DNA of 63,067 bases, taken from positions 1-63,067 of the forward strand of contig WSYB01000044.1 of the NCBI GenBank assembly GCA_009773645.1. The letters are read 5' to 3'. The notes under the pieces were generated by a model. The model saw only the letters and a list, made by a program, of their open reading frames with translations. It did no database searches and was not told the origin of the DNA. Shown piece after piece: positions 1-63,067 of this stretch (positions are counted from its first letter, which is position 1; the number at the start of each line of letters is the position of its first letter). A program made the position numbers and the translations under genes. This stretch comes from Geobacteraceae bacterium (GTDB lineage Bacteria; Desulfobacterota; Desulfuromonadia; Geobacterales; Geobacteraceae).

Positions 1-475
1 GCTTCAGAAATCGTACTGGCTCATTATGAGCTTCTTCAGGCACAAGGAATGCGCTTACACAATTGCCTGATGTTGAATTACTTTTGTACCCTTTAGTATG
101 TGAGTTTTCGAAGGAATACGGATACATGCTATTAATGCGCTGATATAGTTCTGGAGAGTGGAATGAAATGTGACCACCGTCAGATATTTCTTTTCTGATT
201 TCGGTATGGATCGACTCCTCCGCAACGAGAAATTTCAGGTATTTTTCAAAGACCTGGGAAGCTTGAACTTCTGATGAGTAAAAGCTCGCAACACCATCAG
301 CATCCTTCTCGATTATCGCTCTTCCCATATACTCATCTAGGCACCCCAAGATGAAAAATATGGCTTTAACTCCGGGCAGGACATCTTCTTGTTTAGAGTT
401 ACGATTTTCCTGACCAGAAGCAGAAGTCGCGAAGAGTAGCAAAGGGACCAAAGCGGCGAGGATCAATCTTCTCAT
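1..475 (-). CDS. Small exported protein of unknown function (3' end beyond window)
   Basis: The reading frame is open from an ATG at 475 to the window edge, giving about 158 residues with no stop. An AAAGGA ribosome site lies 5 bases before the start. The N-terminus (MRRLILAALVPLLLFATSAS) is a clear signal peptide with a probable cut after Ala-Ser, so the protein is exported. The mature part is hydrophilic with scattered Cys; it has no motif that I recognise. A perfect 13-bp inverted repeat sits 25 bases upstream of the start. The gene runs in the same direction as uvrB but is separated from it by about 180 bases that include two hairpins, so it is probably a separate unit. The function is unknown. 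Confidence 0.7.
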   Translation of the reverse strand, partial: MRRLILAALVPLLLFATSASGQENRNSKQEDVLPGVKAIFFILGCLDEYMGRAIIEKDADGVASFYSSEVQASQVFEKYLKFLVAEESIHTEIRKEISDGGHISFHSPELYQRINSMYPYSFENSHTKGYKSNSTSGNCVSAFLVPEEAHNEPVRFLK

Positions 476-499
476 TTTTATCCTTTCAATTCGTAATTG

Positions 500-529
500 A
501 CCGGTTCACGCGCGCACGCGTGAACCGGT
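500..529. repeat. Perfect 13-bp inverted repeat with 4-base loop
   Basis: Arms ACCGGTTCACGCG and CGCGTGAACCGGT flank CGCA. The structure lies 25 bp before the start of the exported-protein gene and about 125 bp past the end of uvrB. There is no T-tract on either side, so a simple intrinsic terminator is unlikely. It could be an operator, a 5' UTR hairpin or a small repeat. Confidence 0.6.
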
Positions 530-600
530 GATCTACCCAAATGGAATATTTACTCTGCGCACATGAAAATATATGGGAACCAGGAACATCCCCTGGATTA

Positions 601-620
601 CCTCTCCGACGCGGGAGAGG
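601..620 (-). terminator. Hairpin just past uvrB (CCTCTCC/GGAGAGG)
   Basis: A 7-bp stem with a 6-base GC-rich loop lies 33-52 bases beyond the uvrB stop codon in the direction of transcription. It resembles the GGGAGGG hairpins seen elsewhere in the window. No run of T follows, so terminator function is only suggested by position. Confidence 0.35.
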
Positions 621-652
621 GGTAACCGGTCCCTTCGGAAGTCAGACTCCCC

Positions 653-2647
653 TCACTTCAGCGCCAACTCCATATCCTCCAGCCCCCGGACCCGATCCCT
701 GAGCTCGGCCGCCTTCTCGAAATCCAGCCCCTTGGCGGCCGCCAGCATCTCCTTCCTGAGCTTCTTCACCAGTTTGGGGATGTCCTTGAGCGGCACGTAC
801 TCTTCCAAGGCTTCGGCGGCGATCGGGATGGTGTAGTAATCCCGCTCCTCGACCGATTCGAGGATGGTGCGTAAGCCCTTCTTCACGCTCTGGGGGGTGA
901 TGTTGTGCGCCCGATTGTATTCCGTTTGAATTGATCTCCGTCTGGTTGTCTCGTCTATGCACGCCTGCATCGACTGGGTTACGACGTCGGCATACATGAT
1001 GACGTGGCCGGCAAGGTTCCGTGCGGCCCGGCCGCAGGTCTGGATGAGGGAGCGCGCGGAGCGGAGGAACCCCTCCTTGTCTGCGTCCAGGATCGCCACC
1101 AGGGAGACTTCCGGGATGTCGAGCCCTTCCCGCAGCAGGTTGATCCCCACCAGCACGTCGAACTCCCCCAGACGCAGATCACGGATGATCTGCATCCGCT
1201 GGATGGTGTCGATGTCGGAGTGGAGGTACTTTACCCGTATCCCCAGCTCCCGGTAGTAATCGGTGAGGTCTTCCGCCATCCGCTTGGTGAGGGTGGTGAC
1301 CAGCACCCGCTCTCCCCTGGCCACGGTCTCCCGGATCATGTGGAGGAGGTCGTCCACCTGGCCGGAGGCGGGACGCACCTGTATCTCAGGGTCGATGAGC
1401 CCGGTGGGGCGGATTACCTGCTCTACCACGACCCCATCCGACTTCTTCAATTCGTAATCGGCCGGAGTGGCGGATACATAGACCGTCAGGTTCAGCTTTT
1501 CAGTGAACTCCTTAAAGTTGAGGGGGCGGTTGTCGAGGGCGGACGGGAGACGGAAACCGTAATTGACGAGGGTTTCCTTGCGGCTCCGGTCGCCCCGGTA
1601 CATTCCCCCCACCTGCGAGACGGTGATGTGGGACTCATCGATAAACAAGATGAAATCCTGCGGAAAGTAATCGATAAGGGTGTAAGGGGGCTCGCCCGGC
1701 GCACGGCCGTCAAGGTGGCGGGAATAGTTCTCTATACCCTGGCAGAACCCCATCTCCTCGATCATCTCGATATCGAAGTAGGTCCGTTGTTCTATCCGCT
1801 GAGCCTCTACCAGCATGTTGCGCTCCTTGAACCAGCGGATCCGTTCCTCCAGCTCCAGTCTTATCTGTTCTACGGCCCGCTCCATGGTCTCTCGGGTTGC
1901 CACATAGTGGGATGCCGGATAAATTGCGCACTTGGAAAGCTTTTGTATTACCTGGCCACGCAGGGGGTCTATCTGGCTGAGCCCTTCCACCGTGTCGCCG
2001 AAAAATTCGATGCGTAACGCCAGCTCATCGTCGTGGGCAGGGAAAATCTCCACGATGTCGCCCCGGACCCGGAAGGCGCCGCGGTGAAAATCCACATCGT
2101 TGCGCTCGTACTGGATTTCCACCAGCTTTTTCAGGAGCTCGTCCCGGTCCAGCCGGTCCCCCTGGTGGAAGAAGATATGCATTTCCTGGTAGGAGTCGGG
2201 TGACCCGATACCGTATATGCAGGAGACCGATGCTACGATGATCACGTCCCGGCGGGTGAGGAGGCTTCGCGTTGCCGAGTGGCGCATCTTGTCGATTTCG
2301 TCGTTTATGGAGGAGTCTTTTTCAATGAAGGTGTCGGTGGTGGGGAGATAGGCTTCGGGCTGGTAGTAGTCATAATAGGAAACGAAATACTCCACGGCGT
2401 TCTCCGGGAAGAGTTCCCTGAACTCGCCGTACAGCTGGGCTGCCAGAGTCTTGTTGGGGGCGAGGACCAGGGCGGGGCGGTTGACATTGGCGATGACGTT
2501 GGCCATGGTGAAGGTTTTGCCTGAACCGGTCACCCCCAAAAGGACCTGGTCCGGGTCGCCGCGCACGATTCCTTCTGAAAGTTCCTCTATGGCCCGCGGC
2601 TGGTCACCCCGCGGCTCGTAGTCGCTCGTAAGTTTGAATTCATTCAT
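653..2647 (-). CDS. uvrB: Excinuclease ABC subunit B (UvrB)
   Basis: UvrB is the damage-verifying helicase-like subunit of nucleotide excision repair. It receives lesions from UvrA and recruits UvrC for incision in the cytoplasm. The 664 residues match the usual family length. Visible landmarks are Walker A GVTGSGKT at 38-45, the beta-hairpin sequence [12 protein letters not shown] that clamps the strand, motif II DESH, the helicase C region ending [11 protein letters not shown], and a C-terminal UVR domain ([14 protein letters not shown]) that binds UvrC. The chosen ATG gives the normal N-terminus ([14 protein letters not shown]); no strong Shine-Dalgarno is visible. The gene is not obviously in an operon with its neighbours. 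Identification is secure. Confidence 0.98.
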
Positions 2648-2730
2648 GGCAGCATTTTACCATGATCATCAGGGTTTTGCATTGATAAATGCGGGCGGGT
2701 TTGGCGGCCGTTGATTCCGATTTGTGCGTG

Positions 2731-3174
2731 TCATTCCGCTGTCTTGGGGGGTATGTTCATGATCATCCAATATACGCCGAGCTGGCGCACCGTATCGCTG
2801 AAATGATCGAACTCCACCGGTTTGCGGATGTAGCTGTTGGCCCCGAGTGCATAACTCTCGATGATGTCCTGCTCTTCATCGGATGAAGTAAAAACCACCA
2901 CCGGCAGGAGCCTGGTCCGTACATCTGCGCGCAGACGCCGCAAAACTTCCAGGCCGTTTGTTTTAGGCAATTTCAAATCAAGCAAGACGAGCAGGGGCAT
3001 GATGCTCAGATCGCGGCCTGCATAAGCGCCGGTGCCGAAGAGGTAATCGAGGGCTTCCACACCGTCGCGCGCCACCACTGCTTCAAGGTGGATATTGCTC
3101 TTTTTCAGAGCGCGCAACGTCAGTTCCTCATCATCGGGGTTGTCTTCCACCAGCAACACATGTCTGTTTTCCAT
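2731..3174 (-). CDS. Single-domain response regulator, Rcp1-like
   Basis: A 147-residue stand-alone receiver. Acidic pocket E10-D11, phospho-acceptor D66 (LLDLKLP), Thr/Ser at about 97-98 and K118 (IRKP) are all present. The insert between beta-2 and beta-3 and the LPKTNGLEVL sequence are typical of Rcp1-type regulators that pair with kinases of the phytochrome/Cph1 style. The ATG at 3174 was chosen over an upstream in-frame start because it begins the domain (MENRHVLLVEDNPDD), has a GAGGGGG ribosome site, and lies one base after the stop of the upstream kinase gene. It is therefore translationally linked to that kinase and is its likely phosphotransfer partner. There is no output domain, so it must act by protein contact or phosphorelay. 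Confidence 0.9.
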   Translation of the reverse strand: MENRHVLLVEDNPDDEELTLRALKKSNIHLEAVVARDGVEALDYLFGTGAYAGRDLSIMPLLVLLDLKLPKTNGLEVLRRLRADVRTRLLPVVVFTSSDEEQDIIESYALGANSYIRKPVEFDHFSDTVRQLGVYWMIMNIPPKTAE

Positions 3175-3175
3175 G

Positions 3176-5383
3176 TCATCCCCCTCGAGTTGGCAGCGTA
3201 AAGTAAAATGTCGCCCCTTTGCCCGTTTCCGCTTCAACCCAGACCCGTCCCCCGTGACGGTGGATGATCCGTTGCACTGTGGCAAGGCCGATGCCGGTGC
3301 CTTCGAATTCGTTAATGCCGTGAAGGCGCTGGAAAGGGTTGAACAGTTTATGGGCGTACGTCATATCGAAGCCGACGCCGTTGTCCCGGATGAAATAGAC
3401 GATTTCCGAATTATCTGCACAGGTTCCGAATTCGATGCGGGCGGAAGGCTGTTTGCCGCTGAACTTCCAGGCGTTGCCGAGGAGGTTTTCCAGCATGATC
3501 CTGAGCAGATGTGGATCTCCCTGCGTGTTGGCCACGTCGGCAACGACCAGCTCAACCCGACGCTCCGATGCATCTTGCATAAGTGTCGCTGCAATATCAC
3601 GGACCAGTGCGCTGAGATCGACCACATGGCGGCGCATTTCGCTGCGCGTGACCTTGGAGAGGTTGAGCAGGTCGTCGATCAACTCCCCCATACGCACAGC
3701 GGCAGTGCCGATTCGTACGAGATATTCTTTGACGGAATCCTCCAGACGATCGGCATACTCAGTCATGAGGATTTTGCTGAAACCGTCGATGCCGCGCAAC
3801 GGAGTACGCAGGTCATGGGATACCGAGTAGCAGAACGCTTCCAGCTCCTTATTGGAGGCTTCCAGCTCTGCAGTCCGTTCCACTACCCGCGCTTCAAGGT
3901 CGGCGTTGAGTTTCTGAATTTCCTCATCCACCCGTTTACGTTCGGTGATATCCCGGATTATTACCAGATCGACTGGTTCCTTCTGCCAGAGGGTCTTGGC
4001 GCCAGTCAGTTCGATAGGAACATTGGTACCCTCTTTACGGATGATGCTGGTTTCGTATTGGCGGGGCACTTCTTCTCCGGCGAGTCTCTTCATGAGTCTC
4101 TCTTTCAACATCGGCAGTTCAGCAGGGTTGGCCAATTGATCCATCGGGATAGTTTGCAGTTCCTTTATGGTGTATCCCGTGATTTCAGCGGCCTGACGAT
4201 TGGCATACAAATGCCTTCCGTTGCTGGTGGAAATCAATATTCCTACGTTGGCGTTGTCCGCCAGAGCCCTGAAATTGGTTTCACTTTCCAGCAGGGCCGC
4301 CTGCTGCCGGTCCAGCGTGGCGACCATCTGGTTGAAGGCCCTTGCCAGGGTGCCGATTTCGTCTTTCGAATCGATAGCGATCAGTTTTTGCGCCCCTGAT
4401 TTTTCCGGTAATGTTTCCACATGCCCGGCAAAAGCCAATAGCGGCGCGGTCAGGCGTTTCATCAACAGCCAGACTATGCCGAGCATGGCGGCCGTCCCGG
4501 CCAACGTCGCCCAGATGAAGTAATTCATTGCCTGGTACAGTGGCGCGTAGGCTTCGGCCAGTGGGTAGCTGGACCCCACGACCCAGTTGGTCGCGTGCAG
4601 ATGCTTGAAGGAGGAGAGCACCGGTACCCCTTTTGAGGTGACGGTTTCCCCGGTCCCTTCAAAACCGGCATACGCCTTGTCAAACAGTTTGTTTGCCCCC
4701 GACAATGCAGCCGGTTTCAGAATCCTCTCCTTATCCGGGTGTACGATCATGACCCGATTGCTGTCGGTGAGAAAGATATAGCCGGTCCTGCCGATTTTGA
4801 TGCGGGACATGTCCTGGAGAAGGTTTTTCCCTAAAAGATCGAAACTGCCGCCGAGGATTGCAATGAGTTTGCCTCCGTTGTCAAAAAGCGGAACGGTCAG
4901 CATGATCGCCGGATGACCCGGCGTATGAGTGGAGGTATAAGGGTTGGAAATGTAGGGCTTTTCTGTTGCAACGGTCTTCTGATAGAATTCGCGGAAAGAG
5001 ATGTCCCTCCCCCTCCGGCCGGGGAGGTAGGGGCTCTCGGCAATCAGTTTCCCCTCACCGGAGAAAAGGAAGAGGCCGTTGTCAAATATGGATGCCAGGG
5101 TATATCTGGAGTCGAGAAAATGCTGAGCCCGGCTGGGATGTTGAAGGTCCTCCGGGGAAATCTTTGCGGCGCCGGCAATTAAGGCCTTGTGGGCGATACG
5201 GAGCTTGTCGTCGATACTGTCGGCCAGGGAGGAGACCAGCGAAAACTGCTGGCTTGATATGGTGTGTTTGAATTTTTTTTCAAAGTAAGAGAGGACAAAA
5301 TAGGCCGTGGCAGCGGTAAAGATGACGAACAGGACAGAAACCGTCAATGCCGTTTTTGTTTTCAGGCTGAGGTTTATTAACAT
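3176..5383 (-). CDS. Membrane sensor histidine kinase (Cache-HAMP-PAS-HisKA-HATPase)
   Basis: The 735-residue protein has a transmembrane helix near 10-30, a periplasmic Cache-type domain to about 275, a second helix near 285-305, HAMP, a PAS domain near 370-490 ending in ITERKR, a short coiled coil, H-box SHDLRTPLRGIDGF and an HATPase domain with N and G boxes (DNGVGFDM, GTGIGLATVQRI). It probably senses a small ligand outside the inner membrane and phosphorylates the receiver encoded next. The ATG at 5383 (MLINLSLKTK) has a good GGAG site seven bases upstream; an in-frame ATG at 5413 has none. The C-terminal kinase half closely resembles those of three other kinases in this window. The ligand is unknown. 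Confidence 0.92.
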   Translation of the reverse strand: MLINLSLKTKTALTVSVLFVIFTAATAYFVLSYFEKKFKHTISSQQFSLVSSLADSIDDKLRIAHKALIAGAAKISPEDLQHPSRAQHFLDSRYTLASIFDNGLFLFSGEGKLIAESPYLPGRRGRDISFREFYQKTVATEKPYISNPYTSTHTPGHPAIMLTVPLFDNGGKLIAILGGSFDLLGKNLLQDMSRIKIGRTGYIFLTDSNRVMIVHPDKERILKPAALSGANKLFDKAYAGFEGTGETVTSKGVPVLSSFKHLHATNWVVGSSYPLAEAYAPLYQAMNYFIWATLAGTAAMLGIVWLLMKRLTAPLLAFAGHVETLPEKSGAQKLIAIDSKDEIGTLARAFNQMVATLDRQQAALLESETNFRALADNANVGILISTSNGRHLYANRQAAEITGYTIKELQTIPMDQLANPAELPMLKERLMKRLAGEEVPRQYETSIIRKEGTNVPIELTGAKTLWQKEPVDLVIIRDITERKRVDEEIQKLNADLEARVVERTAELEASNKELEAFCYSVSHDLRTPLRGIDGFSKILMTEYADRLEDSVKEYLVRIGTAAVRMGELIDDLLNLSKVTRSEMRRHVVDLSALVRDIAATLMQDASERRVELVVADVANTQGDPHLLRIMLENLLGNAWKFSGKQPSARIEFGTCADNSEIVYFIRDNGVGFDMTYAHKLFNPFQRLHGINEFEGTGIGLATVQRIIHRHGGRVWVEAETGKGATFYFTLPTRGG

Positions 5384-5511
5384 GCCGCTTCTCCGTACAA
5401 GATCTGAAAGCATCTTGTTACATCAACATATATATCACGTTAATTAAATAATATCAATATATGCAGCCGGCAAAATCTTCGCTGCCGTCATCCGTGGGTC
5501 CTCTTAGCATC

Positions 5512-5540
5512 TTGATTTTTTACCAATATGGTGCAATACT
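5512..5540 (+). promoter_or_regulatory. Possible sigma-70 promoter for tatA
   Basis: TTGATT and AATACT are separated by 17 bases and lie 37 bases upstream of the tatA start. The -10 box matches consensus at four of six positions, so this is a moderate candidate. Confidence 0.4.
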
Positions 5541-5576
5541 TATTCCAAACTTACGAATTTCTTGTGGAGGGTTAAT

Positions 5577-5768
5577 ATGTTCGGATTTGGCATGCCTGAA
5601 TTAATAGTCGTTCTTGTCATAGTACTGGTGGTGTTCGGTGCGGGGAGGCTTCCCGAGATCGGCAGCGCGCTGGGAAAGAGCATCAAGAACTTCAAGAGGG
5701 CGTCCGATGGCAAGGATGAGATCGAGATCAAGGCGAAGAAAGAGGATGAAACCAAAAAGGAGGGTTAA
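5577..5768 (+). CDS. tatA: Sec-independent translocase protein TatA/E
   Basis: A 63-residue protein with the TatA plan: a short N-terminus ([10 protein letters not shown]), one hydrophobic helix (residues 7-22), an [10 protein letters not shown] hinge, an amphipathic helix ([11 protein letters not shown]) and a charged, Lys/Glu-rich tail. TatA forms the channel that carries folded proteins across the inner membrane. An upstream in-frame ATG at 5562 exists, but the ATG at 5577 has GGAGGG five bases upstream and gives the family's usual N-terminus. No tatB or tatC lies nearby, so the gene is a stand-alone tatA as in many deltaproteobacteria. It is followed at once by a hairpin terminator. Confidence 0.93.
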
Positions 5769-5778
5769 ACCCTCCTTT
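5756..5778 (+). terminator. Hairpin terminator of tatA
   Basis: AAAGGAGGGT and ACCCTCCTTT form a perfect 10-bp stem around a 3-base loop. The tatA stop codon lies in the loop. The descending arm ends in TTT. Because the stem starts with AAA, it could also stop transcription from the other side. Confidence 0.65.
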
Positions 5779-5831
5779 CCTGTCAGCCCGCTAATAGGGC
5801 CAATTCTAATAGTATCCCATTTCCTGGGAAA

Positions 5832-7088
5832 TTAAAGAGTGAAATAGAAGGACGCCCCATTTCCTACCTCTCCTTCGGCCCAGACCCGGCCTCCGTGGCG
5901 CTGGATGATCCTTTGTACGGTGGCCAGGCCGATTCCGTGTCCTTCGAATTCAGCCGCGCTATGCAGACGCTGGAAAGGGAAGAACAGCTTGTCTGCTTGA
6001 GCCATCTCAAATCCTGCCCCGTTGTCACGGACAAAATATGTCCGTTCCGCCCCGATTTCCGTCACTCCGAATTCAATCTCAGCCCCTTCCCGCTTGCAGG
6101 TGTACTTCCAGGCGTTACCGAGGAGGTTTTCCAGGACTACCCGCAAGAGCCGCATATCCCCATGGGCTGTTACTCCTTCCCCGATAATGAAGGTAACCCG
6201 GCGTTCCGGTTCATTCTGCCGGAGGGCTACGGCAATGGCGCGCGCCATGCTGCTGAGGTCAAGTGTTTCCGGGCGGATCTCACTCTTAGTCAGCCGTGAG
6301 AAATTCAGCAGGGTGCTGATGAGCTGGTCCATGCGCCGGGTTTGGTTGTAAATTTGTCGTACAAAGCCCATGCACTGTTCATCGAGCTTGTCGCCACACA
6401 ATTCCGTGATTACCTGACAGAAGCCGTTGATGTTGGTAAGAGGCGAGCGGAGGTCATGGGAGACCGAGTAGCTGAAAGCTTCCAGCTCCCGGTTGGCTAC
6501 TGCCAGCTGTTCATTGAGCGCGTTCAACTCGTCCCGGGCTCGGATCAGCTCGTTGTTCTTCTGGATGGCGGCCTCATACGTGGAGAGGAGGAGGTCGAGG
6601 ATCTGCCGGCGGTCGGCGGTTATGACGTATTTCTCACCGGAAAAGTATATCTCCAGGCCCGGCAGCGAGGTGCGCTCCGGGAGCTGGTAGCGGTTCACCA
6701 GCATGTATCTTATGCGGGTAAGGAGATATTCTTCACTGTAAGGTTTAGTGATGAAGTTATCTGCACCGCACTCCAGTCCCCTGATGACATCCTGCGGGTC
6801 GGAAAGGGAGGTCAGGAGGATTACGGGAATATTCCGGCAGTCGTCAATCGCCTTGATACGACGGCACAGTTCGTAGCCGTTTATCCCCGGCATGATTATG
6901 TCGCTGATAATGAGTGCCGGCTTCTGCTCCTCCAGCATGGCGAGGGCTGTTTTGCCGTTGCCGGCGACCAGAACCCGATAGCCGTGCTTTCCCAGGATGT
7001 GGCGCAGCCGCTCCGCCTGGGTGATACTGTCTTCGATGACGAGTATCTCTTCGCCGGACAGAGCGTTTTCTTCCTTATGGCTTGCCAT
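5832..7088 (-). CDS. Hybrid receiver-histidine kinase, likely output of the chemosensory operon
   Basis: The 418-residue soluble protein begins with a REC domain (D63 in ISDIIMPGING, lysine in FITKPYS), followed by a coiled linker, H-box VSHDLRSPLTNINGF near residue 205 and an HATPase domain ending GHGIGLATVQRIIQRHGG. It has no membrane segment. It is the last gene of the minus-strand chemosensory operon, 75 bases after cheB, in the position where Wsp systems carry the diguanylate cyclase WspR. The receiver is therefore a probable target of the CheA homologue, and the kinase would pass the signal on. The ATG at 7088 is spaced seven bases from GGAG; the ATG at 7094 is too close to it. Its kinase module is nearly the same as those at 15384 and 27873. 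Confidence 0.88.
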   Translation of the reverse strand: MASHKEENALSGEEILVIEDSITQAERLRHILGKHGYRVLVAGNGKTALAMLEEQKPALIISDIIMPGINGYELCRRIKAIDDCRNIPVILLTSLSDPQDVIRGLECGADNFITKPYSEEYLLTRIRYMLVNRYQLPERTSLPGLEIYFSGEKYVITADRRQILDLLLSTYEAAIQKNNELIRARDELNALNEQLAVANRELEAFSYSVSHDLRSPLTNINGFCQVITELCGDKLDEQCMGFVRQIYNQTRRMDQLISTLLNFSRLTKSEIRPETLDLSSMARAIAVALRQNEPERRVTFIIGEGVTAHGDMRLLRVVLENLLGNAWKYTCKREGAEIEFGVTEIGAERTYFVRDNGAGFEMAQADKLFFPFQRLHSAAEFEGHGIGLATVQRIIQRHGGRVWAEGEVGNGASFYFTL

Positions 7089-7163
7089 GGGCATGCTCCT
7101 TTTTGATTATCCGCCGCTTCCCGGATAGAGCCATAATCCTAAATTCAGCAGTTTCAAATGTAA

Positions 7164-8207
7164 TCAGTTTCCATTCGTCAGGCGTTCAAGCATTGCGGCG
7201 ATCTTGCCCGGTGAAAGCGTATAAGTCGCTGCCCCGGCACGCACCGCTTCCGCCGGCATGCCATAAATCACCGAACTGGCCTTGTCCTGCACGATGGTGA
7301 CAGCCCCTTTTCCCTTCAGCAGCAGCAATTCATCCACTCCGTCCTTCCCCATCCCGGTAAGGAGCACGCCGGCCGCGTTCTTCCCATAGACATCGGCAAC
7401 GGAACGGAAGAGCGCGGAAACCGAAGGACGCAGGCCATTTTCAGGGGACTCTCCGCTCAGCTTGATCCGGCCGCCGGCCTCCACCAGCAGATGAAATCCG
7501 TCCGGAGCGACGTACGCATGGCCGGGGAGAAGATGCTCACCCTGGGAGGCGACATGAACCGGCAGCCGGGACGAGAGGGCGAGCCACTCCGCAAAGCCAT
7601 GGATAAATCCCGCCGCCATGTGCTGCACTATCAGGACCGGCACGGGAAAATTCTCGCCCAGCGCCGACAGGATGGTCTGGATAACCACCGGCCCACCGGT
7701 CGAGGCGCCGATGGCCACCACCTGGAGCTTCGCCGGGGCCTCATCGCTGATCACAACCTGCGGCGGAGTGGAGACCCTGTTCCGGGATCGCGGCCACCGT
7801 TTCACCACCTTGACTTCTGCCATCAGTTTCACCGTCCGGACCAGGGAGCCGACCTCCCGCTCATGATCGGGGTGACCGGCGCCTCTCGGTTTCGGCAGGG
7901 CGACGAGGGCACCCGCCTCCATGGCATGGAATGACGTCATAACCTCTTCCGGGTCAAGGTTGCCGCTCAGGATGATGATCGGGGTGGGATGCGTCTCCAT
8001 GATCCTGCGCGTGGCGTCGAGGCCGTTCATCAGCGGCATGAAAACGTCCATGGTGATGACGTCGGGAGACAGGCGTTCCACCGCTTTTAGGGCCTCTTCC
8101 CCGTTATGCGCGGTGCCGACCACGTGAATCCCGGGATCGGCGCTGAAGATCCGCTCCAGAAAAAGCCGCATGCTGGCTGAATCATCGACTATCAGGACTT
8201 TTATCAT
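7164..8207 (-). CDS. cheB: Chemotaxis-type protein-glutamate methylesterase CheB (WspF-like)
   Basis: The 347 residues form a REC domain (D54 in ITMDVFMP) joined to a CheB methylesterase domain. The catalytic triad is visible: Ser in GASTGGP, His in VQHMAAGF and Asp in GMGKDG. CheB removes methyl groups, or deamidates glutamine, on the receptor and is activated by phosphorylation from CheA, giving adaptation. The start has GAGGAAC eight bases upstream. It lies downstream of the cheA hybrid and upstream of the REC-kinase, so it corresponds to WspF in the Wsp layout. A GGGGGAGGG hairpin repeat separates it from cheA. Confidence 0.95.
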   Translation of the reverse strand: MIKVLIVDDSASMRLFLERIFSADPGIHVVGTAHNGEEALKAVERLSPDVITMDVFMPLMNGLDATRRIMETHPTPIIILSGNLDPEEVMTSFHAMEAGALVALPKPRGAGHPDHEREVGSLVRTVKLMAEVKVVKRWPRSRNRVSTPPQVVISDEAPAKLQVVAIGASTGGPVVIQTILSALGENFPVPVLIVQHMAAGFIHGFAEWLALSSRLPVHVASQGEHLLPGHAYVAPDGFHLLVEAGGRIKLSGESPENGLRPSVSALFRSVADVYGKNAAGVLLTGMGKDGVDELLLLKGKGAVTIVQDKASSVIYGMPAEAVRAGAATYTLSPGKIAAMLERLTNGN

Positions 8208-8256
8208 TCATTTGTTCCTCATTGCTGCTTATACCAACTTTGCCACTTTCAGCTTC

Positions 8257-8335
8257 CCCCTCCCCAGCCCTCCCCCGCCGGGGGAGGGGACGACTGCTCC
8301 TCCACCCAGCGGGGGGAGGTTGGGAGGGGGGAAAA
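8257..8335. repeat. GGGGGAGGG hairpin repeat between cheA and cheB
   Basis: The stretch contains CCCTCCCCCGCCGGGGGAGGG, a near-perfect stem, followed by a second imperfect copy (CACCCAGCGGGGGGAGGTTGG). Similar sequences lie at 27837 and 39766. Inside an operon it could stall or end transcription and so set the cheA to cheB ratio. That role is inferred. Confidence 0.6.
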
Positions 8336-8342
8336 GTTTTTC

Positions 8343-10613
8343 CTATATCAGCCGCCGGATAACTTCCAGCAGGTTGCTCTGATCGAAGCTGCTCTTCACG
8401 ATATAGGCATTTGCTCCCGCCTCGATGCCGCGCTCCCGGTCCTCGCGGGAATCGAGGGAGGTGACCAGCACCACCGGCAGGTCGGCAATCTCCCGGGACT
8501 TGCGGATTCTGGCGGTCAGATCGAAACCGTTCATCCGCGGCATATCCACGTCCGACACCACAAGGTCTATCTGTTCCGTCCTGAGCTGCGTCAGTGCGTC
8601 GATCCCATCTACAGCCGTACTGGTCCGGTAGCCGGCCGTCTCCAGGATATTTTTCAGGAGCGTCCTGGCAGTAATGGAATCTTCGGCGATCAGCACCGAT
8701 TTGCGCGGCACTTCCTCCCTTTCCGCCCGTGACAAGGCGACGGCCGGTATGGCGGCCCCCTTCGCCGCGGATTTCACCAGGTCGCCGGGATGGAGTATCG
8801 TCGCCACCTTGCCGGTTCCGAGCACCGTTGCGCCGGCGATGTTGCGAACCCGCGGCAACTGCGGGCCGAGACTTTTCACCAGGACTTCCTGTTCGCCGAG
8901 GATGCCGTCCACGCCGAAGGCGATCCGGCTCGACCCGCTGCCGATCAAGAAGAGCTGAATCAAGCCGTCGTCATCGCGGTCCCCTTCCTTCCGGGGAATT
9001 TGCAGGAGATCGGCAAGCCGGACAAAGGAAAGGGCAACGCCGTCCAATTCGACGGTTTCCCTGTTCTCTGCGGTCTTCAGCGACTCTTTGCCGATTCTTG
9101 CAACCCTTTCCACGCCGGCGGAAGGAACGATGAAAGTCTGCTCTCCCACACTGACCAGCACACCCCGGTAGGTTGAGAGGGTCAGGGGTAGAACCATTCT
9201 GAACGTTGTCCCGCGCAAAGGCTCGCTTATCACCGTAACGGTCCCGCCGAGCTTCTCCACCTTCTCCCGGACGATGGCAAGGCCGAGCCCCCTTCCCGAG
9301 AGGTCGGTGATTATGGGGCTGGTGGATACACCTGATTTGAAAATGAGCTCCAGAGATTCCTCATTCCCCATCCGGCTTGCCTCATCCCGCGTAATGACTC
9401 CCTGCTGCACGGCAACGTCCGCCAGCATGGCGGTATCCATCCCTGCCCCGTCGTCAGCGACGACCATCTCGATCCGGCTGGTGCCGATGAGCGAAACCGC
9501 TACGGTAATTCGCCCGCACGCCGGTTTGCTCCGGCGCTTGCGCTCCTCGGGCTTTTCAATGCCGTGGTCGATGCAGTTGCGCACCAGATGAATAAGTGGG
9601 TCTTTCATCTCTTCCAGGACCCGTTTGTCGATTTCAACGGTTTCTCCCGTGACCGCCAGCTCCGCTTCCTTGCCGCGGTCCCGCCCGAGGTCCCGGACCA
9701 TCTTCGGCAGGACCTCCAGAATGGTCGAGCAGGGGAGCATCAGCACCTCCTTCAGGTCGCCGAGGAGAGCGTCCACCATGCCGTCGAGGAGATGCCGGTC
9801 GTTGGCCGCAGCTTTTGCAAGATTGTGCACCCTGTTTTCCAGGGACTTGACGGCTGCGTGGTTCCAGTCGAAAAATGCCAGGAGTTTCCCCAACTGGCCG
9901 GCATCCGAGTCCGTCACGAGCCGGCCTGCCGGCGATTGCTGCACCTTGCGCAGCCTGCGTACCGCCGGCCGGACCTTTTTCCACTCCTTTTCCCACGAGG
10001 CAAGGGCGGCGCTTATCTCATCAAGTTCTGCGGCGCGCTGCCGGGCGGAGATTTTTGCGGTGAGCATTTCCTCCGCCTGGTGGAGGAGAGAGTCGAGTTT
10101 CCCGGCGGAAATCCTGACTGTGCCGGCCACGGCGGGTTTCTCGGGGTGAGGGCCGTCCCGGTATTCCGGCTGCGGAGGCGCCGGTGGGGGAGCAGGTGGA
10201 GATGGAGCACCTTTCACCCCCTTCTCCAGGCTGAGGATGAGTTCCCTGACCCCGGATTTTTCCGCGGTAGCGTCGTCGGCCCCGGAAGAGTAAAGGTGGG
10301 TCTCGATCGTGTCGGTTGTCCGGTGGAGCAGATCGAACAAGGCCGGGGAAGGGACGATTTCCTGGCGTTTACATTGGGCGAAGACGCTTTCCAGGGCATG
10401 GCTGAGGGACTCGATCCCGGCCATGCTGACGGCGCGGGCCGCCCCTTTCATGCTGTGCGCCTCGCGGAAGACGGCTTCGAGGATCTCCTGTCGTTTCTCG
10501 TGCTCCGTGGCCTTTTCCAGTGCGATCAGGCCTGAGGAAAGGGCGGCGAGGCGCTCTTTCGTCTCGACCTTGAACGTCGCCAGGAGCCTTTTCTGAAAAT
10601 CGTCGTCCATCAT
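8343..10613 (-). CDS. cheA: CheA-type chemosensory kinase with C-terminal receiver (WspE-like)
   Basis: The 756 residues hold an N-terminal Hpt domain (phospho-His in EAHSMKGAAR near residue 50), a Pro-rich linker, a dimerisation segment, a CheA-type ATPase (N box HLVRNCIDHGIE, GRGLGLAIVREKVE), a CheW-like regulatory domain, and a C-terminal REC domain (Asp in VVSDVDMPRMNG). CheA phosphorylates response regulators under control of receptor arrays. The attached receiver is the WspE/FrzE arrangement and may act as a phosphate sink or a second output. Two adjacent ATGs begin the Hpt domain (MMDDDFQKRL) behind GAGAG; an upstream in-frame start would add 12 residues read from the neighbouring repeat and was rejected. 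Confidence 0.93.
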   Translation of the reverse strand: MMDDDFQKRLLATFKVETKERLAALSSGLIALEKATEHEKRQEILEAVFREAHSMKGAARAVSMAGIESLSHALESVFAQCKRQEIVPSPALFDLLHRTTDTIETHLYSSGADDATAEKSGVRELILSLEKGVKGAPSPPAPPPAPPQPEYRDGPHPEKPAVAGTVRISAGKLDSLLHQAEEMLTAKISARQRAAELDEISAALASWEKEWKKVRPAVRRLRKVQQSPAGRLVTDSDAGQLGKLLAFFDWNHAAVKSLENRVHNLAKAAANDRHLLDGMVDALLGDLKEVLMLPCSTILEVLPKMVRDLGRDRGKEAELAVTGETVEIDKRVLEEMKDPLIHLVRNCIDHGIEKPEERKRRSKPACGRITVAVSLIGTSRIEMVVADDGAGMDTAMLADVAVQQGVITRDEASRMGNEESLELIFKSGVSTSPIITDLSGRGLGLAIVREKVEKLGGTVTVISEPLRGTTFRMVLPLTLSTYRGVLVSVGEQTFIVPSAGVERVARIGKESLKTAENRETVELDGVALSFVRLADLLQIPRKEGDRDDDGLIQLFLIGSGSSRIAFGVDGILGEQEVLVKSLGPQLPRVRNIAGATVLGTGKVATILHPGDLVKSAAKGAAIPAVALSRAEREEVPRKSVLIAEDSITARTLLKNILETAGYRTSTAVDGIDALTQLRTEQIDLVVSDVDMPRMNGFDLTARIRKSREIADLPVVLVTSLDSREDRERGIEAGANAYIVKSSFDQSNLLEVIRRLI

Positions 10614-10622
10614 GGTTCTCTC

Positions 10623-10678
10623 GTAGGGGCAAACCTTGTGTTTGCCCAAAATTGGGCGATCACAAGGATCGCCCCTAC
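10623..10678. repeat. 56-bp GTAGGGGC...GCCCCTAC palindromic repeat
   Basis: The sequence reads GTAGGGGCAAACCTTGTG and, after a short spacer, CACAAGGATCGCCCCTAC. It fills the gap between the MCP and cheA genes almost exactly. It folds into one long interrupted hairpin. Only one copy was seen in this window. Confidence 0.7.
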
Positions 10679-10680
10679 CT

Positions 10681-12300
10681 CTAAACCCTATACTGTTCCA
10701 CCAGCCGCTTCAGCTTCTGCCCGAGCTCGTGCAGGTTCTGCGCCGACTGTTCGGCCTGCTGCGTGCTGGTGACGCTCAGGGTGCTCGCATCTTTGATGTT
10801 TTCCATGGCCAGGGCTACCTGGTCCATTCCCACCATCTGCTGCTGGCTCGACGCCGCTATCTGGGTCGAGGCGTTGGCCGATTCGGAGATGCTCTCCGCC
10901 AGGGTCCGAATCGACTCTCCCGCCTCGGCGGACTGTTTCTCTCCGGCTTCAACCGCCTTGCTGCCCTGCTCTGCTGCCATCACCGCGGAGTTGGTCGCCT
11001 TCTGGATATCGTTCAGGATCGTCCGCACCTGGGCGGTTGCCTGCTTCGACTGTTCGGCGAGGCTCCTGACCTCCTGGGCCACCACGGCAAAGCCTTTGCC
11101 GTGCTCCCCCGCCTTGGCCGCCTCGATGGCTGCGTTGACGGCGAGGAGGTTCGACTGCTCGGCCAGGTCGTTGACAGTCGCGATGATCTCACCGATGGCC
11201 TGGCTCTGTTCGCTGAGGCTCACGATGCTTTCGGCGACGGTTTCCATCTGTTCCCGGATCCGGTTCATTCCCTGGACCGCGTCTTCCACCGATTTTTTCC
11301 CATGGTGGGAGACCTGGAGCGACTTCTGCGCGCTGTCGGCCACATGCCGGGCCTTCTGCGCGGAGAGCTGGGTGGTCTGTTTCACCTCCTCGACGGTGAC
11401 GGTCGTCTCGTTGACCGCCGTGGCGGTTTCCGCCGCGCTGGAAGCGACCTGGGTCGTCGAGGAGAGGATCTCACCGGCGGAGGCGGCGAGGACGTTCACC
11501 CCTTCCTGGATTGCCATGGTCTGGTTGCGGAGGTTCTCCACCATCCGGCGAAACGTCTCCAGGAGGGCACCCAACTCGTCCCGGCTGTCGGGCACGGGGA
11601 CCGCTACGGTCAGATCGCCGTCGGCCACCCGCTCCGCCACCCTCACGGCCTGGGAGAGGGGGCGGGTGATGCTGCGGGTAAGGAGAATGGCGATGATGAC
11701 GGCAAAGATGACCGCCGCCGTCTTCATTGCCAGGATGAGGATGTAAGATTGCCGGGCCGCTTCCTGCGACTCTTTGAAGAACGAGGCCGCCTTGTTGTCG
11801 GCGAAGGTGAACACGTCGGCCATTTCCTTTTCCATGACGGTGTACTGGTCGGTCTCCATACCGGCCATCAATTGCGCAGCCGTATCATGCCTGTTCGCCT
11901 TCACCGCGGCAATGACCTGGTCGCGGAGCCGTTTCCACTCCTCGTATTCCTTGAGAACATCGTCAATATCGCTCTTCTTGCCGAGAAAGCGCTCTTTGAC
12001 CACCTCCATATTAGCGGTGAACTCTTTGTCAAAGCCGTATATCTCCTTCAGATAGGTGTTCACGGCGCCGCTCTCCTTGGCAGCTACGGCATCTTTCAGC
12101 TTGTAGTGCATCTTTGTAAAGAAGAGGTTCGCATCGCGCACACTCTTCCTGACGGTAAAGGGGTGCTCGTACAGTTGGGTGGTGCGGCTCGCCACATAAC
12201 TCAGCCTGTTCAATGCATATACCCCGGTGATAATCATAAGCGCGACGATTATTGCGTAGCTGGCCCACAACCTTGTCCTGATCTGGAGTTTACCGAACAT
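10681..12300 (-). CDS. Methyl-accepting chemotaxis protein (WspA-like receptor)
   Basis: A 539-residue inner-membrane receptor: transmembrane helix near 10-32, a helical periplasmic domain of four-helix-bundle type to about 190, a second helix ([20 protein letters not shown]), HAMP, and a long MCP signalling coiled coil. The conserved hairpin tip that binds CheA and CheW is present ([20 protein letters not shown]). There is no C-terminal CheR/CheB docking pentapeptide; the protein ends LVEQYRV. The start has an AAGGGAG site. It sits inside the chemosensory operon, after the second CheW, so it is the dedicated receptor. The stimulus is not evident. Confidence 0.94.
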
Positions 12301-12367
12301 TACCGTTCTCCCTTTCTATCTCATTTTGCTTGCATCAACCTGGATTCGGCAATTGCCGGATTCGGGA

Positions 12368-13000
12368 TCAATCTTCCATCTCTTCATGAACGATGATTTT
12401 TCTGTCGCTGAGGAGCTTCCTCCCGTCCAGGACCACCGTCCGCTCCCGTGTCACACCTTTCAGGTACTCCTCCCGGACCCCGGTCAGGGTGGGTAGGGAC
12501 GGCTGCAGCTCCGCCAGCGGAATCGACCGGACACCGCAGACGGCATCCGCCAGAATGCCGAACGCCATCCCCCCGTCATGCACGATGATTATCTTGTTCA
12601 GGTCCGTCAACCCCTTTTCCGGCAGGTCGAAGAACTTCTTGATGTCGATGACCGAAACGATCTGGCCGCGTACGTTGATCAGGCCGAGGACGAACGGCGG
12701 CGTGCAGGGAACCGGGGTAAGGTCCTTCAGGGGGAGGGTCTCGCTGACCCAGGACATCTCGATGCCGTACGTTTCATACGCCAGGAGAAATTCAAGGACT
12801 TCAAGGTATCCTCCCGCCGTTTCTTCCGCGTGGGGTTCCCGGGCAAGCGCCAGCGCCCTGGCCTTAAGGATACTCTTTTGTCCTTCGGGCGATACCCCGC
12901 GGTCGAGGAGGCCGGCGGCTGCATCAAGACGTTGCCGGACCCCTTGCCAGTCGATGTCCTGTCTCTGTTTCCGTCCGTTTTTTCCCCGTTTCCGTTCCAT
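12368..13000 (-). CDS. cheW: CheW-like coupling protein with N-terminal extension (WspD-like)
   Basis: A 210-residue protein with a basic N-terminal stretch, a helical extension (about 15-70) and a CheW domain from about 75 (FLLAYETYGIEMSWVSE, PFVLGLINVRGQIVSVIDI). CheW proteins link receptors to CheA. A second CheW with a long N-terminus in the same operon is a mark of Wsp systems (WspD). The ATG at 13000 has AGGGA seven bases upstream. An in-frame start at 13045 would add an Arg/Glu-rich segment encoded by a low-complexity GGAAAGGGA stretch that looks like intergenic repeat, so the shorter form is preferred but not certain. Confidence 0.88.
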   Translation of the reverse strand: MERKRGKNGRKQRQDIDWQGVRQRLDAAAGLLDRGVSPEGQKSILKARALALAREPHAEETAGGYLEVLEFLLAYETYGIEMSWVSETLPLKDLTPVPCTPPFVLGLINVRGQIVSVIDIKKFFDLPEKGLTDLNKIIIVHDGGMAFGILADAVCGVRSIPLAELQPSLPTLTGVREEYLKGVTRERTVVLDGRKLLSDRKIIVHEEMED

Positions 13001-13062
13001 GCCCCGTTCCCTTTCCACTCTATCCCTTTCCAACCCTTGAACCAAAACAGCATTTCAACCCA

Positions 13063-13224
13063 GAAAAAGCATTTTGAACACGGATCAAATCTGATTTATA
13101 CGGATTTTCACGGATTTAAACCATGGAGAGCATTAACCCAAAAGGTTGTGGCAGTAACCCGGTTTATCTCCTTGAATTATCAGTTTTAATCCGCTTTTTC
13201 CGTGTTAATCCGTGTCCAATTGCC
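13063..13224 (+). repeat. Dispersed 150-bp repeat, copy A (full length)
   Basis: This copy runs from GAACACGGATCAAATCTG to TTAATCCGTGTCCAATTGCC. The ends carry ACACGGAT and ATCCGTGT as terminal inverted repeats, and internal CACGGATT units repeat the motif. It shares almost its whole length with the copy at 50377 in reverse orientation, and parts with copies at 20388, 42592 and 52317. It has no coding capacity. It fills the gap between the cheR and cheW genes. Confidence 0.85.
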
Positions 13225-13240
13225 TTGTAGAATTTCAGCA

Positions 13241-14773
13241 TCACAGACTACCTGACGACGCTTCCCTGGTTGACGCGATGATCTCACCGAGCCGGCGCGC
13301 GCTCATCCCCTCCGACCCCGGCAGAATATCGTTGTCGCCGTATGCCGTCAGCAGTGACGCGGCGTTCTCCAGATGCCTGGCCGCCTCTTTCGTCCTTCCC
13401 CTGCGCCGGGTGAGATTGGCCAGCGCAAAGTGGGCCAGGACAAATCCATGATCGAGGTAGAGTGCCCTTTTAAGGGAAGCGATTGCCGCGTCGTCGTCCC
13501 CCTGTTCCTGGAAGATTATCGCTTGCAGATAGCGCACTTCCGGATCGAGCTTATTAACGGCTATGGCCTTTTCCGACCAATCCAGGGCCGCCGATAACTC
13601 CCCCTGATTGGCGAAGGCCCATGCCAGGAGAGCGGCGGCTTCCCCGTACCGGAGGGAAGCGGACCCTGACGGGGCGTTAGCCAGGAATCCAACGAGTTTT
13701 GCCGCCGCTTCGGCGTACTCACCCCGCCGGTAGAGCGCCAGAGCTTCTTCGTAGGGGGAAACCTGCCGTTCGGCGTGGTCCCGTTGCGCGGCCGCCGGTA
13801 AAGGCTCTGCCGATTGCGGCGGTGTGAAGCCCATAGTCCCGGTCTGATCAACAGCGGGAAGGGGCGGGGGAGGAGCCGTCATTGCGCCCGTTGCTTCGAG
13901 GGACGGCGCAACCGCCGTCTTCCCGTGACCGTCCTTCCGGTAGAAGACCGCGTTGTGGAAATGGACGGTTTCAAACCCGGCGAAAAGGGTGGGCGAGGTC
14001 TCGGTCGGGCTGACGATGAGCCAGCCGCCGGCCACCAGGGAGTGGCAAAACTTGTCGATGACCCTTTTCGCCTGTTCCGGCGAGAAGTACATCAGCACGT
14101 TGCGGCAGAAGATGACATCCATGGCGTTGGTATTGTTGAAAAGCGACGGATAGGTGTCTTCCGCCAGATTGAGCGGGGCGAAGGTCACCATTTTCCTGAC
14201 GGCGCCGGCTATCGCAAAGCGCCCCGTCCCGCCCGCGGTGAAATACCGCTCCTTTATTCCCCGGGGGACGCCGCGGAACGACCAGTCGCCGTACTCTCCC
14301 TGCACCCCTTTGCGGAGAGATGCGGGATTGACGTCGGTAGCCAGAATGGTCACGTTCCAGTGCGGAAGATCGGCGATCAGCCGCTGCAGCATGATGCCGA
14401 TGGAGTAAGGTTCTTCACCCGTCGAGCACCCCGCGCTCCAGATCCTCAGCCGTTGCTCCTTCCCCCGCCGGGAGCCGAGCAGCTCCGGGAGAATGTGGTT
14501 TTCGAGGGCCTCGAAACTCTTCTGCTCCCGGAAAAAGTAGGTTTCCCCGATCGTCAGGCAGCCTGCAAGGATGTTGATCTGCTCCTTGGTCAGCTCTGCC
14601 GTTAAGAGCCAGCGGACACATGCTGCGGGGTCGGCGAAGCCGAAATCACGGGCGGCGCAGATGATTCCCTGCTCAAGGTCGCGCCAGCGCTTTTTCGGAA
14701 AGTGGAGGCCGAACCGGGCGGTGATGAATTCACTGCTTTGGGCCAGGAGTTTGTCGGAAATCGTGTGGGTCAT
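13241..14773 (-). CDS. cheR: CheR-type methyltransferase with C-terminal TPR repeats (WspC-like)
   Basis: The 510 residues form a CheR methyltransferase (1-270) and a TPR region (about 345-480). SAM-binding sequences are visible: RIWSAGCSTGEEPYSIGI, LATDVNPASL and DVIFCRNVLMYF. CheR adds methyl groups to receptor glutamates with S-adenosylmethionine as donor. Fused TPR repeats are known for WspC and FrzF and are thought to govern receptor access. The start codon follows the stop of the upstream cheW directly (TAG-ATG), so translation is coupled. A Pro-rich linker separates the two domains. Confidence 0.94.
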   Translation of the reverse strand: MTHTISDKLLAQSSEFITARFGLHFPKKRWRDLEQGIICAARDFGFADPAACVRWLLTAELTKEQINILAGCLTIGETYFFREQKSFEALENHILPELLGSRRGKEQRLRIWSAGCSTGEEPYSIGIMLQRLIADLPHWNVTILATDVNPASLRKGVQGEYGDWSFRGVPRGIKERYFTAGGTGRFAIAGAVRKMVTFAPLNLAEDTYPSLFNNTNAMDVIFCRNVLMYFSPEQAKRVIDKFCHSLVAGGWLIVSPTETSPTLFAGFETVHFHNAVFYRKDGHGKTAVAPSLEATGAMTAPPPPLPAVDQTGTMGFTPPQSAEPLPAAAQRDHAERQVSPYEEALALYRRGEYAEAAAKLVGFLANAPSGSASLRYGEAAALLAWAFANQGELSAALDWSEKAIAVNKLDPEVRYLQAIIFQEQGDDDAAIASLKRALYLDHGFVLAHFALANLTRRRGRTKEAARHLENAASLLTAYGDNDILPGSEGMSARRLGEIIASTREASSGSL

Positions 14774-15253
14774 CTATTTCGGCACATCCACCTTATTCTC
14801 CCCCCCAAGCGCCATTTCCAGGGCGTCTTCCTCTTCGAGGGAGAGGAAGACGTCAAGGTCGTGGATGAAAACCATGCCGTCCGCGAGCTTTATCACCCCT
14901 GCCAGATACTCCAGGCCGGGAACGATCATCGGCGGAGCGGTCGTCTCCTGCGGTGAGTGATCAATAACGTCGCTGACCGCATCGACTACGAGCGCAACGG
15001 TGCGTTGCGCCGTCCGGGCAATGAGGAGCTGATCGCTCAGTCCCGGTTTCCGCTCGGGCAGGCGAAAACGTTTACGGATGTTCAAGATGGGGATAATTCG
15101 TCCCTGGAGGTTGATGATGCCGAGGACAATTTCCGGCGCTTGCGGCAGGGGGGTAATCTCAACCATCCGCACGGCTCTTTCCACGGCGGGAAGGGGCACG
15201 GCATAACGGCAATTTTCGAGGGTGAAGACGACTAGTTGATCGGGGTCAGTCAC
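14774..15253 (-). CDS. cheW: CheW-like coupling protein, first gene of the chemosensory operon (WspB-like)
   Basis: A 159-residue single CheW domain (VVFTLENCRYAVPLPAVERA, IVLGIINLQGRIIPILNI, and a C-terminal strand FIHDLDVFLSLEEE). It should join the MCP to the CheA hybrid. The start is GTG behind GAGGCGGG. It leads a minus-strand run of seven genes with small gaps, and a strong promoter lies about 40 bases upstream. The second CheW gene downstream is longer and diverged, as expected if each docks to a different partner. Confidence 0.92.
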   Translation of the reverse strand: MTDPDQLVVFTLENCRYAVPLPAVERAVRMVEITPLPQAPEIVLGIINLQGRIIPILNIRKRFRLPERKPGLSDQLLIARTAQRTVALVVDAVSDVIDHSPQETTAPPMIVPGLEYLAGVIKLADGMVFIHDLDVFLSLEEEDALEMALGGENKVDVPK

Positions 15254-15294
15254 GGGATGCCCGCCTCAAGAAGAATAACCGAGATTGTTGCAAA

Positions 15295-15323
15295 ATAGTA
15301 TCAGAATAGCGTCAGTTGGACAA
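15295..15323 (-). promoter_or_regulatory. Sigma-70 promoter of the chemosensory operon
   Basis: On the minus strand, TTGTCC (15318-15323) and TACTAT (15295-15300) are spaced by 17 bases. The expected transcript would start near 15288 with a leader of about 35 bases before the GTG of the first cheW. Confidence 0.55.
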
Positions 15324-15383
15324 GAAGTTAATGAAAATGGGGGATTGTCACGATTTGGAGCGTGATTGTATTAAATGTGGGTT

Positions 15384-16472
15384 TCACAGGGTGAAATAAA
15401 AGGTCGCCCCCTTTCCCATCTCCCCTTCGGCCCAGACCCGGCCTCCGTGGCGCTGGATGATCCGCTGCACCGTGGCGAGACCGATGCCGTGCCCTTCGAA
15501 TTCTTCCTTGCTGTGCAGACGCTGGAAAGGACAGAAAAGTCTGTCGGCATATCTCATATCAAATCCGGCCCCGTTGTCACGGACAAAATATGTCGGTTTC
15601 CCTCCGGATTCCGTCACTCCAAACTCGATGCAGGCCGATTCCTGTTTGCCGGTGTACTTCCAGGCGTTGCTGAGGAGATTATCCAGAACGACCCGCAACA
15701 ACCGCGCATCTCCATCGACCTCCACGCCCTCTGCAATGGTGAAGGTCACCCGGCGTTCATGCCCCTTTTGCCGGAGTTCCGCAGCTACGGCTTGCGCCGT
15801 TTCACTGAGACAGAACGTTTTGCTATGCATCTCGCAACGCGTCAAACGTGAGAAATTCAAGAGGGTATTGATGAGATGGTCCATACGCTGCGCCTCATCG
15901 AACACTCTCTGCATAAAACCCCTGCATTCATCATCGAGCCTGTCTGCGCATACGTGTAACATGATCTGACAATAACCGTTGATATTGGTTAACGGCGCGC
16001 GCAGGTCGTGGGAAACCGTGTAACTGAACGCTTCCAGTTCCCTGTTGGCGGTTTCCAGTTCGGCGGCTCTTGCCGCAAGGTTCGTGTTCAATATTTCAAT
16101 TTCCTCTTCCACCCGTTTGCGCGCGGTGATATCACGCAGAAAAACATAGCTGGTCGCCTTTCCATTCCACACCGTTTCCATTGCCCGCATTTCCGCCACG
16201 ACGGTCTTACCGGTTTTCGTGATGATGTCGATGTCAATAGTTTCACCCGTGATTATCCGAAAACCGAACGGTTTTCCCATGAGCTCATCACGTTTGACGC
16301 CGAACAGGTTTTCCGCCGCCGGATTGAGTGAACGCACGATGCCGTTCCGGTCGACAATGACGATACCGTCCGAGCTTTTTGTTATGATGCTGTGAAACCT
16401 GGATTCACAGGCCTTAAGCTGCTGCTCTTTTTTTCTGAGGCGGGCCTTCAGCCTTGTATCATTCCCAAACAT
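15384..16472 (-). CDS. PAS-domain histidine kinase (soluble)
   Basis: A 362-residue cytoplasmic kinase: a short coiled N-terminus, a PAS domain (about 25-120, ending ITARKRVEEE), a coiled linker (ILNTNLAARAAELETANREL), H-box VSHDLRAPLTNINGY and an HATPase domain ending GHGIGLATVQRIIQRHGG. It lacks a receiver and a membrane anchor. The linker plus kinase are almost identical in sequence to those of the genes at 5832 and 27873. It ends 130 bases upstream of the chemosensory operon and is on the same strand, but a promoter lies between them, so it is probably its own unit. The ligand or cofactor of the PAS domain is unknown. Confidence 0.92.
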   Translation of the reverse strand: MFGNDTRLKARLRKKEQQLKACESRFHSIITKSSDGIVIVDRNGIVRSLNPAAENLFGVKRDELMGKPFGFRIITGETIDIDIITKTGKTVVAEMRAMETVWNGKATSYVFLRDITARKRVEEEIEILNTNLAARAAELETANRELEAFSYTVSHDLRAPLTNINGYCQIMLHVCADRLDDECRGFMQRVFDEAQRMDHLINTLLNFSRLTRCEMHSKTFCLSETAQAVAAELRQKGHERRVTFTIAEGVEVDGDARLLRVVLDNLLSNAWKYTGKQESACIEFGVTESGGKPTYFVRDNGAGFDMRYADRLFCPFQRLHSKEEFEGHGIGLATVQRIIQRHGGRVWAEGEMGKGATFYFTL

Positions 16473-16722
16473 TGACTTTCCCTTTGGTCGAGGATCGGAG
16501 GATGTTGTTTCTTTTGATTCATGCCGGCAAAGGGTATTCAGGCGTTCGCTTTTACCGGAGAGTCTCTACCACATCCCATAATATAAAAAATAATAAAATT
16601 TAGTAAAGTATTTTTAACAGAGCCGGCCGATTTGTAATCGGGGGAAATCCCTGTTACACTTTATTTCGGCGTGTCTGTTTCGCCTGCATCTATATTAATT
16701 GGTATTTCACCGGGAGATAATT
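16473..16722. other. Divergent intergenic region between PAS kinase and prpB
   Basis: The 250 bases hold the start regions of two divergent genes. An AT-rich stretch (16577-16620, ATAATATAAAAAATAATAAAATT) lies in the middle. The prp promoter candidate and a GGGGGAAATCCC near-dyad follow. No ORF or repeat seen elsewhere in the window is present. Confidence 0.5.
16632..16660 (+). promoter_or_regulatory. Possible prp operon promoter
   Basis: TTGTAA and TACACT are spaced by 17 bases, 63 bases upstream of prpB. The spacer contains GGGGGAAATCCC, an imperfect dyad that could bind a regulator. The regulator is not in the window. Confidence 0.4.
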
Positions 16723-17610
16723 ATGGAGAGAGCGCTTACGCCGGGAGGACGTCTGCGTGCCGCCCTGGCTCATGAAAAACCGTTGCAGGTCGTGGGGACC
16801 ATAAACGCCTTTGCCGCCATAATGGCTGAGCGGACGGGCTTTTGCGCCCTCTATCTTTCCGGAGCAGGGGTGGCCAATGCATCCTTCGGCCTTCCCGATC
16901 TGGGGATGACTACCCTTAACGATGTGCTGGAGGAGGTGCGCCGGGTGACCGGGGCCTGCGGGCTTCCACTCTTGGTTGACGCCGACACCGGCTGGGGGGG
17001 GGCATTCATGATCGGACGGACCGTCAGGGAGATGATCAGGTCCGGCGCCGCCGGGATGCACCTTGAGGACCAGGTGGCGACCAAGCGATGCGGGCACCGT
17101 CCCGGCAAGGCCCTTGTCTCTGCTGCAGAGATGGTTGATCGAATCAAAGCCGCTGTGGATGCCAGGACCGACCCGGACTTCGTGATAATGGCGCGGACCG
17201 ACGCCGTGGCGGTGGAGGGAGTGGAGGCGGCCGTAGAGCGGGCCTGTCGTTATCGGGAGGCGGGGGCGGACATGCTCTTTCCCGAGGCGCTGACCGAACT
17301 TTCCCACTACCGGCGGTTTGTGGACGTGGGAATTCCCGTCCTCGCGAACATGACCGAATTCGGGGTCACTCCGCTCTTTACCGCCAGTGAACTGGCCGGG
17401 GCCGGGGCGCAGCTTATCCTCTACCCGCTTTCCGCCTTCCGTGCCATGAGCGCGGCGGCCCTCAGGGTCTACCGGGCGATCCGGGAGGAGGGGACGCAAA
17501 AAAGCGTGGTTGAGGCCATGCAGAGCCGCGCGGAGCTCTACGACTTTCTCGGCTACCTTGAATACGAAAGGAAACTCGATCAGTTGTTCGGAAAGGAGGA
17601 AATGCCATGA
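16723..17610 (+). CDS. prpB: 2-methylisocitrate lyase PrpB
   Basis: PrpB cleaves 2-methylisocitrate to pyruvate and succinate, the last step of the methylcitrate cycle for propionate. The 295-residue protein has the isocitrate lyase superfamily signature KRCGHRPGK with the catalytic Cys, metal and substrate residues in [10 protein letters not shown] and GMHLEDQ, and the usual length. The ATG at 16723 has GGGAG six bases upstream; an in-frame TTG at 16699 was rejected. It overlaps prpC by four bases (ATGA), showing a coupled prpB-prpC pair, with prpD following. Confidence 0.96.
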
Positions 17611-18728
17611 ACGCAACCTACAGTCCTGGACTGGAAGGGGTCATCGCCGGCGAAACGGCGATCAGCACGGTGGGGAAGAAGGGGAAGGGGCTCACCTACC
17701 GCGGTTATTCCATCAACGACCTGGCGGAGCGCGCCTCCTTCGAGGAGGTGGCGTTCCTGCTGGTTCACGACAAGCTGCCGAACGGGGGGGAGCTGGACCG
17801 TTACCGGAAGCAGCTCGTCGCCCTGCGTCCCCTGCCGGACAGACTGAAAGCCGTCCTCGAACAATTGCCGGCGAAATCCCACCCTATGGATGTGCTCCGC
17901 ACCGGCTGCTCGGCCCTCGGCGCCATGGAGCCGGAAACCGCCGAACACGGACCCCTCCAGGTGGCGGACCGGCTCGTCGCCTCCTTCCCCTCCATGCTCC
18001 TCTACTGGCACCATTTCCGGCAGAGCGGCCTGCGCATTGCCACGGAAACCGGCGAGGAGAGCCTGGCCGGCCATTTCCTCCGCCTCCTGCACGGGAAAAC
18101 GCCGGGGGAGCTCGAGCGGCGGGCGGTGGACGTCTCGCTGATCCTCTATGCGGAGCATGAATTCAACGCATCGACCTTTTCGGCCCGCGTTACCTCCTCC
18201 ACCCTCTCCGACTTCCACTCGGCGGTCACTTCCGCCATCGGCACCCTTCGCGGCCCTTTGCACGGCGGGGCCAATGAGGAGGCGATGCGGCTGATCAGCC
18301 GCTTCGCCTCCCCCGACGAGGCGGAAGCCGGGCTCCTGGCGATGCTGGCGAAAAAAGAGAAGATCATGGGGTTCGGCCACCGGGTCTACAAGGAGATGGA
18401 CCCGCGTTCCCCCATCATCCAAGGGTGGTCGCGAAGGCTCTCCGAGGCGGCAGGCGACATGACCCTCTACCGGGTCTCCGAGCGGATCGAGGAGGTGATG
18501 CGTCGGGAGAAGAAACTTTTCCCCAACCTCGACTTCTACAGTGCCTCCGCCTACCATCTCTGCGGCATTCCGACCCCAATGTTCACCCCGATCTTCGTCC
18601 TTGCCCGCATCGCCGGCTGGTCGGCCCACATAATCGAGCAGCGCTCCGCCAACCGCATCTACCGGCCGATCGCCGAGTACGTCGGGCCGGAGCCGCGGGC
18701 GTACGTGCCCATCGAGGCGCGCGGGTAA
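17607..18728 (+). CDS. prpC: 2-methylcitrate synthase PrpC
   Basis: The 373-residue citrate synthase family enzyme condenses propionyl-CoA with oxaloacetate to 2-methylcitrate. Landmarks are the N-terminus [15 protein letters not shown], the His of [10 protein letters not shown], the GFGHRVYK loop with the second catalytic His, and the Asp of [11 protein letters not shown]. The short form without an N-terminal extension is typical of methylcitrate synthases. The neighbours prpB and prpD, rather than sequence alone, favour 2-methylcitrate over citrate synthase. Some activity as citrate synthase is common in the family. Confidence 0.95.
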
Positions 18729-18780
18729 AGCTATTTTTTCATCATGGAGATACGGAGAAAGTCGAAAACCTGAAACCATT

Positions 18781-18901
18781 TTCACGCAAAGACGCAAAGG
18801 CGCAAAGAAAATCGAAAACTTGAAAATCTTTTCAAGGTTGTAAAACAAGGGTTAGAGGTTTTGCTCTTGACTTTCTTGGCGTCTTTGCGACTTTGCGTGA
18901 G
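18781..18901. repeat. CACGCAAAG inverted repeat between prpC and prpD
   Basis: The left arm is TTCACGCAAAGACGCAAAGG and the right arm is CTTGGCGTCTTTGCGACTTTGCGTGA, around an AT-rich loop of about 60 bases. A second copy lies at 59764. The element occupies most of the gap between prpC and prpD and could attenuate prpD expression. Confidence 0.8.
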
Positions 18902-18934
18902 ACGGTTTTGATTTTGATTTTTCGAGGAGGAAGC

Positions 18935-20380
18935 ATGACAGCGACAGCCGATCTGAACATCCGCCCCGAGCCCGACCGGGAGATGACGGAGATTGCCGAC
19001 TATGTGGCGGATTTTGTGATTGAAAGCGACGAGGCCTTTGAGACGGCCCGCTATTCCCTGATGGATTCCCTGGGATGCGCCATGCTGGCGCTGCGTTATC
19101 CGGAGTGCGCGAAGCTTTTGGGTCCCGTTGTCCCCGGTACGGCGGTTCCGGGCGGGGTGAGGGTCCCCGGCACCCAGTTCGAGCTCGATCCGGTCAAGGC
19201 CGCCTTCGATATCGGCACGCTCATCCGCTGGCTCGATTTCAACGATACCTGGCTCGCCGCCGAATGGGGGCATCCGTCCGACAATCTGGGAGGGATACTG
19301 GCTGCCGCTGACTTCGTAAACCGCAGGCGTTGTGCTTCCGGAAAAGGGCCTTTGACCATGCGCGAGGTGCTGACCGCCATGATCAAGGCCCACGAGATCC
19401 AGGGGGTAATGGCACTGGAGAACGGCTTCAACCGGGTCGGTCTCGATCACGTGGTGCTCGTCAAGCTTGCTACGGCGGCGGTGGTCACGCACCTGCTCGG
19501 CGGTAGTAAGGAGGAAATCGTTAATGCGGTTTCCCTGGTCTGGACAGACGGCCAGAGCCTTCGCACCTACCGGCATGCACCCAACACCGGCACCCGCAAG
19601 TCATGGGCAGCCGGGGACGCCACCAGTCGCGGGGTACGCCTGGCGCTCATGACCATGCGCGGCGAGATGGGCTATCCAAGCGCCCTGTCTGCAAAAACCT
19701 GGGGTTTTTACGATGTATCCTTCATGGGGGAGCGGTTCAAATTCCAGCGCCCTTATGGCTGCTATGTCATGGGAAACGTTCTGTTCAAGATATCATTCCC
19801 GGCGGAATTCCATGCCCAGACCGCAGTTGAGTGCGCCTTGCAACTCCACGGCCGGGTCAAGGGGAGGCTCGACGAGATCGAGCGGATTGTCATTGCCACC
19901 CAGGAGTCTGCCGTCCGCATCATCAATAAGACCGGCCCTCTCTACAACCCGGCGGACCGGGATCACTGCATCCAGTATATGACGGCCATAGGACTCATCT
20001 TTGGCGAGCTCACCGCCGACCATTACGAGGACGTTGTGGCGACCGACCCGCGCATCGACGCCTTGCGCGAAAAGATGGAAGTGAATGAGGATCTGCGTTA
20101 CAGCCGGGACTATCTTGACCCGGAGAAGCGCTCCATCGCCAATGCCGTGCAGGTCTTTTTCAAGGATGGGAGTTCAACGGAAAAGGTGGAGGTGGAATAC
20201 CCCATCGGCCACCGCCGGCGCAGGAACGAGGGGATACCGCTCCTCGTGGAGAAATGCAAGAGAAACCTCGCCGCCCGCCTGCCTACCGGTCAGGTTGCCG
20301 CCATAATGGAACTCTGCCTCGACCGGCAGCGCCTGGAAGGAACACTGGTGGACGAATTTATGGGGATGCTGGTGATGTGA
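18935..20380 (+). CDS. prpD: 2-methylcitrate dehydratase PrpD (MmgE/PrpD family)
   Basis: The 481-residue protein belongs to the MmgE/PrpD family and should dehydrate 2-methylcitrate to 2-methyl-cis-aconitate. Recognisable segments are [48 protein letters not shown] and [15 protein letters not shown]. The ATG at 18935 is preceded by GGAGGAAGC; an upstream in-frame start at 18893 lies inside the CACGCAAAG repeat and was rejected. A hydratase for the next step (AcnD/PrpF or an aconitase) is not in the window, so it must be supplied from elsewhere. Confidence 0.95.
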
Positions 20381-20387
20381 ATAAACC

Positions 20388-20477
20388 TAAAAACGGCAAT
20401 TGGACACGGATTAACACGGAAAAAGCGGATTAAAACTGATAATTCAAGGAGATAACCGGGTTACTACCACAACCTTT
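20388..20477 (-). repeat. Dispersed 150-bp repeat, copy B (half length)
   Basis: The sequence from CCTAAAAACGGCAATTGG to ACTACCACAACC matches the right half of the full element in reverse orientation. It breaks off into a run of nine T. It lies between the convergent ends of prpD and the 1720-residue fusion gene, where the hairpin and T-run might also serve as a terminator. Confidence 0.8.
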
Positions 20478-20499
20478 TTTTTTCTGGATAAAAGCAGTT

Positions 20500-23400
20500 T
20501 CAAGTCGAAAGTTCCCTACACCCTTCCTTCTTGATAATTTCCCCGATCACCTGGACGCATTTCCTGAAGTCGATCGGTTTCGCAATGAAGGCGTCCATGC
20601 CGGCGGCCAGACACTTCTCCTCGTCCTCTTTCAGGACGTGGGCCGTCATGGCGACGATGGGGGTATGTCCGCCCCGTACCCGCTCCTTCTCCCGGATGGC
20701 GCGGGTCGCCTCGAAGCCGTCCATACGCGGCATCTGTACGTCCATCAGCACGAGGTCGTACTCCCCCTTCTCCCACATCTCGACCGCCTTCCGGCCGTCC
20801 TCGGCGACGTCGAGTTCGTAGTTCGACCTCTGGAGCATTACCATGATGACATTCCTGGTGATCTGGTCGTCTTCCGCAAGGAGGAGGCGCGGACTTATCC
20901 CCTCGTCGACGCGGGAGGCCGCGCCCTCTGCCGGCACAGGTGTCCCGGCCGTGAGACCTGCCTTGCGTTCCGCTGCGGCCACCCCAAGGGGAACGGTGAC
21001 GGAGAAGCTGCTTCCCACCCCCTCTTCGCTTTGGAAGGTTATCGTGCCTTCCATCCGTTCCATGATCTCCCTGCTGATGGCAAGACCGACGCCGGTGCCG
21101 CCGTATTTGCGGGTGTCGGAATTGTCTACCTGACTGAAGGAGTTGAAGAGAAGGTTTTTCTTGTCGCCGGCGATGCCGATGCCGGTGTCGTTGATGGTGA
21201 TGGTGAACTTCCGCTTGCCGCCGGCTGCGATGCTCCCGGCCTCAACCCGCACCTCTACCTTTCCCCGTTCGGTGAACTTGACGGCATTGCCGACGAGATT
21301 CGTGAGAACCTGCCGCAGCCGTACCTGGTCTCCGATCACGGTTTCCGGCAGATCGTCCGCCGCCGAGAGGAGGAGGTCGATCTCCTTGCGCCGCGCCTCG
21401 GGGATGAGGATATCGATTGTGCCGCCCACGCACTCACGGAGGGAGAACGGTTTCTCCTCGATGAAGAGTTTTCCCGCCTCGATCTTCGTCAGGTCGAGGA
21501 TGTCGTTCAAGATCCGCATCAGCGAGCGCCCCGACTTGTGGGCTATATCGATGTATTCCCGCTGCTGCGGATCGAGAGTGCCGCCGAGGGCGATCTCGAG
21601 CATGCCGAGAATGCCGGTCATCGGAGTGCGCAGCTCGTGGCTCATGTTGGCGAGGAACTGGCTCTTGGCCCTGGTGGCCGCTTCGGCTGCTGCCTTTGCC
21701 TGCCGCAATTCCTCCTGTGCCTTGACCAGATGGTCTATGTTCGACGCCGTGCCGAACCAGCGGACGATCTCTCCTGCTTCGTTGCGAATCGGACGGCCGT
21801 GCACCTTGAACCATTCGAATACGCCGTCGTGCCGCCGGACCCGGTATTCAAGATCGTAAGGCGCGCGCTCCTCCACTGCCGCGCGCCAGGCGGCATAGGC
21901 ACGCGGCCGGTCATCGGGATGCAGCAGCTTGTTCCACCCGTCGCCCAAGTGCTCGATCATCGGCACGCCGGTGAAATCGACCCACTGCTGGCTCTGGTAA
22001 TCGCAGTAGCCGTCCGGCCTCGTCGTAAATACCATACCCGGGATCGATTCAAGAGTTTGGCGGTAGAACAGTTCGCTCTCTTGCAGCGACTCCATCAAGG
22101 TATTCCGTTCAGCCAGCGACCGGGCCAGCTTGAGATTGCTGTAGCCGAGCTTGCAAAGGATGTCGGCCAGCTCCATGAAGAAAGCCATGCTGGTGTCCAG
22201 AGTCTCCCGGCTCAACCGTGGAGCGGCTTCGAGTGCGGCGATGTACCCATTTACATCGAAGCCGTACTGTCTGGCCTGGGACCGGAAGAACTCGTAATCC
22301 AGCGCCTCGTCCTCGAAGAAGAATTGCCCAATGAAGAGATTGCCGAAGTGCCTGTCGCCAATGGTGATCGGTGTCGCCACATCCCACATGTTGTTCTTGC
22401 ACTTGTAAATCTTGTACTCGCCGTGGAGAACGCCAGCCGAGAGCTGCACGTCGCTTTCGACACAGTTAGCGCAGGTCTCGGGATTGACGCGGTGGAATCG
22501 CGTGCAGACATCCTGCCACCCCACGCCGACCAATACCTTGCCATTGAGATCTATCAAGCCCATCGGCATGCGGGTAAGCTCATAAAAATCGTCCACCAGC
22601 GACTGGAGCGCCGGGGCATCGATGATGTCGGCAAGATCCAGATTTTCGATGTCTCCTTCCGGCGAGATGATGCTGTCCAGTTTACGCCTGACGCGCTCCT
22701 CGCTCTCGGCCAGCGCCTCCTGCGCCCGCTTGCGTTCGGTGATGTCGTAGGCGTATATACGCGCAACCTCGAATTGGGAGGTTAGGAATATCGTCTCGCC
22801 GAAGACCCTCTCTTCCAGCTCGATCTCACGTTGGAGTGTGGCATCTTCTTTCCTGTTCCAGTTCCCCAAGATGTCGTCCAGGTCTGAGGGGATGAAAACA
22901 TCGACATCCGCCTCGGCAAATCCTAGCTTTTCCAGAACCTTTTCCGTGGCCGGATTGGAGAAGATGATATTGCCGGATAAGTCCACCTCCAGGACCGGAT
23001 TCGGGTTCAATTGCGGAAAGGAGGCGAGATGTATGGTCCGCTCCTCCATCCGCTTGTGTTCGGTGATGTCGACGAAGGTGACGACGATGCCGTCTATTAC
23101 ACCGTTCGTGCTCCGGTAGGGGAGGACCCGCATGATATAGCACCGGCCGCTCTCCACGGCCGTAACCTCCCGCTCGATGGGGAGAAGCTTTCCCAGCACC
23201 TCTTCCGCGTCTCGCGGGAGCCCCGTCCAGTCGATGGTGCCGGCCAGATGGCGGAAGGGGCGGCCGATGTCGGCCTGGATCAGGTTGAAGATGGCGGCCA
23301 TGGCCGGGGTGAAGCCCTTGATGTTGAGCCGCCGGTCGAGGAAGAGGGTGGCGATCCCGGAGCTGGTGAGGAGGTTCTCCATGTCGCTCGTGGCCTGGTT

Positions 23401-25662
23401 TAGCTCTTCCACTTTTCCCTGCAGCTCGGCGTTGACCGTGACCAGCTCCTCGTTCAGGGCCTGCAGCTCCTCCTTGGAGGTCTCCAGCTCCTCGTTGGTG
23501 GACTGCAGCTCTTCGTTGGCGGACTGGAACTCTTCATTCATGGAGATGAGCTCTTCGTTGGCCGACAGGAATCCCGCGTTCGAGGTTTCGAGCTGCTCGG
23601 TGGTGGCCTGAAGCTGCTCGTGGGTGATGTGGAGCTGTTCCTCCAGCTGGCGGATCAGCGTCTCCCTGGAGGTTTCGTCCCCGGCGGGCGCCTCCTCGCT
23701 GCCTCCCGGCGCGGGAAACGGCGCGGGGGGCAGGGCCGGCTCGAAGACGACCATCGCCAGCTTCTCGGCCGGCGGAGGAGCGCTGGCCGGCTCGACCAGG
23801 ACATTGACCGCCATCTCCTCTCCGTCGATGGCGACCTTCACTCCCCGGAAAACTACCTCCTTCTGTTCGGCGAAGGCCTTGTAGATCGCCGCCCGCAGGG
23901 GGGGGCGCAGCTCAGACCTGGCCATCCGCAGGATGTCGCGGGTAGGTTCCCCGACCGGCACTTCGAGGAAGCGGTTCGTCCTGGTGGAGACGTGGACCAC
24001 CTCGTATTTCTCGTTGACGACCACGCAGGGGGGGGAGTAGCGCTCCATGAGGAGCCTTTCCGCGACCGCGCCGGGGGAGGGCTCAATTGTGCCGTCCTGC
24101 CGCGGGAAGCGCGCCGTCACGGGGAAGTTGCGGACCGGGGCGGCAAAGGGAAAGAGCGTCTCGGCGCGGCGCCCGCTCTCCAGGCGCTGGAAGATTTTCC
24201 ACTTCTTGTCGACGGGGGTGAAGAGGTCGGAGTGGCGACCCACCGTTTCCGCGGAGCCTAAGAAGAGAAAGCCCCCCGGCTTCACCACCTGGTGGAACAG
24301 GGAGATGAGCCGTTTCTGCATGTCGGGGTTGAGATAGATGAGGAAGTTGCGGCAGACGAGGAGGTCGAGCCGGGAGAAGGGAGGGTTCTTGAGCAGGCTG
24401 TGATGGGCGAAGACGATCATCTCCCGAAGACTCTTCACCACCTGCCAGCGGCCGTCGGTCCTGGTGAAGAAGGCCCGCAGCCGTTCCTCCCCCACGTCCG
24501 CCCCGATGTCGTCGGGATAGAGACCGGCCCGGGCCTCGGCGATCGCCGTTTCGTCGATATCGGTGGCGAAGAGCTGGACCTTGGCATCGAGCCGCTGCTC
24601 GTTCAGGTATTCCCTGATCAGGAAGGCCATCGAATAGACTTCCTCGCCGGTGGCGCAGCAGGCGTGCCAGATGCGCACCGGGTCGTCGGGGTCGCGCTCC
24701 GCGAAAAGGCGCGGGATGACCACCTGCCGGATGGTCGCGAACGCCTCGGGGTCGCGGAAGAAGCTCGTCACGCCGATCAGGATGTCCTGGGCGAGGGCCT
24801 GCGCCTCCTGAGCGTTCTCCTGCAGAAGGGCGATGTACTTCCCGATCCCCCCCACATCGTTCACCGCCAGACGGCGCTCGATGCGGCGCAGGACGGTGTT
24901 CGCCTTGTAGGAGCTGAAATCGTGGCCGGTCTTCCCTTTCACGATGCTGAAAATGGCGTGCAGCTCCTCATCGAGGGTGGTCGCCCGGCATGCCCGTGGC
25001 GTGAGGGTGCAGGTCCCGCGGGCGATCTCGGCGATCTTCACCGGTATATCTTCCGCCGGCAGGATGAAATCCGCCGCCCCGGTGGCGATGGCCCTCCGGG
25101 GCATGGCGGGATTGGTGGCCGAACCCGGTTCCTGGACGATGACGATCCCTCCGGCTTCCCTGACAGCTTTTACCCCCCCGGCGCCGTCCATGCCGAAGCC
25201 GGAGAGTACCACCGCGACGGCGCGCTCCGCCACCTCCAAGGCCAATGAACGGAACAGGCGGTCGATGGGGTGGGGCGCTCCATGCCCCGGCTCTTCGAGG
25301 TGGAGCCGGCCGCCGCTCACGACGAGCCCCCTGCCGGCGGGGATCACCTGGACAGTGTCCGGCTTGAGCGCCATACCTTCTTCGGCCGTCACCACCGCCA
25401 TGGTGGTGTAACGGGCGAGCATCTCGGCTAGAAACGATGGCCCGTCGGGGGGGAGGTGCATGATCACCACGAAGGAGAGGCCGCAGTCGGTTGGCATGGC
25501 GGTGAATATCTGTTCCAGGGCTCCCTGACCGCCGGCGGAAGCGCCGATGGCGACGACGAAGCAGGGTTTCTCCGTGGCGGACTCCTCACTCCGCGCCGGG
25601 GGGGTGCCGGAGTTGGCCGTCGTGCCGCTCTTCTTCTGGGTTGGGTCCGTTTTTCCGGGCAT
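20500..25662 (-). CDS. CheB-CheR-PAS-PocR-PAS-histidine kinase-REC fusion
   Basis: This 1720-residue protein joins a CheB methylesterase domain without receiver (1-215; Ser in GASAGGQG, His in VIMHLPPDG, Asp in GFGMDGAGG), a CheR methyltransferase (225-490; IWHACCATGEEVYSMAF), a coiled coil of NEELQSTNEELETS type (about 655-745), a PAS10-like domain, a PAS domain, a PocR sensory domain (about 1000-1180, with CTRFHRVNPETCANC), another PAS, a HisKA domain (MSHELRTPMTGILGM), an HATPase and a C-terminal REC (LVLMDVQMPRMDG). CheB-CheR-PAS proteins are known; the PocR and full hybrid kinase extend it. It has no membrane segment. It is the last gene of the minus-strand sensory operon, 28 bases after the GGDEF-EAL gene, with GAGGAAAAG before its ATG. 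Confidence 0.93.
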   Translation of the reverse strand: MPGKTDPTQKKSGTTANSGTPPARSEESATEKPCFVVAIGASAGGQGALEQIFTAMPTDCGLSFVVIMHLPPDGPSFLAEMLARYTTMAVVTAEEGMALKPDTVQVIPAGRGLVVSGGRLHLEEPGHGAPHPIDRLFRSLALEVAERAVAVVLSGFGMDGAGGVKAVREAGGIVIVQEPGSATNPAMPRRAIATGAADFILPAEDIPVKIAEIARGTCTLTPRACRATTLDEELHAIFSIVKGKTGHDFSSYKANTVLRRIERRLAVNDVGGIGKYIALLQENAQEAQALAQDILIGVTSFFRDPEAFATIRQVVIPRLFAERDPDDPVRIWHACCATGEEVYSMAFLIREYLNEQRLDAKVQLFATDIDETAIAEARAGLYPDDIGADVGEERLRAFFTRTDGRWQVVKSLREMIVFAHHSLLKNPPFSRLDLLVCRNFLIYLNPDMQKRLISLFHQVVKPGGFLFLGSAETVGRHSDLFTPVDKKWKIFQRLESGRRAETLFPFAAPVRNFPVTARFPRQDGTIEPSPGAVAERLLMERYSPPCVVVNEKYEVVHVSTRTNRFLEVPVGEPTRDILRMARSELRPPLRAAIYKAFAEQKEVVFRGVKVAIDGEEMAVNVLVEPASAPPPAEKLAMVVFEPALPPAPFPAPGGSEEAPAGDETSRETLIRQLEEQLHITHEQLQATTEQLETSNAGFLSANEELISMNEEFQSANEELQSTNEELETSKEELQALNEELVTVNAELQGKVEELNQATSDMENLLTSSGIATLFLDRRLNIKGFTPAMAAIFNLIQADIGRPFRHLAGTIDWTGLPRDAEEVLGKLLPIEREVTAVESGRCYIMRVLPYRSTNGVIDGIVVTFVDITEHKRMEERTIHLASFPQLNPNPVLEVDLSGNIIFSNPATEKVLEKLGFAEADVDVFIPSDLDDILGNWNRKEDATLQREIELEERVFGETIFLTSQFEVARIYAYDITERKRAQEALAESEERVRRKLDSIISPEGDIENLDLADIIDAPALQSLVDDFYELTRMPMGLIDLNGKVLVGVGWQDVCTRFHRVNPETCANCVESDVQLSAGVLHGEYKIYKCKNNMWDVATPITIGDRHFGNLFIGQFFFEDEALDYEFFRSQARQYGFDVNGYIAALEAAPRLSRETLDTSMAFFMELADILCKLGYSNLKLARSLAERNTLMESLQESELFYRQTLESIPGMVFTTRPDGYCDYQSQQWVDFTGVPMIEHLGDGWNKLLHPDDRPRAYAAWRAAVEERAPYDLEYRVRRHDGVFEWFKVHGRPIRNEAGEIVRWFGTASNIDHLVKAQEELRQAKAAAEAATRAKSQFLANMSHELRTPMTGILGMLEIALGGTLDPQQREYIDIAHKSGRSLMRILNDILDLTKIEAGKLFIEEKPFSLRECVGGTIDILIPEARRKEIDLLLSAADDLPETVIGDQVRLRQVLTNLVGNAVKFTERGKVEVRVEAGSIAAGGKRKFTITINDTGIGIAGDKKNLLFNSFSQVDNSDTRKYGGTGVGLAISREIMERMEGTITFQSEEGVGSSFSVTVPLGVAAAERKAGLTAGTPVPAEGAASRVDEGISPRLLLAEDDQITRNVIMVMLQRSNYELDVAEDGRKAVEMWEKGEYDLVLMDVQMPRMDGFEATRAIREKERVRGGHTPIVAMTAHVLKEDEEKCLAAGMDAFIAKPIDFRKCVQVIGEIIKKEGCRELST

Positions 25663-25690
25663 CTTTTCCTCGAAGTCGGTTTCTCAAAGT

Positions 25691-27799
25691 TCAGGCCTGA
25701 TCCTGCCGTTTCACAGTATCGAAGAGCCTGGTGATGTCTTCTGCGGAGAGGGGCTTGCTGAATAAAAATCCCTGCATTTCGGCACAGTTGAGAGAGGCGA
25801 GTAACTGCAACTGTGCTTCCGTCTCCACCCCCTCCGCGATAACGTTGAGCTTCAGGCTTTTGGCCAGGGTGATTACCGCTGTGGCGATCGCTTCATCGTC
25901 CTGGTTGGAGTTTATGTCACTGATAAAGGAACGGTCGATCTTGAGTGTATGAATGGGAAGCCTTTTTATATGGGCGAGCGATGAGTAGCCGGTGCCGAAG
26001 TCGTCGATGGAGACATGAATCCCCAGATCACTCAACCTGCGGAGCGTAAAAATGGTGTTTTCCTCGTTAAGCAGCATGATGTTCTCGGTTACCTCAAGCT
26101 CAAGCCAGCGGGGTTCGAGATGCGTTTCATGCAAAACCTTTTCCACCATGTCCGCCAGGTTGAGCTGCTGGAACTGCCGGGGAGAGAAGTTGACGGCAAC
26201 GCGCATGGGGGGATACCCCGCTTCCTGCCAGGCCTTGTTCCGGGCGCATGCCGTACGGAGCACCCATTCACCGAGCGGCACAATCAAACCCGTTTCTTCC
26301 GCAATGGGGATGAACTGCGTCGGGGGAACCAGTCCGAACTCCGGGTGACACCAGCGCACCAGCGCTTCGTTGGCGACGATCAGACCGGTTTTTATGTTGA
26401 CCTTTGGCTGGTAGTAGAGGAGGAACTCATCCTGCTGCAGCGCCTTGCGCAGACTGTTTTCCAACGCCAACCGCTCGAAGGCCTGGGCATCCATGGAAGG
26501 AGCGTAGAGATGGTATCTGTTTCGCCCATGCTCTTTGGCGCGGTACATGGCCATGTCGGCATGCTTTATCAGGGTTTCGGAGATGATGCCGTCATGGGGA
26601 AAGATGCTGATTCCGATGCAGGTGCTGATGAACACCTCATGATCGGGAAGAACGAAGAGCTGGCTGAAGGCGTCGATGATCTTCTGGGCAACCCTGACCG
26701 CATCCTGGACATCTTCGAGCTCTGGAAGAAGGATGATGAATTCATCCCCCCCGCGCCGGGCAACGGTATCCCGCTCTCGCCGGCAGCATTGTTTGAGCCG
26801 CTGTGCCGCCGCCTGGAGGAGCTGGTCGCCGACGGGATGCCCGAGGGTATCGTTAATGACCTTGAAACGGTCGAGGTCGAGAAAGAGCACGGCCAGAAGC
26901 CGGTTATGACGGTGGGCCTGTGCCATTGCATGATGCAGAAGTTCATTGAACAGTTGCCGGTTGGGAAGACCTGTCAGGGAATCATAATAGGCCATCTGTT
27001 TGATGGTCTCTTCCGTCTGTTTTTTGCCGGTGATATCCTCCTGAAACGCGATGAAATGGGTTATCTTCCCTTCCTCGTCGGTGATGGGGAAGACGGACGC
27101 AGAGGCCCAGTACAGCTCACCGTTCTTTGTTCTGTTACGGAATTCACCGCGCCATGCCCCTCCTGAGTTAATGGTTTCCCATAACGTGTTGTACTCCTCG
27201 GGTGGAATTTCTTCCGATTTCAGGATGCCCGGTTTTTCCCCGACCGCTTCGGCCGGGGTGTAGCCGGTCAACCGGGTAAACCCGGGATTCACATATTCGA
27301 TCTTCCCCGAGGTGTCGGTAATGATGATGGAGACCGGGCTTTGTTCAACCGCGTGGGACAGCTTGCGAATAAAATCGCCCTGCTTCCGGAGCTGTTTTTC
27401 CAGGTGGATGCTGTTGATGCACAGTTCAATTACCGAAAAGAGTTTGGCCTGGTTGATCGGTTTCAACACATAATGATCGATGCCGATATCGATTGTTTCC
27501 AGTATGCGGTTCGTGTCCGTGTCTGCCGTGGCTACGATGATCCTGGTGTCCTTGTTTAATTTCTTGATTTCCTTTGCCATCCGGATGCCGTCCATAATCG
27601 GCATCCGCATATCGGTCAATACTATATCCGGTCCATGCGTTTTAAAGAGTTCAAGCCCTTGTTGGCCATTTTCCGCCTGGTATACGGTCACGTCAGGAAA
27701 TTTATTGTGTAACAGCAACGTCACGACATCTCTGGTAACCCTGTCATCTTCAGCGTATAAAATTGCCGGTACGAATGTTCCGCTATCCGGGATATCCAT
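25691..27799 (-). CDS. REC-PAS-GGDEF-EAL cyclic-di-GMP protein
   Basis: The 702 residues comprise a receiver (D63 in VLTDMRMPIMDG, lysine in VLKPINQ), a PAS domain (about 150-265), a GGDEF domain with intact RRGGDEF, and an EAL domain with intact NEALVRW, DDFGTGYSS and EGVET motifs. Both synthesis and breakdown of cyclic-di-GMP are therefore possible, switched by phosphorylation. The RxxD inhibitory site upstream of GGDEF was not clear. Its REC-PAS half is very like that of the kinase encoded next upstream, so the two may share an input or form mixed dimers. It lies in the five-gene sensory operon. Confidence 0.94.
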   Translation of the reverse strand: MDIPDSGTFVPAILYAEDDRVTRDVVTLLLHNKFPDVTVYQAENGQQGLELFKTHGPDIVLTDMRMPIMDGIRMAKEIKKLNKDTRIIVATADTDTNRILETIDIGIDHYVLKPINQAKLFSVIELCINSIHLEKQLRKQGDFIRKLSHAVEQSPVSIIITDTSGKIEYVNPGFTRLTGYTPAEAVGEKPGILKSEEIPPEEYNTLWETINSGGAWRGEFRNRTKNGELYWASASVFPITDEEGKITHFIAFQEDITGKKQTEETIKQMAYYDSLTGLPNRQLFNELLHHAMAQAHRHNRLLAVLFLDLDRFKVINDTLGHPVGDQLLQAAAQRLKQCCRRERDTVARRGGDEFIILLPELEDVQDAVRVAQKIIDAFSQLFVLPDHEVFISTCIGISIFPHDGIISETLIKHADMAMYRAKEHGRNRYHLYAPSMDAQAFERLALENSLRKALQQDEFLLYYQPKVNIKTGLIVANEALVRWCHPEFGLVPPTQFIPIAEETGLIVPLGEWVLRTACARNKAWQEAGYPPMRVAVNFSPRQFQQLNLADMVEKVLHETHLEPRWLELEVTENIMLLNEENTIFTLRRLSDLGIHVSIDDFGTGYSSLAHIKRLPIHTLKIDRSFISDINSNQDDEAIATAVITLAKSLKLNVIAEGVETEAQLQLLASLNCAEMQGFLFSKPLSAEDITRLFDTVKRQDQA

Positions 27800-27836
27800 G
27801 GCAAACCTCGCTCTTCTCGCAAATTCTCAAATATAG

Positions 27837-27868
27837 TCCCCTCCCCCCTAGCGGGGGAGGGGGGCGAA
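27837..27868. repeat. GGGGGAGGG hairpin repeat within the sensory operon
   Basis: CCCCTCCCCCCTAGCGGGGG then AGGGGGG forms a strong short hairpin in the 73-base gap between the REC-PAS-kinase and the GGDEF-EAL gene. It belongs to the same family as the hairpins at 8257 and 39766. Confidence 0.6.
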
Positions 27869-27872
27869 TGCA

Positions 27873-29402
27873 TCAAGATTGTAAAGGGAGGGTAAAATAG
27901 AATGTCGCCCCTTTCCCAGCTTCTCCTTCGGCCCAGACCCGCCCGCCGTGGCGCTGGATGACCCGCTGCACCGTGGCGAGGCCGATACCGTGCCCTTCAA
28001 ATTCCTCTGCACTGTGCAGACGCTGGAAGGCGCCGAACAGTTTGTCGGCCTGGCTCATGTCAAAACCGGCGCCGTTGTCGCGGACGAAATAGGCCGGGTT
28101 TCCTTCCGATTCCGCCACGCCGAATTCGATGACGGCGGCTTCCTTTTTCCCGGTATACTTCCAGGCGTTGCCGAGGAGGTTTTCCATGACCACCCGCAAT
28201 AACTGCTTGTCCCCATATCCCTTCACCCCTTCTGCAATGGTGAATGTCACCCGGCGTTCCGGCTTCTTCAGCCGGAGATCCAGGCCTATCTCTTGTGCCA
28301 TCTCGCTGAGATCGACCTTTTCCCTGGACATCTCGCTCCGAGTCGTACGCGAAAAATTCAGGATGGTGTCGATCAGTTGATTCATGAGCCGGGTTCCCTC
28401 GTATATTTTCCGAAGGTAGCTTCTGCTTTCCTCATCGAGCCTGTCGGCGCATAATTCCAGCAGTATCTGACTGAAGCCGCTGACCTTCGTCAAAGGGGAG
28501 CGGAGATCATGGGAAACCGTGTGACTGAACGCCTCCAGTTCCCTGTTGGCTGCTTCCAGCTCGGCGGCGCGCGCTGCGAGGTTTGTGTTCAATATTTCAA
28601 TTTCCTCTTCGGCCCGTTTGCGCGCGGTGATGTCTTCTTTGACCGCCACAAAGTGGATGATGATCCCGTTGTCATCGGGTATGGGGGAAATGGATGCGGA
28701 CTCCCAGTAAAGTTCCCCTCCTTTTTTGCGGTTCAGAAATTCGCCGCGCCATTCACGCCCGGCGGTCACGGTCTCCCAGAGATTTTTGTATGTATCCGGT
28801 GGTGTTACGCCGGATTTAAAAATCCGCGGGTTCCGCCCGAGCACTTCCTCGGAGGCATAGCCCGTTATCTCGGTGAACTTGGGGTTGACGTATTCTATGG
28901 CGCCTCCCGCATCGGTGATGATGATGCTGGCGGGGCTCTGTTCAACGGCACGGGACAGCTTGCGGATATGATCATGCTGTCGTCTGACCTGCCGTTCCAG
29001 TCTGATTCCGGCGGTGCATTTTTCAATTATCGCAAAGAGCTTTTTGTGGTCGACCGGTTTCAGCACGTAGTGATTGATGCCGCATTCAATGGCGTTCAGC
29101 AGGTAGTGCGTATCGCTGTAAGCCGTTATGGCGATGATTATGGCATCGGGGTCCAGGGACTTGATCTCGTCGGCCATCCGGAGGCCGTCCATGCCCGGCA
29201 TGTTTATGTCGGTTATAACGATCTCCGGCCGATGCCCTTTGAACAACTCCAGGCCGGTCATGCCGTCCTTTGCCGCATATATCTTCATGCCGGGGAATTT
29301 TCTGGGAATCATGATGGAGAGAATCTCCCTGGCTACCGGGTCGTCTTCAACCAGCAGGATCGAAATTTCGGACTCGTTGATTTCGGACGCAAAGTCTCTC
29401 AT
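27873..29402 (-). CDS. REC-PAS-histidine kinase
   Basis: The 509-residue soluble protein has a receiver (D65 in VITDINMPGMDG, lysine in VLKPVDH), a PAS domain (about 155-270, GYASEEVLGRNP, ending ITARKRAEEE), the linker ILNTNLAARAAELEAANREL, H-box VSHDLRSPLTKVSGF and an HATPase domain. The front half matches the REC-PAS of the GGDEF-EAL protein next door. The back half matches the kinases at 5832 and 15384. It therefore looks like a product of module exchange. It starts one base after the stop of the upstream kinase gene, so the two are translationally linked. A likely role is an intermediate in a phosphorelay. Confidence 0.92.
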   Translation of the reverse strand: MRDFASEINESEISILLVEDDPVAREILSIMIPRKFPGMKIYAAKDGMTGLELFKGHRPEIVITDINMPGMDGLRMADEIKSLDPDAIIIAITAYSDTHYLLNAIECGINHYVLKPVDHKKLFAIIEKCTAGIRLERQVRRQHDHIRKLSRAVEQSPASIIITDAGGAIEYVNPKFTEITGYASEEVLGRNPRIFKSGVTPPDTYKNLWETVTAGREWRGEFLNRKKGGELYWESASISPIPDDNGIIIHFVAVKEDITARKRAEEEIEILNTNLAARAAELEAANRELEAFSHTVSHDLRSPLTKVSGFSQILLELCADRLDEESRSYLRKIYEGTRLMNQLIDTILNFSRTTRSEMSREKVDLSEMAQEIGLDLRLKKPERRVTFTIAEGVKGYGDKQLLRVVMENLLGNAWKYTGKKEAAVIEFGVAESEGNPAYFVRDNGAGFDMSQADKLFGAFQRLHSAEEFEGHGIGLATVQRVIQRHGGRVWAEGEAGKGATFYFTLPLQS

Positions 29403-29403
29403 G

Positions 29404-30768
29404 TCAGACCTCTATCCTGAATTCCGCGCCATTTCCGGTGTTTCGCGCGGTAAGCCTGCCGTTCATGTTCTTCTCGATGATGGTTTTCGACATGTACAGG
29501 CCGACTCCCGTTCCCTTGTCCGGCCCCTTGGTGGTGAAGTACGGGTCGAAGATCCGGTCCAAGATGCCTGCCGGAATGCCGCCGGCATTGTCGGTAATGG
29601 TCACCACGGCTTTGCCCTTTTCGGTGAAAACCCGTAATTCGACCCGCGCATCGGCGATCTTCTTCTCCAGGAACGCGTCCCTGGCGTTGATCAGGATATT
29701 GAGGAGCACCTGGGAGTATTCGTTGGGATAGCCGTTGATGAGCGGCTCCCCCTTTGTCTTGACTTCGACCTTGATCTGCTGGCACCTGTAGCTCCCCTCG
29801 ACGAGGGAGACTGTCTTGGCGACCACCTCGTCCACCCTGAACAGGGTCATTTCCTTGTCGGGGCGGAAGAAGTTCCGGAAGTCGTCGATGGTCTGTGACA
29901 TGTGGAAGATGACCTGCATGGCTTTATTAACACCGGCTTCAAGATGCTCCTTGCTGAACTCCCCGCATTCGCCGGGTACGAGCAACCCCTGGATATAGAG
30001 TCCGATGGTGTTGAGAGGCTGTCGCCACTGGTGGGCGATGTTGCCGATCATTTCACCCATGGCTGCCTGGCGGCTCTGCTGCATCAGCATCTGGTCCTTC
30101 CGGCGCAGTTCTTCCATCGTCCGCATGCGCTCCCGCATTTCTGCCTGCAAAGCCTGTTCCGCCGTAATCCGGTCTGCGACTTCCTCCTGCAAGGCGGTTA
30201 TCGTTTTGACCAGCTCCGCCGTCCGTTCCGCGACCCGTTTATCCAGCTCGTTATAGGCATCCCGCAGCGCTTCCTCTGTCCGCTTGCGTTCGGTGATGTC
30301 TTCTATGACGGCAATCAGATACTTATGATTGCCGGAACTCTCGCTTACCAGAGATACCGTCAGATTTATCCAGACTGTGGAACCATTCTTATGAATGTAG
30401 CGTTTCTCGATGGAATAGTTGCGGATTTCACCTGCCAGCACCCGGTGGAACCACTCCAGGCTGACTTTCAGGTCGTCGGGGTGGGTGATGTCCTGAAAAG
30501 TCAGATTCTTCAATTCTTCTTCCGTGTACCCGACAGTATCGCACAACTTTCGGTTTATTTGCAGCCAGCGGCCGTCCAGACCCGCAAGCGCTATGCCGAC
30601 CGCAGCCTGATTGAATGTGGCGCGGAACCGCTCTTCGCTTTGCTGCAGATCGTCGAGCTTTTGCTGGAGCTCGGGATAATAGGTCTTCCGCAGAGAATGG
30701 TCGCCGAGGCCGATGATTTTCTCACGCAAAGAGTCCCAATTGTTTTGGGAATCAGAGGGCGTTTTCAT
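29404..30768 (-). CDS. PAS-domain histidine kinase
   Basis: A 454-residue soluble kinase: coiled N-terminus, a PAS domain (about 45-165, [20 protein letters not shown], ending [10 protein letters not shown]), a long coiled coil (about 170-245), and a kinase core with H-box [20 protein letters not shown] box [12 protein letters not shown] and G boxes DNAGGIPA and [10 protein letters not shown]. The HQWRQPLN type of H-box differs from the other kinases in the window. It should phosphorylate the receiver of the next gene, with which it is tightly coupled. A small upstream ORF overlaps its start. Confidence 0.92.
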
Positions 30769-30826
30769 AAATAGCCTCTATGTCCCGCTGAGTCGGCCGT
30801 TTGTTGGTTTCGTTCTGTTCGCTCAT
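30752..30826 (-). CDS. Possible 24-residue leader ORF overlapping the kinase start
   Basis: ATG at 30826 behind GGGATG opens a 24-codon frame ([20 protein letters not shown] and four more residues). Its stop lies 15 bases inside the following kinase gene. Such an overlap could couple translation, or the reading frame could be the start of a longer kinase N-terminus lost by a frameshift. The peptide is hydrophilic with no known motif. The upstream extension of this frame is not convincing. Confidence 0.35.
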
Positions 30827-30987
30827 GTCACATCCCATTTTATTGGACCGTCCCCAGGCTGATAGTTCGGGACAGGGCTTCCAGAGAGGAGAGTCGATGA
30901 TTTTTTTGATTATAGCAAAGACCCGAAGAAAGGCGTACCAGTAAAAGAGTTTTTTTATCAGAAGAATTAAGGCATGGTTCCTGAGCA

Positions 30988-31515
30988 TCAGTTCCGCCGG
31001 GAATCCCGCATGCGCCTGTAGGCAAAAACCCTTGCGATGAAGTTTTCCATGATGGCCGTGTCGTACAGCCGCTCTTCATCTTCCACCGGCAACAGCGGGA
31101 AATGCCGTGCAACGGCGTCGGCAAAAAGCCCGCGGCCGCTTCCGGCGAGAGTGCCGGGAGTATAAACCTTTACCTGGAACGGGCCGCAGCTGGGTGACTT
31201 TTTCTTGAAGATGAAGCCGCACAGCTCTCCAAACTCCGGTTCTTTTACCTTGCCAAGGCACCAGTGGAGCACCTGTTCTGTCAGGTCGATCCGGCTGTTC
31301 CGGGTAACCAGCCTCGGGGCTCGCGGGTCTCCCTCCAGCCGCATCGCCTCCCGTGGCGTGGGTAGTCCGCACTGGACCTCAGGGCAAATTCCAATAAATT
31401 TAAAATAATGACCCACTGTTTCTGTGATAAAACGGTCATGCTTGTGACCGCCGTCATAACGGACCTTTTCACCCAGCAGGCAGGAACTGATGCCGATTTT
31501 AACGGGTTCGGCCAT
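30988..31515 (-). CDS. DUF523 protein, thiouracil desulfurase (TudS)-like
   Basis: A 175-residue protein of family DUF523. Conserved pieces are ISSCLLGEKVRYDGG at the N-terminus, ICPEVQCGLPTPREAMRL, and KKKSPSCGPFQV. Cys12, Cys49 (or Cys44) and Cys110 are candidates for the three ligands of a [4Fe-4S] cluster, by analogy with TudS, which removes sulfur from thiouracil. Whether this member has that activity is not shown. It is the first gene of the minus-strand run of sensory genes, about 160 bases before the small ORF, and may be transcribed with them. It has its own divergent upstream region. Confidence 0.85.
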   Translation of the reverse strand: MAEPVKIGISSCLLGEKVRYDGGHKHDRFITETVGHYFKFIGICPEVQCGLPTPREAMRLEGDPRAPRLVTRNSRIDLTEQVLHWCLGKVKEPEFGELCGFIFKKKSPSCGPFQVKVYTPGTLAGSGRGLFADAVARHFPLLPVEDEERLYDTAIMENFIARVFAYRRMRDSRRN

Positions 31516-31635
31516 ATTTCCGGACTCCTCGTTTAATAATCATTAACCTTCTGCCGATATCAAGTATAAACCATGATTATCGAGATCAGCAAAATATATT
31601 TATCAGGACAAACCGTTATGCTGCGCCGATTTGAC

Positions 31636-31663
31636 TTGAAAAAACAGCGCAGGCTGTTATAAT
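31636..31663 (+). promoter_or_regulatory. Sigma-70 promoter of the GAF kinase gene
   Basis: TTGAAA (31636-31641) and a perfect TATAAT (31658-31663) are spaced by 16 bases. A transcript starting near 31670 supports the ATG at 31699 over the TTG at 31678. Confidence 0.7.
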
Positions 31664-31698
31664 TTGGCCGTTTCCGGTTGTGGACGGTGGCCAAGAAA

Positions 31699-33366
31699 AT
31701 GCCGATGGAGGTTTTATTGGACTGGGAGTGCTGCTGGACCAAAAAAGAGATTACGCCTGAAGAGTGCCCAAACATTTTTGAAGGGGAGGAGGAGCTTTAT
31801 ACATCTCACAAGAGAAGGGTCGTGGAGAAGTGTCTGGAGTGCCCCCGGTTCAGAAATGACCTCCAGAGGCTTAAGGAATTGGATCATCCCCTGTCCGGCA
31901 TTCTTCCCTTTATTATCACCGAGTTTCAGGACCAGAAGGCCCAGATACAGTCCATAGTAAACTTCCTGAACACCAAAACCAGAGAAATAAAGTTCCTCCA
32001 TGAGGTAAGCATTGTATTGCAGACTTCCGTTGACCTCGACGAGGTGCTTTCTGTGGCCATGACCGCCATAACCGCCGGGAAAGGGTTCGGCATGAACCGG
32101 GCCTTTTTGCTCATGACCGACAAGGAGCGGAAGCATCTCCGGGGGTATCTGGGAGTGGGTCCCAAAAACTACGAGGAGGCCTGGAATATCTGGGAAGACC
32201 TCGGGAAATCCAACCTGACCCTCAAGGAAATGGCCTGGAACTTCCGCAAAACCAAGCTTTCGTCGGAAAGGGTCAAGTTCCAGGATATTCTGGAGAGGCT
32301 TGCCGTGCCGCTCTCCGAGCAGCAGCATATCTTCAATCGGGCGCTCAAGGAGAAAAAGGCGATCCTGGTGGAGGACGCCTTCCATAATGCGGAAGTGGAC
32401 GACAATCTGGCCAGGGCGCTGGGGGTCGACAGTTTTCTCATAATGCCCCTCATCTCCAGAAACCGGAGGATTGGCGTCATTATCGCCGACAACTGCATCA
32501 CCCATAAGCCCATTACTCCGCAGGACGTGCAATCCCTTGAGACCTTTGCCTTTCCGGTGGCCTTTGCCCTGGAGCGGGCTTCGCTGTATGAGAGGCTGCA
32601 GGAAGAGGTCGACAAGCTGACGGCAGCCAACATAAAGCTCAAGGAGCAGCAGGAACTGATCGTCAAGATGGAAAAGATGGCGCTGGTGGGACGGATCACT
32701 TCCAGCATCGCCCATTCCATCAGAAACCCGCTCATGGTTATCGGCGGCTTTGCACGGACGCTCTTAAAGAATATCGCAGAAAACGATCCGAAGCGGGAAT
32801 ACCTGGAATCCATCGTGCAGGAGTCAAAACTCCTGGAGGATGTCCTGGAAGAGGTGCTCAACTATTCGGACTCCCTCTATCCTGCCGTTGACAGATGGGA
32901 CGTGAATCAACTGGTGACCAATGTCTGTCAGGAGCTTAAGGAGAGGCTGGAGCAGAGAGATATCCGCTGCTCCCTCGAGCTGGCGCCGGAGTTGCCCACG
33001 ATCTATGTTGACTTCAAGAAGATCGCCTATTGCGTCAGAACTATTATTAACAATACCATGGAGACGGCGTCGGGGGTCGATGAGATCAGGATAATAACCT
33101 CCAAGGAGGAGGATGTCATAGTTATTGAAATCATCGATAACGGCAAAGTCCTGACCCAGGAGGCAAAGGAAGCCCTGACCACCCCGTTCTTTGCCACCCA
33201 GGAGCTGGGGGTAGGCCTCGGGTTGCCCCTCTGTAAAACCATTCTCGAAAAATACGGAAACCGTTTTACTCTGGAAAGCCCCCAGGACGGGGGAACGAAA
33301 TATACCCTCAGGCTGAAGATAAATAAGGAGGAAGTGTCACATGGCGAAGCTACTAGTTGTGGATGA
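31699..33366 (+). CDS. GAF-domain histidine kinase with Cys-rich N-terminus
   Basis: A 555-residue soluble kinase. The first 50 residues carry CC (11-12), C23, C45 and C48 (CLECPRF), like the two-CW metal or redox segments on some deltaproteobacterial sensors. Then follow a helical stretch, a GAF domain (about 110-300), a coiled coil, H-box SIAHSIRNPLMVIGGF, and an HATPase (N box NNTMETA, G boxes IIDNGKVL and GVGLGLPLCK). The Cys cluster suggests redox or metal sensing, which is inference. It overlaps the receiver gene by 26 bases, so the two form a cognate pair. An in-frame TTG at 31678 is a less likely start because it falls within about 10 bases of the expected transcript start. Confidence 0.9.
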   Translation: MPMEVLLDWECCWTKKEITPEECPNIFEGEEELYTSHKRRVVEKCLECPRFRNDLQRLKELDHPLSGILPFIITEFQDQKAQIQSIVNFLNTKTREIKFLHEVSIVLQTSVDLDEVLSVAMTAITAGKGFGMNRAFLLMTDKERKHLRGYLGVGPKNYEEAWNIWEDLGKSNLTLKEMAWNFRKTKLSSERVKFQDILERLAVPLSEQQHIFNRALKEKKAILVEDAFHNAEVDDNLARALGVDSFLIMPLISRNRRIGVIIADNCITHKPITPQDVQSLETFAFPVAFALERASLYERLQEEVDKLTAANIKLKEQQELIVKMEKMALVGRITSSIAHSIRNPLMVIGGFARTLLKNIAENDPKREYLESIVQESKLLEDVLEEVLNYSDSLYPAVDRWDVNQLVTNVCQELKERLEQRDIRCSLELAPELPTIYVDFKKIAYCVRTIINNTMETASGVDEIRIITSKEEDVIVIEIIDNGKVLTQEAKEALTTPFFATQELGVGLGLPLCKTILEKYGNRFTLESPQDGGTKYTLRLKINKEEVSHGEATSCG

Positions 33367-33715
33367 TGAAGCCGGTATCAGACTTCTCTACGCGCAGGAA
33401 CTGGCCGATGAGGGGTATGAGGTGGTCACCGCCGCCTCTGCCTCTGAGGCCGTGGAAAAACTGGAGTCGAGCGATTTTGACTTGGTGGTGCTGGATATCA
33501 AGCTGAAGAATGAGAGCGGTCTTGATCTGCTGCAGAAAATCGTCAAGGAGCGGCACGACATGCTGGTTATACTTTCCACCGCCTTTTCCTGCTACAAGGA
33601 CGATTTTTCCGCCTGGCTTGCCGATGGCTATGTAGTCAAGTCGAGCGACCTGCAGGAGCTCAAGGATGAGATAAAGCGGGTGCTGACCAAGAAAAGCAGA
33701 GGAACAGCCCAGTGA
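33341..33715 (+). CDS. Single-domain response regulator paired with the GAF kinase
   Basis: A 124-residue receiver with D8-D9, phospho-acceptor D52 (VVLDIKLKNESG), Thr/Ser at 79-81 and K100. The lysine is followed by Ser rather than the usual Pro. There is no output domain. It starts inside the end of the kinase gene behind AAGGAGG, so it is translated together with it. The glucan cluster begins 61 bases further on in the same direction, which allows read-through and a regulatory link, but no direct evidence of one is visible. Confidence 0.9.
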   Translation: MAKLLVVDDEAGIRLLYAQELADEGYEVVTAASASEAVEKLESSDFDLVVLDIKLKNESGLDLLQKIVKERHDMLVILSTAFSCYKDDFSAWLADGYVVKSSDLQELKDEIKRVLTKKSRGTAQ

Positions 33716-33722
33716 CTTTTGC

Positions 33723-33751
33723 TCCTCATCCTTCACACCTCACCCCTCACA
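33723..33751 (+). repeat. Single arm of degenerate-word hairpin family (CTCACCCCTCAC)
   Basis: The stretch is built of CCTCA, CTTCACA, CCTCACC and CCTCAC units. It resembles one arm of the hairpin at 38574 but lacks the opposite arm. It lies just before the nucleotidyltransferase gene. Confidence 0.5.
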
Positions 33752-33776
33752 TTTTACGACGAAGGAGTAAAATTAT

Positions 33777-36284
33777 ATGAAAGCCGTTATAATGGCCGGC
33801 GGGTTCGGCACCCGCATCCAGCCGCTGACATGCAATATTCCGAAGCCCATGATTCCGCTCATGAACCGACCCATCATGCTTCATATCGTGGAACTTCTCA
33901 AAAAATATCAGATTACGGACCTGGTGATGCTCCTCTATCACCAGCCCAGCGTGATAAAGAACTTCTTTCGCGACGGCGCCGATTTCGGCGTAAAGATAAC
34001 CTATGTCACTCCATTGGAGGATATGGGGACGGCCGGCGCGGTAAAATGCGCTGAAAAGTATCTTGACGAGCGGTTTATTATCATCAGCGCCGATCTCCTC
34101 ACCGATTTCAACCTGAAGAAGCTCCTCGATTTCCACGGGGATAACAAGGCGATGGCCACGGTTACCCTGACCTCGGTGAAGGACCCCCTCCAGTTCGGCG
34201 TGGTGATCACCGACAAAAATAAAAGGATCACCCAGTTTCTGGAAAAACCGGGGTGGGGAGAAGTGATCTCCGATACCGTCAATACCGGCATTTATGTCCT
34301 GGAACCGGAAATCTTCAAGTATATTCCTCAAGGGGAGAACTTCGACTTTTCCCAGGACCTCTTTCCCCTTCTCCTGAAAAACAGCGAGCCGCTCTTCGGC
34401 TTTCCTGCAAAAGGCTACTGGCGGGATATCGGCAACACCGATTCCTATCGGGAAGCGCACCACGATATCTTCCGAGGCCGCGTCAACGTCAGGATCGATG
34501 AGTCAAAGCAGGATCTGGTGGGAAAAGACCTGCGCATCGGCGCCGATGTCAGGCTCGATGACGCCGCCATGCTGGAAGGGACGGTGGTGATCGGAGACAA
34601 CACCCAGATTTTGGGGGGCGCCCAGATAAAGGATTCGGTAATAGGGCGCAACTGCACCATTGAGGCGGGGGTCAGGCTCTCCCGCTGCGTGATCTGGGAC
34701 AACGTCTATGTCAAGAAAGGGGCAAAGCTCACCGACAGCGTGCTCTGCAACAGTGTCAGTGTCGGTCACGGGGTCGTGATGGAAGAAGGGGTCATCGTGG
34801 CCGACGACACCGCAATCGGAGAGGAAGCCTACATCAAGCGGGACGTGAAGATATGGCCGCGCAAGGTGATCGAGGGGGGCGCCACGGTCACCGGCAACCT
34901 GATCTGGGGGGAAAAGTGGAAGAAGTCGCTGTTTGAAGGGGCAATGGTCAAGGGGCTGACCAATATCGAGCTGACTCCGGAGTTTGTGGCGAAGCTGGGG
35001 TGCGCTTACGGCACCTCACTCCCCAAGGGGGGCTTTGTCCTGGCGGGGAGGGACCCCTACCTTTCATCGCGGATGCTGAAGAGAAGCTTTCTGGGGGGGA
35101 TACTCTCCGCCGGCGTGAATGTACGGGACCTCAAGATGATCCCTCTTCCGGTGCTCCGTTATAAACTGAAAACCTTCGGCGAACTGGGGGGGGTCTATTT
35201 CCGCCAGGCCGTTGATGATCCGGCCTTTACCGAGATCGTTTTCCTTGATAACGACGGCCTCGATTTCTCCAGCTCCATGGGGAAGAACGTGGAGCGGATC
35301 TTCTATAAGGAGAATTTCCGCCGGGCCCATCATACGGAGCCGGGAGGAATTACCGAGCTTTCCCAGGTGATCGATTTTTATCGGGATGGTTTCTCCCGCA
35401 CCATTGATCGGGAGACGGTGAAGAAGGGAAAATTCAAGGTGGTCATCGATTTCAACCATTCCCCGGCCGGCCAGATACTCCCCGTCATTCTTAACGACAT
35501 GGGGTGTGAGGTGATAGGTTTGAACGCCTACATCGACGAGGAGCGTGGCGCCAAAAAGGCCGAGGAAAAGCCCCACAGCCTGGTGCAACTCTCTAAAATC
35601 GTTGTTACCCTTGATGCCCATGCCGGTTTCTGGCTTGATCCTTCCGTCGAAGGGGTGATCATGGTGGACGAAACCGGCAAGGTATACGATGCGGCGGAGT
35701 CACTTCCCCTCATGGTTGCCCTGATGCTCCGGGCCGGCGTTAAAGGTGCCATTGCCGTACCGGTATCCGCCCCATCGGTGGTGGAGCTGATGGCCAGTGA
35801 AAAGGGGTGCACGGTGCGCCGCACCAAGAGCTCAGACCGGGCCATGATCGAGGCGGCCCTTTCTTCCGAAGTTATTATGGCCGGTTCCATGGACGGCAAA
35901 TTCGCATTCCCGAAATTCCAGGCGGCCTTTGACGGCATGTTTACCATCGCAAAGTCCCTCGAGCTGGTGGCGGCGAGCGGCATCCCTCTTTCCAGGGTCT
36001 TGGACGAGACCCCCCGCCGGACCTTTCTCCAGACCAGGGTCCCCTGCATATGGGAGATGAAGGGGGGGATCATGCGCAAGATGAGCGAGGACAGCCTGGA
36101 CACGGAGGCTACCTTTATCGACGGCATCAAGGTCCACTTCGGGGAGGAGTGGGTGCTGGTTCTTCCCGACCAGTACCAGCCCTATGTCCATATTGTCGCC
36201 GAGGCCAAGGACGGCAAGGTTGCCCAGAAGCTTCTGGATGAATACCGGAAAAAGGTGGAAAAGTGGAAAAAAGAGCTGCAATAG
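33777..36284 (+). CDS. Sugar nucleotidyltransferase with left-handed beta-helix and degenerate phosphomannomutase domain
   Basis: The 835 residues comprise a nucleotidyltransferase domain (1-235, MAGGFGTRIQPLTCNIPKPM with the activation loop and sugar-binding lysine), a hexapeptide left-handed helix (250-380, many I-G and V-x-G repeats), and a phosphoglucomutase/phosphomannomutase-like domain (385-835). Relatives are called mannose-1-phosphate guanylyltransferase/phosphomannomutase. In this copy the mutase domain shows no TASHNP phosphoserine loop (GGVYFRQAVDDP at that place) and no DGDADR metal loop (VVTLDAHAGFWLDP), so the mutase half is probably not catalytic. It leads the glucan cluster; the nucleotide and sugar are not known. 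The ATG follows GAAGGAG. Confidence 0.85.
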   Translation: MKAVIMAGGFGTRIQPLTCNIPKPMIPLMNRPIMLHIVELLKKYQITDLVMLLYHQPSVIKNFFRDGADFGVKITYVTPLEDMGTAGAVKCAEKYLDERFIIISADLLTDFNLKKLLDFHGDNKAMATVTLTSVKDPLQFGVVITDKNKRITQFLEKPGWGEVISDTVNTGIYVLEPEIFKYIPQGENFDFSQDLFPLLLKNSEPLFGFPAKGYWRDIGNTDSYREAHHDIFRGRVNVRIDESKQDLVGKDLRIGADVRLDDAAMLEGTVVIGDNTQILGGAQIKDSVIGRNCTIEAGVRLSRCVIWDNVYVKKGAKLTDSVLCNSVSVGHGVVMEEGVIVADDTAIGEEAYIKRDVKIWPRKVIEGGATVTGNLIWGEKWKKSLFEGAMVKGLTNIELTPEFVAKLGCAYGTSLPKGGFVLAGRDPYLSSRMLKRSFLGGILSAGVNVRDLKMIPLPVLRYKLKTFGELGGVYFRQAVDDPAFTEIVFLDNDGLDFSSSMGKNVERIFYKENFRRAHHTEPGGITELSQVIDFYRDGFSRTIDRETVKKGKFKVVIDFNHSPAGQILPVILNDMGCEVIGLNAYIDEERGAKKAEEKPHSLVQLSKIVVTLDAHAGFWLDPSVEGVIMVDETGKVYDAAESLPLMVALMLRAGVKGAIAVPVSAPSVVELMASEKGCTVRRTKSSDRAMIEAALSSEVIMAGSMDGKFAFPKFQAAFDGMFTIAKSLELVAASGIPLSRVLDETPRRTFLQTRVPCIWEMKGGIMRKMSEDSLDTEATFIDGIKVHFGEEWVLVLPDQYQPYVHIVAEAKDGKVAQKLLDEYRKKVEKWKKELQ

Positions 36285-36287
36285 GAA

Positions 36288-36358
36288 CGAGGCAAGAGGT
36301 GCGAGGTGCGAGGACAAAAAAACCTCGAACCTAGAACCTCGATCCTCGCTCCTCGAAA
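36288..36358. repeat. Degenerate-word hairpin (GAGGTGCGAGG / CCTCGATCCTCG)
   Basis: The left arm repeats GAGGTGCGAGG words, then ACAAAAAAA, then an arm of CCTCGAACCTAGAACCTCG words. It fills the gap between the nucleotidyltransferase and GH57 genes. Confidence 0.7.
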
Positions 36359-36369
36359 AGGTATTATAT

Positions 36370-38571
36370 ATGTCCGATCCCCTATACATAACGTTCTTCT
36401 GGCACATGCACCAGCCTTACTACAAGGAACCTGTCAAGGGTGAGTACGCCCTTCCCTGGACCTATCTTCACGCCATTAAAGACTATTACGATATGGCGGC
36501 CATTGTGGATGAAAGCCCGGGCGCCAGAGTAATGTTCAATCTGGTCCCGTCACTTCTGGAACAGATCAGGGACTATGCGGAAGGGACGGCCGTCGACCCC
36601 TTTTTGGTGCGCGGGCGGATGAACCCGGCCGATATGGGGGAGGAGGACCGGCTCTTTGTCCTGGAAAATTTCTTTTCCGCCAACCGCCAGCGGATGATAG
36701 AGCCCCACAAGCGTTACCTGGAACTCTTGTATCTGGCCGGTGACGGCTCCAGGAAAAGGCTCGCGGAAAAGCTCCGGTATTTCGGAGAGCAGGAACTCCT
36801 CGACCTGCAGGTCTGGTTTTTTCTCGCGTGGACCGGCGAGGCTGCCAGACGCCGCTATCCAGAGCTCCTGGAATTGGTGAAGAAGGGGAGAAACTTCACC
36901 CGCCAGGACAAGGCGCTCCTTTTTGCCAGGCATGCCGACATTCTCAATGATATAATCCCCCTCTATAAGCGGCTGCACGAGGAAGGGAAGGCGGAACTGA
37001 CGGTTTCCCCCTATTTCCATCCCATACTTCCCCTTCTGTGCGACATGAAGAGCGCCCTGGTGGCGATGCCGCGGGCGAACCTTCCGGCCGCCACGTTCAG
37101 ACATCCGGAAGACGCCCGCAGTCAGGTTGCTCAGGGGGTGGCTTATTTCAAGGAAGTCTTCGGCTTTCAGCCTTCGGGGATGTGGCCATCGGAAGGTTCG
37201 GTGAGCGACGAGGCGCTGGCCATCATCGCAGGGTGCGGCCTCAAATGGGTTGCCAGCGACGAAGAGGTGCTGGCCAGAAGCCTTTCCGGTGGACTAGGCA
37301 CGGGAAAGGGAGCACTTTACCACCCTTACACGTTCCGGCATGGAGCGCGCGAACTGGGGATGTTTTTCCGGGACCGGACCCTTTCGGATTTGATCGGTTT
37401 TACCTATTCCCAGTGGGAATCGGGCCGTGCGGTAAGCGACTTTGTGGGGAAGCTCAAGGAGATCAAGGGGCGCGTTTCGGGCGGCCGGGTGGTGCCGGTC
37501 ATTCTTGACGGTGAAAACGCCTGGGAATACTACTCTCATAACGGCTATGACTTCCTCCGGAATCTGTATGCCGCAATTGCCGGGACTCCCGGCCTTGAAC
37601 CGGCCACCTTCTCCGAGGTCCTGGCGAAGGTTCCGGAACAGCGGGTTCTGACCCATGTCCATCCCGGTTCATGGATAAACGCCAACTACGGCGTGTGGGT
37701 GGGTCATCCCGAAGAAAACCTGGGGTGGGATTATATTGAACGCGCCAGGGAGGCCGCCGTCAACAACAGTCCGGTCGTTGCCGACCTCCTTGCCGTGGGA
37801 GGGGCGCCTGGTGAAGGGGGAGGGATAGAGGCCGAAACGGCGCGGCTTGTCTGCAAATCCCTTTATGCCGCCGAGGGGAGCGACTGGTTCTGGTGGTACG
37901 GCGACGACCACTTTTCTCCCCACAGCGACAGGTTCGACGGGCTGTTCCGCAAGTACCTGATTAATGTCTACCGGCTCCTTAATCTGGATATCCCCCGCGA
38001 ACTGTACGAACCGATCAAGAAGATGAGTCCTGCCGGGCTTGTGCGGGAGCCGGCAGCCCTGATAACACCCGCCATAAACGGAATGGTGGACGATTATTTT
38101 GAATGGCTGGCTGCCGGCCTCTACGATCTGACCAAGCAGTCATCGTCCATGCACGCCTCGGAGAGCCTGCTCCAGTCCTTTTTCTTCGGTTTTGACCGCA
38201 AGGCCCTCTATTTAAGGATAGACGGGGTGAAATCGCTGGATGATTCCCTTCTGCCGGGGGATGCGCTGAATCTCTATCTGGTTGTCGATAAGGAGTACCG
38301 GCTCAGCATAGAGTCGAACTCCGCGGAAGGGCCTTTACTGGTAAAGGATGAAGGGGGTTGGCGTGAGACGGGTAAGGGACACTGGAAAATCGCCCGCGTC
38401 TGCGAGGTGTCCGTCCCCCTTGAGGCCATAAAGCCCGAGCCCGGCGGCAAGCTCTTTGCCTATATCACGCTGACCCACGGCAAGGAGGAGGTGGGGCGCT
38501 GGCCCACCGACGCACCGATGCTCCTGAAGTATGCGGGACCGGAACTGGAACTGGAAACGTGGCTCATATGA
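36370..38571 (+). CDS. Glycoside hydrolase family 57 protein
   Basis: The 733-residue protein starts with the GH57 signature FFWHMHQPYYKEP. Other family regions are GMWPSEGSVSDEA, holding the candidate nucleophile Glu, CGLKWVASDEEVL, FFRDRTLSDLIGF, and VILDGENAWEYYSHNG with the candidate acid/base Asp. A C-terminal beta-rich part (about 590-733) resembles the carbohydrate-binding or DOMON-like tail of amylopullulanase-type members. It has no signal peptide, so it acts in the cytoplasm on alpha-glucan, as hydrolase or 4-alpha-glucanotransferase. Being between a sugar nucleotidyltransferase and GlgA supports glycogen or maltodextrin turnover. The ATG at 36370 begins the domain; a longer frame reads through the upstream repeat. 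Confidence 0.9.
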   Translation: MSDPLYITFFWHMHQPYYKEPVKGEYALPWTYLHAIKDYYDMAAIVDESPGARVMFNLVPSLLEQIRDYAEGTAVDPFLVRGRMNPADMGEEDRLFVLENFFSANRQRMIEPHKRYLELLYLAGDGSRKRLAEKLRYFGEQELLDLQVWFFLAWTGEAARRRYPELLELVKKGRNFTRQDKALLFARHADILNDIIPLYKRLHEEGKAELTVSPYFHPILPLLCDMKSALVAMPRANLPAATFRHPEDARSQVAQGVAYFKEVFGFQPSGMWPSEGSVSDEALAIIAGCGLKWVASDEEVLARSLSGGLGTGKGALYHPYTFRHGARELGMFFRDRTLSDLIGFTYSQWESGRAVSDFVGKLKEIKGRVSGGRVVPVILDGENAWEYYSHNGYDFLRNLYAAIAGTPGLEPATFSEVLAKVPEQRVLTHVHPGSWINANYGVWVGHPEENLGWDYIERAREAAVNNSPVVADLLAVGGAPGEGGGIEAETARLVCKSLYAAEGSDWFWWYGDDHFSPHSDRFDGLFRKYLINVYRLLNLDIPRELYEPIKKMSPAGLVREPAALITPAINGMVDDYFEWLAAGLYDLTKQSSSMHASESLLQSFFFGFDRKALYLRIDGVKSLDDSLLPGDALNLYLVVDKEYRLSIESNSAEGPLLVKDEGGWRETGKGHWKIARVCEVSVPLEAIKPEPGGKLFAYITLTHGKEEVGRWPTDAPMLLKYAGPELELETWLI

Positions 38572-38573
38572 AC

Positions 38574-38647
38574 GTGAGGAGTGAGGTGTAAGGAGTGAGG
38601 AGCGGAAAAGATTTCCCCCCTCACTCCTCACTCTTCACCCCTCACCC
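38574..38647. repeat. Degenerate-word hairpin (GTGAGGAGTGAGG / CCTCACTCCTCAC)
   Basis: The left arm GTGAGGAGTGAGGTGTAAGG pairs with CCCCTCACTCCTCACTCTTC and further words, around AAAAGATTT. It separates the GH57 and galT-like genes. Confidence 0.75.
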
Positions 38648-38660
38648 TTACGGAGGTTAG

Positions 38661-39686
38661 ATGTCTGAACTGAGATGGGATCCCCTGAAACTGCACTGGG
38701 TAATCATCGCCACCGACCGGGGGAGGCGGCCGCGGGATTTCCAGGTGGAAACGGAAGCAGCGGAGATGACCAGCTGCCCCTTTTGCTACGGAAACGAGAA
38801 CAAAACCCCCGGCGAGATATTTGCCATCAGGTCTTCCGGTCCCCCCAATTCCCCCAACTGGAAGGTGAGGGTGATTCCCAACAAGTATCCGGCGTTGCGC
38901 ATAGAAGGGGATCTCAACAAGCGAGGGTATGGGCTGTATGATGTCATGAGCGGTATCGGCGCCCATGAGATCATCGTGGAGACGCCAGATCACGAGCGGG
39001 GACTGGCTGACTTGACCCCTGCGGAGATAACAGATGTGCTGGTCGCTTACCGGACCAGGTATCTCGACCTGCGCAAGGATCTGCGGTTTCGCTACATGGT
39101 GCTGTTCAAAAACCACGGCACACGGGCGGGGGCCACGCTTTCCCATGCCCACAGCCAGTTGATAGCGGTCCCTCTCACTCCTCCGGTGGCTGCGACTGAG
39201 CTGAAAATCTGCCGTGAGTTTTACGACACCAAGGAGCGCTGCATTTTCTGCGACCTGATCGAATTTGAGCTGTCGGCCGGCGACCGTGTGGTACGGGAGT
39301 TTGCCAACTTTGTAACCGTTACCCCATACGCCTCCTGCTTTCCGTTTGAGCTGAGGCTCTATCCGAAGAAGCATTCCCATGACTTCGCCCTGATGAATGA
39401 CGGCCAACTGTCGGAACTGGCCGTTGCCCTCAAGGATATGCTGCTTCGGTTAAAGACGGTCCTGAAGGATCCCCCCTATAATTTTATACTCCATACAGCC
39501 CCCCCTATGCAGCAACGGCTAGGAAAGCCGGAATACTGGAGTTCCATCTCCTATGACTACCACTGGCACATAGAACTGGTGCCGAGACTCACGCAGATAG
39601 CCGGCTTCGAGTGGGGGACGGGTTTCTTTATCAACCCCACCTCCCCCGAGGATGCGGCGGCCTTTCTGAGGGAAGCGGAAATTTGA
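38661..39686 (+). CDS. galT: Galactose-1-phosphate uridylyltransferase family protein
   Basis: The 341-residue HIT-superfamily enzyme has two CxxC metal sites (SCPFCYGNE near 40 and RCIFCDLIE near 195), the active-site SHAHSQLIAVP with the nucleophilic His, and a second His cluster (YHWHIELVPR). GalT exchanges UMP between UDP-glucose and galactose-1-phosphate. In bacteria without a Leloir cluster, members next to glgA may transfer other nucleotidyl groups or act as sugar-nucleotide phosphorylases, so the substrate is open. The ATG follows ACGGAGG. It lies in the glucan cluster, 90 bases after GH57. Confidence 0.88.
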   Translation: MSELRWDPLKLHWVIIATDRGRRPRDFQVETEAAEMTSCPFCYGNENKTPGEIFAIRSSGPPNSPNWKVRVIPNKYPALRIEGDLNKRGYGLYDVMSGIGAHEIIVETPDHERGLADLTPAEITDVLVAYRTRYLDLRKDLRFRYMVLFKNHGTRAGATLSHAHSQLIAVPLTPPVAATELKICREFYDTKERCIFCDLIEFELSAGDRVVREFANFVTVTPYASCFPFELRLYPKKHSHDFALMNDGQLSELAVALKDMLLRLKTVLKDPPYNFILHTAPPMQQRLGKPEYWSSISYDYHWHIELVPRLTQIAGFEWGTGFFINPTSPEDAAAFLREAEI

Positions 39687-39897
39687 AAAACCGTTGAGTG
39701 GCAAAAAACCGTTTTCACATTTCCCCTATATTCAACTGGCATACAGCTCATTTCCTGCTTTTTGCTTCCCCTCCCTTGACGGGAGGGGATTGAGGGGTGG
39801 GAGAAGCTGCCAATTGAGTCAAATGCGGCAATCTCCCCCACCCCCTAACCCCCTCCCGCAAGGGGAGGGGGAACAACTCAACATGAGGTTTTGATAG
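39687..39897. repeat. Gap between galT and glgA with paired GGGGAGGG hairpins
   Basis: The 211 bases include CCCCTCCCTTGACGGGAGGGG near 39770 and CCCCCTCCCGCAAGGGGAGG near 39850. These are two hairpins of the GGGAGGG family separated by about 60 bases. No ORF is supported here. Either hairpin may reduce read-through into glgA. Confidence 0.7.
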
Positions 39898-41352
39898 ATG
39901 AAGATACTCGTAGTTGCTTCCGAGGTCGCTCCTTTTGCCAAGACCGGCGGCCTTGCCGATGTTACCGGTTCATTGCCGAAGGAAATCAAGCAGAGGGGAC
40001 ATGATGTCCGCATTATCATCCCCTTTTACAAAACAGTGGCAAAGGGAGGCTTTCCCATAAGGAAGGGGAGAAAAAGCGTAGAGGTGGCGCTGGGGGGTAC
40101 CACGCACAAGGGGCTTCTTCGCCAGACCTCCCTCGCCGACATACCTGTCTACCTGTTGGAGAACAAGGAGTATTTCCATCGGGACTTTCTTTACGGAACG
40201 CCGGCAGGCGAATACCCCGACAACGCCCGGCGCTTTGCCTTTTTCTGTCGGGGGGTGCTAGATATCCTGAAAAAAATGGATTTCCGTCCCGATGTGATTC
40301 ACTGTCACGACTGGCAGACGGCGCTTATTCCCATTCTGCTGAAATACGAATTCAATAAGGACCCGTTTTTCGAGAAAACGGCGGTCCTTTTCACCATTCA
40401 TAATCTGGCCTATCAGGGGCTGTTTCCCAGGAAATCTCTGGCGGAAATGGGGCTGGCCCCTTCGTACTTTACCATGGAACGGCTGGAATATTACGGCCAG
40501 GTCAACCTGATGAAGGGAGGCATTCTCACCGCCGACCTGATTAATACCGTTTCCACAACATATTGCAAGGAAATGCAGACTCCCGAGCATGGATGCGGGC
40601 TGGATGGCGTTTTACAGACGCGCAGCGATGACCTGTCCGGTATTCTCAACGGGTTGGACTACACTGAATGGGATCCGGCAACGGATCGGCACATACTGAA
40701 GAATTATAAGTCTTCGGCACTGGCCGGGAAAGCGGTCAATAAAAAGGGACTGCAAAAGTTACTGGGCCTGGAACAGAAACGCGATATTCCCCTGCTGGGT
40801 ATGGTTTCCCGGCTGACGGAGCAGAAAGGCGTAGACCTGTTGGTGGAGCTTCTGCCGCAATTTGAGGCGGAAAAGCTGCAACTTGTGGTACTCGGTACCG
40901 GCGACGCGAGATATATCAAGCTTTTGCAGGACTTCCAGCGGCATGGCGCAAAAAACGTGTCGCTGAACATCGGTTTCAGGCCGGAGCTGTCGCCAATGGT
41001 ATACGCCGGCAGTGATATGTTCCTGATGCCCTCCCGTTATGAACCGTGCGGCCTGGGCCAGCTCATGGCCCTTCGCTACGGCGCCGTGCCCGTGGTCAGG
41101 AAAACCGGTGGATTGACCGACACCATCTCGGATTTCCGGGATGATGTTAAGGAGCCGAACGGTTTTACTTTCGACGAATACTCGGCGGAGGCTTTCTGGG
41201 ATGCGATAATGAGGGCCGTGCACGTTTTCGGGGACAGGGCCGCATGGGTAAAAATCGTGAGGCGGGGAATGAACTGTGATTTTTCGTGGCAGCGGTCGGC
41301 GGAAAAGTATGAGGAGCTTTATCTCCGCGGGGTTGCAATAAAAAAGGGGTAG
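39898..41352 (+). CDS. glgA: Glycogen synthase GlgA (ADP-glucose type, GT5)
   Basis: A 484-residue GT5 enzyme that elongates alpha-1,4-glucan from ADP-glucose. Visible marks are the N-terminal KTGGLADVTGSLPKE with the nucleotide-sugar lysine, HCHDWQTALIP, FTIHNLAYQG, the C-domain SRLTEQKGVDLL, and PSRYEPCGLGQLMALRYGAV with the catalytic Glu. Length and domain order are normal. It is the last large gene of the glucan cluster. The glgC gene for ADP-glucose is not seen, unless the nucleotidyltransferase at 33777 serves; its sequence is nearer the mannose-1-phosphate group. Confidence 0.97.
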   Translation: MKILVVASEVAPFAKTGGLADVTGSLPKEIKQRGHDVRIIIPFYKTVAKGGFPIRKGRKSVEVALGGTTHKGLLRQTSLADIPVYLLENKEYFHRDFLYGTPAGEYPDNARRFAFFCRGVLDILKKMDFRPDVIHCHDWQTALIPILLKYEFNKDPFFEKTAVLFTIHNLAYQGLFPRKSLAEMGLAPSYFTMERLEYYGQVNLMKGGILTADLINTVSTTYCKEMQTPEHGCGLDGVLQTRSDDLSGILNGLDYTEWDPATDRHILKNYKSSALAGKAVNKKGLQKLLGLEQKRDIPLLGMVSRLTEQKGVDLLVELLPQFEAEKLQLVVLGTGDARYIKLLQDFQRHGAKNVSLNIGFRPELSPMVYAGSDMFLMPSRYEPCGLGQLMALRYGAVPVVRKTGGLTDTISDFRDDVKEPNGFTFDEYSAEAFWDAIMRAVHVFGDRAAWVKIVRRGMNCDFSWQRSAEKYEELYLRGVAIKKG

Positions 41353-41355
41353 CGC

Positions 41356-41508
41356 ATGGTGGCGGGCAAGGACGACCTGGATGAACTGGGCCGGGAGATC
41401 AGAAAAATTATCCAGGAGAACAAAAAGTTTCTCGACAGGGTCATGGACGAGGAGTTCGAGCCGGAAGATGATGACGACTGTGAGACCGAGATTACCGAAG
41501 AATTGTAA
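41356..41508 (+). CDS. 50-residue acidic protein of unknown function
   Basis: The ORF starts three bases after the glgA stop, with AAAAAGGGG as a ribosome site inside the glgA end. The 50 residues begin MVAGKDDLDELGREIRKIIQ, continue with a helical basic part (ENKKFLDRVM), and end in a very acidic tail (EFEPEDDDDCETEITEEL) with one Cys. The tight spacing and clean reading frame suggest a real co-translated gene. Helix plus acidic tail could mean a protein-binding peptide. No family is recognised. Confidence 0.6.
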   Translation: MVAGKDDLDELGREIRKIIQENKKFLDRVMDEEFEPEDDDDCETEITEEL

Positions 41509-41599
41509 AACCGGGATGTTTTTACCTTAAGACCTCAGTTGTCCACAAGTCAGAAACACGAATATTTTGAAAGAAAACGCTCTCCGCCGTTTTAGACGA

Positions 41600-41629
41600 G
41601 TAGGTCGGGTTAGCGCATCGCAACCCAAT
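41600..41629. repeat. GTAGGTCGGGTTAGCGCATCG-type palindrome
   Basis: GTAGGTCGGGTTAGC GCATC GCAACCCAAT forms an imperfect hairpin (GGGTT/AACCC core). The sequence is of a kind often seen as dispersed repeat in environmental bacteria. Only one copy lies in the window, between the acidic ORF and higA. Confidence 0.45.
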
Positions 41630-41648
41630 TTAGCTCAACGTCTTAGAG

Positions 41649-42008
41649 CTAACCGGCCGCCCGTTTTTTGGCGGTCCGAGTTGAGCGATTGGTTCGGCTT
41701 GAAGCCGGAACTAGCTTGATCTCAAGATGACAACCGACTGCCTGAGCATATTTCTTTAAAGTTGTGAGGGAAGGAGCATGCTTCCCTGCTGCTTCCAGGC
41801 GAGAAACGGCACTTTTTGTCGTTCCCATTCGCTCCGCTACCGCTTCTTGAGTGAGTCCTGACCTTGATCGCGCAGCAAGCATCTCCCTGATAAGCGCGTA
41901 CTCCTCTTCTAAATTCTCATATGCTTCCTTGAAATCTTTTCTCTTCAGGGCTTTCTTTATAAATTCCTCATGGTCATGAGTAACAGGTTCATATTTTAAT
42001 TCACCCAT
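41649..42008 (-). CDS. higA: HigA-like antitoxin, XRE helix-turn-helix
   Basis: A 119-residue protein with a helical N-terminus and an XRE-type HTH (about 48-100, GLTQEAVAERMGTTKSAVSR, LTTLKKYAQAVG), followed by a basic tail (NRSTRTAKKRAAG). It should neutralise the toxin encoded upstream and repress the pair. It starts inside the last codons of the toxin gene (8-base overlap) behind a perfect AAGGAGGTG. The order toxin then antitoxin is the HigBA order. A short hairpin (TTAGCTC/GAGCTAA) overlaps its stop codon. Confidence 0.9.
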   Translation of the reverse strand: MGELKYEPVTHDHEEFIKKALKRKDFKEAYENLEEEYALIREMLAARSRSGLTQEAVAERMGTTKSAVSRLEAAGKHAPSLTTLKKYAQAVGCHLEIKLVPASSRTNRSTRTAKKRAAG

Positions 42009-42327
42009 TTTGCACCTCCTTCATCCTTTTCCGGGCAATCTTCAATTCTTGCTCCGGAGTATCTTGTGTTTTCTTCACGAACGCATGTAGTATTACGATA
42101 CGCTGACCAACTATGAAACAGTAAAACGCACGCCCAATGCCCTCGCGGCCGCGTGGCCTCAACTCGAAAAGGCCGCCGCCCATGGCTCGGGAGTGAGGCA
42201 TGCGGAGATTCGGCCCGAACTCCATCAAGAGCTCCACAATCCGAGCAAAGTCAGCCAATATCCCGCCAGGCCAACCTTCGATGTCAGCTTTGACACGCGA
42301 ATGAAAATATTCAATAGTAAAGTTCAT
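42001..42327 (-). CDS. higB: HigB/RelE-like toxin (Gp49-like family)
   Basis: A 108-residue protein of the phage-derived Gp49-like/HigB group in the RelE superfamily. Typical pieces are IVELLMEFGPNLRMPHSRAM, GLFELRPRGREGIGRAFYCF and the basic C-terminal helix KKTQDTPEQELKIARKRMKE. Such toxins cut mRNA at the ribosome. The pair with higA directly downstream supports the call. The ATG is only about seven bases from a good -10 box, so the mRNA may be leaderless. An internal start is possible but would remove conserved N-terminal sequence. Confidence 0.88.
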   Translation of the reverse strand: MNFTIEYFHSRVKADIEGWPGGILADFARIVELLMEFGPNLRMPHSRAMGGGLFELRPRGREGIGRAFYCFIVGQRIVILHAFVKKTQDTPEQELKIARKRMKEVQNG

Positions 42328-42333
42328 ATGGGA

Positions 42334-42362
42334 AAGTTATCAAATATGAGAACTAAAGTCAA
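42334..42362 (-). promoter_or_regulatory. Promoter of the higBA pair
   Basis: On the minus strand TTGACT (42357-42362) and TAACTT (42334-42339) are separated by 17 bases. The toxin ATG is at 42327, which places the expected transcript start at or near the start codon. Confidence 0.55.
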
Positions 42363-42430
42363 CCTGCCAGTGAATTGATGGATCGCTTGCCTTATATTAT
42401 CTTTCCTGCCGAACGTGGTGGGCTGTGAGC

Positions 42431-42530
42431 GGTAAGGCTCTTCCTCACAGAGAATCGACTTGTAGCGGTTCTGGAAAAGATGTCCGGAGCGTTGATATTT
42501 GCGGTTGAAATAGACCCAATCGGTGACCAT
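42431..42530 (-). pseudogene. Remnant of a REP-associated (Y1/IS200-like) transposase
   Basis: About 33 codons read VYFNRKYQRSGHLFQNRYKS then ILCEEEPY. This is the conserved middle of Y1 transposases of the REP-associated (RAYT) kind, just after the HUH region. The HUH motif lies upstream in such proteins and is missing here. After EEEPY the family match ends and the frame runs into the higBA promoter. It is a decayed fragment. The pair may have landed in, or replaced, the rest of the gene. Confidence 0.7.
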
Positions 42531-42591
42531 ACAAGACTTAATAACAGGTTAAAAACATTCGTGTTTATTTAGTAACACGTCACCAATAAAC

Positions 42592-42642
42592 GCATCCGCG
42601 TTTATACGTGTCATTCGTGGACAATTGCCGTTTTTAGGTTGA
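42592..42642 (+). repeat. Dispersed 150-bp repeat, copy E (diverged end fragment)
   Basis: ATCCGCGTTTATACGTGTCA, then TTCGTGGACAATTGCCG and TTTTTAGGTT, aligns with the right end of copies A and B (ATCCGCTTTTTCCGTGTTAA, TCCGTGTCCAATTGCCG) with several changes. It lies just past the end of ctaB. Confidence 0.6.
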
Positions 42643-42670
42643 TCGATGTCAACTTGAAAGCAAAATGAAA

Positions 42671-43618
42671 TTACATCACGCAAACGTCAACCATGATGGC
42701 GAGAAAGAGGAGGGTCAGATAGAGAATGGAGACCCGGAACGCCCGCTCGAAACGGCGTCCTTTTACGATATCCATATACCAGAAGGCCAGGAGGACGACC
42801 CAGAGGAGGGAGGCGCATCCCCCGTACCAGCCGGAGCAATAGCCGAAGTGCCAGAGGGAGAGGGATGCCGGGAGGAGGGAGGCGGTGAAGAGGAAAATGG
42901 AGGTGATGGTGAAAGATTCTCCCTTGACGGCGGGAAGCACCGGTACCTGTGCAACCGCGTACTCCTCCCGGCAATGGAGGGCGAGGGTCCAGAAGTGGGG
43001 AGGCTGCCAGAGGAGCATGACGAGGAAGAGCAGGAGGCTCCCCGGACCGACGGAGCCGGTAGCCGCTGCGGAGCCGATGAGGACCGGGAGCGCCCCGGGT
43101 ATACCCCCCACCACCGCGCCGAAGGGTGAGCGCCGCTTGAACCAGAGGGTATAGAGGACCGTATAGGAGAGAACGGCGGCGAGGATGAGGAGAGCCGTCA
43201 GGAAGTTGAGGAAGCAAACGGCGAGCGCCAGTGAAACGGCAACGGCCGCCAGCGCCGCCAGGAATACCCGCCTCTCCCCCAACCGCCCCAAGGCCGCGGT
43301 TCTTCCCCGCAGCCGGGCCATGTGAAGGTCGAGCCCGGCATCGAGGACGTTGTTGATCATGGCCGCTCCGGCAGCGGCCAGGATCAGGCAGGTTACGGTG
43401 ACAAGGGCGGCCGTGGTGCCGGGGAGTCCCTGCGCGGCCAGGACCATCCCGGTAAAACCGGCCAGGGCGGTCGCTATGACGATTCCCGGTTTGGCGAGGA
43501 CGAGTGCATCGGAAATTATGCCGTTGTCCCGCTCCCCTTCGCGCCTCCCCGCAAGTATCCCTGTTTGAGCCCCGCTTTCTATGAGCCACCCCCCCCTTCT
43601 TTTATCGTCTGAACCCAC
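42671..43618 (-). CDS. ctaB: Protoheme IX farnesyltransferase (heme O synthase) CtaB/CyoE
   Basis: A 315-residue UbiA-family membrane enzyme with about nine hydrophobic helices. It adds a farnesyl group to heme B to make heme O. Landmarks are LAKPGIVIATALAGFTG, the Asp-rich loop AGLDLHMARLRGRTAA (form N-x-x-x-D-x-x-x-D), and LLWQPPHFWTLALHCREEY. The only standard start that precedes the first conserved helix is GTG at 43618, which makes a 40-base overlap with ctaA and a run of eight G in the overlap. Last gene of the oxidase operon. The reading frame's first 35 residues are not conserved. Confidence 0.92.
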   Translation of the reverse strand: MGSDDKRRGGWLIESGAQTGILAGRREGERDNGIISDALVLAKPGIVIATALAGFTGMVLAAQGLPGTTAALVTVTCLILAAAGAAMINNVLDAGLDLHMARLRGRTAALGRLGERRVFLAALAAVAVSLALAVCFLNFLTALLILAAVLSYTVLYTLWFKRRSPFGAVVGGIPGALPVLIGSAAATGSVGPGSLLLFLVMLLWQPPHFWTLALHCREEYAVAQVPVLPAVKGESFTITSIFLFTASLLPASLSLWHFGYCSGWYGGCASLLWVVLLAFWYMDIVKGRRFERAFRVSILYLTLLFLAIMVDVCVM

Positions 43619-44433
43619 ATCCGGCCTGTCAGGAGCATCATGATCAGCGCTAACGCCAGGTGTGCGGCTGTGGCGCCGTAGTCGAGCCCGGAGAGAACTA
43701 CACCGGCACCGACCCCGATCTGCGCCAGGCAGGCAAGGAGCAGGAGAAGGGCTGTTCGCCGGTGGTTACGGAGCCGGTTGTCCAGGCGGGCTGCAATATA
43801 GAGAACTGCAAACGTCAGGAAGATCAGATAGGCCGTCAGCCGATGGGAGAAGTGGACGAACAGCGGCCCGGTAATGACTGCCGGAAGCCAGTTCCCCTGG
43901 CATGTGGGGAAGTCGGCGCAGGCGAGCCCGGCCCCGGAGTGGCGCACATAGGCGCCGAGGGCCGCCTGGGAGAAGAGGAACGCTCCAAGGCCGAAAAAGA
44001 GGCCGGCATAGCCACGCAGGGAAAAGCGGGCCTCCTCTCCGTCGAATGTCGCCATGTACGAAGCAAGCACGAAGACCATGAGCCCGGCCATGAAATGGAG
44101 GGTGGTGAGCTGTACCGGAAGCTCCAGAAGGACTGTAAACCCGCCGATCAGGATCTCCGCCGCTACGATTACGAGCGCGGCCAGAGGAACAGATTTTGCT
44201 GCCCCCCGATACTCCCTGAACCGCCGGCAGGAGAGGGGGATCAGGAAGAGGGTCGCCACGGCGGCGATCACCCGGTGCATGAACTCCATCCATACGTCAA
44301 AGTGAAAAGGGGGAAGCACCCGTCCCTGGCAGAGCGGCCAGTCGGGGCAGGCAAGCCCTGCCTTAAGCCCCGCGACCAGGTTCCCCCAGACCAGCAGGAT
44401 GAAAAAGAGTGCGACGGTGATTCTGCCAAGCAT
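43579..44433 (-). CDS. ctaA: Heme A synthase CtaA (COX15 family)
   Basis: A 284-residue, eight-helix membrane protein that oxidises heme O to heme A for the cytochrome oxidase. Conserved segments are GNLVAGLKAGLACPDWPLCQ with the exposed Cys pair, FMHRVIAAVATL with a heme His, and the second half repeat GAYVRHSGAGLACADFPTCQ followed by HFSHRLTAYLIFL. The two-fold repeat is characteristic. The last residues (KEGGGGS) are coded by the run of G shared with ctaB. Together with ctaB this supplies heme A for the caa3 oxidase encoded upstream. Confidence 0.95.
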   Translation of the reverse strand: MLGRITVALFFILLVWGNLVAGLKAGLACPDWPLCQGRVLPPFHFDVWMEFMHRVIAAVATLFLIPLSCRRFREYRGAAKSVPLAALVIVAAEILIGGFTVLLELPVQLTTLHFMAGLMVFVLASYMATFDGEEARFSLRGYAGLFFGLGAFLFSQAALGAYVRHSGAGLACADFPTCQGNWLPAVITGPLFVHFSHRLTAYLIFLTFAVLYIAARLDNRLRNHRRTALLLLLACLAQIGVGAGVVLSGLDYGATAAHLALALIMMLLTGRMWVQTIKEGGGGS

Positions 44434-44451
44434 AAAACCTCCTGGAAAACA

Positions 44452-44523
44452 GTTCTAAGTTCTACGTTCTATGTTCTACGTTGAAAAATTCTGAACCTTG
44501 AACGTAGAACTTAGAACGTAGAA
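44452..44523. repeat. Degenerate-word hairpin (GTTCTACGTTCTA / TAGAACGTAGAAC)
   Basis: GTTCTAAGTTCTACGTTCTA and following words pair with TTGAACGTAGAACTTAGAAC and CGTAGAAC around GAAAAATTC. It separates ctaF from ctaA and is followed by a few bases before ctaA's ribosome site. A terminator or attenuator role is possible. Confidence 0.75.
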
Positions 44524-44528
44524 CGGCT

Positions 44529-44792
44529 TCACCGAAACAGCATGTCCGTCACGGTCCCGGCGATGAAGAGCGCCAGGAAAAAGAGCGGGAAGAGGGCAAA
44601 GGCCCAGACCAGCCTGCTTTCGTAGCGCAGGTGCATGAAAAAGAGGGCGACCAGTGCCGCCTTGACCGAGGCGATGAAGAGCGCCGCCACTGCGTTCATC
44701 ACCCCCAGGTCCGTGTACGAAACGAGCCAGGTGGCCGCCGTCAGCACGAGCAGGGCAAGCCACACGATGATATAAGTTCGGTAAGAAGTCAT
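44529..44792 (-). CDS. ctaF: Cytochrome c oxidase subunit IV (CtaF/CoxD-like)
   Basis: An 87-residue protein with three hydrophobic helices (IIVWLALLVLTAATWLVSY, a middle one near 33-52, and VWAFALFPLFFLALFIAG). The sequence ALVALFFMHLRYESRL is typical of the prokaryotic subunit IV family. It helps assembly or stability of the oxidase in the membrane. The ATG at 44792 is internal to a much longer open frame that lies antisense-like over ctaE; only the last 87 codons are real. It lies between ctaE and ctaA. Confidence 0.9.
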   Translation of the reverse strand: MTSYRTYIIVWLALLVLTAATWLVSYTDLGVMNAVAALFIASVKAALVALFFMHLRYESRLVWAFALFPLFFLALFIAGTVTDMLFR

Positions 44793-44839
44793 GAATGTTA
44801 AGCCTCTTTCCTCGATCCTCGCGCCTCGAACCTTTCTTC

Positions 44840-45433
44840 CTACCCGATCAGATACAGCAGCGGAAAGAGATAAATCCAGACCAGGTCCACGAAGTGCCAG
44901 TAGAGCCCCGATATCTCCACCGGCGTGTGGTACTGTTCCGAAAACGCCCCCCTTCGGGCCATGATCAGCATGGTCGCGAGCACCGTTATCCCTCCGATGA
45001 CGTGGAGTCCGTGCAGCCCGGTCATCATGAAGTAGAGAGAGAAGAAGAGGTTCGTGTCCGGGTAGAGCCCGCGGGCGAAATCCTCGCTCCATTCCAGGTA
45101 CTTGATGCCGAGGAAACCCGCAGCCATGAAGATGGTGAGGAGGAGGCAGAGCTCCAGAAGCCGCCGGCGTCCCCGCCTGATGGCGGCGATTCCGAGGGCC
45201 ATGGTGAGGCTGCTCGTGATGAGGACCAGTGTGTTGATCAGCCCCAGTAGCCGGTTCAGCTTGAGATGCTCCGTGTGGAACAGGGCCGGATAGTTGATGC
45301 GGAACACGGTGTACGCGGTAAAGAGCCCGCCGAACAGGAGCACTTCGGTGGCGAGGAACGCCCATATCCCCAGTTTGGCGGTTTCAAAGGCGTCTGCCGT
45401 CCTCGATCCGTGGTTGCTCCGCTCCTCAGGCAT
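44840..45433 (-). CDS. ctaE: Cytochrome c oxidase subunit III (CtaE)
   Basis: A 197-residue five-helix subunit III. Conserved pieces are [50 protein letters not shown] and [20 protein letters not shown]. Subunit III supports proton uptake and stability of subunit I. The short five-helix form is usual for caa3-type enzymes. Its start overlaps the end of ctaD by eight bases. Confidence 0.95.
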
Positions 45434-47010
45434 CGCCCGCCCCCTTCTTTCCGTAGCCGTACGGCCAGTCCGTGACGGTCGGCAGCTTCGCGAAGTTCTC
45501 GGTCTGCGGAGGAGAGGTGGTCTGCCACTCCAGGGACAGCGCCCGCCAGGGGTTCGGGGGGGCCGGTTCCCCCCGGTAAAGGCCGCGGATGAAGTTCCAG
45601 AACATGATGACGACCCCCAGCGCCAGGACCCAGGAGCCGACCGTGGAAATGACGTGCAGGTCCCGGTACTGGGGAGGGTACTCGGCCCAGCGGCGCGGCA
45701 TCCCCTTCACCCCGAGGATGAACATGGTGAAGAAGGTGACGTTGAAGCCGATGAAGATGAAGAACCAGGCGATTCTCGCCAGCCGCTCGCTCAGCATCCT
45801 TCCGCTCATCTTGGGGAACCAGTAGTGGAGCCCGGCGAAGAAGCCCATCACCGTCCCTCCCATCATGGTGTAGTGGAAGTGGGCCACCACGAAGTAGGTG
45901 TCGTGGAGCTGGACGTTGGTCCCGAGGGCGGCGAGGAAGGGGCCGGTCAGCCCGCCGATGATGAATAGGAAGATGAAGGTGAGGGCGTAGAGCATGGGGG
46001 ATTCGAAGGTGATGGAGCCCCGGTACAGGGTCGCGATCCAGTTGAAGACCTTTACCCCGGTCGGTACCGCCACAAAGAAAGTGAGAAAGGAGAAGATGAC
46101 GCTTGCCACCCCGGACATGCCGGAGACGTACATGTGGTGCCCCCAGACGAGAAAGCCGATGAAGGCGATGGCCAGCGATGAGAAGGCGATGGCCCGGTAG
46201 CCGAAGATGGGCTTCCGGGAGAAGACCGGGATGACTTCCGAGATGATCCCCATGGCGGGGAGGATCATGACGTACACCACCGGGTGGGAATAAAACCAGA
46301 AAAAATGCTGGAACAAAAGGGGGTCCCCCCCCTTGGCCGGGTCGAAGAAGCCGACCCCGAACATCCGCTCGGCGGCGAGCAGCAGGAAGGATGATGCTTG
46401 TGGCGTACATCCCCCAGATGAAGAGTGGCATCCGGTACCAGGTCATCCCCGGGGCCCGGAGCCGGTGGATGGTGACGATGAAGTTGAGCCCGGTGAGGAT
46501 GGAGGACATTCCCACGAGAAAGAGGCCGAAGGAGAGGGTTGCGACGGCGGCGCCGGTTCTGGCGGAGTAAGGGGTGTAGAAGGTCCATCCGGTGTCCATG
46601 GGGCTCGCCAGCGAGACGAGGATGACGAATATCCCCGCGACGAAGACCCAGTAGCTTAAAAGGTTCAGCCGGGGAAAGGCCACGTCCCGGGCCCCGATGA
46701 GAAGGGGGATGAGGAAGTTCCCCAGGGCCGAGGGGATGGCCGGGATGATGAAGAGAAAGATCATGAGGGCGCCGTGGAGGGTGAAGAAGACGTTGTAGGT
46801 CTGGTCGGAGATGAAGCCGGCGCCGGGGGTCATGAGCTTCAGGCGCAGGAGCATGGCGAACACTCCGCCGGCCAGGAAAAAGAAGAGGGTGGTGTAGAGG
46901 TACATGACCCCGATCCGCTTGTGATCAAGGGTAAAGGCCCATGACCGGAACCCCTTCTCCGTCAGGTAGCCGCGGTCGGCGGGCAAATTATCAGCAGCAT
47001 GTTCTGTCAT
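45426..47010 (-). pseudogene. ctaD: Cytochrome c oxidase subunit I (CtaD), interrupted by a one-base frameshift
   Basis: Subunit I reads normally from ATG 47010 (MTEHAADNLPADRGYLTEKG) to MYATSIIL at about 46390, then continues in another frame from [20 protein letters not shown] to a stop at 45426. One extra base in GGAAGG (46385-46390) explains the break. Joined, the protein has about 527 residues with all helices: HGALMIFLFIIPA (heme ligand), [13 protein letters not shown] (CuB His and Tyr), WGHHMYVSG (CuB His pair), and [12 protein letters not shown] (both heme His). YSHPVVY in place of HPEVY marks an A2-type proton channel. All other operon genes are intact, so a sequencing error is as likely as a real lesion. 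Confidence 0.9.
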
Positions 47011-47061
47011 CAATAGTTTCCTTCTGCCGGCTGCGCGGTGCCTTCGATCAACCGGCACAAG

Positions 47062-47115
47062 GCTAAGGGAATAAGGCTAAAGGTTTTAATTCATTAGCCC
47101 TATGTCTTTAGCCGG
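47062..47115. repeat. Degenerate-word hairpin (AAGGCTAA / TTAGCC)
   Basis: AAGGCTAAGGGAATAAGGCT AAAGG pairs with CATTAGCCCTATGTCTTTAG CC. It lies between ctaC and ctaD. Similar words form the hairpin at 62005. Confidence 0.65.
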
Positions 47116-47120
47116 GTTTT

Positions 47121-48056
47121 CTATTTCAGCGTCTTGATATACGCGATGATCGCCGTGATGTCGTCGTCCTTTATGGTCCCCTTGAAGGTGGGCATCACCG
47201 GCGGGAACCCCTTGACGATCCTCGCGTTCGGTTCCAGGATCGACTCCCGGATGTAGGTGTCGTCGGCAATGGCCGCGGTGCCGTCCGCGAGTTCCACCCT
47301 GCGGCCGTAGAGCCCCTTCAGGGTCGGGCCGACCTTGACCGTGCCATCGAGGGAGTGGCAGGCGAGACACCCCGAATGCTCCACCAGTTCCTCCCCACGT
47401 TTCGCCAAAGGCAGGGTGCTCATCTCTTCTTCCAGGCCGGCCCAGTGCTCGTAATCCTCCCCGCCCATCACCACCATGACGGCGCGCATGTTGGAATGCC
47501 CGACGCCGCAGTACTGGGTGCAGTATATATCAAAACGTCCCGTCTTTTCCGGCTGCACCCAGAGGTGGGTGTAGCGGCCGGGGAGGATATCCTGCTTGAC
47601 CCGGAACGCGGGGAGGTAGAAGCCGTGAATCACGTCCTGGGAGGTCATGATGAACTTGACCGGCTTGCCGACGGGGACCCTTACCTCGTTGATCGTCCGC
47701 CGTCCGTCCGGGTACCTGAACTCAAAGAGCCACTGCCTGACGATTACGTTGATCTCCGCGGCTCCGGCGGGAGGGGTCCTGATGTCCCTGAAGACCAGAT
47801 AACCGTAAATGAAGATGGCCAGGATGAGGAGCGAGGGGACCACCACCCACGCGGTTTCAAGCCACCGGTTGCCGGTGATGTAAGGGGTCTCGGTCTCTTC
47901 CCCGCGTTTCTTTTTGCGGTACCTGAGGGCGAAGTAGATGAGGAAACCCTGGGTGATGAGGAAAAAGAAGAGCCCGATCAGGGTGATGAAAACAAAGACG
48001 GCGTCCACCTCACCGGCGATGCGCGAAACCCCGTCATGTCTCAAGTAGTTCAGCAT
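47121..48056 (-). CDS. ctaC: Cytochrome c oxidase subunit II with fused cytochrome c domain (CtaC, caa3 type)
   Basis: The 311-residue protein has two N-terminal membrane helices, a CuA cupredoxin domain with VIHGFYLPAF and CTQYCGVGHSNM as copper ligands, and a C-terminal cytochrome c with CLACH and axial Met in PPVMPTFKG. It takes electrons from outside carriers and passes them through CuA to heme a. The fused heme c makes this a caa3 oxidase. Gln in CTQYC is also found in Thermus-type enzymes. The ATG at 48056 overlaps the sco stop (TGATG), so translation is coupled; a start 20 codons upstream would lie within sco. There is no lipoprotein Cys. Confidence 0.95.
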   Translation of the reverse strand: MLNYLRHDGVSRIAGEVDAVFVFITLIGLFFFLITQGFLIYFALRYRKKKRGEETETPYITGNRWLETAWVVVPSLLILAIFIYGYLVFRDIRTPPAGAAEINVIVRQWLFEFRYPDGRRTINEVRVPVGKPVKFIMTSQDVIHGFYLPAFRVKQDILPGRYTHLWVQPEKTGRFDIYCTQYCGVGHSNMRAVMVVMGGEDYEHWAGLEEEMSTLPLAKRGEELVEHSGCLACHSLDGTVKVGPTLKGLYGRRVELADGTAAIADDTYIRESILEPNARIVKGFPPVMPTFKGTIKDDDITAIIAYIKTLK

Positions 48057-48937
48057 CAGTTCCCGGTCCCCGGTCCCTGTTCCCCCTTCCCTGATCCCCG
48101 TTTTTCCCGGCGCCACAGCGCAAGGAGCAAGATCCCGAGCAGGAGAAGGACGGTCCCCCCCGCAATTTTCATGACGTTTAGCGCGGCCAGGGCGTACTTT
48201 TTCCCCACCGGGTCGTAATGGAAGCAGTAAAGGAGAGCCCGGTTGAGTAGTTCGGACCCGCCGATCCGGCCTCCGGCCGCTTCGATCAGAGCGAGCTTCA
48301 GGTCCCGCGGGTCCTGCTCGAGGCCATAGAGATACCGGGCGATCCTCCCCTTCGGGGTGATGACCATGATGACGGCGGGGTGGGCGAAGTTGCCCTTACC
48401 CACCTGCGCGTATCTGAACCCCACACTTTTCGCAAGGGGCACGATCGAGGTTTCCTTCCCCATGAGGAAGGGCCACCGGCTTTCAGGTAAGGCCACCCCC
48501 CTAAGCATTCCGTAGGTTTCGGTTGCCTTTGCCCGGGCTTTGTCGAGCGTCTCTTCCGGGTTGAAGCTGACGGTGACGATCCTGAAGTCCTTCCCCAGGG
48601 AGAATCCCTTTATGCCGTTCATGGTGGTGATGAGGTTACGGAAGATCAGGGGGCAGAGCATAGGGCAATCGTAGTAGTTGAGGGTGAGGATGACCGGCTC
48701 CCCCGTAAAGTAATCTCCCAGCCTGACGGACTTGCCCTCCTTGTCGGTGAACACGAGGTCGAGCGGTATCTGGGCGCCATGCTTTTCATCAACGCCTATT
48801 TGCCGCAGGACCTGGTCCTGAGGGTCGTGATGGAGGCGCTCGGCGGCCAGCGGCGCGGAAGGCGGCAGCATCAAAGCAGATAAGAGCAGAGATGCGGCAA
48901 ACAGCGCCGCCTTCTTCTGTGCCGTTTTATTGTCCAT
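48056..48937 (-). CDS. SCO1/SenC/PrrC family copper chaperone
   Basis: A 293-residue thioredoxin-fold protein with N-terminal signal or anchor (LFAASLLLSALMLPPSAPLA), the copper pair CPMLC, and the distal His in NFAHPAVIMVI. It delivers copper to the CuA site of subunit II. Unlike minimal SCO proteins it has a C-terminal extension with a membrane helix (VMKIAGGTVLLLLGILLLAL) and a Gly-rich tail whose codons are low-complexity GGGAACCGGG words. First gene of the oxidase operon, coupled to ctaC. Confidence 0.93.
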   Translation of the reverse strand: MDNKTAQKKAALFAASLLLSALMLPPSAPLAAERLHHDPQDQVLRQIGVDEKHGAQIPLDLVFTDKEGKSVRLGDYFTGEPVILTLNYYDCPMLCPLIFRNLITTMNGIKGFSLGKDFRIVTVSFNPEETLDKARAKATETYGMLRGVALPESRWPFLMGKETSIVPLAKSVGFRYAQVGKGNFAHPAVIMVITPKGRIARYLYGLEQDPRDLKLALIEAAGGRIGGSELLNRALLYCFHYDPVGKKYALAALNVMKIAGGTVLLLLGILLLALWRREKRGSGKGEQGPGTGN

Positions 48938-48980
48938 GACTGAATACCCGGCTGACGAAAGTCTTGATGGTTATTGGAGG

Positions 48981-49010
48981 CTGTCGGAGTCCGACAGACT
49001 CTGGTATAAA
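48981..49010 (+). promoter_or_regulatory. Operator-like dyad CTGTCGGAGTCCGACAG and -10-like TATAAA
   Basis: A perfect 7-bp dyad with 3-base centre (48981-48997) lies just upstream of TATAAA (49005-49010). The dyad covers the place of a -35 box for plus-strand transcription toward the MoxR gene. Binding by a repressor or activator is inferred. It lies in the divergent region with sco. Confidence 0.45.
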
Positions 49011-49036
49011 TATTAGCGTGAATGGAGGAGATTGCA

Positions 49037-49098
49037 ATGAGAGAAGGGTTTAAAAGCTTTGCAGAATGTCTAAGGCGCTGAATCGGCATGTCAGCGCC
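49037..49098 (+). other. 14-codon leader-like ORF with hairpin at its stop
   Basis: ATG at 49037 has GGAGGAG seven bases upstream, an ideal ribosome site, and encodes MREGFKSFAECLRR before TGA (49079-49081). The stop codon lies within the left arm of an 8-bp hairpin GGCGCTGA / TCAGCGCC (49074-49081 and 49091-49098). About 125 bases then lead to the MoxR gene with no other feature. The arrangement resembles a leader peptide controlling a structured RNA, or it could be the decayed start of an old gene. Confidence 0.4.
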
Positions 49099-49224
49099 CT
49101 GGGGTAGAACCCGAAAGGGAAAATAGTAGTTGACCCCTGTAAATGCTTGCGGGTAAATTAAGCAGTCATTACTGTCAAGTCCGACGGCAGAGAAAACAAA
49201 CAACGAAGGGAAACGGCAACAATC

Positions 49225-50283
49225 ATGAACGTGGAGCAGATGAAGACGGTCTTGAGCGAGATCCTGACCAAGACCGATCTGACCCCCTGCGTGGTGGGGC
49301 ACCGCGGGGTGGGGAAGACCGCCGGTATTATCCAGGTATGCCGGGAGATCGGCCGCCGTTACGTGCCGCTCCGTCTAGGCCAGATGGAGGTGGGGGACCT
49401 GGTTGGGATTCCCTACCGTGACGGCGACGTGATGTACTGGTCGCGCCCCTGCTGGTGGCCTGTTGGGCAGGACGGTGAAACCGTTGTTCACTGCGACGAA
49501 CTGAACCGGGCGCAGCAGGAGGACACCCTTCAGGCGATCTTCCAGTTTGTGGAGCCGCCGGCCGAGGGGGAAATCCGCGCCCTTCATACCCACAAGCTCG
49601 ACCCGAGGCACAAGGTGGTGGTCACCATCAATCCGCCGGACGGCACCTACCAGGTCGCCACCCTCGACCGGGCACTCATTGACCGGATGGTGATGCTCTA
49701 CGTGGAGACCGATTACAGCTGCTGGGCCGGTTACGCCCGGAAGCGCGGCCTGGACACCGGGGTGCAGCAGTTCCTGGCGGGGAATCCCCAGCTTCTGGCC
49801 AAGGCGGGAATCCCCATGGAGATGGAGGCGGAGGCCACGGAGCGGGGTTGGGAAATGGTGAGCACCTTGAGGCAACGGTGCCGTTTCCCCAAGGACCTGG
49901 AGATGGAGGTCTATGCCGGAATCGTGGGGCAGGCGGCTGCGGTCACCTTCATGCGCTGGCTTGCCGAGCAGAGGAACCGGCCGGTTTCTGCTCTCGATGT
50001 GCTCGACAACTGGCCCGAGGTGGCCGACAGGGTGGCGGGGCAGCGTGACGACGCCCAGGCGGTCACCATGAATGACATCATTGCCACCCTCAAGGGTGCG
50101 TCGGCCCTGGATCTGCGTCGGGAGGAAAACCTGGTCCGGTATGTGGACATCCTTCCCCGCGACATGCGCTTCGGCCTCGTCAAGTCTCTTCTGAAAATTC
50201 CCGTCGTAGCCCAGGCCTTGAGCCAGGACAAGTACGATGCGGTGGTGTATGACGCCATAAAGAAGATCAGCGCCGAGGCCTGA
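49225..50283 (+). CDS. MoxR-type AAA+ ATPase
   Basis: A 352-residue ATPase with Walker A VVGHRGVGKTAG (about 24-35), Walker B VVHCDELNRAQQED, a sensor sequence VVTINPPDGTYQVATLDRAL and an arginine region (DRMVMLYVE). MoxR proteins remodel partner proteins, often those with VWA domains, during metal-centre or complex assembly. The next gene encodes a protein with metallopeptidase-like and VWA-like domains, as in such pairs. An in-frame ATG at 49240 has GGAG at a better distance and could be the true start. The substrate complex is unknown. Confidence 0.9.
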   Translation: MNVEQMKTVLSEILTKTDLTPCVVGHRGVGKTAGIIQVCREIGRRYVPLRLGQMEVGDLVGIPYRDGDVMYWSRPCWWPVGQDGETVVHCDELNRAQQEDTLQAIFQFVEPPAEGEIRALHTHKLDPRHKVVVTINPPDGTYQVATLDRALIDRMVMLYVETDYSCWAGYARKRGLDTGVQQFLAGNPQLLAKAGIPMEMEAEATERGWEMVSTLRQRCRFPKDLEMEVYAGIVGQAAAVTFMRWLAEQRNRPVSALDVLDNWPEVADRVAGQRDDAQAVTMNDIIATLKGASALDLRREENLVRYVDILPRDMRFGLVKSLLKIPVVAQALSQDKYDAVVYDAIKKISAEA

Positions 50284-50576
50284 TAATACCTGAAAAAATC
50301 CACCACAAGATTTCATCCTTCACTGCCTCAAGGTTTTGCGCAGAATTTCTTTGATTTTTGAGGACCTGATTAATACAAAAACGGTAATTGGACACGGATT
50401 AACACGGAAAAAGCGGATAAAACTGATAATTCAAGGAGATAAACCGGGTTACTACCACAACCTTTTGGAGTGGTTTAAATCCGTGAAAATCCGTCTAAAA
50501 TCAGATTTGATCCGTGTTAAAATGCCTTTTCCAGGTTAATATGTTTTTCTCCGTGCCTGGTAAATAGACAATTGAT
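50284..50576. other. Intergenic region between the MoxR and DUF2201 genes
   Basis: The 293 bases hold the full-length repeat copy C (listed separately) and about 90 bases of AT-rich sequence before it. No reading frame is supported. No clear promoter is seen. Confidence 0.5.
50377..50536 (-). repeat. Dispersed 150-bp repeat, copy C (full length)
   Basis: From ACGGTAATTGGACACGGATT to GATTTGATCCGTGTTAAAAT the copy is the reverse complement of copy A over about 150 bases with few changes. It replaces the CATGGAGAGCATTAACC part with CACTCC. Terminal ACACGGAT and ATCCGTGT are present. Confidence 0.85.
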
Positions 50577-51746
50577 ATGAGCAGAGTCTTGGAAAATGCC
50601 GTGGTGCGCCTGTTGAAGCGCCGCCCCTTTTACGGCCAGTTTCTCCTGGGTTGCAGGAGGGAGGAAGGGCGTGGGGAGCACCCGCTGGGGGTTACCATCC
50701 GGGACGGCGCGCCGATCCTGTCCATAAACGCCGACCGGTTCGGCGGGTTTGAACCCCATATGCAGGAAGGGCTCCTGGAGCACGGGATCAAGCATCTGCT
50801 CCACCTCCACATGTCCCGGAGAAGAGAGCGCAATCGCCACGATTGGGACATCGCCTGCGACCTGGCCATCAATCCGTCCGTCGCCGATCTTCCGCCGGAT
50901 GTTCCCGTGCCCGCCGCATACGGCCTTGAAGACGGCCTTGCCGCTGAAGAATACTATGCCCTCCTCTCCTCTCCCTTTGATACCGGCAATCTCGATGGGA
51001 ACGGAACCGGCGATGCCGCCCGTGATGCGGGTGGGCATGCCAGCTTGGGTGAGGGCGAACAGCGCAATTCCTCTGCCGGCGCCATCGATGACCACTCCCT
51101 CTGGGATGAGGCGGACAGCACCCCCTTGCGGCTTGCGGAAGAGGTGGTAAGGGGAATGGTGCGGGAGGCCTGGCACAAGAGCGACGGCCAGGTACCCGGT
51201 GACGTGCGGGAACTGGTGGAAGGCTTTCTGACCCCCTCATCCATCCCGTGGCGCCAGGTGCTGCGGCAGTTCGTGGCGACCGCGGGGCGGATAGGGCGGC
51301 GGACCACCTGGATGCGCGAGCATCGCAGGTTCGGCCAGAGTACTCCGGGAATCCGCAAGCGCCACCGCCTGAATCTCCTGGTCGGAGTGGATGTGAGCGA
51401 TTCCACCAATGTCGCGGAGCTGCGCGAGGCATTCGGCCGTGAACTGGTGAGGATCGCCCGCGGCCGGGAGACGCAGATCACCGTGCTCTATGCCAACAGC
51501 CGCATCCAGCGGATCGACAGCTTCAAGGGGGGGGTGGCGGAGAGTTATCACGGAGGAGGCTTCACCGACCTGCGTCCGGTGTTCGACTACGCCAGGAGCA
51601 TGCAGCCGCGGCCGGCGGCTGTGATTTATCTTACCGACGGTATCGGCCCGGCGCCGGAGGCCATGGAGTTTCCCACCCTGTGGGTGCTGACGCAGGAAGG
51701 GGAGAGCCCGGCGCCGTGGGGAGTGGAACTGCGGTTGGATGTCTGA
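50577..51746 (+). CDS. DUF2201 protein: metallopeptidase-like domain plus VWA-like domain
   Basis: A 389-residue protein with an N-terminal predicted metallopeptidase domain (about 1-200; GLLEHGIKHLLHLH as possible zinc site, and DWDIACDLAINP), a middle acidic linker, and a C-terminal VWA-like domain (about 255-389) with MIDAS-type LVGVDVSDSTN and YLTDGIGPAP. The domain pair with an adjacent MoxR ATPase is a recurrent module thought to act in protein maturation or metal insertion. It starts about 290 bases after the ATPase, beyond repeat copy C, with no strong ribosome site. The target is not known. Confidence 0.88.
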   Translation: MSRVLENAVVRLLKRRPFYGQFLLGCRREEGRGEHPLGVTIRDGAPILSINADRFGGFEPHMQEGLLEHGIKHLLHLHMSRRRERNRHDWDIACDLAINPSVADLPPDVPVPAAYGLEDGLAAEEYYALLSSPFDTGNLDGNGTGDAARDAGGHASLGEGEQRNSSAGAIDDHSLWDEADSTPLRLAEEVVRGMVREAWHKSDGQVPGDVRELVEGFLTPSSIPWRQVLRQFVATAGRIGRRTTWMREHRRFGQSTPGIRKRHRLNLLVGVDVSDSTNVAELREAFGRELVRIARGRETQITVLYANSRIQRIDSFKGGVAESYHGGGFTDLRPVFDYARSMQPRPAAVIYLTDGIGPAPEAMEFPTLWVLTQEGESPAPWGVELRLDV

Positions 51747-51773
51747 AAAACCATTTGCAGAAAGGATTTTATT

Positions 51774-52178
51774 ATGACTGAATTCAACCCGATGACCGCC
51801 GATTCCGTGCGGGAGCTTCTGGAGGGGGCGGGGGCGCGCGTCGCGGCCCGTTCCGGCCGCAGCGAGCACTACGGCGCGCCGCGCGATTTCTCATTCGAGG
51901 TAAAGGCCGCCTTTCCCAACGGGATGGGGTTCCATATAGTGGCACGGCAGTTCAACTACCGCGACCCGTGGGAAGCCTCGGGACGGGTCAACGACCTGGT
52001 GGACGTGTCGCTTCTGCGCGACGGCAGCTACACCCCGCTGCCGAAGGGATACCCCTTTTTCCAGGGGGAGGATCTGGAAGAAGGGGTGGACGAGGCACGG
52101 CTCAGGGAGATAATCGCCTGCGTCAAGGACATCAACCCCAAGATATATCTCCTGCAGGAGCTGACCGGGGATATGTAG
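51774..52178 (+). CDS. Unknown 134-residue protein linked to the MoxR-DUF2201 pair
   Basis: The ORF starts 27 bases after DUF2201 behind AAAGGA. The sequence has no signal peptide or membrane segment. It contains an N-terminal helix (TADSVRELLEGAGARVAARS), a central mixed part (FPNGMGFHIVARQFNYRDPW) and an acidic C-terminal helix (DEARLREIIACVKDINP). No family is recognised. The position suggests a third component or a substrate adaptor of the ATPase module. Confidence 0.75.
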   Translation: MTEFNPMTADSVRELLEGAGARVAARSGRSEHYGAPRDFSFEVKAAFPNGMGFHIVARQFNYRDPWEASGRVNDLVDVSLLRDGSYTPLPKGYPFFQGEDLEEGVDEARLREIIACVKDINPKIYLLQELTGDM

Positions 52179-52316
52179 CTCCGGATCGCCTCCTGCAAGC
52201 ATCTGCATATCTCTTTACCCGTTCCCGCCGATTCCATCAGTTAAACGGCTACCGTTGCCTTTAGCAAATGCCTGCCCTGCCAACCTGCCAACCGTTCATG
52301 CCGACCCGATAATCCT

Positions 52317-52384
52317 AAAAAGCATTTTTGAACACGGATCAAATCTGATTTTCACGGATTTAAACCACTGAGAGCATTAACCCC
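52317..52384 (+). repeat. Dispersed 150-bp repeat, copy D (left half)
   Basis: AAAAAGCATTTTTGAACACG, then GATCAAATCTGATTTTCACG and GATTTAAACCACTGAGAGCATTAACCC, matches the left half of copy A in the same orientation, with an 8-base deletion of ATACGGAT. It stops where copy A continues with AAAGGTTGTGG. Confidence 0.8.
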
Positions 52385-52385
52385 C

Positions 52386-52451
52386 GGAGGATAGGCATCC
52401 TGCCTGTCATGACGGCACAGCCGCCAACGCAGGCGAGACGCCTACGCTCCG
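52386..52451. repeat. GGAGGATAGGCATCC...GACGCCTACGCTCC palindrome
   Basis: The arms GGAGGATAGGCATCCTGCCT and AGGCGAGACGCCTACGCTCC are inverted and about 26 bases apart. A copy directly adjoining repeat copy D suggests that elements accumulate in this gap. Only one copy is in the window. Confidence 0.6.
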
Positions 52452-52516
52452 TATAAGATGTTTTTGCAAGAATTGGTCAGAGATCGGCTATTTAAGGAAG
52501 GGCGATGATGCGAATC

Positions 52517-52545
52517 TTGGCGGGGGTGGTAGAATAGATTATATA
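52517..52545 (+). promoter_or_regulatory. Promoter of the DUF2007 gene
   Basis: TTGGCG and TATATA are spaced by 17 bases and are followed by AAGGAGGTG and the ATG at 52567. Confidence 0.55.
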
Positions 52546-52566
52546 AACAAAAAGGAGGTGCTATTT

Positions 52567-52758
52567 ATGGTGCTTTTCTACGATCCGAAAGATGCGTCCG
52601 ACCTGGCCCGGGTGGAGGCCGTGCTGAAAAAGGGGGGGATTGAGTATTTCCTGCGCCGCGAGCCCGAAGCGGGGATAGGGCCGATGCAAGTGCACGTAGC
52701 GGAAGAGGATATGCCGAAGGCGGAAAAGCTGGTCCGGCTGGAGGCGTGCAGGAAATGA
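52567..52758 (+). CDS. DUF2007 small protein (putative signal transducing protein)
   Basis: A 63-residue protein. The form FYDPKDASDLARVEAVLKKG GIEYFLRRE, then QVHVAEEDMPKAEKLV, is that of DUF2007 domains, a ferredoxin-like fold sometimes compared with PII-related or ACT-like domains. ATG 52567 has a perfect AAGGAGGTG six bases upstream; an in-frame start at 52558 is too near. It is convergent with the cytochrome b gene, only 10 bases apart. The function is unknown. Confidence 0.8.
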   Translation: MVLFYDPKDASDLARVEAVLKKGGIEYFLRREPEAGIGPMQVHVAEEDMPKAEKLVRLEACRK

Positions 52759-52768
52759 AAAGCATGGC

Positions 52769-53419
52769 TTACTCTTCCACTGATTTGTATCCGCTGAAAA
52801 TGCCCGAGATGACGCCACCCTTCACCCTGATGTCAACCAGCCAGGCGCTGTAGATATGGTTGATGACAAAACCGATGAGGAGCCACATGGCCAGATGATG
52901 GGTAAGCCGCAGCCACTGGGCGGGGATTATGGGGAGTAACCAGCCGAACAGCGCGTGCATGAAGGAGTGCGGGTCGTACTGGACATAAAGGGCAAAACCG
53001 GTCACGATCATGAACAGATAGAGGAGAAATACGATCAGATAAATGGTGGCGGCCATGGCGTTGAGCCCCACATCCGCAGGGAGCCGCCGGCTCAGAAAGA
53101 CATACCAGCGGGAGACCTCCCACATCCTGCGGCGTCCCTCAGAGGTCAACCAGGGTATGAATACCCGCCACCGGCTGTACTCATTGCCGACAAAGGCCCA
53201 GTAGATGCGGGCAAGGACGCTGACGGTGAATGTGTATCCTGCAACAAAATGGAGAAACCTGGTCCATCCCATGATGTACTGGGAAGGGTTGAGGGCCAGG
53301 GTTTTCGGGGAACCGATATAGAGGCCGGTGAAACAGAGGGTGATGATGCAGAGGACGTTGATCCAGTGGGTGACCCGCACCGGAATTTCCCATACGTATT
53401 TGATCACTACCTTGCCCAT
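52769..53419 (-). CDS. Cytochrome b of Ni,Fe-hydrogenase/b561 type (HyaC-like)
   Basis: A 216-residue membrane protein with four helices. His residues in VRVTHWINVLCIITL, RFLHFVAGYTF and WLRLTHHLAMWLLIGFVINH are candidate ligands of two b hemes. Ends of the sequence (ISGIFSGYKSVEE) match hydrogenase cytochrome b subunits (HyaC/HupC/HybB-like family), which move electrons from periplasmic enzymes to quinone. No hydrogenase or dehydrogenase gene is adjacent, so the partner is unknown. The ATG has GGGAGGCGG upstream. Confidence 0.9.
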   Translation of the reverse strand: MGKVVIKYVWEIPVRVTHWINVLCIITLCFTGLYIGSPKTLALNPSQYIMGWTRFLHFVAGYTFTVSVLARIYWAFVGNEYSRWRVFIPWLTSEGRRRMWEVSRWYVFLSRRLPADVGLNAMAATIYLIVFLLYLFMIVTGFALYVQYDPHSFMHALFGWLLPIIPAQWLRLTHHLAMWLLIGFVINHIYSAWLVDIRVKGGVISGIFSGYKSVEE

Positions 53420-53646
53420 TTGCCGCCTCCCGGTGGTCGTGATATACCCATTAAACCACAGATTGTGAAAATTTAAAGTAAGGGTGCTGCCAGATTTTCA
53501 ACACATTTCTCGCTAAAATTGCCAACCCCCCTGTCTTATTCAATCTTTATGATAAAATTAAAACTACGGTTTCTTTCCTGCCGGCTTTAACGGTAAGGGG
53601 AAGGGCGGTGTGAACCGAAAAAGCCTGATTTTGCTCAAGGTCTATC

Positions 53647-53991
53647 ATGGAAAAGGACATTCTGACTGCCATCGTTGACGTGGAGAAGGAAATCCGGGAG
53701 CGGCTCGCCGCCGAGCGGAAAAAGGCGGAGGAGCGCCTTGCACAGCTCGGGCGGGAAAGGGAGGAAGAGATCGGGAGAGAGGAAGAGCGGTTGGAAGCGG
53801 AGCTGCGGAATGCGCTGGCGGTCGCCAATGCGGATGCGGAGAGGAAGGCCGCCGCTCTTGTGGAGGATGCGGCCGCCCGGGCGGAACGCCTCACCCGGCT
53901 TGACGAAAAGACCCTCCAGGAGGTCATAACGAGGCACCTCATGGGGATACTGCCGGGGAGAGGCGATGATCGTCAGAATGTCCAAGGTTGA
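53647..53991 (+). CDS. A/V-type ATPase peripheral stalk subunit (G/H-like)
   Basis: A 114-residue protein that is nearly all coiled coil, rich in Glu, Arg and Ala (KEIRERLAAERKKAEERLAQ), without membrane segments. Such proteins pair with subunit E as peripheral stalks in A/V-type ATPases. It is the first gene of the ATPase operon and overlaps the start of the subunit I gene by 26 bases. The sequence itself carries little family signal, so the call leans on position. Confidence 0.8.
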   Translation: MEKDILTAIVDVEKEIRERLAAERKKAEERLAQLGREREEEIGREEERLEAELRNALAVANADAERKAAALVEDAAARAERLTRLDEKTLQEVITRHLMGILPGRGDDRQNVQG

Positions 53992-55832
53992 GATTTTTGG
54001 ACCGAAAGATCAGCTCCTGCAGGTCCTCTCGCTGGTCCGGGAACTGGGCGTATTCCAGGTCGAGCCGGAAATTAAGGGATATATCGAGAAAGGGGAGGAT
54101 ACGGAGGTCAGGTCGGCCGTGCTGGACAAGGAGACCCTTGCCGAACGGGTCTTTCTCGAAGACCTCCGTCTGAAGATCGATGAGCTCTGCGCCTGTCTCC
54201 CGAAGCTGTCGGTGAGAGAGAGTTACCGTGATCGACGCCATCGCCGCAACCGTGGAGAAGCATGGCGCGGCATGCCGTGAGCTTAGCCGGAAAAGGGAAG
54301 CCTTGCGCAGAGAGAAGGGGGAGCTGGAGCGGCACACCGTTTTCCTGGGTGTCCTCGACGAACTCCTCGCAGGGGTGGAGGCGAAAACCGGGCTCGACTT
54401 CATCGGGGTGACGATAAAAGACCCGGCCGCCATGGAGCACCTTATGAGGCTTGTTGCCCGGCTGACCGACGGAAAGTTCGAAATCCTGACTGCCACCGCG
54501 TCGGACGGCACGGTCATAGGGTTGATAACCATGGCAAAAGAGCAATCTGACAAGGTAAAGCGGGCCTTGAGCGCGGAGCATGTCCCCGAGCTTTCCCTTC
54601 CTGCGTCCTTCAAAGACCTTTCGTTTCCGGAAAAGATCAGGCGGATGAAGGATAGACTGACCGAGGTGTCCGCAGAGATTGCGGTGATCGACCAGGATCA
54701 GGAGAGGTTTGCCCGCCGCTGGCTCTCCATCTACCGGCGGGTGCGGGAGTGGCTTGACGACAGGCTCTCCATCCTCAAGACCACCGCCTTCGTCCATGAG
54801 ACCGGCATGTGCTTTTTCATCCATGGCTGGATCCCCTCAGCGGACGTGGCGCGCGTCGCAGATGAACTGAGAGGGCGGTTCGGCGGGAAGGTGGTGGTGG
54901 TGGAGAAGCAGATACTGGAGCAGGAGCTGGAACGGGTGCCGGTTGCCCTGAAAAACTCCCCCTATTTCCAGCCGTTCGAGCTGTTCGCCCGGCTGCTCCC
55001 CCTGCCGCTTTACACCTCCTATGACCCCACTACGTTCATCGGCATTTTTTTCCCCCTCTTTTTCGGGATGATGCTGGGTGATGCCGGTCATGGCCTGGTG
55101 CTCCTCCTTCTCTCCGTAATCCTGATGAGGCGGTTCAAGGGGAGGGGAAACATCCGGGCCGCGGCGCAGATACTTTTTATTTCCTCCCTCTATGCCGTGC
55201 TCTTTGGCGCCTTCTACGGTGAGTTCTTCGGCGAATTCGGCGGGGAGCACTTCGGCTTCAGGCCCCTCATTGCCGAAAGGCGCACGGCCATTGTGCCGAC
55301 GCTCCTGTTTGCCCTTTCGGTGGGTGTCATGCACGTAGTTCTGGGGCTCTGTCTGGGCGTCGCCTCAGCCATCAGAAGGAAGATAAAAAGGGAGGCTCTG
55401 TTCAAGCTGCTGAATATCTTTGTAATCCTTTGCCTGGTGGTCCTGTTCGTCTCGCTGTTCGCACCCGTGCCGCGGCTTCTGACCAGACCGATCATCGTCA
55501 CTCTGCTGATTGCCATCCCCCTTCTCCTGGTCACAGGCGGGCTGATGGCTCCCCTTGAGCTGGTGAAGAACATCGGCAACATCATCTCCTATGCGAGGAT
55601 CATGGCGATCGGGCTGACATCCGTTTATCTTGCCACCGTGGCCAACCAGCTTGCCGGGAAGACCGGGGATATCGTGACCGGAACGGTAGTGGCGGTAATA
55701 CTCCATGCGTTGGGTATCATTATCGGGGTCTTCTCTCCCACGATTCAGTCGCTCAGACTCCATTACGTGGAGTTTTTCAGTAAATTTATGGAGCACGGCG
55801 GCAGGAGGTTCGAGCCGCTAAAAAAGGGGTGA
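53966..55832 (+). CDS. ntpI: A/V-type ATPase subunit I (subunit a), split by a frameshift
   Basis: Subunit I holds the half-channels for ion passage and the stator arm. The N-terminal part (MSKVEIFGPKDQLLQVLSLV) reads from 53966 to about 54222, then continues in another frame from the GTG at 54228 (VIDAIAATVEKHGAACREL) to 55832. A short GA tract (54214-54222) marks the break; two more bases would restore RERVTVIDA. The second part has the long cytosolic arm, PYFQPFELFARLLPLPLYTS, and about seven membrane helices with PLFFGMMLGDAGHG and the key Arg in NIISYARIMAIG. Joined length is near 622, normal for the family. It may be a real lesion, a sequencing error or two coupled chains. Confidence 0.9.
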
Positions 55833-55854
55833 GGCGTGAAGGGTGAGGAGTGAG
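55829..55854 (+). repeat. Single arm of degenerate-word family (GTGAGGCGTGAAGGGTGAGG)
   Basis: GTGAGG words follow the subunit I stop codon and resemble the left arm of the hairpin at 38574, but the second arm is absent. Confidence 0.45.
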
Positions 55855-55894
55855 GTTGTTTTATATATTACAAAGAGCATGAGGAGGGTACGTT

Positions 55895-56107
55895 ATGGAG
55901 AAGGCGATAATAGCTTTAGCGGCGGCGCTTGCCATTGGACTAAGCGCCCTGGCCACGGGATGGGCCCAGTCTAAGATCGGGTCAGCGGGGGCGGGCGCCA
56001 TCGCCGAGAAGCCGGAACTGACCGGCACGATGCTCATTCTGCTCGCCATCCCCGAGACCATGGTGATCCTCGGGTTCGTGGTCGCCACCATGATACTCTA
56101 CCTGTAA
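55895..56107 (+). CDS. ntpK: A/V-type ATPase subunit K (proteolipid c), two-helix form
   Basis: The 70-residue proteolipid forms the rotor ring. Helix 1 spans about 4-31 (LALAIGL part, with Q25), the polar loop is IAEKPELTG, and helix 2 spans about 44-70 with ion-binding E54 in IPETMVILGFVV. The protein is a single hairpin, as in archaeal and F-type rings, not the four-helix form of Enterococcus. Q25 and Thr55 next to E54 could help bind Na+, but this is uncertain. A strong GAGGAGGG lies upstream. It lies between subunits I and E. Confidence 0.95.
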   Translation: MEKAIIALAAALAIGLSALATGWAQSKIGSAGAGAIAEKPELTGTMLILLAIPETMVILGFVVATMILYL

Positions 56108-56119
56108 CGGCCAAAGAGG

Positions 56120-56683
56120 ATGGGATATCAGGAGCTGATAGAAGCCCTCCGCCGGGAAGGGGAGGAAAAGGCCGGGGCGATCCGTCGGGAAGCCGAAGCA
56201 GAGGCGGAGCGGACCAGGAGCGAGGCTGAAGCCGGGCTTGCACTGTTGCGGGAAGAACATGCAAAACGCCAGGCCGTGGCCGTTGCGGAGAAAAGCAGGG
56301 AGATCCTTGCCGAGGCGGAGAGCAAAGGTCGGCTCATCAGGCTTGCGGCTGAAAGTGTGCTGGCTGAGAGGCTTTACGAGCTGGCCCGTCGCTCCCTGCG
56401 GCTTCTCAGGGAACAGGGGTATGAAGCGCTGTTTGCCGCGCTGGCGGAGGAACTTCCGCCCGTCAAATGGGAAACGGTCAGGGTCAATCCCGCGGATGAG
56501 GAGCCCGCCGGGCGCCATTTTCCTGCCGCTGAGATCGTGACGGACAACGCACTCACCGGTGGGATGGAGGTGTCGGGAGAAGGAGGGAGGCTCTGCATTG
56601 TCAATACCCTGGAAAAGAGGCTGGAGAGAGGGTGGCCCGAGATACTCCCCGGTCTTTTCCGGGACGTTTGCAAAGAGGTTTGA
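56120..56683 (+). CDS. ntpE: A/V-type ATPase subunit E
   Basis: A 187-residue stalk subunit: a long Ala/Glu/Arg coiled coil (about 1-85, KAGAIRREAEAEAERTRSEA) and a globular C-terminal part (GGMEVSGEGGRLCIVNTLEK, RGWPEILPGLF) of the usual type. It connects the catalytic head to subunit I with the G/H-like protein. The gene starts 12 bases after ntpK. Confidence 0.92.
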   Translation: MGYQELIEALRREGEEKAGAIRREAEAEAERTRSEAEAGLALLREEHAKRQAVAVAEKSREILAEAESKGRLIRLAAESVLAERLYELARRSLRLLREQGYEALFAALAEELPPVKWETVRVNPADEEPAGRHFPAAEIVTDNALTGGMEVSGEGGRLCIVNTLEKRLERGWPEILPGLFRDVCKEV

Positions 56684-56722
56684 GGTTCGAGGTTCGAGGT
56701 TTTAACCCGAAACTCGAAACGG
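56682..56722. repeat. Degenerate-word hairpin (GAGGTTCGAGGTTCGAGG / AACTCGAAAC)
   Basis: The left arm is GAGGTTCGAGGTTCGAGGTT and the right arm is CCCGAAACTCGAAAC. It fills the 47-base gap between ntpE and ntpC. Confidence 0.6.
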
Positions 56723-56730
56723 GGTTAATA

Positions 56731-57693
56731 ATGGAACTCCTGCGCACTGTTCATAATAGAGGCTATCCTCAGGAATACCTCCAGGCGAGGATCAGGGGGC
56801 GGAGAGCGTACCAGATTGGCGACTGGGAGCGGATTCTCTCCGCTGCCGACCCCCTTGAAGCGGTACCGGCTTCACCCTACCGGGGCGCGCTCACCGTCCG
56901 ATCGGAAGAGGAGGTATGGCAGAACCTGCTGCGGGAGCTTGTCTGGCTTTACTGCCAGATGGACCAACGGGTCAGAGAGATATTTTCCCCTGTTTTTGTC
57001 TGCTTCGAGCTTCGAACCCTGGTCCTCTGTCTGAGAAACAAGGGGGAGAGAAACGACCGGAAGATCGAGGAACTACTGTTTTACAGCCTGCTTGCGGGAA
57101 AGGTGCAAAAGGCCTTAAAGGCGGACCAGGACCTCCCCGGGGTCATCGATGCCGTTGCGGGGGTGCTTTCCGCCGGCGCGATGAGATTCGGCAGGCTCAG
57201 GAACATTTACCGGGAGCAGGGACTGACCGGGTTTGAACAGGGATTAACGAACCTCAGCCTGGGAGAGGTAATAAAAGGGCCGCTCCATCCTCTGATCAGG
57301 GAATTCATCAGCCGCCTCATAGACACAAGGAATGTCATGACCCTTTACAAACATCTGAGATGGCGGATCAAGGCGCCTCCAGCCTTCATAGAGGGGGGAG
57401 GGATCAGGGAGTCGGCGCTCAGGGAGATTGCGGAGAAAAACGACATGGCGGAGGTCTCTCCCCTCATCCGGCGGCTGACCGGGGAGGAGGTTGAGGCCGC
57501 TTCCGCCGGCAATGTGGAGCGCCTGCTCCTTACGGCGATTACCCGGCTTGTGCGGAGACGGGGGAGGGAGCCGGCAGGTACGGGTCTCATCCTCGACCAT
57601 CTCTGGCGGTGCTATGTGGAGGCGCTCAATCTGAGTCTCCTCATTCACTGCAGGGATGACCGTGAAGCCGTGAGAAGAGAGCTTGTTCAATGA
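56731..57693 (+). CDS. ntpC: A/V-type ATPase subunit C (d-like)
   Basis: A 320-residue, all-helical, soluble protein of the V-ATPase AC39/subunit C family, which joins the rotor ring to the central stalk. Typical sections are TVHNRGYPQEYLQARIRGRR, VCFELRTLVLCLRNKGER and LIDTRNVMTLYKHLRW. The ATG at 56731 is used because a longer frame (from 56632) reads through ntpE. It overlaps ntpF by four bases (ATGA). Confidence 0.9.
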   Translation: MELLRTVHNRGYPQEYLQARIRGRRAYQIGDWERILSAADPLEAVPASPYRGALTVRSEEEVWQNLLRELVWLYCQMDQRVREIFSPVFVCFELRTLVLCLRNKGERNDRKIEELLFYSLLAGKVQKALKADQDLPGVIDAVAGVLSAGAMRFGRLRNIYREQGLTGFEQGLTNLSLGEVIKGPLHPLIREFISRLIDTRNVMTLYKHLRWRIKAPPAFIEGGGIRESALREIAEKNDMAEVSPLIRRLTGEEVEAASAGNVERLLLTAITRLVRRRGREPAGTGLILDHLWRCYVEALNLSLLIHCRDDREAVRRELVQ

Positions 57694-58013
57694 AAAACAT
57701 CGTATTCATTACCCCCGATGACGCGCAGTACGGCTTCAGCATCAGCGGCGCCGTTCAGTATGCCGTGGCGCCGGAAGAGGTCGAGGCGACCCTCAAGAAG
57801 GTGATGGCCGACCCGGACAGCGGGGTAGTGGTCATAGACGAACGGCTCATCAAGGGGGTCGGCGAGGAGCGCTTTCGGGAGATGGAGAAACGCTGGTACG
57901 GCATCCTCATCGTTCTCCCTGCACCGGAAAAGGGAGCGGAGGAAGGGGAAGAAGACTACGCCCTGAGGCTGATCAGGCGCGCGATCGGCTATCATGTGCG
58001 GTTACAGCTGTGA
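57690..58013 (+). CDS. ntpF: A/V-type ATPase subunit F
   Basis: A 107-residue subunit with the CheY-like fold of the family: KNIVFITPDDAQYGFSISGA at the N-terminus, VVVIDERLIKGVGEERFREM in the middle, and a C-terminal helix. It forms the central rotor stalk with subunit D. It overlaps ntpC and is followed by a word hairpin before ntpA. Confidence 0.9.
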   Translation: MKNIVFITPDDAQYGFSISGAVQYAVAPEEVEATLKKVMADPDSGVVVIDERLIKGVGEERFREMEKRWYGILIVLPAPEKGAEEGEEDYALRLIRRAIGYHVRLQL

Positions 58014-58083
58014 GGAGCGAGGAGCTAGGAACGAGGACAAAAAGCCTTTAACCTAGAACCTAGAGCCTAGAACCTCGAACCTT
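58011..58083. repeat. Degenerate-word hairpin (GTGAGGAGCGAGGAGCTAGG / CCTAGAACCTCG)
   Basis: Left arm words GAGGAGCGAGGAGCTAGGAA pair with AACCTAGAACCTAGAGCCTA and GAACCTCGAACC around GACAAAAAGC. It separates ntpF from ntpA and mixes words of the GAGG and CTAGAA types. Confidence 0.7.
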
Positions 58084-58101
58084 GTTTCCAGGGGGTAAAG
58101 T

Positions 58102-59712
58102 TTGAGCGGTCGCATACTGGGTATATCCGGTCCGACGGTAACGGTCGACCTCAAGGGGCTTAAACTCTATGACATGGTCCGGGTGGGGGAGGCCATGCTC
58201 ATCGGCGAGGTGGTGAGACTGGAGGAGGACCGGGCGGTGGTGCAGGTCTACGAGGACACGAGGGGGCTCGGCGTCGGCGAGCAGGCCAAGGGGGTGAACG
58301 TGCCCCTTACCGTGAGGCTCGGGCCCGGCCTCCTTTCGGGGATGTACGACGGTCTTCAGCGCCCCCTGGAAAGATTGCGGGAGGAGACCGGGCCGTATAT
58401 CAGCGGAGGGCGGGAACTCCACGCTCTGGACCTTGAGAGGCCCTGGCGCTTCTTTCCCCTTAAACAGGCGGGTGACGAAGTGGCAGAAGGCGATATCCTG
58501 GGCCACGTGGAAGAGGGACCGTTCCGGCACCTCATATCTGCCATGGAGAATGGGCGGATCGCCAGCATCCATCCCGGTGAGTTTACGCTGGCCGGGCCTG
58601 TAGGGACTTATGCCGACGGCAGGGTAATCCAGGCCCATCAGGAATGGCCGGTGCGCAAGCCGCGGCCGTACCGGAGAAAGCTCTCCCCGCAGGCGCCTCT
58701 CGTCACCGGACAACGCTCCATCGACTTTCTCTTCCCCTTTGCCCGGGGTGGGACCGCCATCCTCCCTGGCGGCTTCGGCACCGGGAAGACCATCCTGGAG
58801 CAGGCCATTGCCAAGTTTGCCGACGTGGATATCGTGGTCTACGTGGGGTGCGGCGAGCGGGGAAATGAGATGGCCGAACTCCTGGAAGAGTTTGTCACCT
58901 TAAGCGACCCGTGGACCGGCCAGGCGCTCATGACGAGGACCATTGTCGTGGCCAACACCTCCAACATGCCGGTGGCGGCGCGTGAGGCGTCCATCTACAC
59001 CGCGGTCACCATGGCGGAATACTATCGGGACATGGGTTTTCACGTGCTCCTGCTGGCCGACAGCCTCTCCCGTTGGGCGGAGGCGCTCCGGGAGATATCC
59101 TCGTCCCTGGAGGAAATGCCGGGGGAGGAAGGATATCCCACCTACCTCGCCTCACGCCTGGCCTCGTTCATGGAACGGGCCGGGGTGGTGGAAACCTTGA
59201 GCGGCAGTATCGGGGCTCTTTCCATGATCCTCTCCGTATCACCTCCGGGGGGAGACTTCACCGAACCGGTCACCCAGGCGTGTCTCCGGACGGCGGGGGC
59301 GTTTCTCATGCTCGACACCGCGCTGGCCCACCGCCGGCATTTTCCCGCCATCAACTGGTTTCAGAGCTATTCCCTCTATGAGCGGGATATGGTGGAACAT
59401 TTCTCTGCCACCGTCTCCCCCCGCTGGGGGGAAATGCAAAAGCGCTGCCGGGAGCTCTTGCAGCGGGAGGAGACCCTGCGGGAGGTAGCCGAGATTGTTG
59501 GGATCGAGGGGCTGCAGGATGCCGACCGGCTGTTGATGAAGGCGGCGGAGCGGATAAGGCTGGAATTCCTTTCCCAGAACGCCTATACCGAGGACGCCTT
59601 TTCCGCTCCGGATAAGACCCTGGCAATGATCGGGGATATCCTGGAGTTTTATGACCGGGCCGAAGCACGGCTCAAGGCGGGGGAATTCCTCGATGATGTA
59701 CTGAAGGGGTAA
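58102..59712 (+). CDS. ntpA: A/V-type ATPase catalytic subunit A
   Basis: The 536-residue catalytic subunit hydrolyses or makes ATP in the soluble head. P-loop GGFGTGKT is slightly different from the common GPFGSGKT. Other marks are VVYVGCGERGNEM, the large nonhomologous insert near 110-190, VLLLADSLSRWAEALREIS and the P-rich region ILSVSPPGGDFTEPV. It starts with TTG behind AGGGGG, since no ATG precedes the conserved RILGISGPTVTV. Shorter than many A subunits (about 580), mainly because of a shorter C-terminus. Confidence 0.94.
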   Translation: MSGRILGISGPTVTVDLKGLKLYDMVRVGEAMLIGEVVRLEEDRAVVQVYEDTRGLGVGEQAKGVNVPLTVRLGPGLLSGMYDGLQRPLERLREETGPYISGGRELHALDLERPWRFFPLKQAGDEVAEGDILGHVEEGPFRHLISAMENGRIASIHPGEFTLAGPVGTYADGRVIQAHQEWPVRKPRPYRRKLSPQAPLVTGQRSIDFLFPFARGGTAILPGGFGTGKTILEQAIAKFADVDIVVYVGCGERGNEMAELLEEFVTLSDPWTGQALMTRTIVVANTSNMPVAAREASIYTAVTMAEYYRDMGFHVLLLADSLSRWAEALREISSSLEEMPGEEGYPTYLASRLASFMERAGVVETLSGSIGALSMILSVSPPGGDFTEPVTQACLRTAGAFLMLDTALAHRRHFPAINWFQSYSLYERDMVEHFSATVSPRWGEMQKRCRELLQREETLREVAEIVGIEGLQDADRLLMKAAERIRLEFLSQNAYTEDAFSAPDKTLAMIGDILEFYDRAEARLKAGEFLDDVLKG

Positions 59713-59726
59713 AACCTTCAAAACCT

Positions 59727-59962
59727 GCCACAGAGACACTGAGAAACAAATATAAAAACCGGCTCACGCAAAGCCGCAAAGCCGCAAAGAAAAGGAAAAA
59801 CCTTAAGAAATTTTTGTTTTGAACTAAAAGACCAAATCCTATGATTTTCCCTCTGCGTCTTGGCGTCTTTGCGTGAAAAATGGTTTGCTTTCTCCGTGTC
59901 CGTGGATAAAAAATACTTCTGATTTTAAAGATTATCTGTGACTCCGTGTTTCTGCGGCAGAA
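59727..59962. repeat. Nested inverted repeats between ntpA and ntpB
   Basis: The outer arms are TGCCACAGAGACACTGAGAA and CTGTGACTCCGTGTTTCTGC. The inner arms are CTCACGCAAAGCCGCAAAGC and CTTGGCGTCTTTGCGTGA (59764-59877). The inner pair is the second copy of the repeat at 18781. The loop is AT-rich. The whole fills the 265-base gap, which holds no ORF. Confidence 0.75.
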
Positions 59963-59977
59963 GTTAAAGGATTTGAC

Positions 59978-61297
59978 ATGCGACTTTCCGAACACATCTA
60001 CCGCACCGTTTCCTCCATCAGGGGGCCGCTCCTTTTTGTGGAGCAGGTGCTTTCCGTCAGGGTCGGCGAGGTGGTAAGGATCATCCGTCCCGACGGCGGC
60101 ACCATGGAGGGGGAGGTCCTGAAGATCGACGGCCGGACGGTCCTCATCCAGGTCTTCGGAGAGACCCGCGGTCTCGACGTCAACTCCCCGGTGGTGTTCA
60201 CCGATGCGGTGAAAAAGGCCCCCCTTTCCGCGGATATCATCGGCCGGGTCTTCAACGGCTCTTTCCTCCCCATCGACAACGCCCCCATGTTCATTCCCGA
60301 ACGGTGGGGGAAGGTCTCCGGCTTCCCCATGAATCCGACGGCGCGGGCACGCCCCGAGGAGTTCATCGAAACCGGCTTTTCCGCCATCGACGGACTCAAC
60401 ACCCTGGTGAAGGGGCAGAAGCTTCCCATCTTTTCCTGCGCCGGGTTGCCTTCCAAGGAACTGGCGGCCGGAATCCTCGAGAACTCGAGGCTTGCCGGAG
60501 GCGGGGAGTTTGTGGTGGTTTTTGTGGCACTGGGGCTTACCCACCACGAGTATTCCTTCTATATGCGGGTCATCGAGCGAATGCGGACCGGCTTTGTCGC
60601 CTTTATCAACAAAGCCGACGAGCCGGTGATGGAGAGGCTCCTGGCGCCTCGCTTCGGCCTGGCCTGTGCGGAACACCTGGCTTTTACCCGCGGAATGGAT
60701 GTTCTGGTGGTGATAACCGATATGACCAATTACTGCGACGCCCTGCGGGAGGTTTCCACGGCGCGGGAGGAACTCCCCGGCAGAAGGGGGTACCCGGGGT
60801 ACATGTATTCCGACCTGGCCTCCCTCTATGAGCGGGCCGGCCGTATCAAGGGGATGTCCGGGTCGGTCACCATGCTGCCGGTGGTGACCATGCCTGAGGA
60901 TGACATCACCCACCCCATTCCCGACCTTACCGGGTACATCACCGAGGGGCAGATCGTCCTCTCCCGGGAACTGCATCAGAAAGGGGTGTTTCCGCCGGTG
61001 GACGTCCTTCCCAGCCTTTCCCGCCTCATGCAGCGGGGGATCGGAGCCGGGCACACAAGGGAAGATCACCGCGGAATCGCCAATCTCCTTTACAAGCATT
61101 ACGCAAAGGGGAGGGACCTGCGTCGGCTGGAGGCGATTGTCGGCCGGGACGGAATGGTGGAGAGCGACCGGATGATGCTCGATTTCGCCGACGCCTTTGA
61201 ACGGGAACTGGTCAATCAGGGGGGTGCGCGGAGGGACATCAACGAAAGCCTCGATACGGGAATAGCGCTGCTGCGGCGGTTCTCGCTGGAGAAGTGA
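59978..61297 (+). CDS. ntpB: A/V-type ATPase regulatory subunit B
   Basis: A 439-residue non-catalytic head subunit. It keeps the fold of the A subunit but the P-loop is changed to SCAGLPSKEL, as in all B subunits. Other conserved segments are IRGPLLFVEQV, GVFPPVDVLPSLSRLMQRGI and VITDMTNYCDALREVS. Interaction with A makes the catalytic interface. It starts at ATG 59978 beyond the nested repeat with a weak ribosome site. Confidence 0.95.
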   Translation: MRLSEHIYRTVSSIRGPLLFVEQVLSVRVGEVVRIIRPDGGTMEGEVLKIDGRTVLIQVFGETRGLDVNSPVVFTDAVKKAPLSADIIGRVFNGSFLPIDNAPMFIPERWGKVSGFPMNPTARARPEEFIETGFSAIDGLNTLVKGQKLPIFSCAGLPSKELAAGILENSRLAGGGEFVVVFVALGLTHHEYSFYMRVIERMRTGFVAFINKADEPVMERLLAPRFGLACAEHLAFTRGMDVLVVITDMTNYCDALREVSTAREELPGRRGYPGYMYSDLASLYERAGRIKGMSGSVTMLPVVTMPEDDITHPIPDLTGYITEGQIVLSRELHQKGVFPPVDVLPSLSRLMQRGIGAGHTREDHRGIANLLYKHYAKGRDLRRLEAIVGRDGMVESDRMMLDFADAFERELVNQGGARRDINESLDTGIALLRRFSLEK

Positions 61298-61307
61298 TTA
61301 TGTTTTT

Positions 61308-61345
61308 GCCACAGAGTCACCGAGATCACGGAGAAAGGCAAAAAC
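61308..61345. repeat. CCACAGAGTCACCGAGATCACGGAG repeat fragment
   Basis: The sequence TTGCCACAGAGTCACCGAGA TCACGGAG resembles the outer left arm of the nested repeat at 59727. The opposite arm is not seen. It lies between ntpB and ntpD. Confidence 0.5.
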
Positions 61346-61377
61346 ACCTTTAGCAGGGGATAGACAGGATTTTAGGA

Positions 61378-61998
61378 ATGATCCATCCGACACGCACAAA
61401 CCTTCTGCTCCTCAAGGACAAGTCCCGCTCGGTCGCCAACAGCGTGGGGATACTAAAGGCACGGCGGCAGGCGCTGATCCGGGAGTTCCTTGCCGCCACC
61501 CTCCCCTTTTTAAGGTCGCGGGAGGAGGTCAAGGGCGCATACGGCAAGGCCGTTGACGAGCTGCGCTTAAGCCTCGGCCATGAGGGGAGGGACTTTGTCG
61601 AGTCCATCGCGGCCGTGACGAAGAGGGACCTGGGGGTGGAGATTACGGAGCGGAGCGTCATGGGGCTTAAATACCGGGAAGTGACGGTCCGGGAGACGCC
61701 GGTGAGATCCCCTGAGGAGAGAGGATACGACTACCGCTCCACCACCCCCCACATGGAGGAGGCCATCCATCTCTTTGAGACGATTATCGAGGAGATGCTG
61801 GAGCTTGCCGCCTTTGAAAGCAAGCTGAAGAGGCTGGGGGATGAGATAACGCGGGTGACGAGAAGGATCAGGGTGCTGGAGGAGCGGGTCCTTCCCGGGC
61901 TCCGGGAGAGAATCAGGGCCATTGCCCAGTACATCGGCGAAAGGGAGCGGGAGGCATACTACCGGCTGAAACGGTTCAAGGAGATTACATCAGGCTAA
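61378..61998 (+). CDS. ntpD: A/V-type ATPase subunit D
   Basis: A 206-residue, mainly two-helix coiled-coil subunit that forms the rotor axle. The N-terminus IHPTRTNLLLLKDKSRSVAN and C-terminal RRIRVLEERVLPGLRERIRA and EREREAYYRLKRFKE are typical. The central part is a short variable loop. It is the last gene of the ATPase operon, followed by a hairpin. Confidence 0.93.
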   Translation: MIHPTRTNLLLLKDKSRSVANSVGILKARRQALIREFLAATLPFLRSREEVKGAYGKAVDELRLSLGHEGRDFVESIAAVTKRDLGVEITERSVMGLKYREVTVRETPVRSPEERGYDYRSTTPHMEEAIHLFETIIEEMLELAAFESKLKRLGDEITRVTRRIRVLEERVLPGLRERIRAIAQYIGEREREAYYRLKRFKEITSG

Positions 61999-62004
61999 GG
62001 GCGA

Positions 62005-62049
62005 AAGGCAAAAGGCTAAAGGTTTGAATCCCTTAGCCTTTTGCCTTTT
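62005..62049. terminator. Bidirectional terminator between ntpD and the OmpA gene
   Basis: AAAGGCAAAAGGCTAAAGG and CCCTTAGCCTTTTGCCTTTTG form a stem of about 18 bp around a TTTGAAT loop, with T-rich ends on both strands. It sits between convergent genes. The words are the same AAGGCTAA type seen at 47062. Confidence 0.75.
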
Positions 62050-62053
62050 GTTA

Positions 62054-62707
62054 TTACTGCTGCTGCGGGGTAATCACGATGGTCACCCGGCGATTGAGCT
62101 GGCGGCCGGCTTCGGTGCTGTTGTCCGCGACCGGTTTGCTCTCGCCGTAGCCTATCGCCTTCATCCGTGCCGGATTTACCCCCTCGCCGGTGAGGGCGTT
62201 TTTGACATTGGCGGCGCGCTGCTCGGAAAGCTTCCGGTTGAGTTCTTCCGCGCCGGTACTGTCGGTATGACCGCCGATCATGATATTGGTCTGCGGGTAC
62301 TGGTTGAGGACCCGTGCCACGCGGGATATCTCGTCAAAGGCGCCGGCCTTGAGCGATGCGGAATTCACCCCGAACAGGATGTCGGACTTGAAGGTGACGG
62401 CCAGCGTATCCATGTTCCTCTGGATGTTGGCTCCTTCCACATTGGCCAGTTCCTGCCGCATGGCCGCCTCCTGCTTGTCCATGTAGTTGCCGATGGCGCC
62501 TCCGGCCATCCCCCCGACTAACGCTCCTACCCCTGCGCCGATCAGGGTCGAACCGGTATCGCGGCCGATGGCCTGGCCAAGGGCCGCCCCGGCGGCAGCC
62601 CCGGCACCGGTGCCGATCAACGCGCCTTTCTGGGTTTTGGTCATTGGCGCTGCGCATCCTGCCATGGTTACCGCTGCGATGGCCAACCAGATTAAACCTT
62701 TTTTCAT
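62054..62707 (-). CDS. OmpA-family lipoprotein with glycine zipper
   Basis: The 217-residue protein has a lipoprotein signal (LAIAAVTMAGC, lipobox MAGC), a Gly-zipper region (about 28-75, GALIGTGAGAAAGAALGQAI) and a C-terminal OmpA domain (about 105-217) with GGHTDSTGAEELNRKLSEQR AANV and NRRVTIVI. It should be anchored in the outer membrane and bind peptidoglycan, like YiaD. It runs convergent with the ATPase operon and divergent from rtcA. Confidence 0.94.
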   Translation of the reverse strand: MKKGLIWLAIAAVTMAGCAAPMTKTQKGALIGTGAGAAAGAALGQAIGRDTGSTLIGAGVGALVGGMAGGAIGNYMDKQEAAMRQELANVEGANIQRNMDTLAVTFKSDILFGVNSASLKAGAFDEISRVARVLNQYPQTNIMIGGHTDSTGAEELNRKLSEQRAANVKNALTGEGVNPARMKAIGYGESKPVADNSTEAGRQLNRRVTIVITPQQQ

Positions 62708-62863
62708 TGCATCCTCCCTGTCAAGTTGATTATGCCTGTCTTATAGCACGGCGGAGTGCCGAAAACAACGAGGTTTGTCCAGCAACCTTGCAGATTCATG
62801 GTAGAATATGTATCGTATGTTCCGGGTCTGCTGCAAATTTCTCAGGGTGGCGGGAACGATGTC

Positions 62864-63067
62864 ATGATAGAGATTGACGGGAGCTACGGGGAGGGCGGGG
62901 GGCAGATTCTGCGGACGGCGCTCTCCCTTGCCTCCCTTTATAACATGCCGTTTCGTATTGTCAACATCAGGAAAGGGCGGAAGAAGCCTGGGCTCATGCC
63001 CCAGCACCTCTTCTCGGTCCGGGCTGCGCAGCTTGTCTCAGCCGCGGAGGTGACCGGCGACCATAAG
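62864..63067 (+). CDS. rtcA: RNA 3'-terminal phosphate cyclase RtcA (5' part, runs off window)
   Basis: The first 68 codons read [20 protein letters not shown], then a stretch ending [20 protein letters not shown]. This is the RtcA N-terminus, with the signature DGSxGEGGGQ. RtcA turns 3'-phosphate ends of RNA into 2',3'-cyclic phosphate using ATP. The ATG at 62864 has GGGAA eight bases upstream. The rest of the gene lies beyond the window. Confidence 0.9.

Follow-up and report, generated by a model that had tools for sequence, protein, structure and literature searches.

Do the methylation enzymes in a large signalling protein of a Geobacteraceae bacterium act on the protein itself or on a receptor outside of it? 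This question is raised by a gene at 20500..25662 (minus strand) of the window, the whole stretch of 63,067 nucleotides analyzed here, which encodes a CheB methylesterase and a CheR methyltransferase in one chain with sensory domains and a kinase. A sequence-only reading of this DNA had rightly posed it, and the evidence leans towards the protein itself, owing to receptor-like motifs in a coil of the same chain and to relatives in genomes without detectable chemoreceptors (MCPs), which keep both the catalytic residues and the motifs.

Domain architecture and genomic surroundings

The open reading frame starts with ATG and encodes a real and complete protein of 1720 amino acids, in which CheB, CheR, a PAS-like region, a long coil, PAS_10, another PAS-like segment, PocR, PAS, HisKA, HATPase and REC follow each other on the minus strand; the Pfam domains were called above the curated cut-offs. 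The CheB domain (PF01339; residues 37–210, 25033..25554) carries the Ser-His-Asp triad (S42, H69, D159) and aligns with solved enzymes. The N-terminal regulatory REC domain of classical CheB is absent, the sole REC stretch of the protein being located at residues 1594–1705, and control of this CheB must therefore differ from that of classical CheB. The methyltransferase (PF01739/PF03705; CheR_N 232–283 and CheR 298–489; 24196..24969) matches its profiles and, aligned to solved CheR structures, exhibits intact SAM-site motifs (ATGEE, ATDID, CRN). It is followed by a region (residues ~528–650, 23713..24081) which no Pfam model matched, but whose predicted order of helices and strands would fit a PAS domain, by the coil (~668–760, 23383..23661), which lies within a predicted single helix (665–768), by PAS_10 (Pfam; 761–867, 23062..23382), and by a segment (868–1005, 22648..23061) without a Pfam match that looks by eye like a degenerate PAS domain. 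A predicted model of the part from the first PAS-like region to PAS_10 (mean pLDDT 77.7, pTM 0.35) gave PAS matches for 255–379 and was hardly a test of the first PAS-like region. The PocR domain (1012–1174, 22141..22629; Pfam E 2e-50) and a PAS_3/PAS_4 domain (Pfam; 1199–1307, 21742..22068) precede a kinase core of HisKA (1332–1397, with the H-box residue His1342) and HATPase_c (1444–1559; together 20986..21669) and the C-terminal receiver (1594–1705, Asp1641; 20548..20883), which makes the protein a hybrid histidine kinase. The MCP signalling domain PF00015 did not match anywhere in the 1720 residues (E up to 0.01).

The CheB-CheR-PAS-PocR-PAS-kinase-REC chain of 1720 residues described by the sequence-only reading is thus borne out by the open reading frame, Pfam, the catalytic residues and recurring relatives, although the reading had overlooked both PAS-like regions and the coil. 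Relatives in other genomes contain the same PAS-coil-PAS_10 core with 65–70% identity, and such recurrence of similar architectures argues against an assembly chimera. CheB-CheR-PAS proteins are known, as had been stated (the coil is matched in 62 of 297 genomes of the window's phylum and in 63 of 299 further genomes), and the accessible part of one article counts a "cheBR fusion" in Geobacter (PMC8396549). The present protein extends these fusions by PocR and a hybrid kinase.

PocR (PF10114) is matched over the full length of its profile and contains four cysteines (1053, 1064, 1067 and 1088). The cluster that had been pointed out earlier is therefore real, with 1053, 1067 and 1088 invariant in 52 aligned PocR domains, and its residues suggest a metal or redox site. 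Its structure model (pLDDT 93.7) was closest to GAF domains in Foldseek (best E 5.6e-3), and IclR, PobR and DhaR effector domains were among the top rows in VIA-align (best Z 8.9); a search against PDB sequences gave no match at E ≤ 1. The fold is perhaps GAF-like, a label that stays tentative as VIA-align Z values of 7–8 are common without kinship.

The continuation through PocR into a hybrid kinase had been regarded as the special feature of this fusion. The continuation holds, but PocR occurs in eight of 69 proteins on a tree (a set partly collected through PocR), and its presence requires at least six changes, five of them forced by well supported branches. With at least five changes PocR is a shuffled part. 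A search for the combined architecture had also been proposed: similar architectures do occur in other genomes, whereas none of 81 coil proteins from Pseudomonadota contained PocR within the stretches examined. Besides the window genome, CheB-CheR-PocR proteins are encoded at L040 (genome G042, same family) and at L084, L086, L087, L093 and L115, with PocR of L084 being cut by a contig end; L219 combines CheR, coil and PocR without a CheB match, and the Pfam check covered L040, L086, L093, L115 and L219. At L109 the PocR module belongs to another protein, encoded two genes further along. L093 (3677–11479), from a Nitrospirae MAG, contains two CheB-CheR-coil proteins close together, one with and one without PocR. 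L248 (4121–6262, plus strand) is a 713-residue frame with the second, weaker PocR match of its genome, and weak PocR matches in frames of roughly 700 residues recur across the family, in many of its genomes.

The large gene is likely the fourth of a four-gene signalling operon, as all four genes share one strand with gaps of 1, 73 and 28 bases: a PAS-HisKA-HATPase gene (29404..30768), a REC-PAS-HisKA-HATPase gene (27873..29402) and a REC-PAS-GGDEF-EAL gene (25691..27799; 28 bases from the large gene), all minus strand and assigned by Pfam. Farther upstream in the window, a 333-residue frame (31714–32715, minus strand) without a Pfam match at E ≤ 1e-5 adjoins a 2-thiouracil desulfurase-like gene (30988–31515). 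The earlier statement that no MCP is present in the operon is true of these four genes, but it missed a che cluster at 5832..15253 (minus strand; CheW, CheR-TPR, CheW, MCP, CheA-REC, CheB, REC-HK), whose MCP (10681–12300) is encoded 8.2 kb from the large gene, on the same strand and behind prpBCD on the other strand. This cluster, whose response regulator is a REC-kinase and not a GGDEF protein, resembles Wsp. According to the accessible text of PMC3447774, such a make-up with CheR-TPR is linked with alternative cellular functions (ACF), and with its CheR-TPR gene and multidomain response regulator the cluster falls into the ACF type as defined there. At this distance action on outside receptors is possible for the protein, and the MCP of the cluster is a possible substrate in trans. 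The window genome is moreover rich in MCPs (40 match rows) and thus not itself an MCP-less case.

PocR sensor kinases are known from PDU loci and a 1,3-propanediol operon (PMC4207490) and from dichloromethane loci (PMC9768040), both as given in the accessible parts of these articles. By analogy, a small carbon compound would be a fair guess for the ligand. The neighbouring prpB, prpC and prpD (16699–20380, plus strand; NCBIfam cut-offs exceeded), which encode methylisocitrate lyase, 2-methylcitrate synthase and 2-methylcitrate dehydratase of the 2-methylcitrate cycle, are convergent with the large gene and end 119 bases away from it. A C3 ligand would suit this neighbourhood, but a prp gene was the best match for none of the open reading frames of 18 relative loci (E ≤ 1e-15, limited flanks), and prpBCD is therefore not counted as ligand evidence.

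A receptor-type motif array in the coil between CheR and PAS_10

In MCPs, CheR and CheB act on tandem heptads (positions a–g) of the type [AST]xx[EQ][EQ]xx[AST], with a site spacing of 7 in E. coli; the strict receptor consensus requires two small residues on each side, and receptors use Gln as well as Glu at their methylation sites. In the coil of the window protein six consecutive in-register heptads, of the type S-x-N-E-E-L-x, match the relaxed consensus [ASTG]xx[EQ][EQ]xx[ASTG]. The [AST]xxEExx[AST] heptads are centred on E703/704, 710/711, 717/718, 724/725, 731/732 and 738/739, with E689/Q690 located upstream. The strict consensus had no match in either the large protein or the window's own MCP, and the latter met the relaxed one only twice, so that the consensus is a weak predictor of methylation sites.

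Conservation is a further property of the array. Among 143 CheR-bearing coils, b and c of five heptads are Glu in 97–100% and the flanking f is small (Ala, Ser, Thr, Gly) in 94–100%, so that the sites are nearly always Glu and the outward-facing b and c are less variable than most core d positions. Where ungapped, five heptads also have invariant Glu pairs in 47 distinct CheR and PAS_10 containing proteins from many phyla. As the pairs at b and c would face outward, this conservation is not readily explained by packing alone. Asn is near-invariant at several a positions, which is a structural feature of the coil.

The enzymes beside these coils are preserved as well. Across 142 proteins, the CheR motif residues D, R and N and, within TGEE, the second E are unchanged in all 142 and the first E of TGEE in 137; the catalytic Ser and His of CheB are each kept in 135 of 137 scorable proteins and the Asp in 137 of 138. 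Proteins without CheB keep six (L198), three (L219) or two (L213) sites. The cases with a dead CheB, too few to trace coevolution with the coil, differ in their coils: L193 (Ser to Arg, His to Gln) retains seven sites and, like L262 (Asp to Glu), its Glu residues, while L217 (minus strand, 1274 amino acids; Ser to Gly, His to Gln) contains Gln at several b positions that are Glu in its relatives, resembling a coil locked in a methylated form.

Linkage of the coil to CheR and its occurrence in genomes without detectable chemoreceptors

A profile of the coil was searched in the 297 genomes of the window's phylum, and loci from other searches were added. In this mixed set 66 of 69 distinct coils with at least 60 bits share their open reading frame with CheR, compared to only three of 34 weaker coils (25–60 bits). 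Of the three exceptions, L188 has CheR in an overlapping upstream frame and L216 is a 158-residue fragment, which leaves L200 as the true one. L200 (minus strand, 1405 amino acids; coil-PAS_10-PAS-GAF-HK-REC) keeps its coil sites without CheB or CheR in the frame or elsewhere in the 8.5 kb stretch that contains it; the same genome (G331) also encodes relatives with CheR. A second, independent set of 299 genomes, which we take to be Pseudomonadota, yielded 84 coil places, of which 81 were taken in (80 with at least 60 bits and one with 56) and three weak matches (42–48 bits) left out. CheR was present in 79 and CheB in 78 of the 80 strong coils; L303, the sole strong coil without CheR in its frame, has CheR in another frame of the same stretch. 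Parts are split over neighbouring frames in both L215 and L303.

A test for the pattern itself points in the same direction. At least three in-register sites were found in 49 of 58 frames with CheR, in one of 158 kinase frames (a truncated copy of the window protein) and in two of 1210 others (the window protein itself and L127), among loci gathered through their similarity to the large protein or via PocR and CheR, which are not a neutral sample. Glu pairs at b and c occur in many kinase coils, also in those lacking CheR, and the pairs alone are therefore no evidence of methylation. The flanks do differ: in 28 CheR-less kinase frames matching the coil profile (including L200) 67 of 143 Glu/Gln pairs are small-flanked versus 900 of 1128 in frames with CheR (p 2e-11 in a Mann-Whitney test of the fractions, without correction for relatedness). 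Similar small-flanked coils are nevertheless found in the CheR-less kinases L218, L220, L221 and L222 (from two genomes), whose coils contain tandem ATNEELDATVEELQ-like heptads with small-flanked pairs in a row, and in the CheR-less L127.

Whether the proteins need outside receptors was probed with PF00015 in 118 genomes whose coil match reaches 60 bits or more (batches of 76 and 42). The domain was matched at E ≤ 1e-3 in 68 and 35 of them (103 of 118) and at the curated cut-off in 66 and 35. Fifteen coil-bearing genomes (eight and seven) thus have no MCP at E ≤ 1e-3; G348 and G479, which exhibit only sub-cut-off matches, are outside these 15. CheW and CheR were searched in the ten first-batch genomes without an MCP above the curated cut-off. 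CheW was found in two of these, once as a fragment with a stop, and all 12 full-length CheR matches were located in frames with a coil match, next to five partial, weak ones. For the eight first-batch genomes of the 15 this means that full-length CheR domains occur only in coil proteins, and CheW was matched in none of seven of them; G381, with CheW and no MCP, may only be incomplete. One of the ten is Algoriphagus antarcticus (G346, reached via L100), in whose genome no MCP was found and which has two further coil proteins outside the compared set.

The compared coil proteins of the first batch keep the CheB triad, the CheR motifs and 4–7 sites, with Lys replacing one helix Arg in L100, and among eight proteins of the second batch only L195 deviates, having Gln for the first Glu of TGEE. 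After merging of near-identical rows (15 MCP-less rows from 16 loci, L275 being merged into L277; five rows unlabelled), coils from MCP-less genomes have 4–8 sites with a median of 7 (15 rows), versus a median of 7 in 125 rows with MCPs (p 0.23), and placing the MCP-less label on a FastTree tree takes 13 changes. Several Pseudomonadota cases with nearly the same coil may represent one lineage, and some of the 15 may have an MCP in a missing part of an incomplete genome. At least four MCP-less genomes consist of a single contig or nearly so (G207 and G328 as single contigs, G495 and G564 with contigs of 5.44 and 3.68 Mb, approximately the whole genome), and the seven of the second batch are 94–99% complete.

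Proposed self-methylation, its alternatives and known systems

What is observed comprises the domains with their catalytic residues, a conserved motif array linked to CheR, and the retention of this array where no MCP was detectable in the genome. From these we consider it somewhat more likely than not that the window protein is a soluble hybrid histidine kinase which adapts by itself, its own CheB and CheR reversibly methylating its own coil. CheR would methylate and CheB demethylate the coil's Glu pairs within their own protein, either in cis or across a dimer, and methylation might change charge repulsion and thereby coil stability, as in receptors. The downstream PAS, PocR and PAS domains would sense cytoplasmic signals and the coil would transmit a conformational change, with its methylation state setting the gain or bias of signalling between the PAS-like region ahead of the coil and the sensors and kinase that follow it, in analogy to MCP methylation acting on CheA. 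Output would leave via His1342 and the receiver (Asp1641), probably towards the operon's REC-containing proteins, one of which is the c-di-GMP enzyme. Beyond the motif array we infer every step, namely coil methylation, the dimer, the effect on the kinase and the flow of phosphate. As relatives exist in organisms without the usual target being detected, and as the receptor-like row of motifs lies beside the enzymes, the family of CheB-CheR-coil proteins probably tunes its own sensitivity.

The strongest competitor, which appears unlikely though worth serious thought, is that the coil does no more than serve as a conserved helix for signalling or dimerization, with Glu pairs and small residues serving packing or CheR docking, and that the enzymes modify another protein or CheR acts as a SAM-binding input. 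Glu pairs at b and c in kinase coils without CheR, the small-flanked coils of L200, L218, L220, L221 and L222 and the Asn at a positions all fit this view. Plain packing should, however, not need near-invariant outward b and c or small f residues across distant phyla, CheR-less kinase coils have fewer small-flanked pairs, and both catalytic sites are kept.

Less probable still, in our view, is that CheB and CheR act in trans on chemoreceptors, be it the MCP 8 kb away or others, and so link PocR/PAS input to chemotaxis adaptation. The che cluster next door, the many MCPs of the window genome and the MCP matches in most coil-bearing genomes fit this idea, yet the 15 genomes without a match are scattered over the tree, catalytic residues and sites are both preserved in the coil proteins examined from these genomes, and the neighbouring cluster has a CheR-TPR and a CheB of its own. 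A non-functional fusion, accidental or recently broken, which the widely varying architectures around the core and the split parts in L215 and L303 might recall, is very improbable given an intact frame, intact active sites, six receptor-type heptads and the same core in other genomes. Self-methylation of the coil therefore stays the preferred reading. There is about an even chance, we believe, that it describes a widespread bacterial and archaeal class with receptor-type adaptation inside one polypeptide, a methylation memory without chemoreceptor, CheA or CheW, here driving a PocR-sensing hybrid kinase.

Neither a stated substrate for CheB-CheR-PAS proteins nor a publication on methylation of such coils was found in the literature searched, which was mostly outside subscription journals. 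The 142 compared proteins with CheB, CheR and coil share the core CheB-CheR-PAS-like-coil-PAS_10; most lack PocR and many end after PAS_10, whereas the window protein continues into a hybrid kinase. The S-helix (PMC1592074) is likewise a helical linker between signalling domains; however, it comprises about 40 residues and the accessible text does not name CheR or CheB, while the coil described here has about 100 residues with receptor-type motifs. The PocR kinases of PMC4207490 similarly feed PocR into a histidine kinase, but their genes adjoin the pathway they presumably control, and CheB and CheR are not mentioned in the accessible part of that article. ACF clusters with CheR-TPR, as described in the accessible text of PMC3447774, are matched in type by the neighbouring che cluster, of which the large protein is no member. 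MCPs contain alike tandem heptads, whereas the window protein lacks PF00015 and unites the enzymes with their presumed substrate in one chain. The main gain for the whole class is this candidate substrate in the same chain, with concrete residues named. If the protein is its own substrate, methylation-based adaptation, known from chemoreceptors, would extend to ordinary sensor kinases, including those of organisms without chemotaxis.
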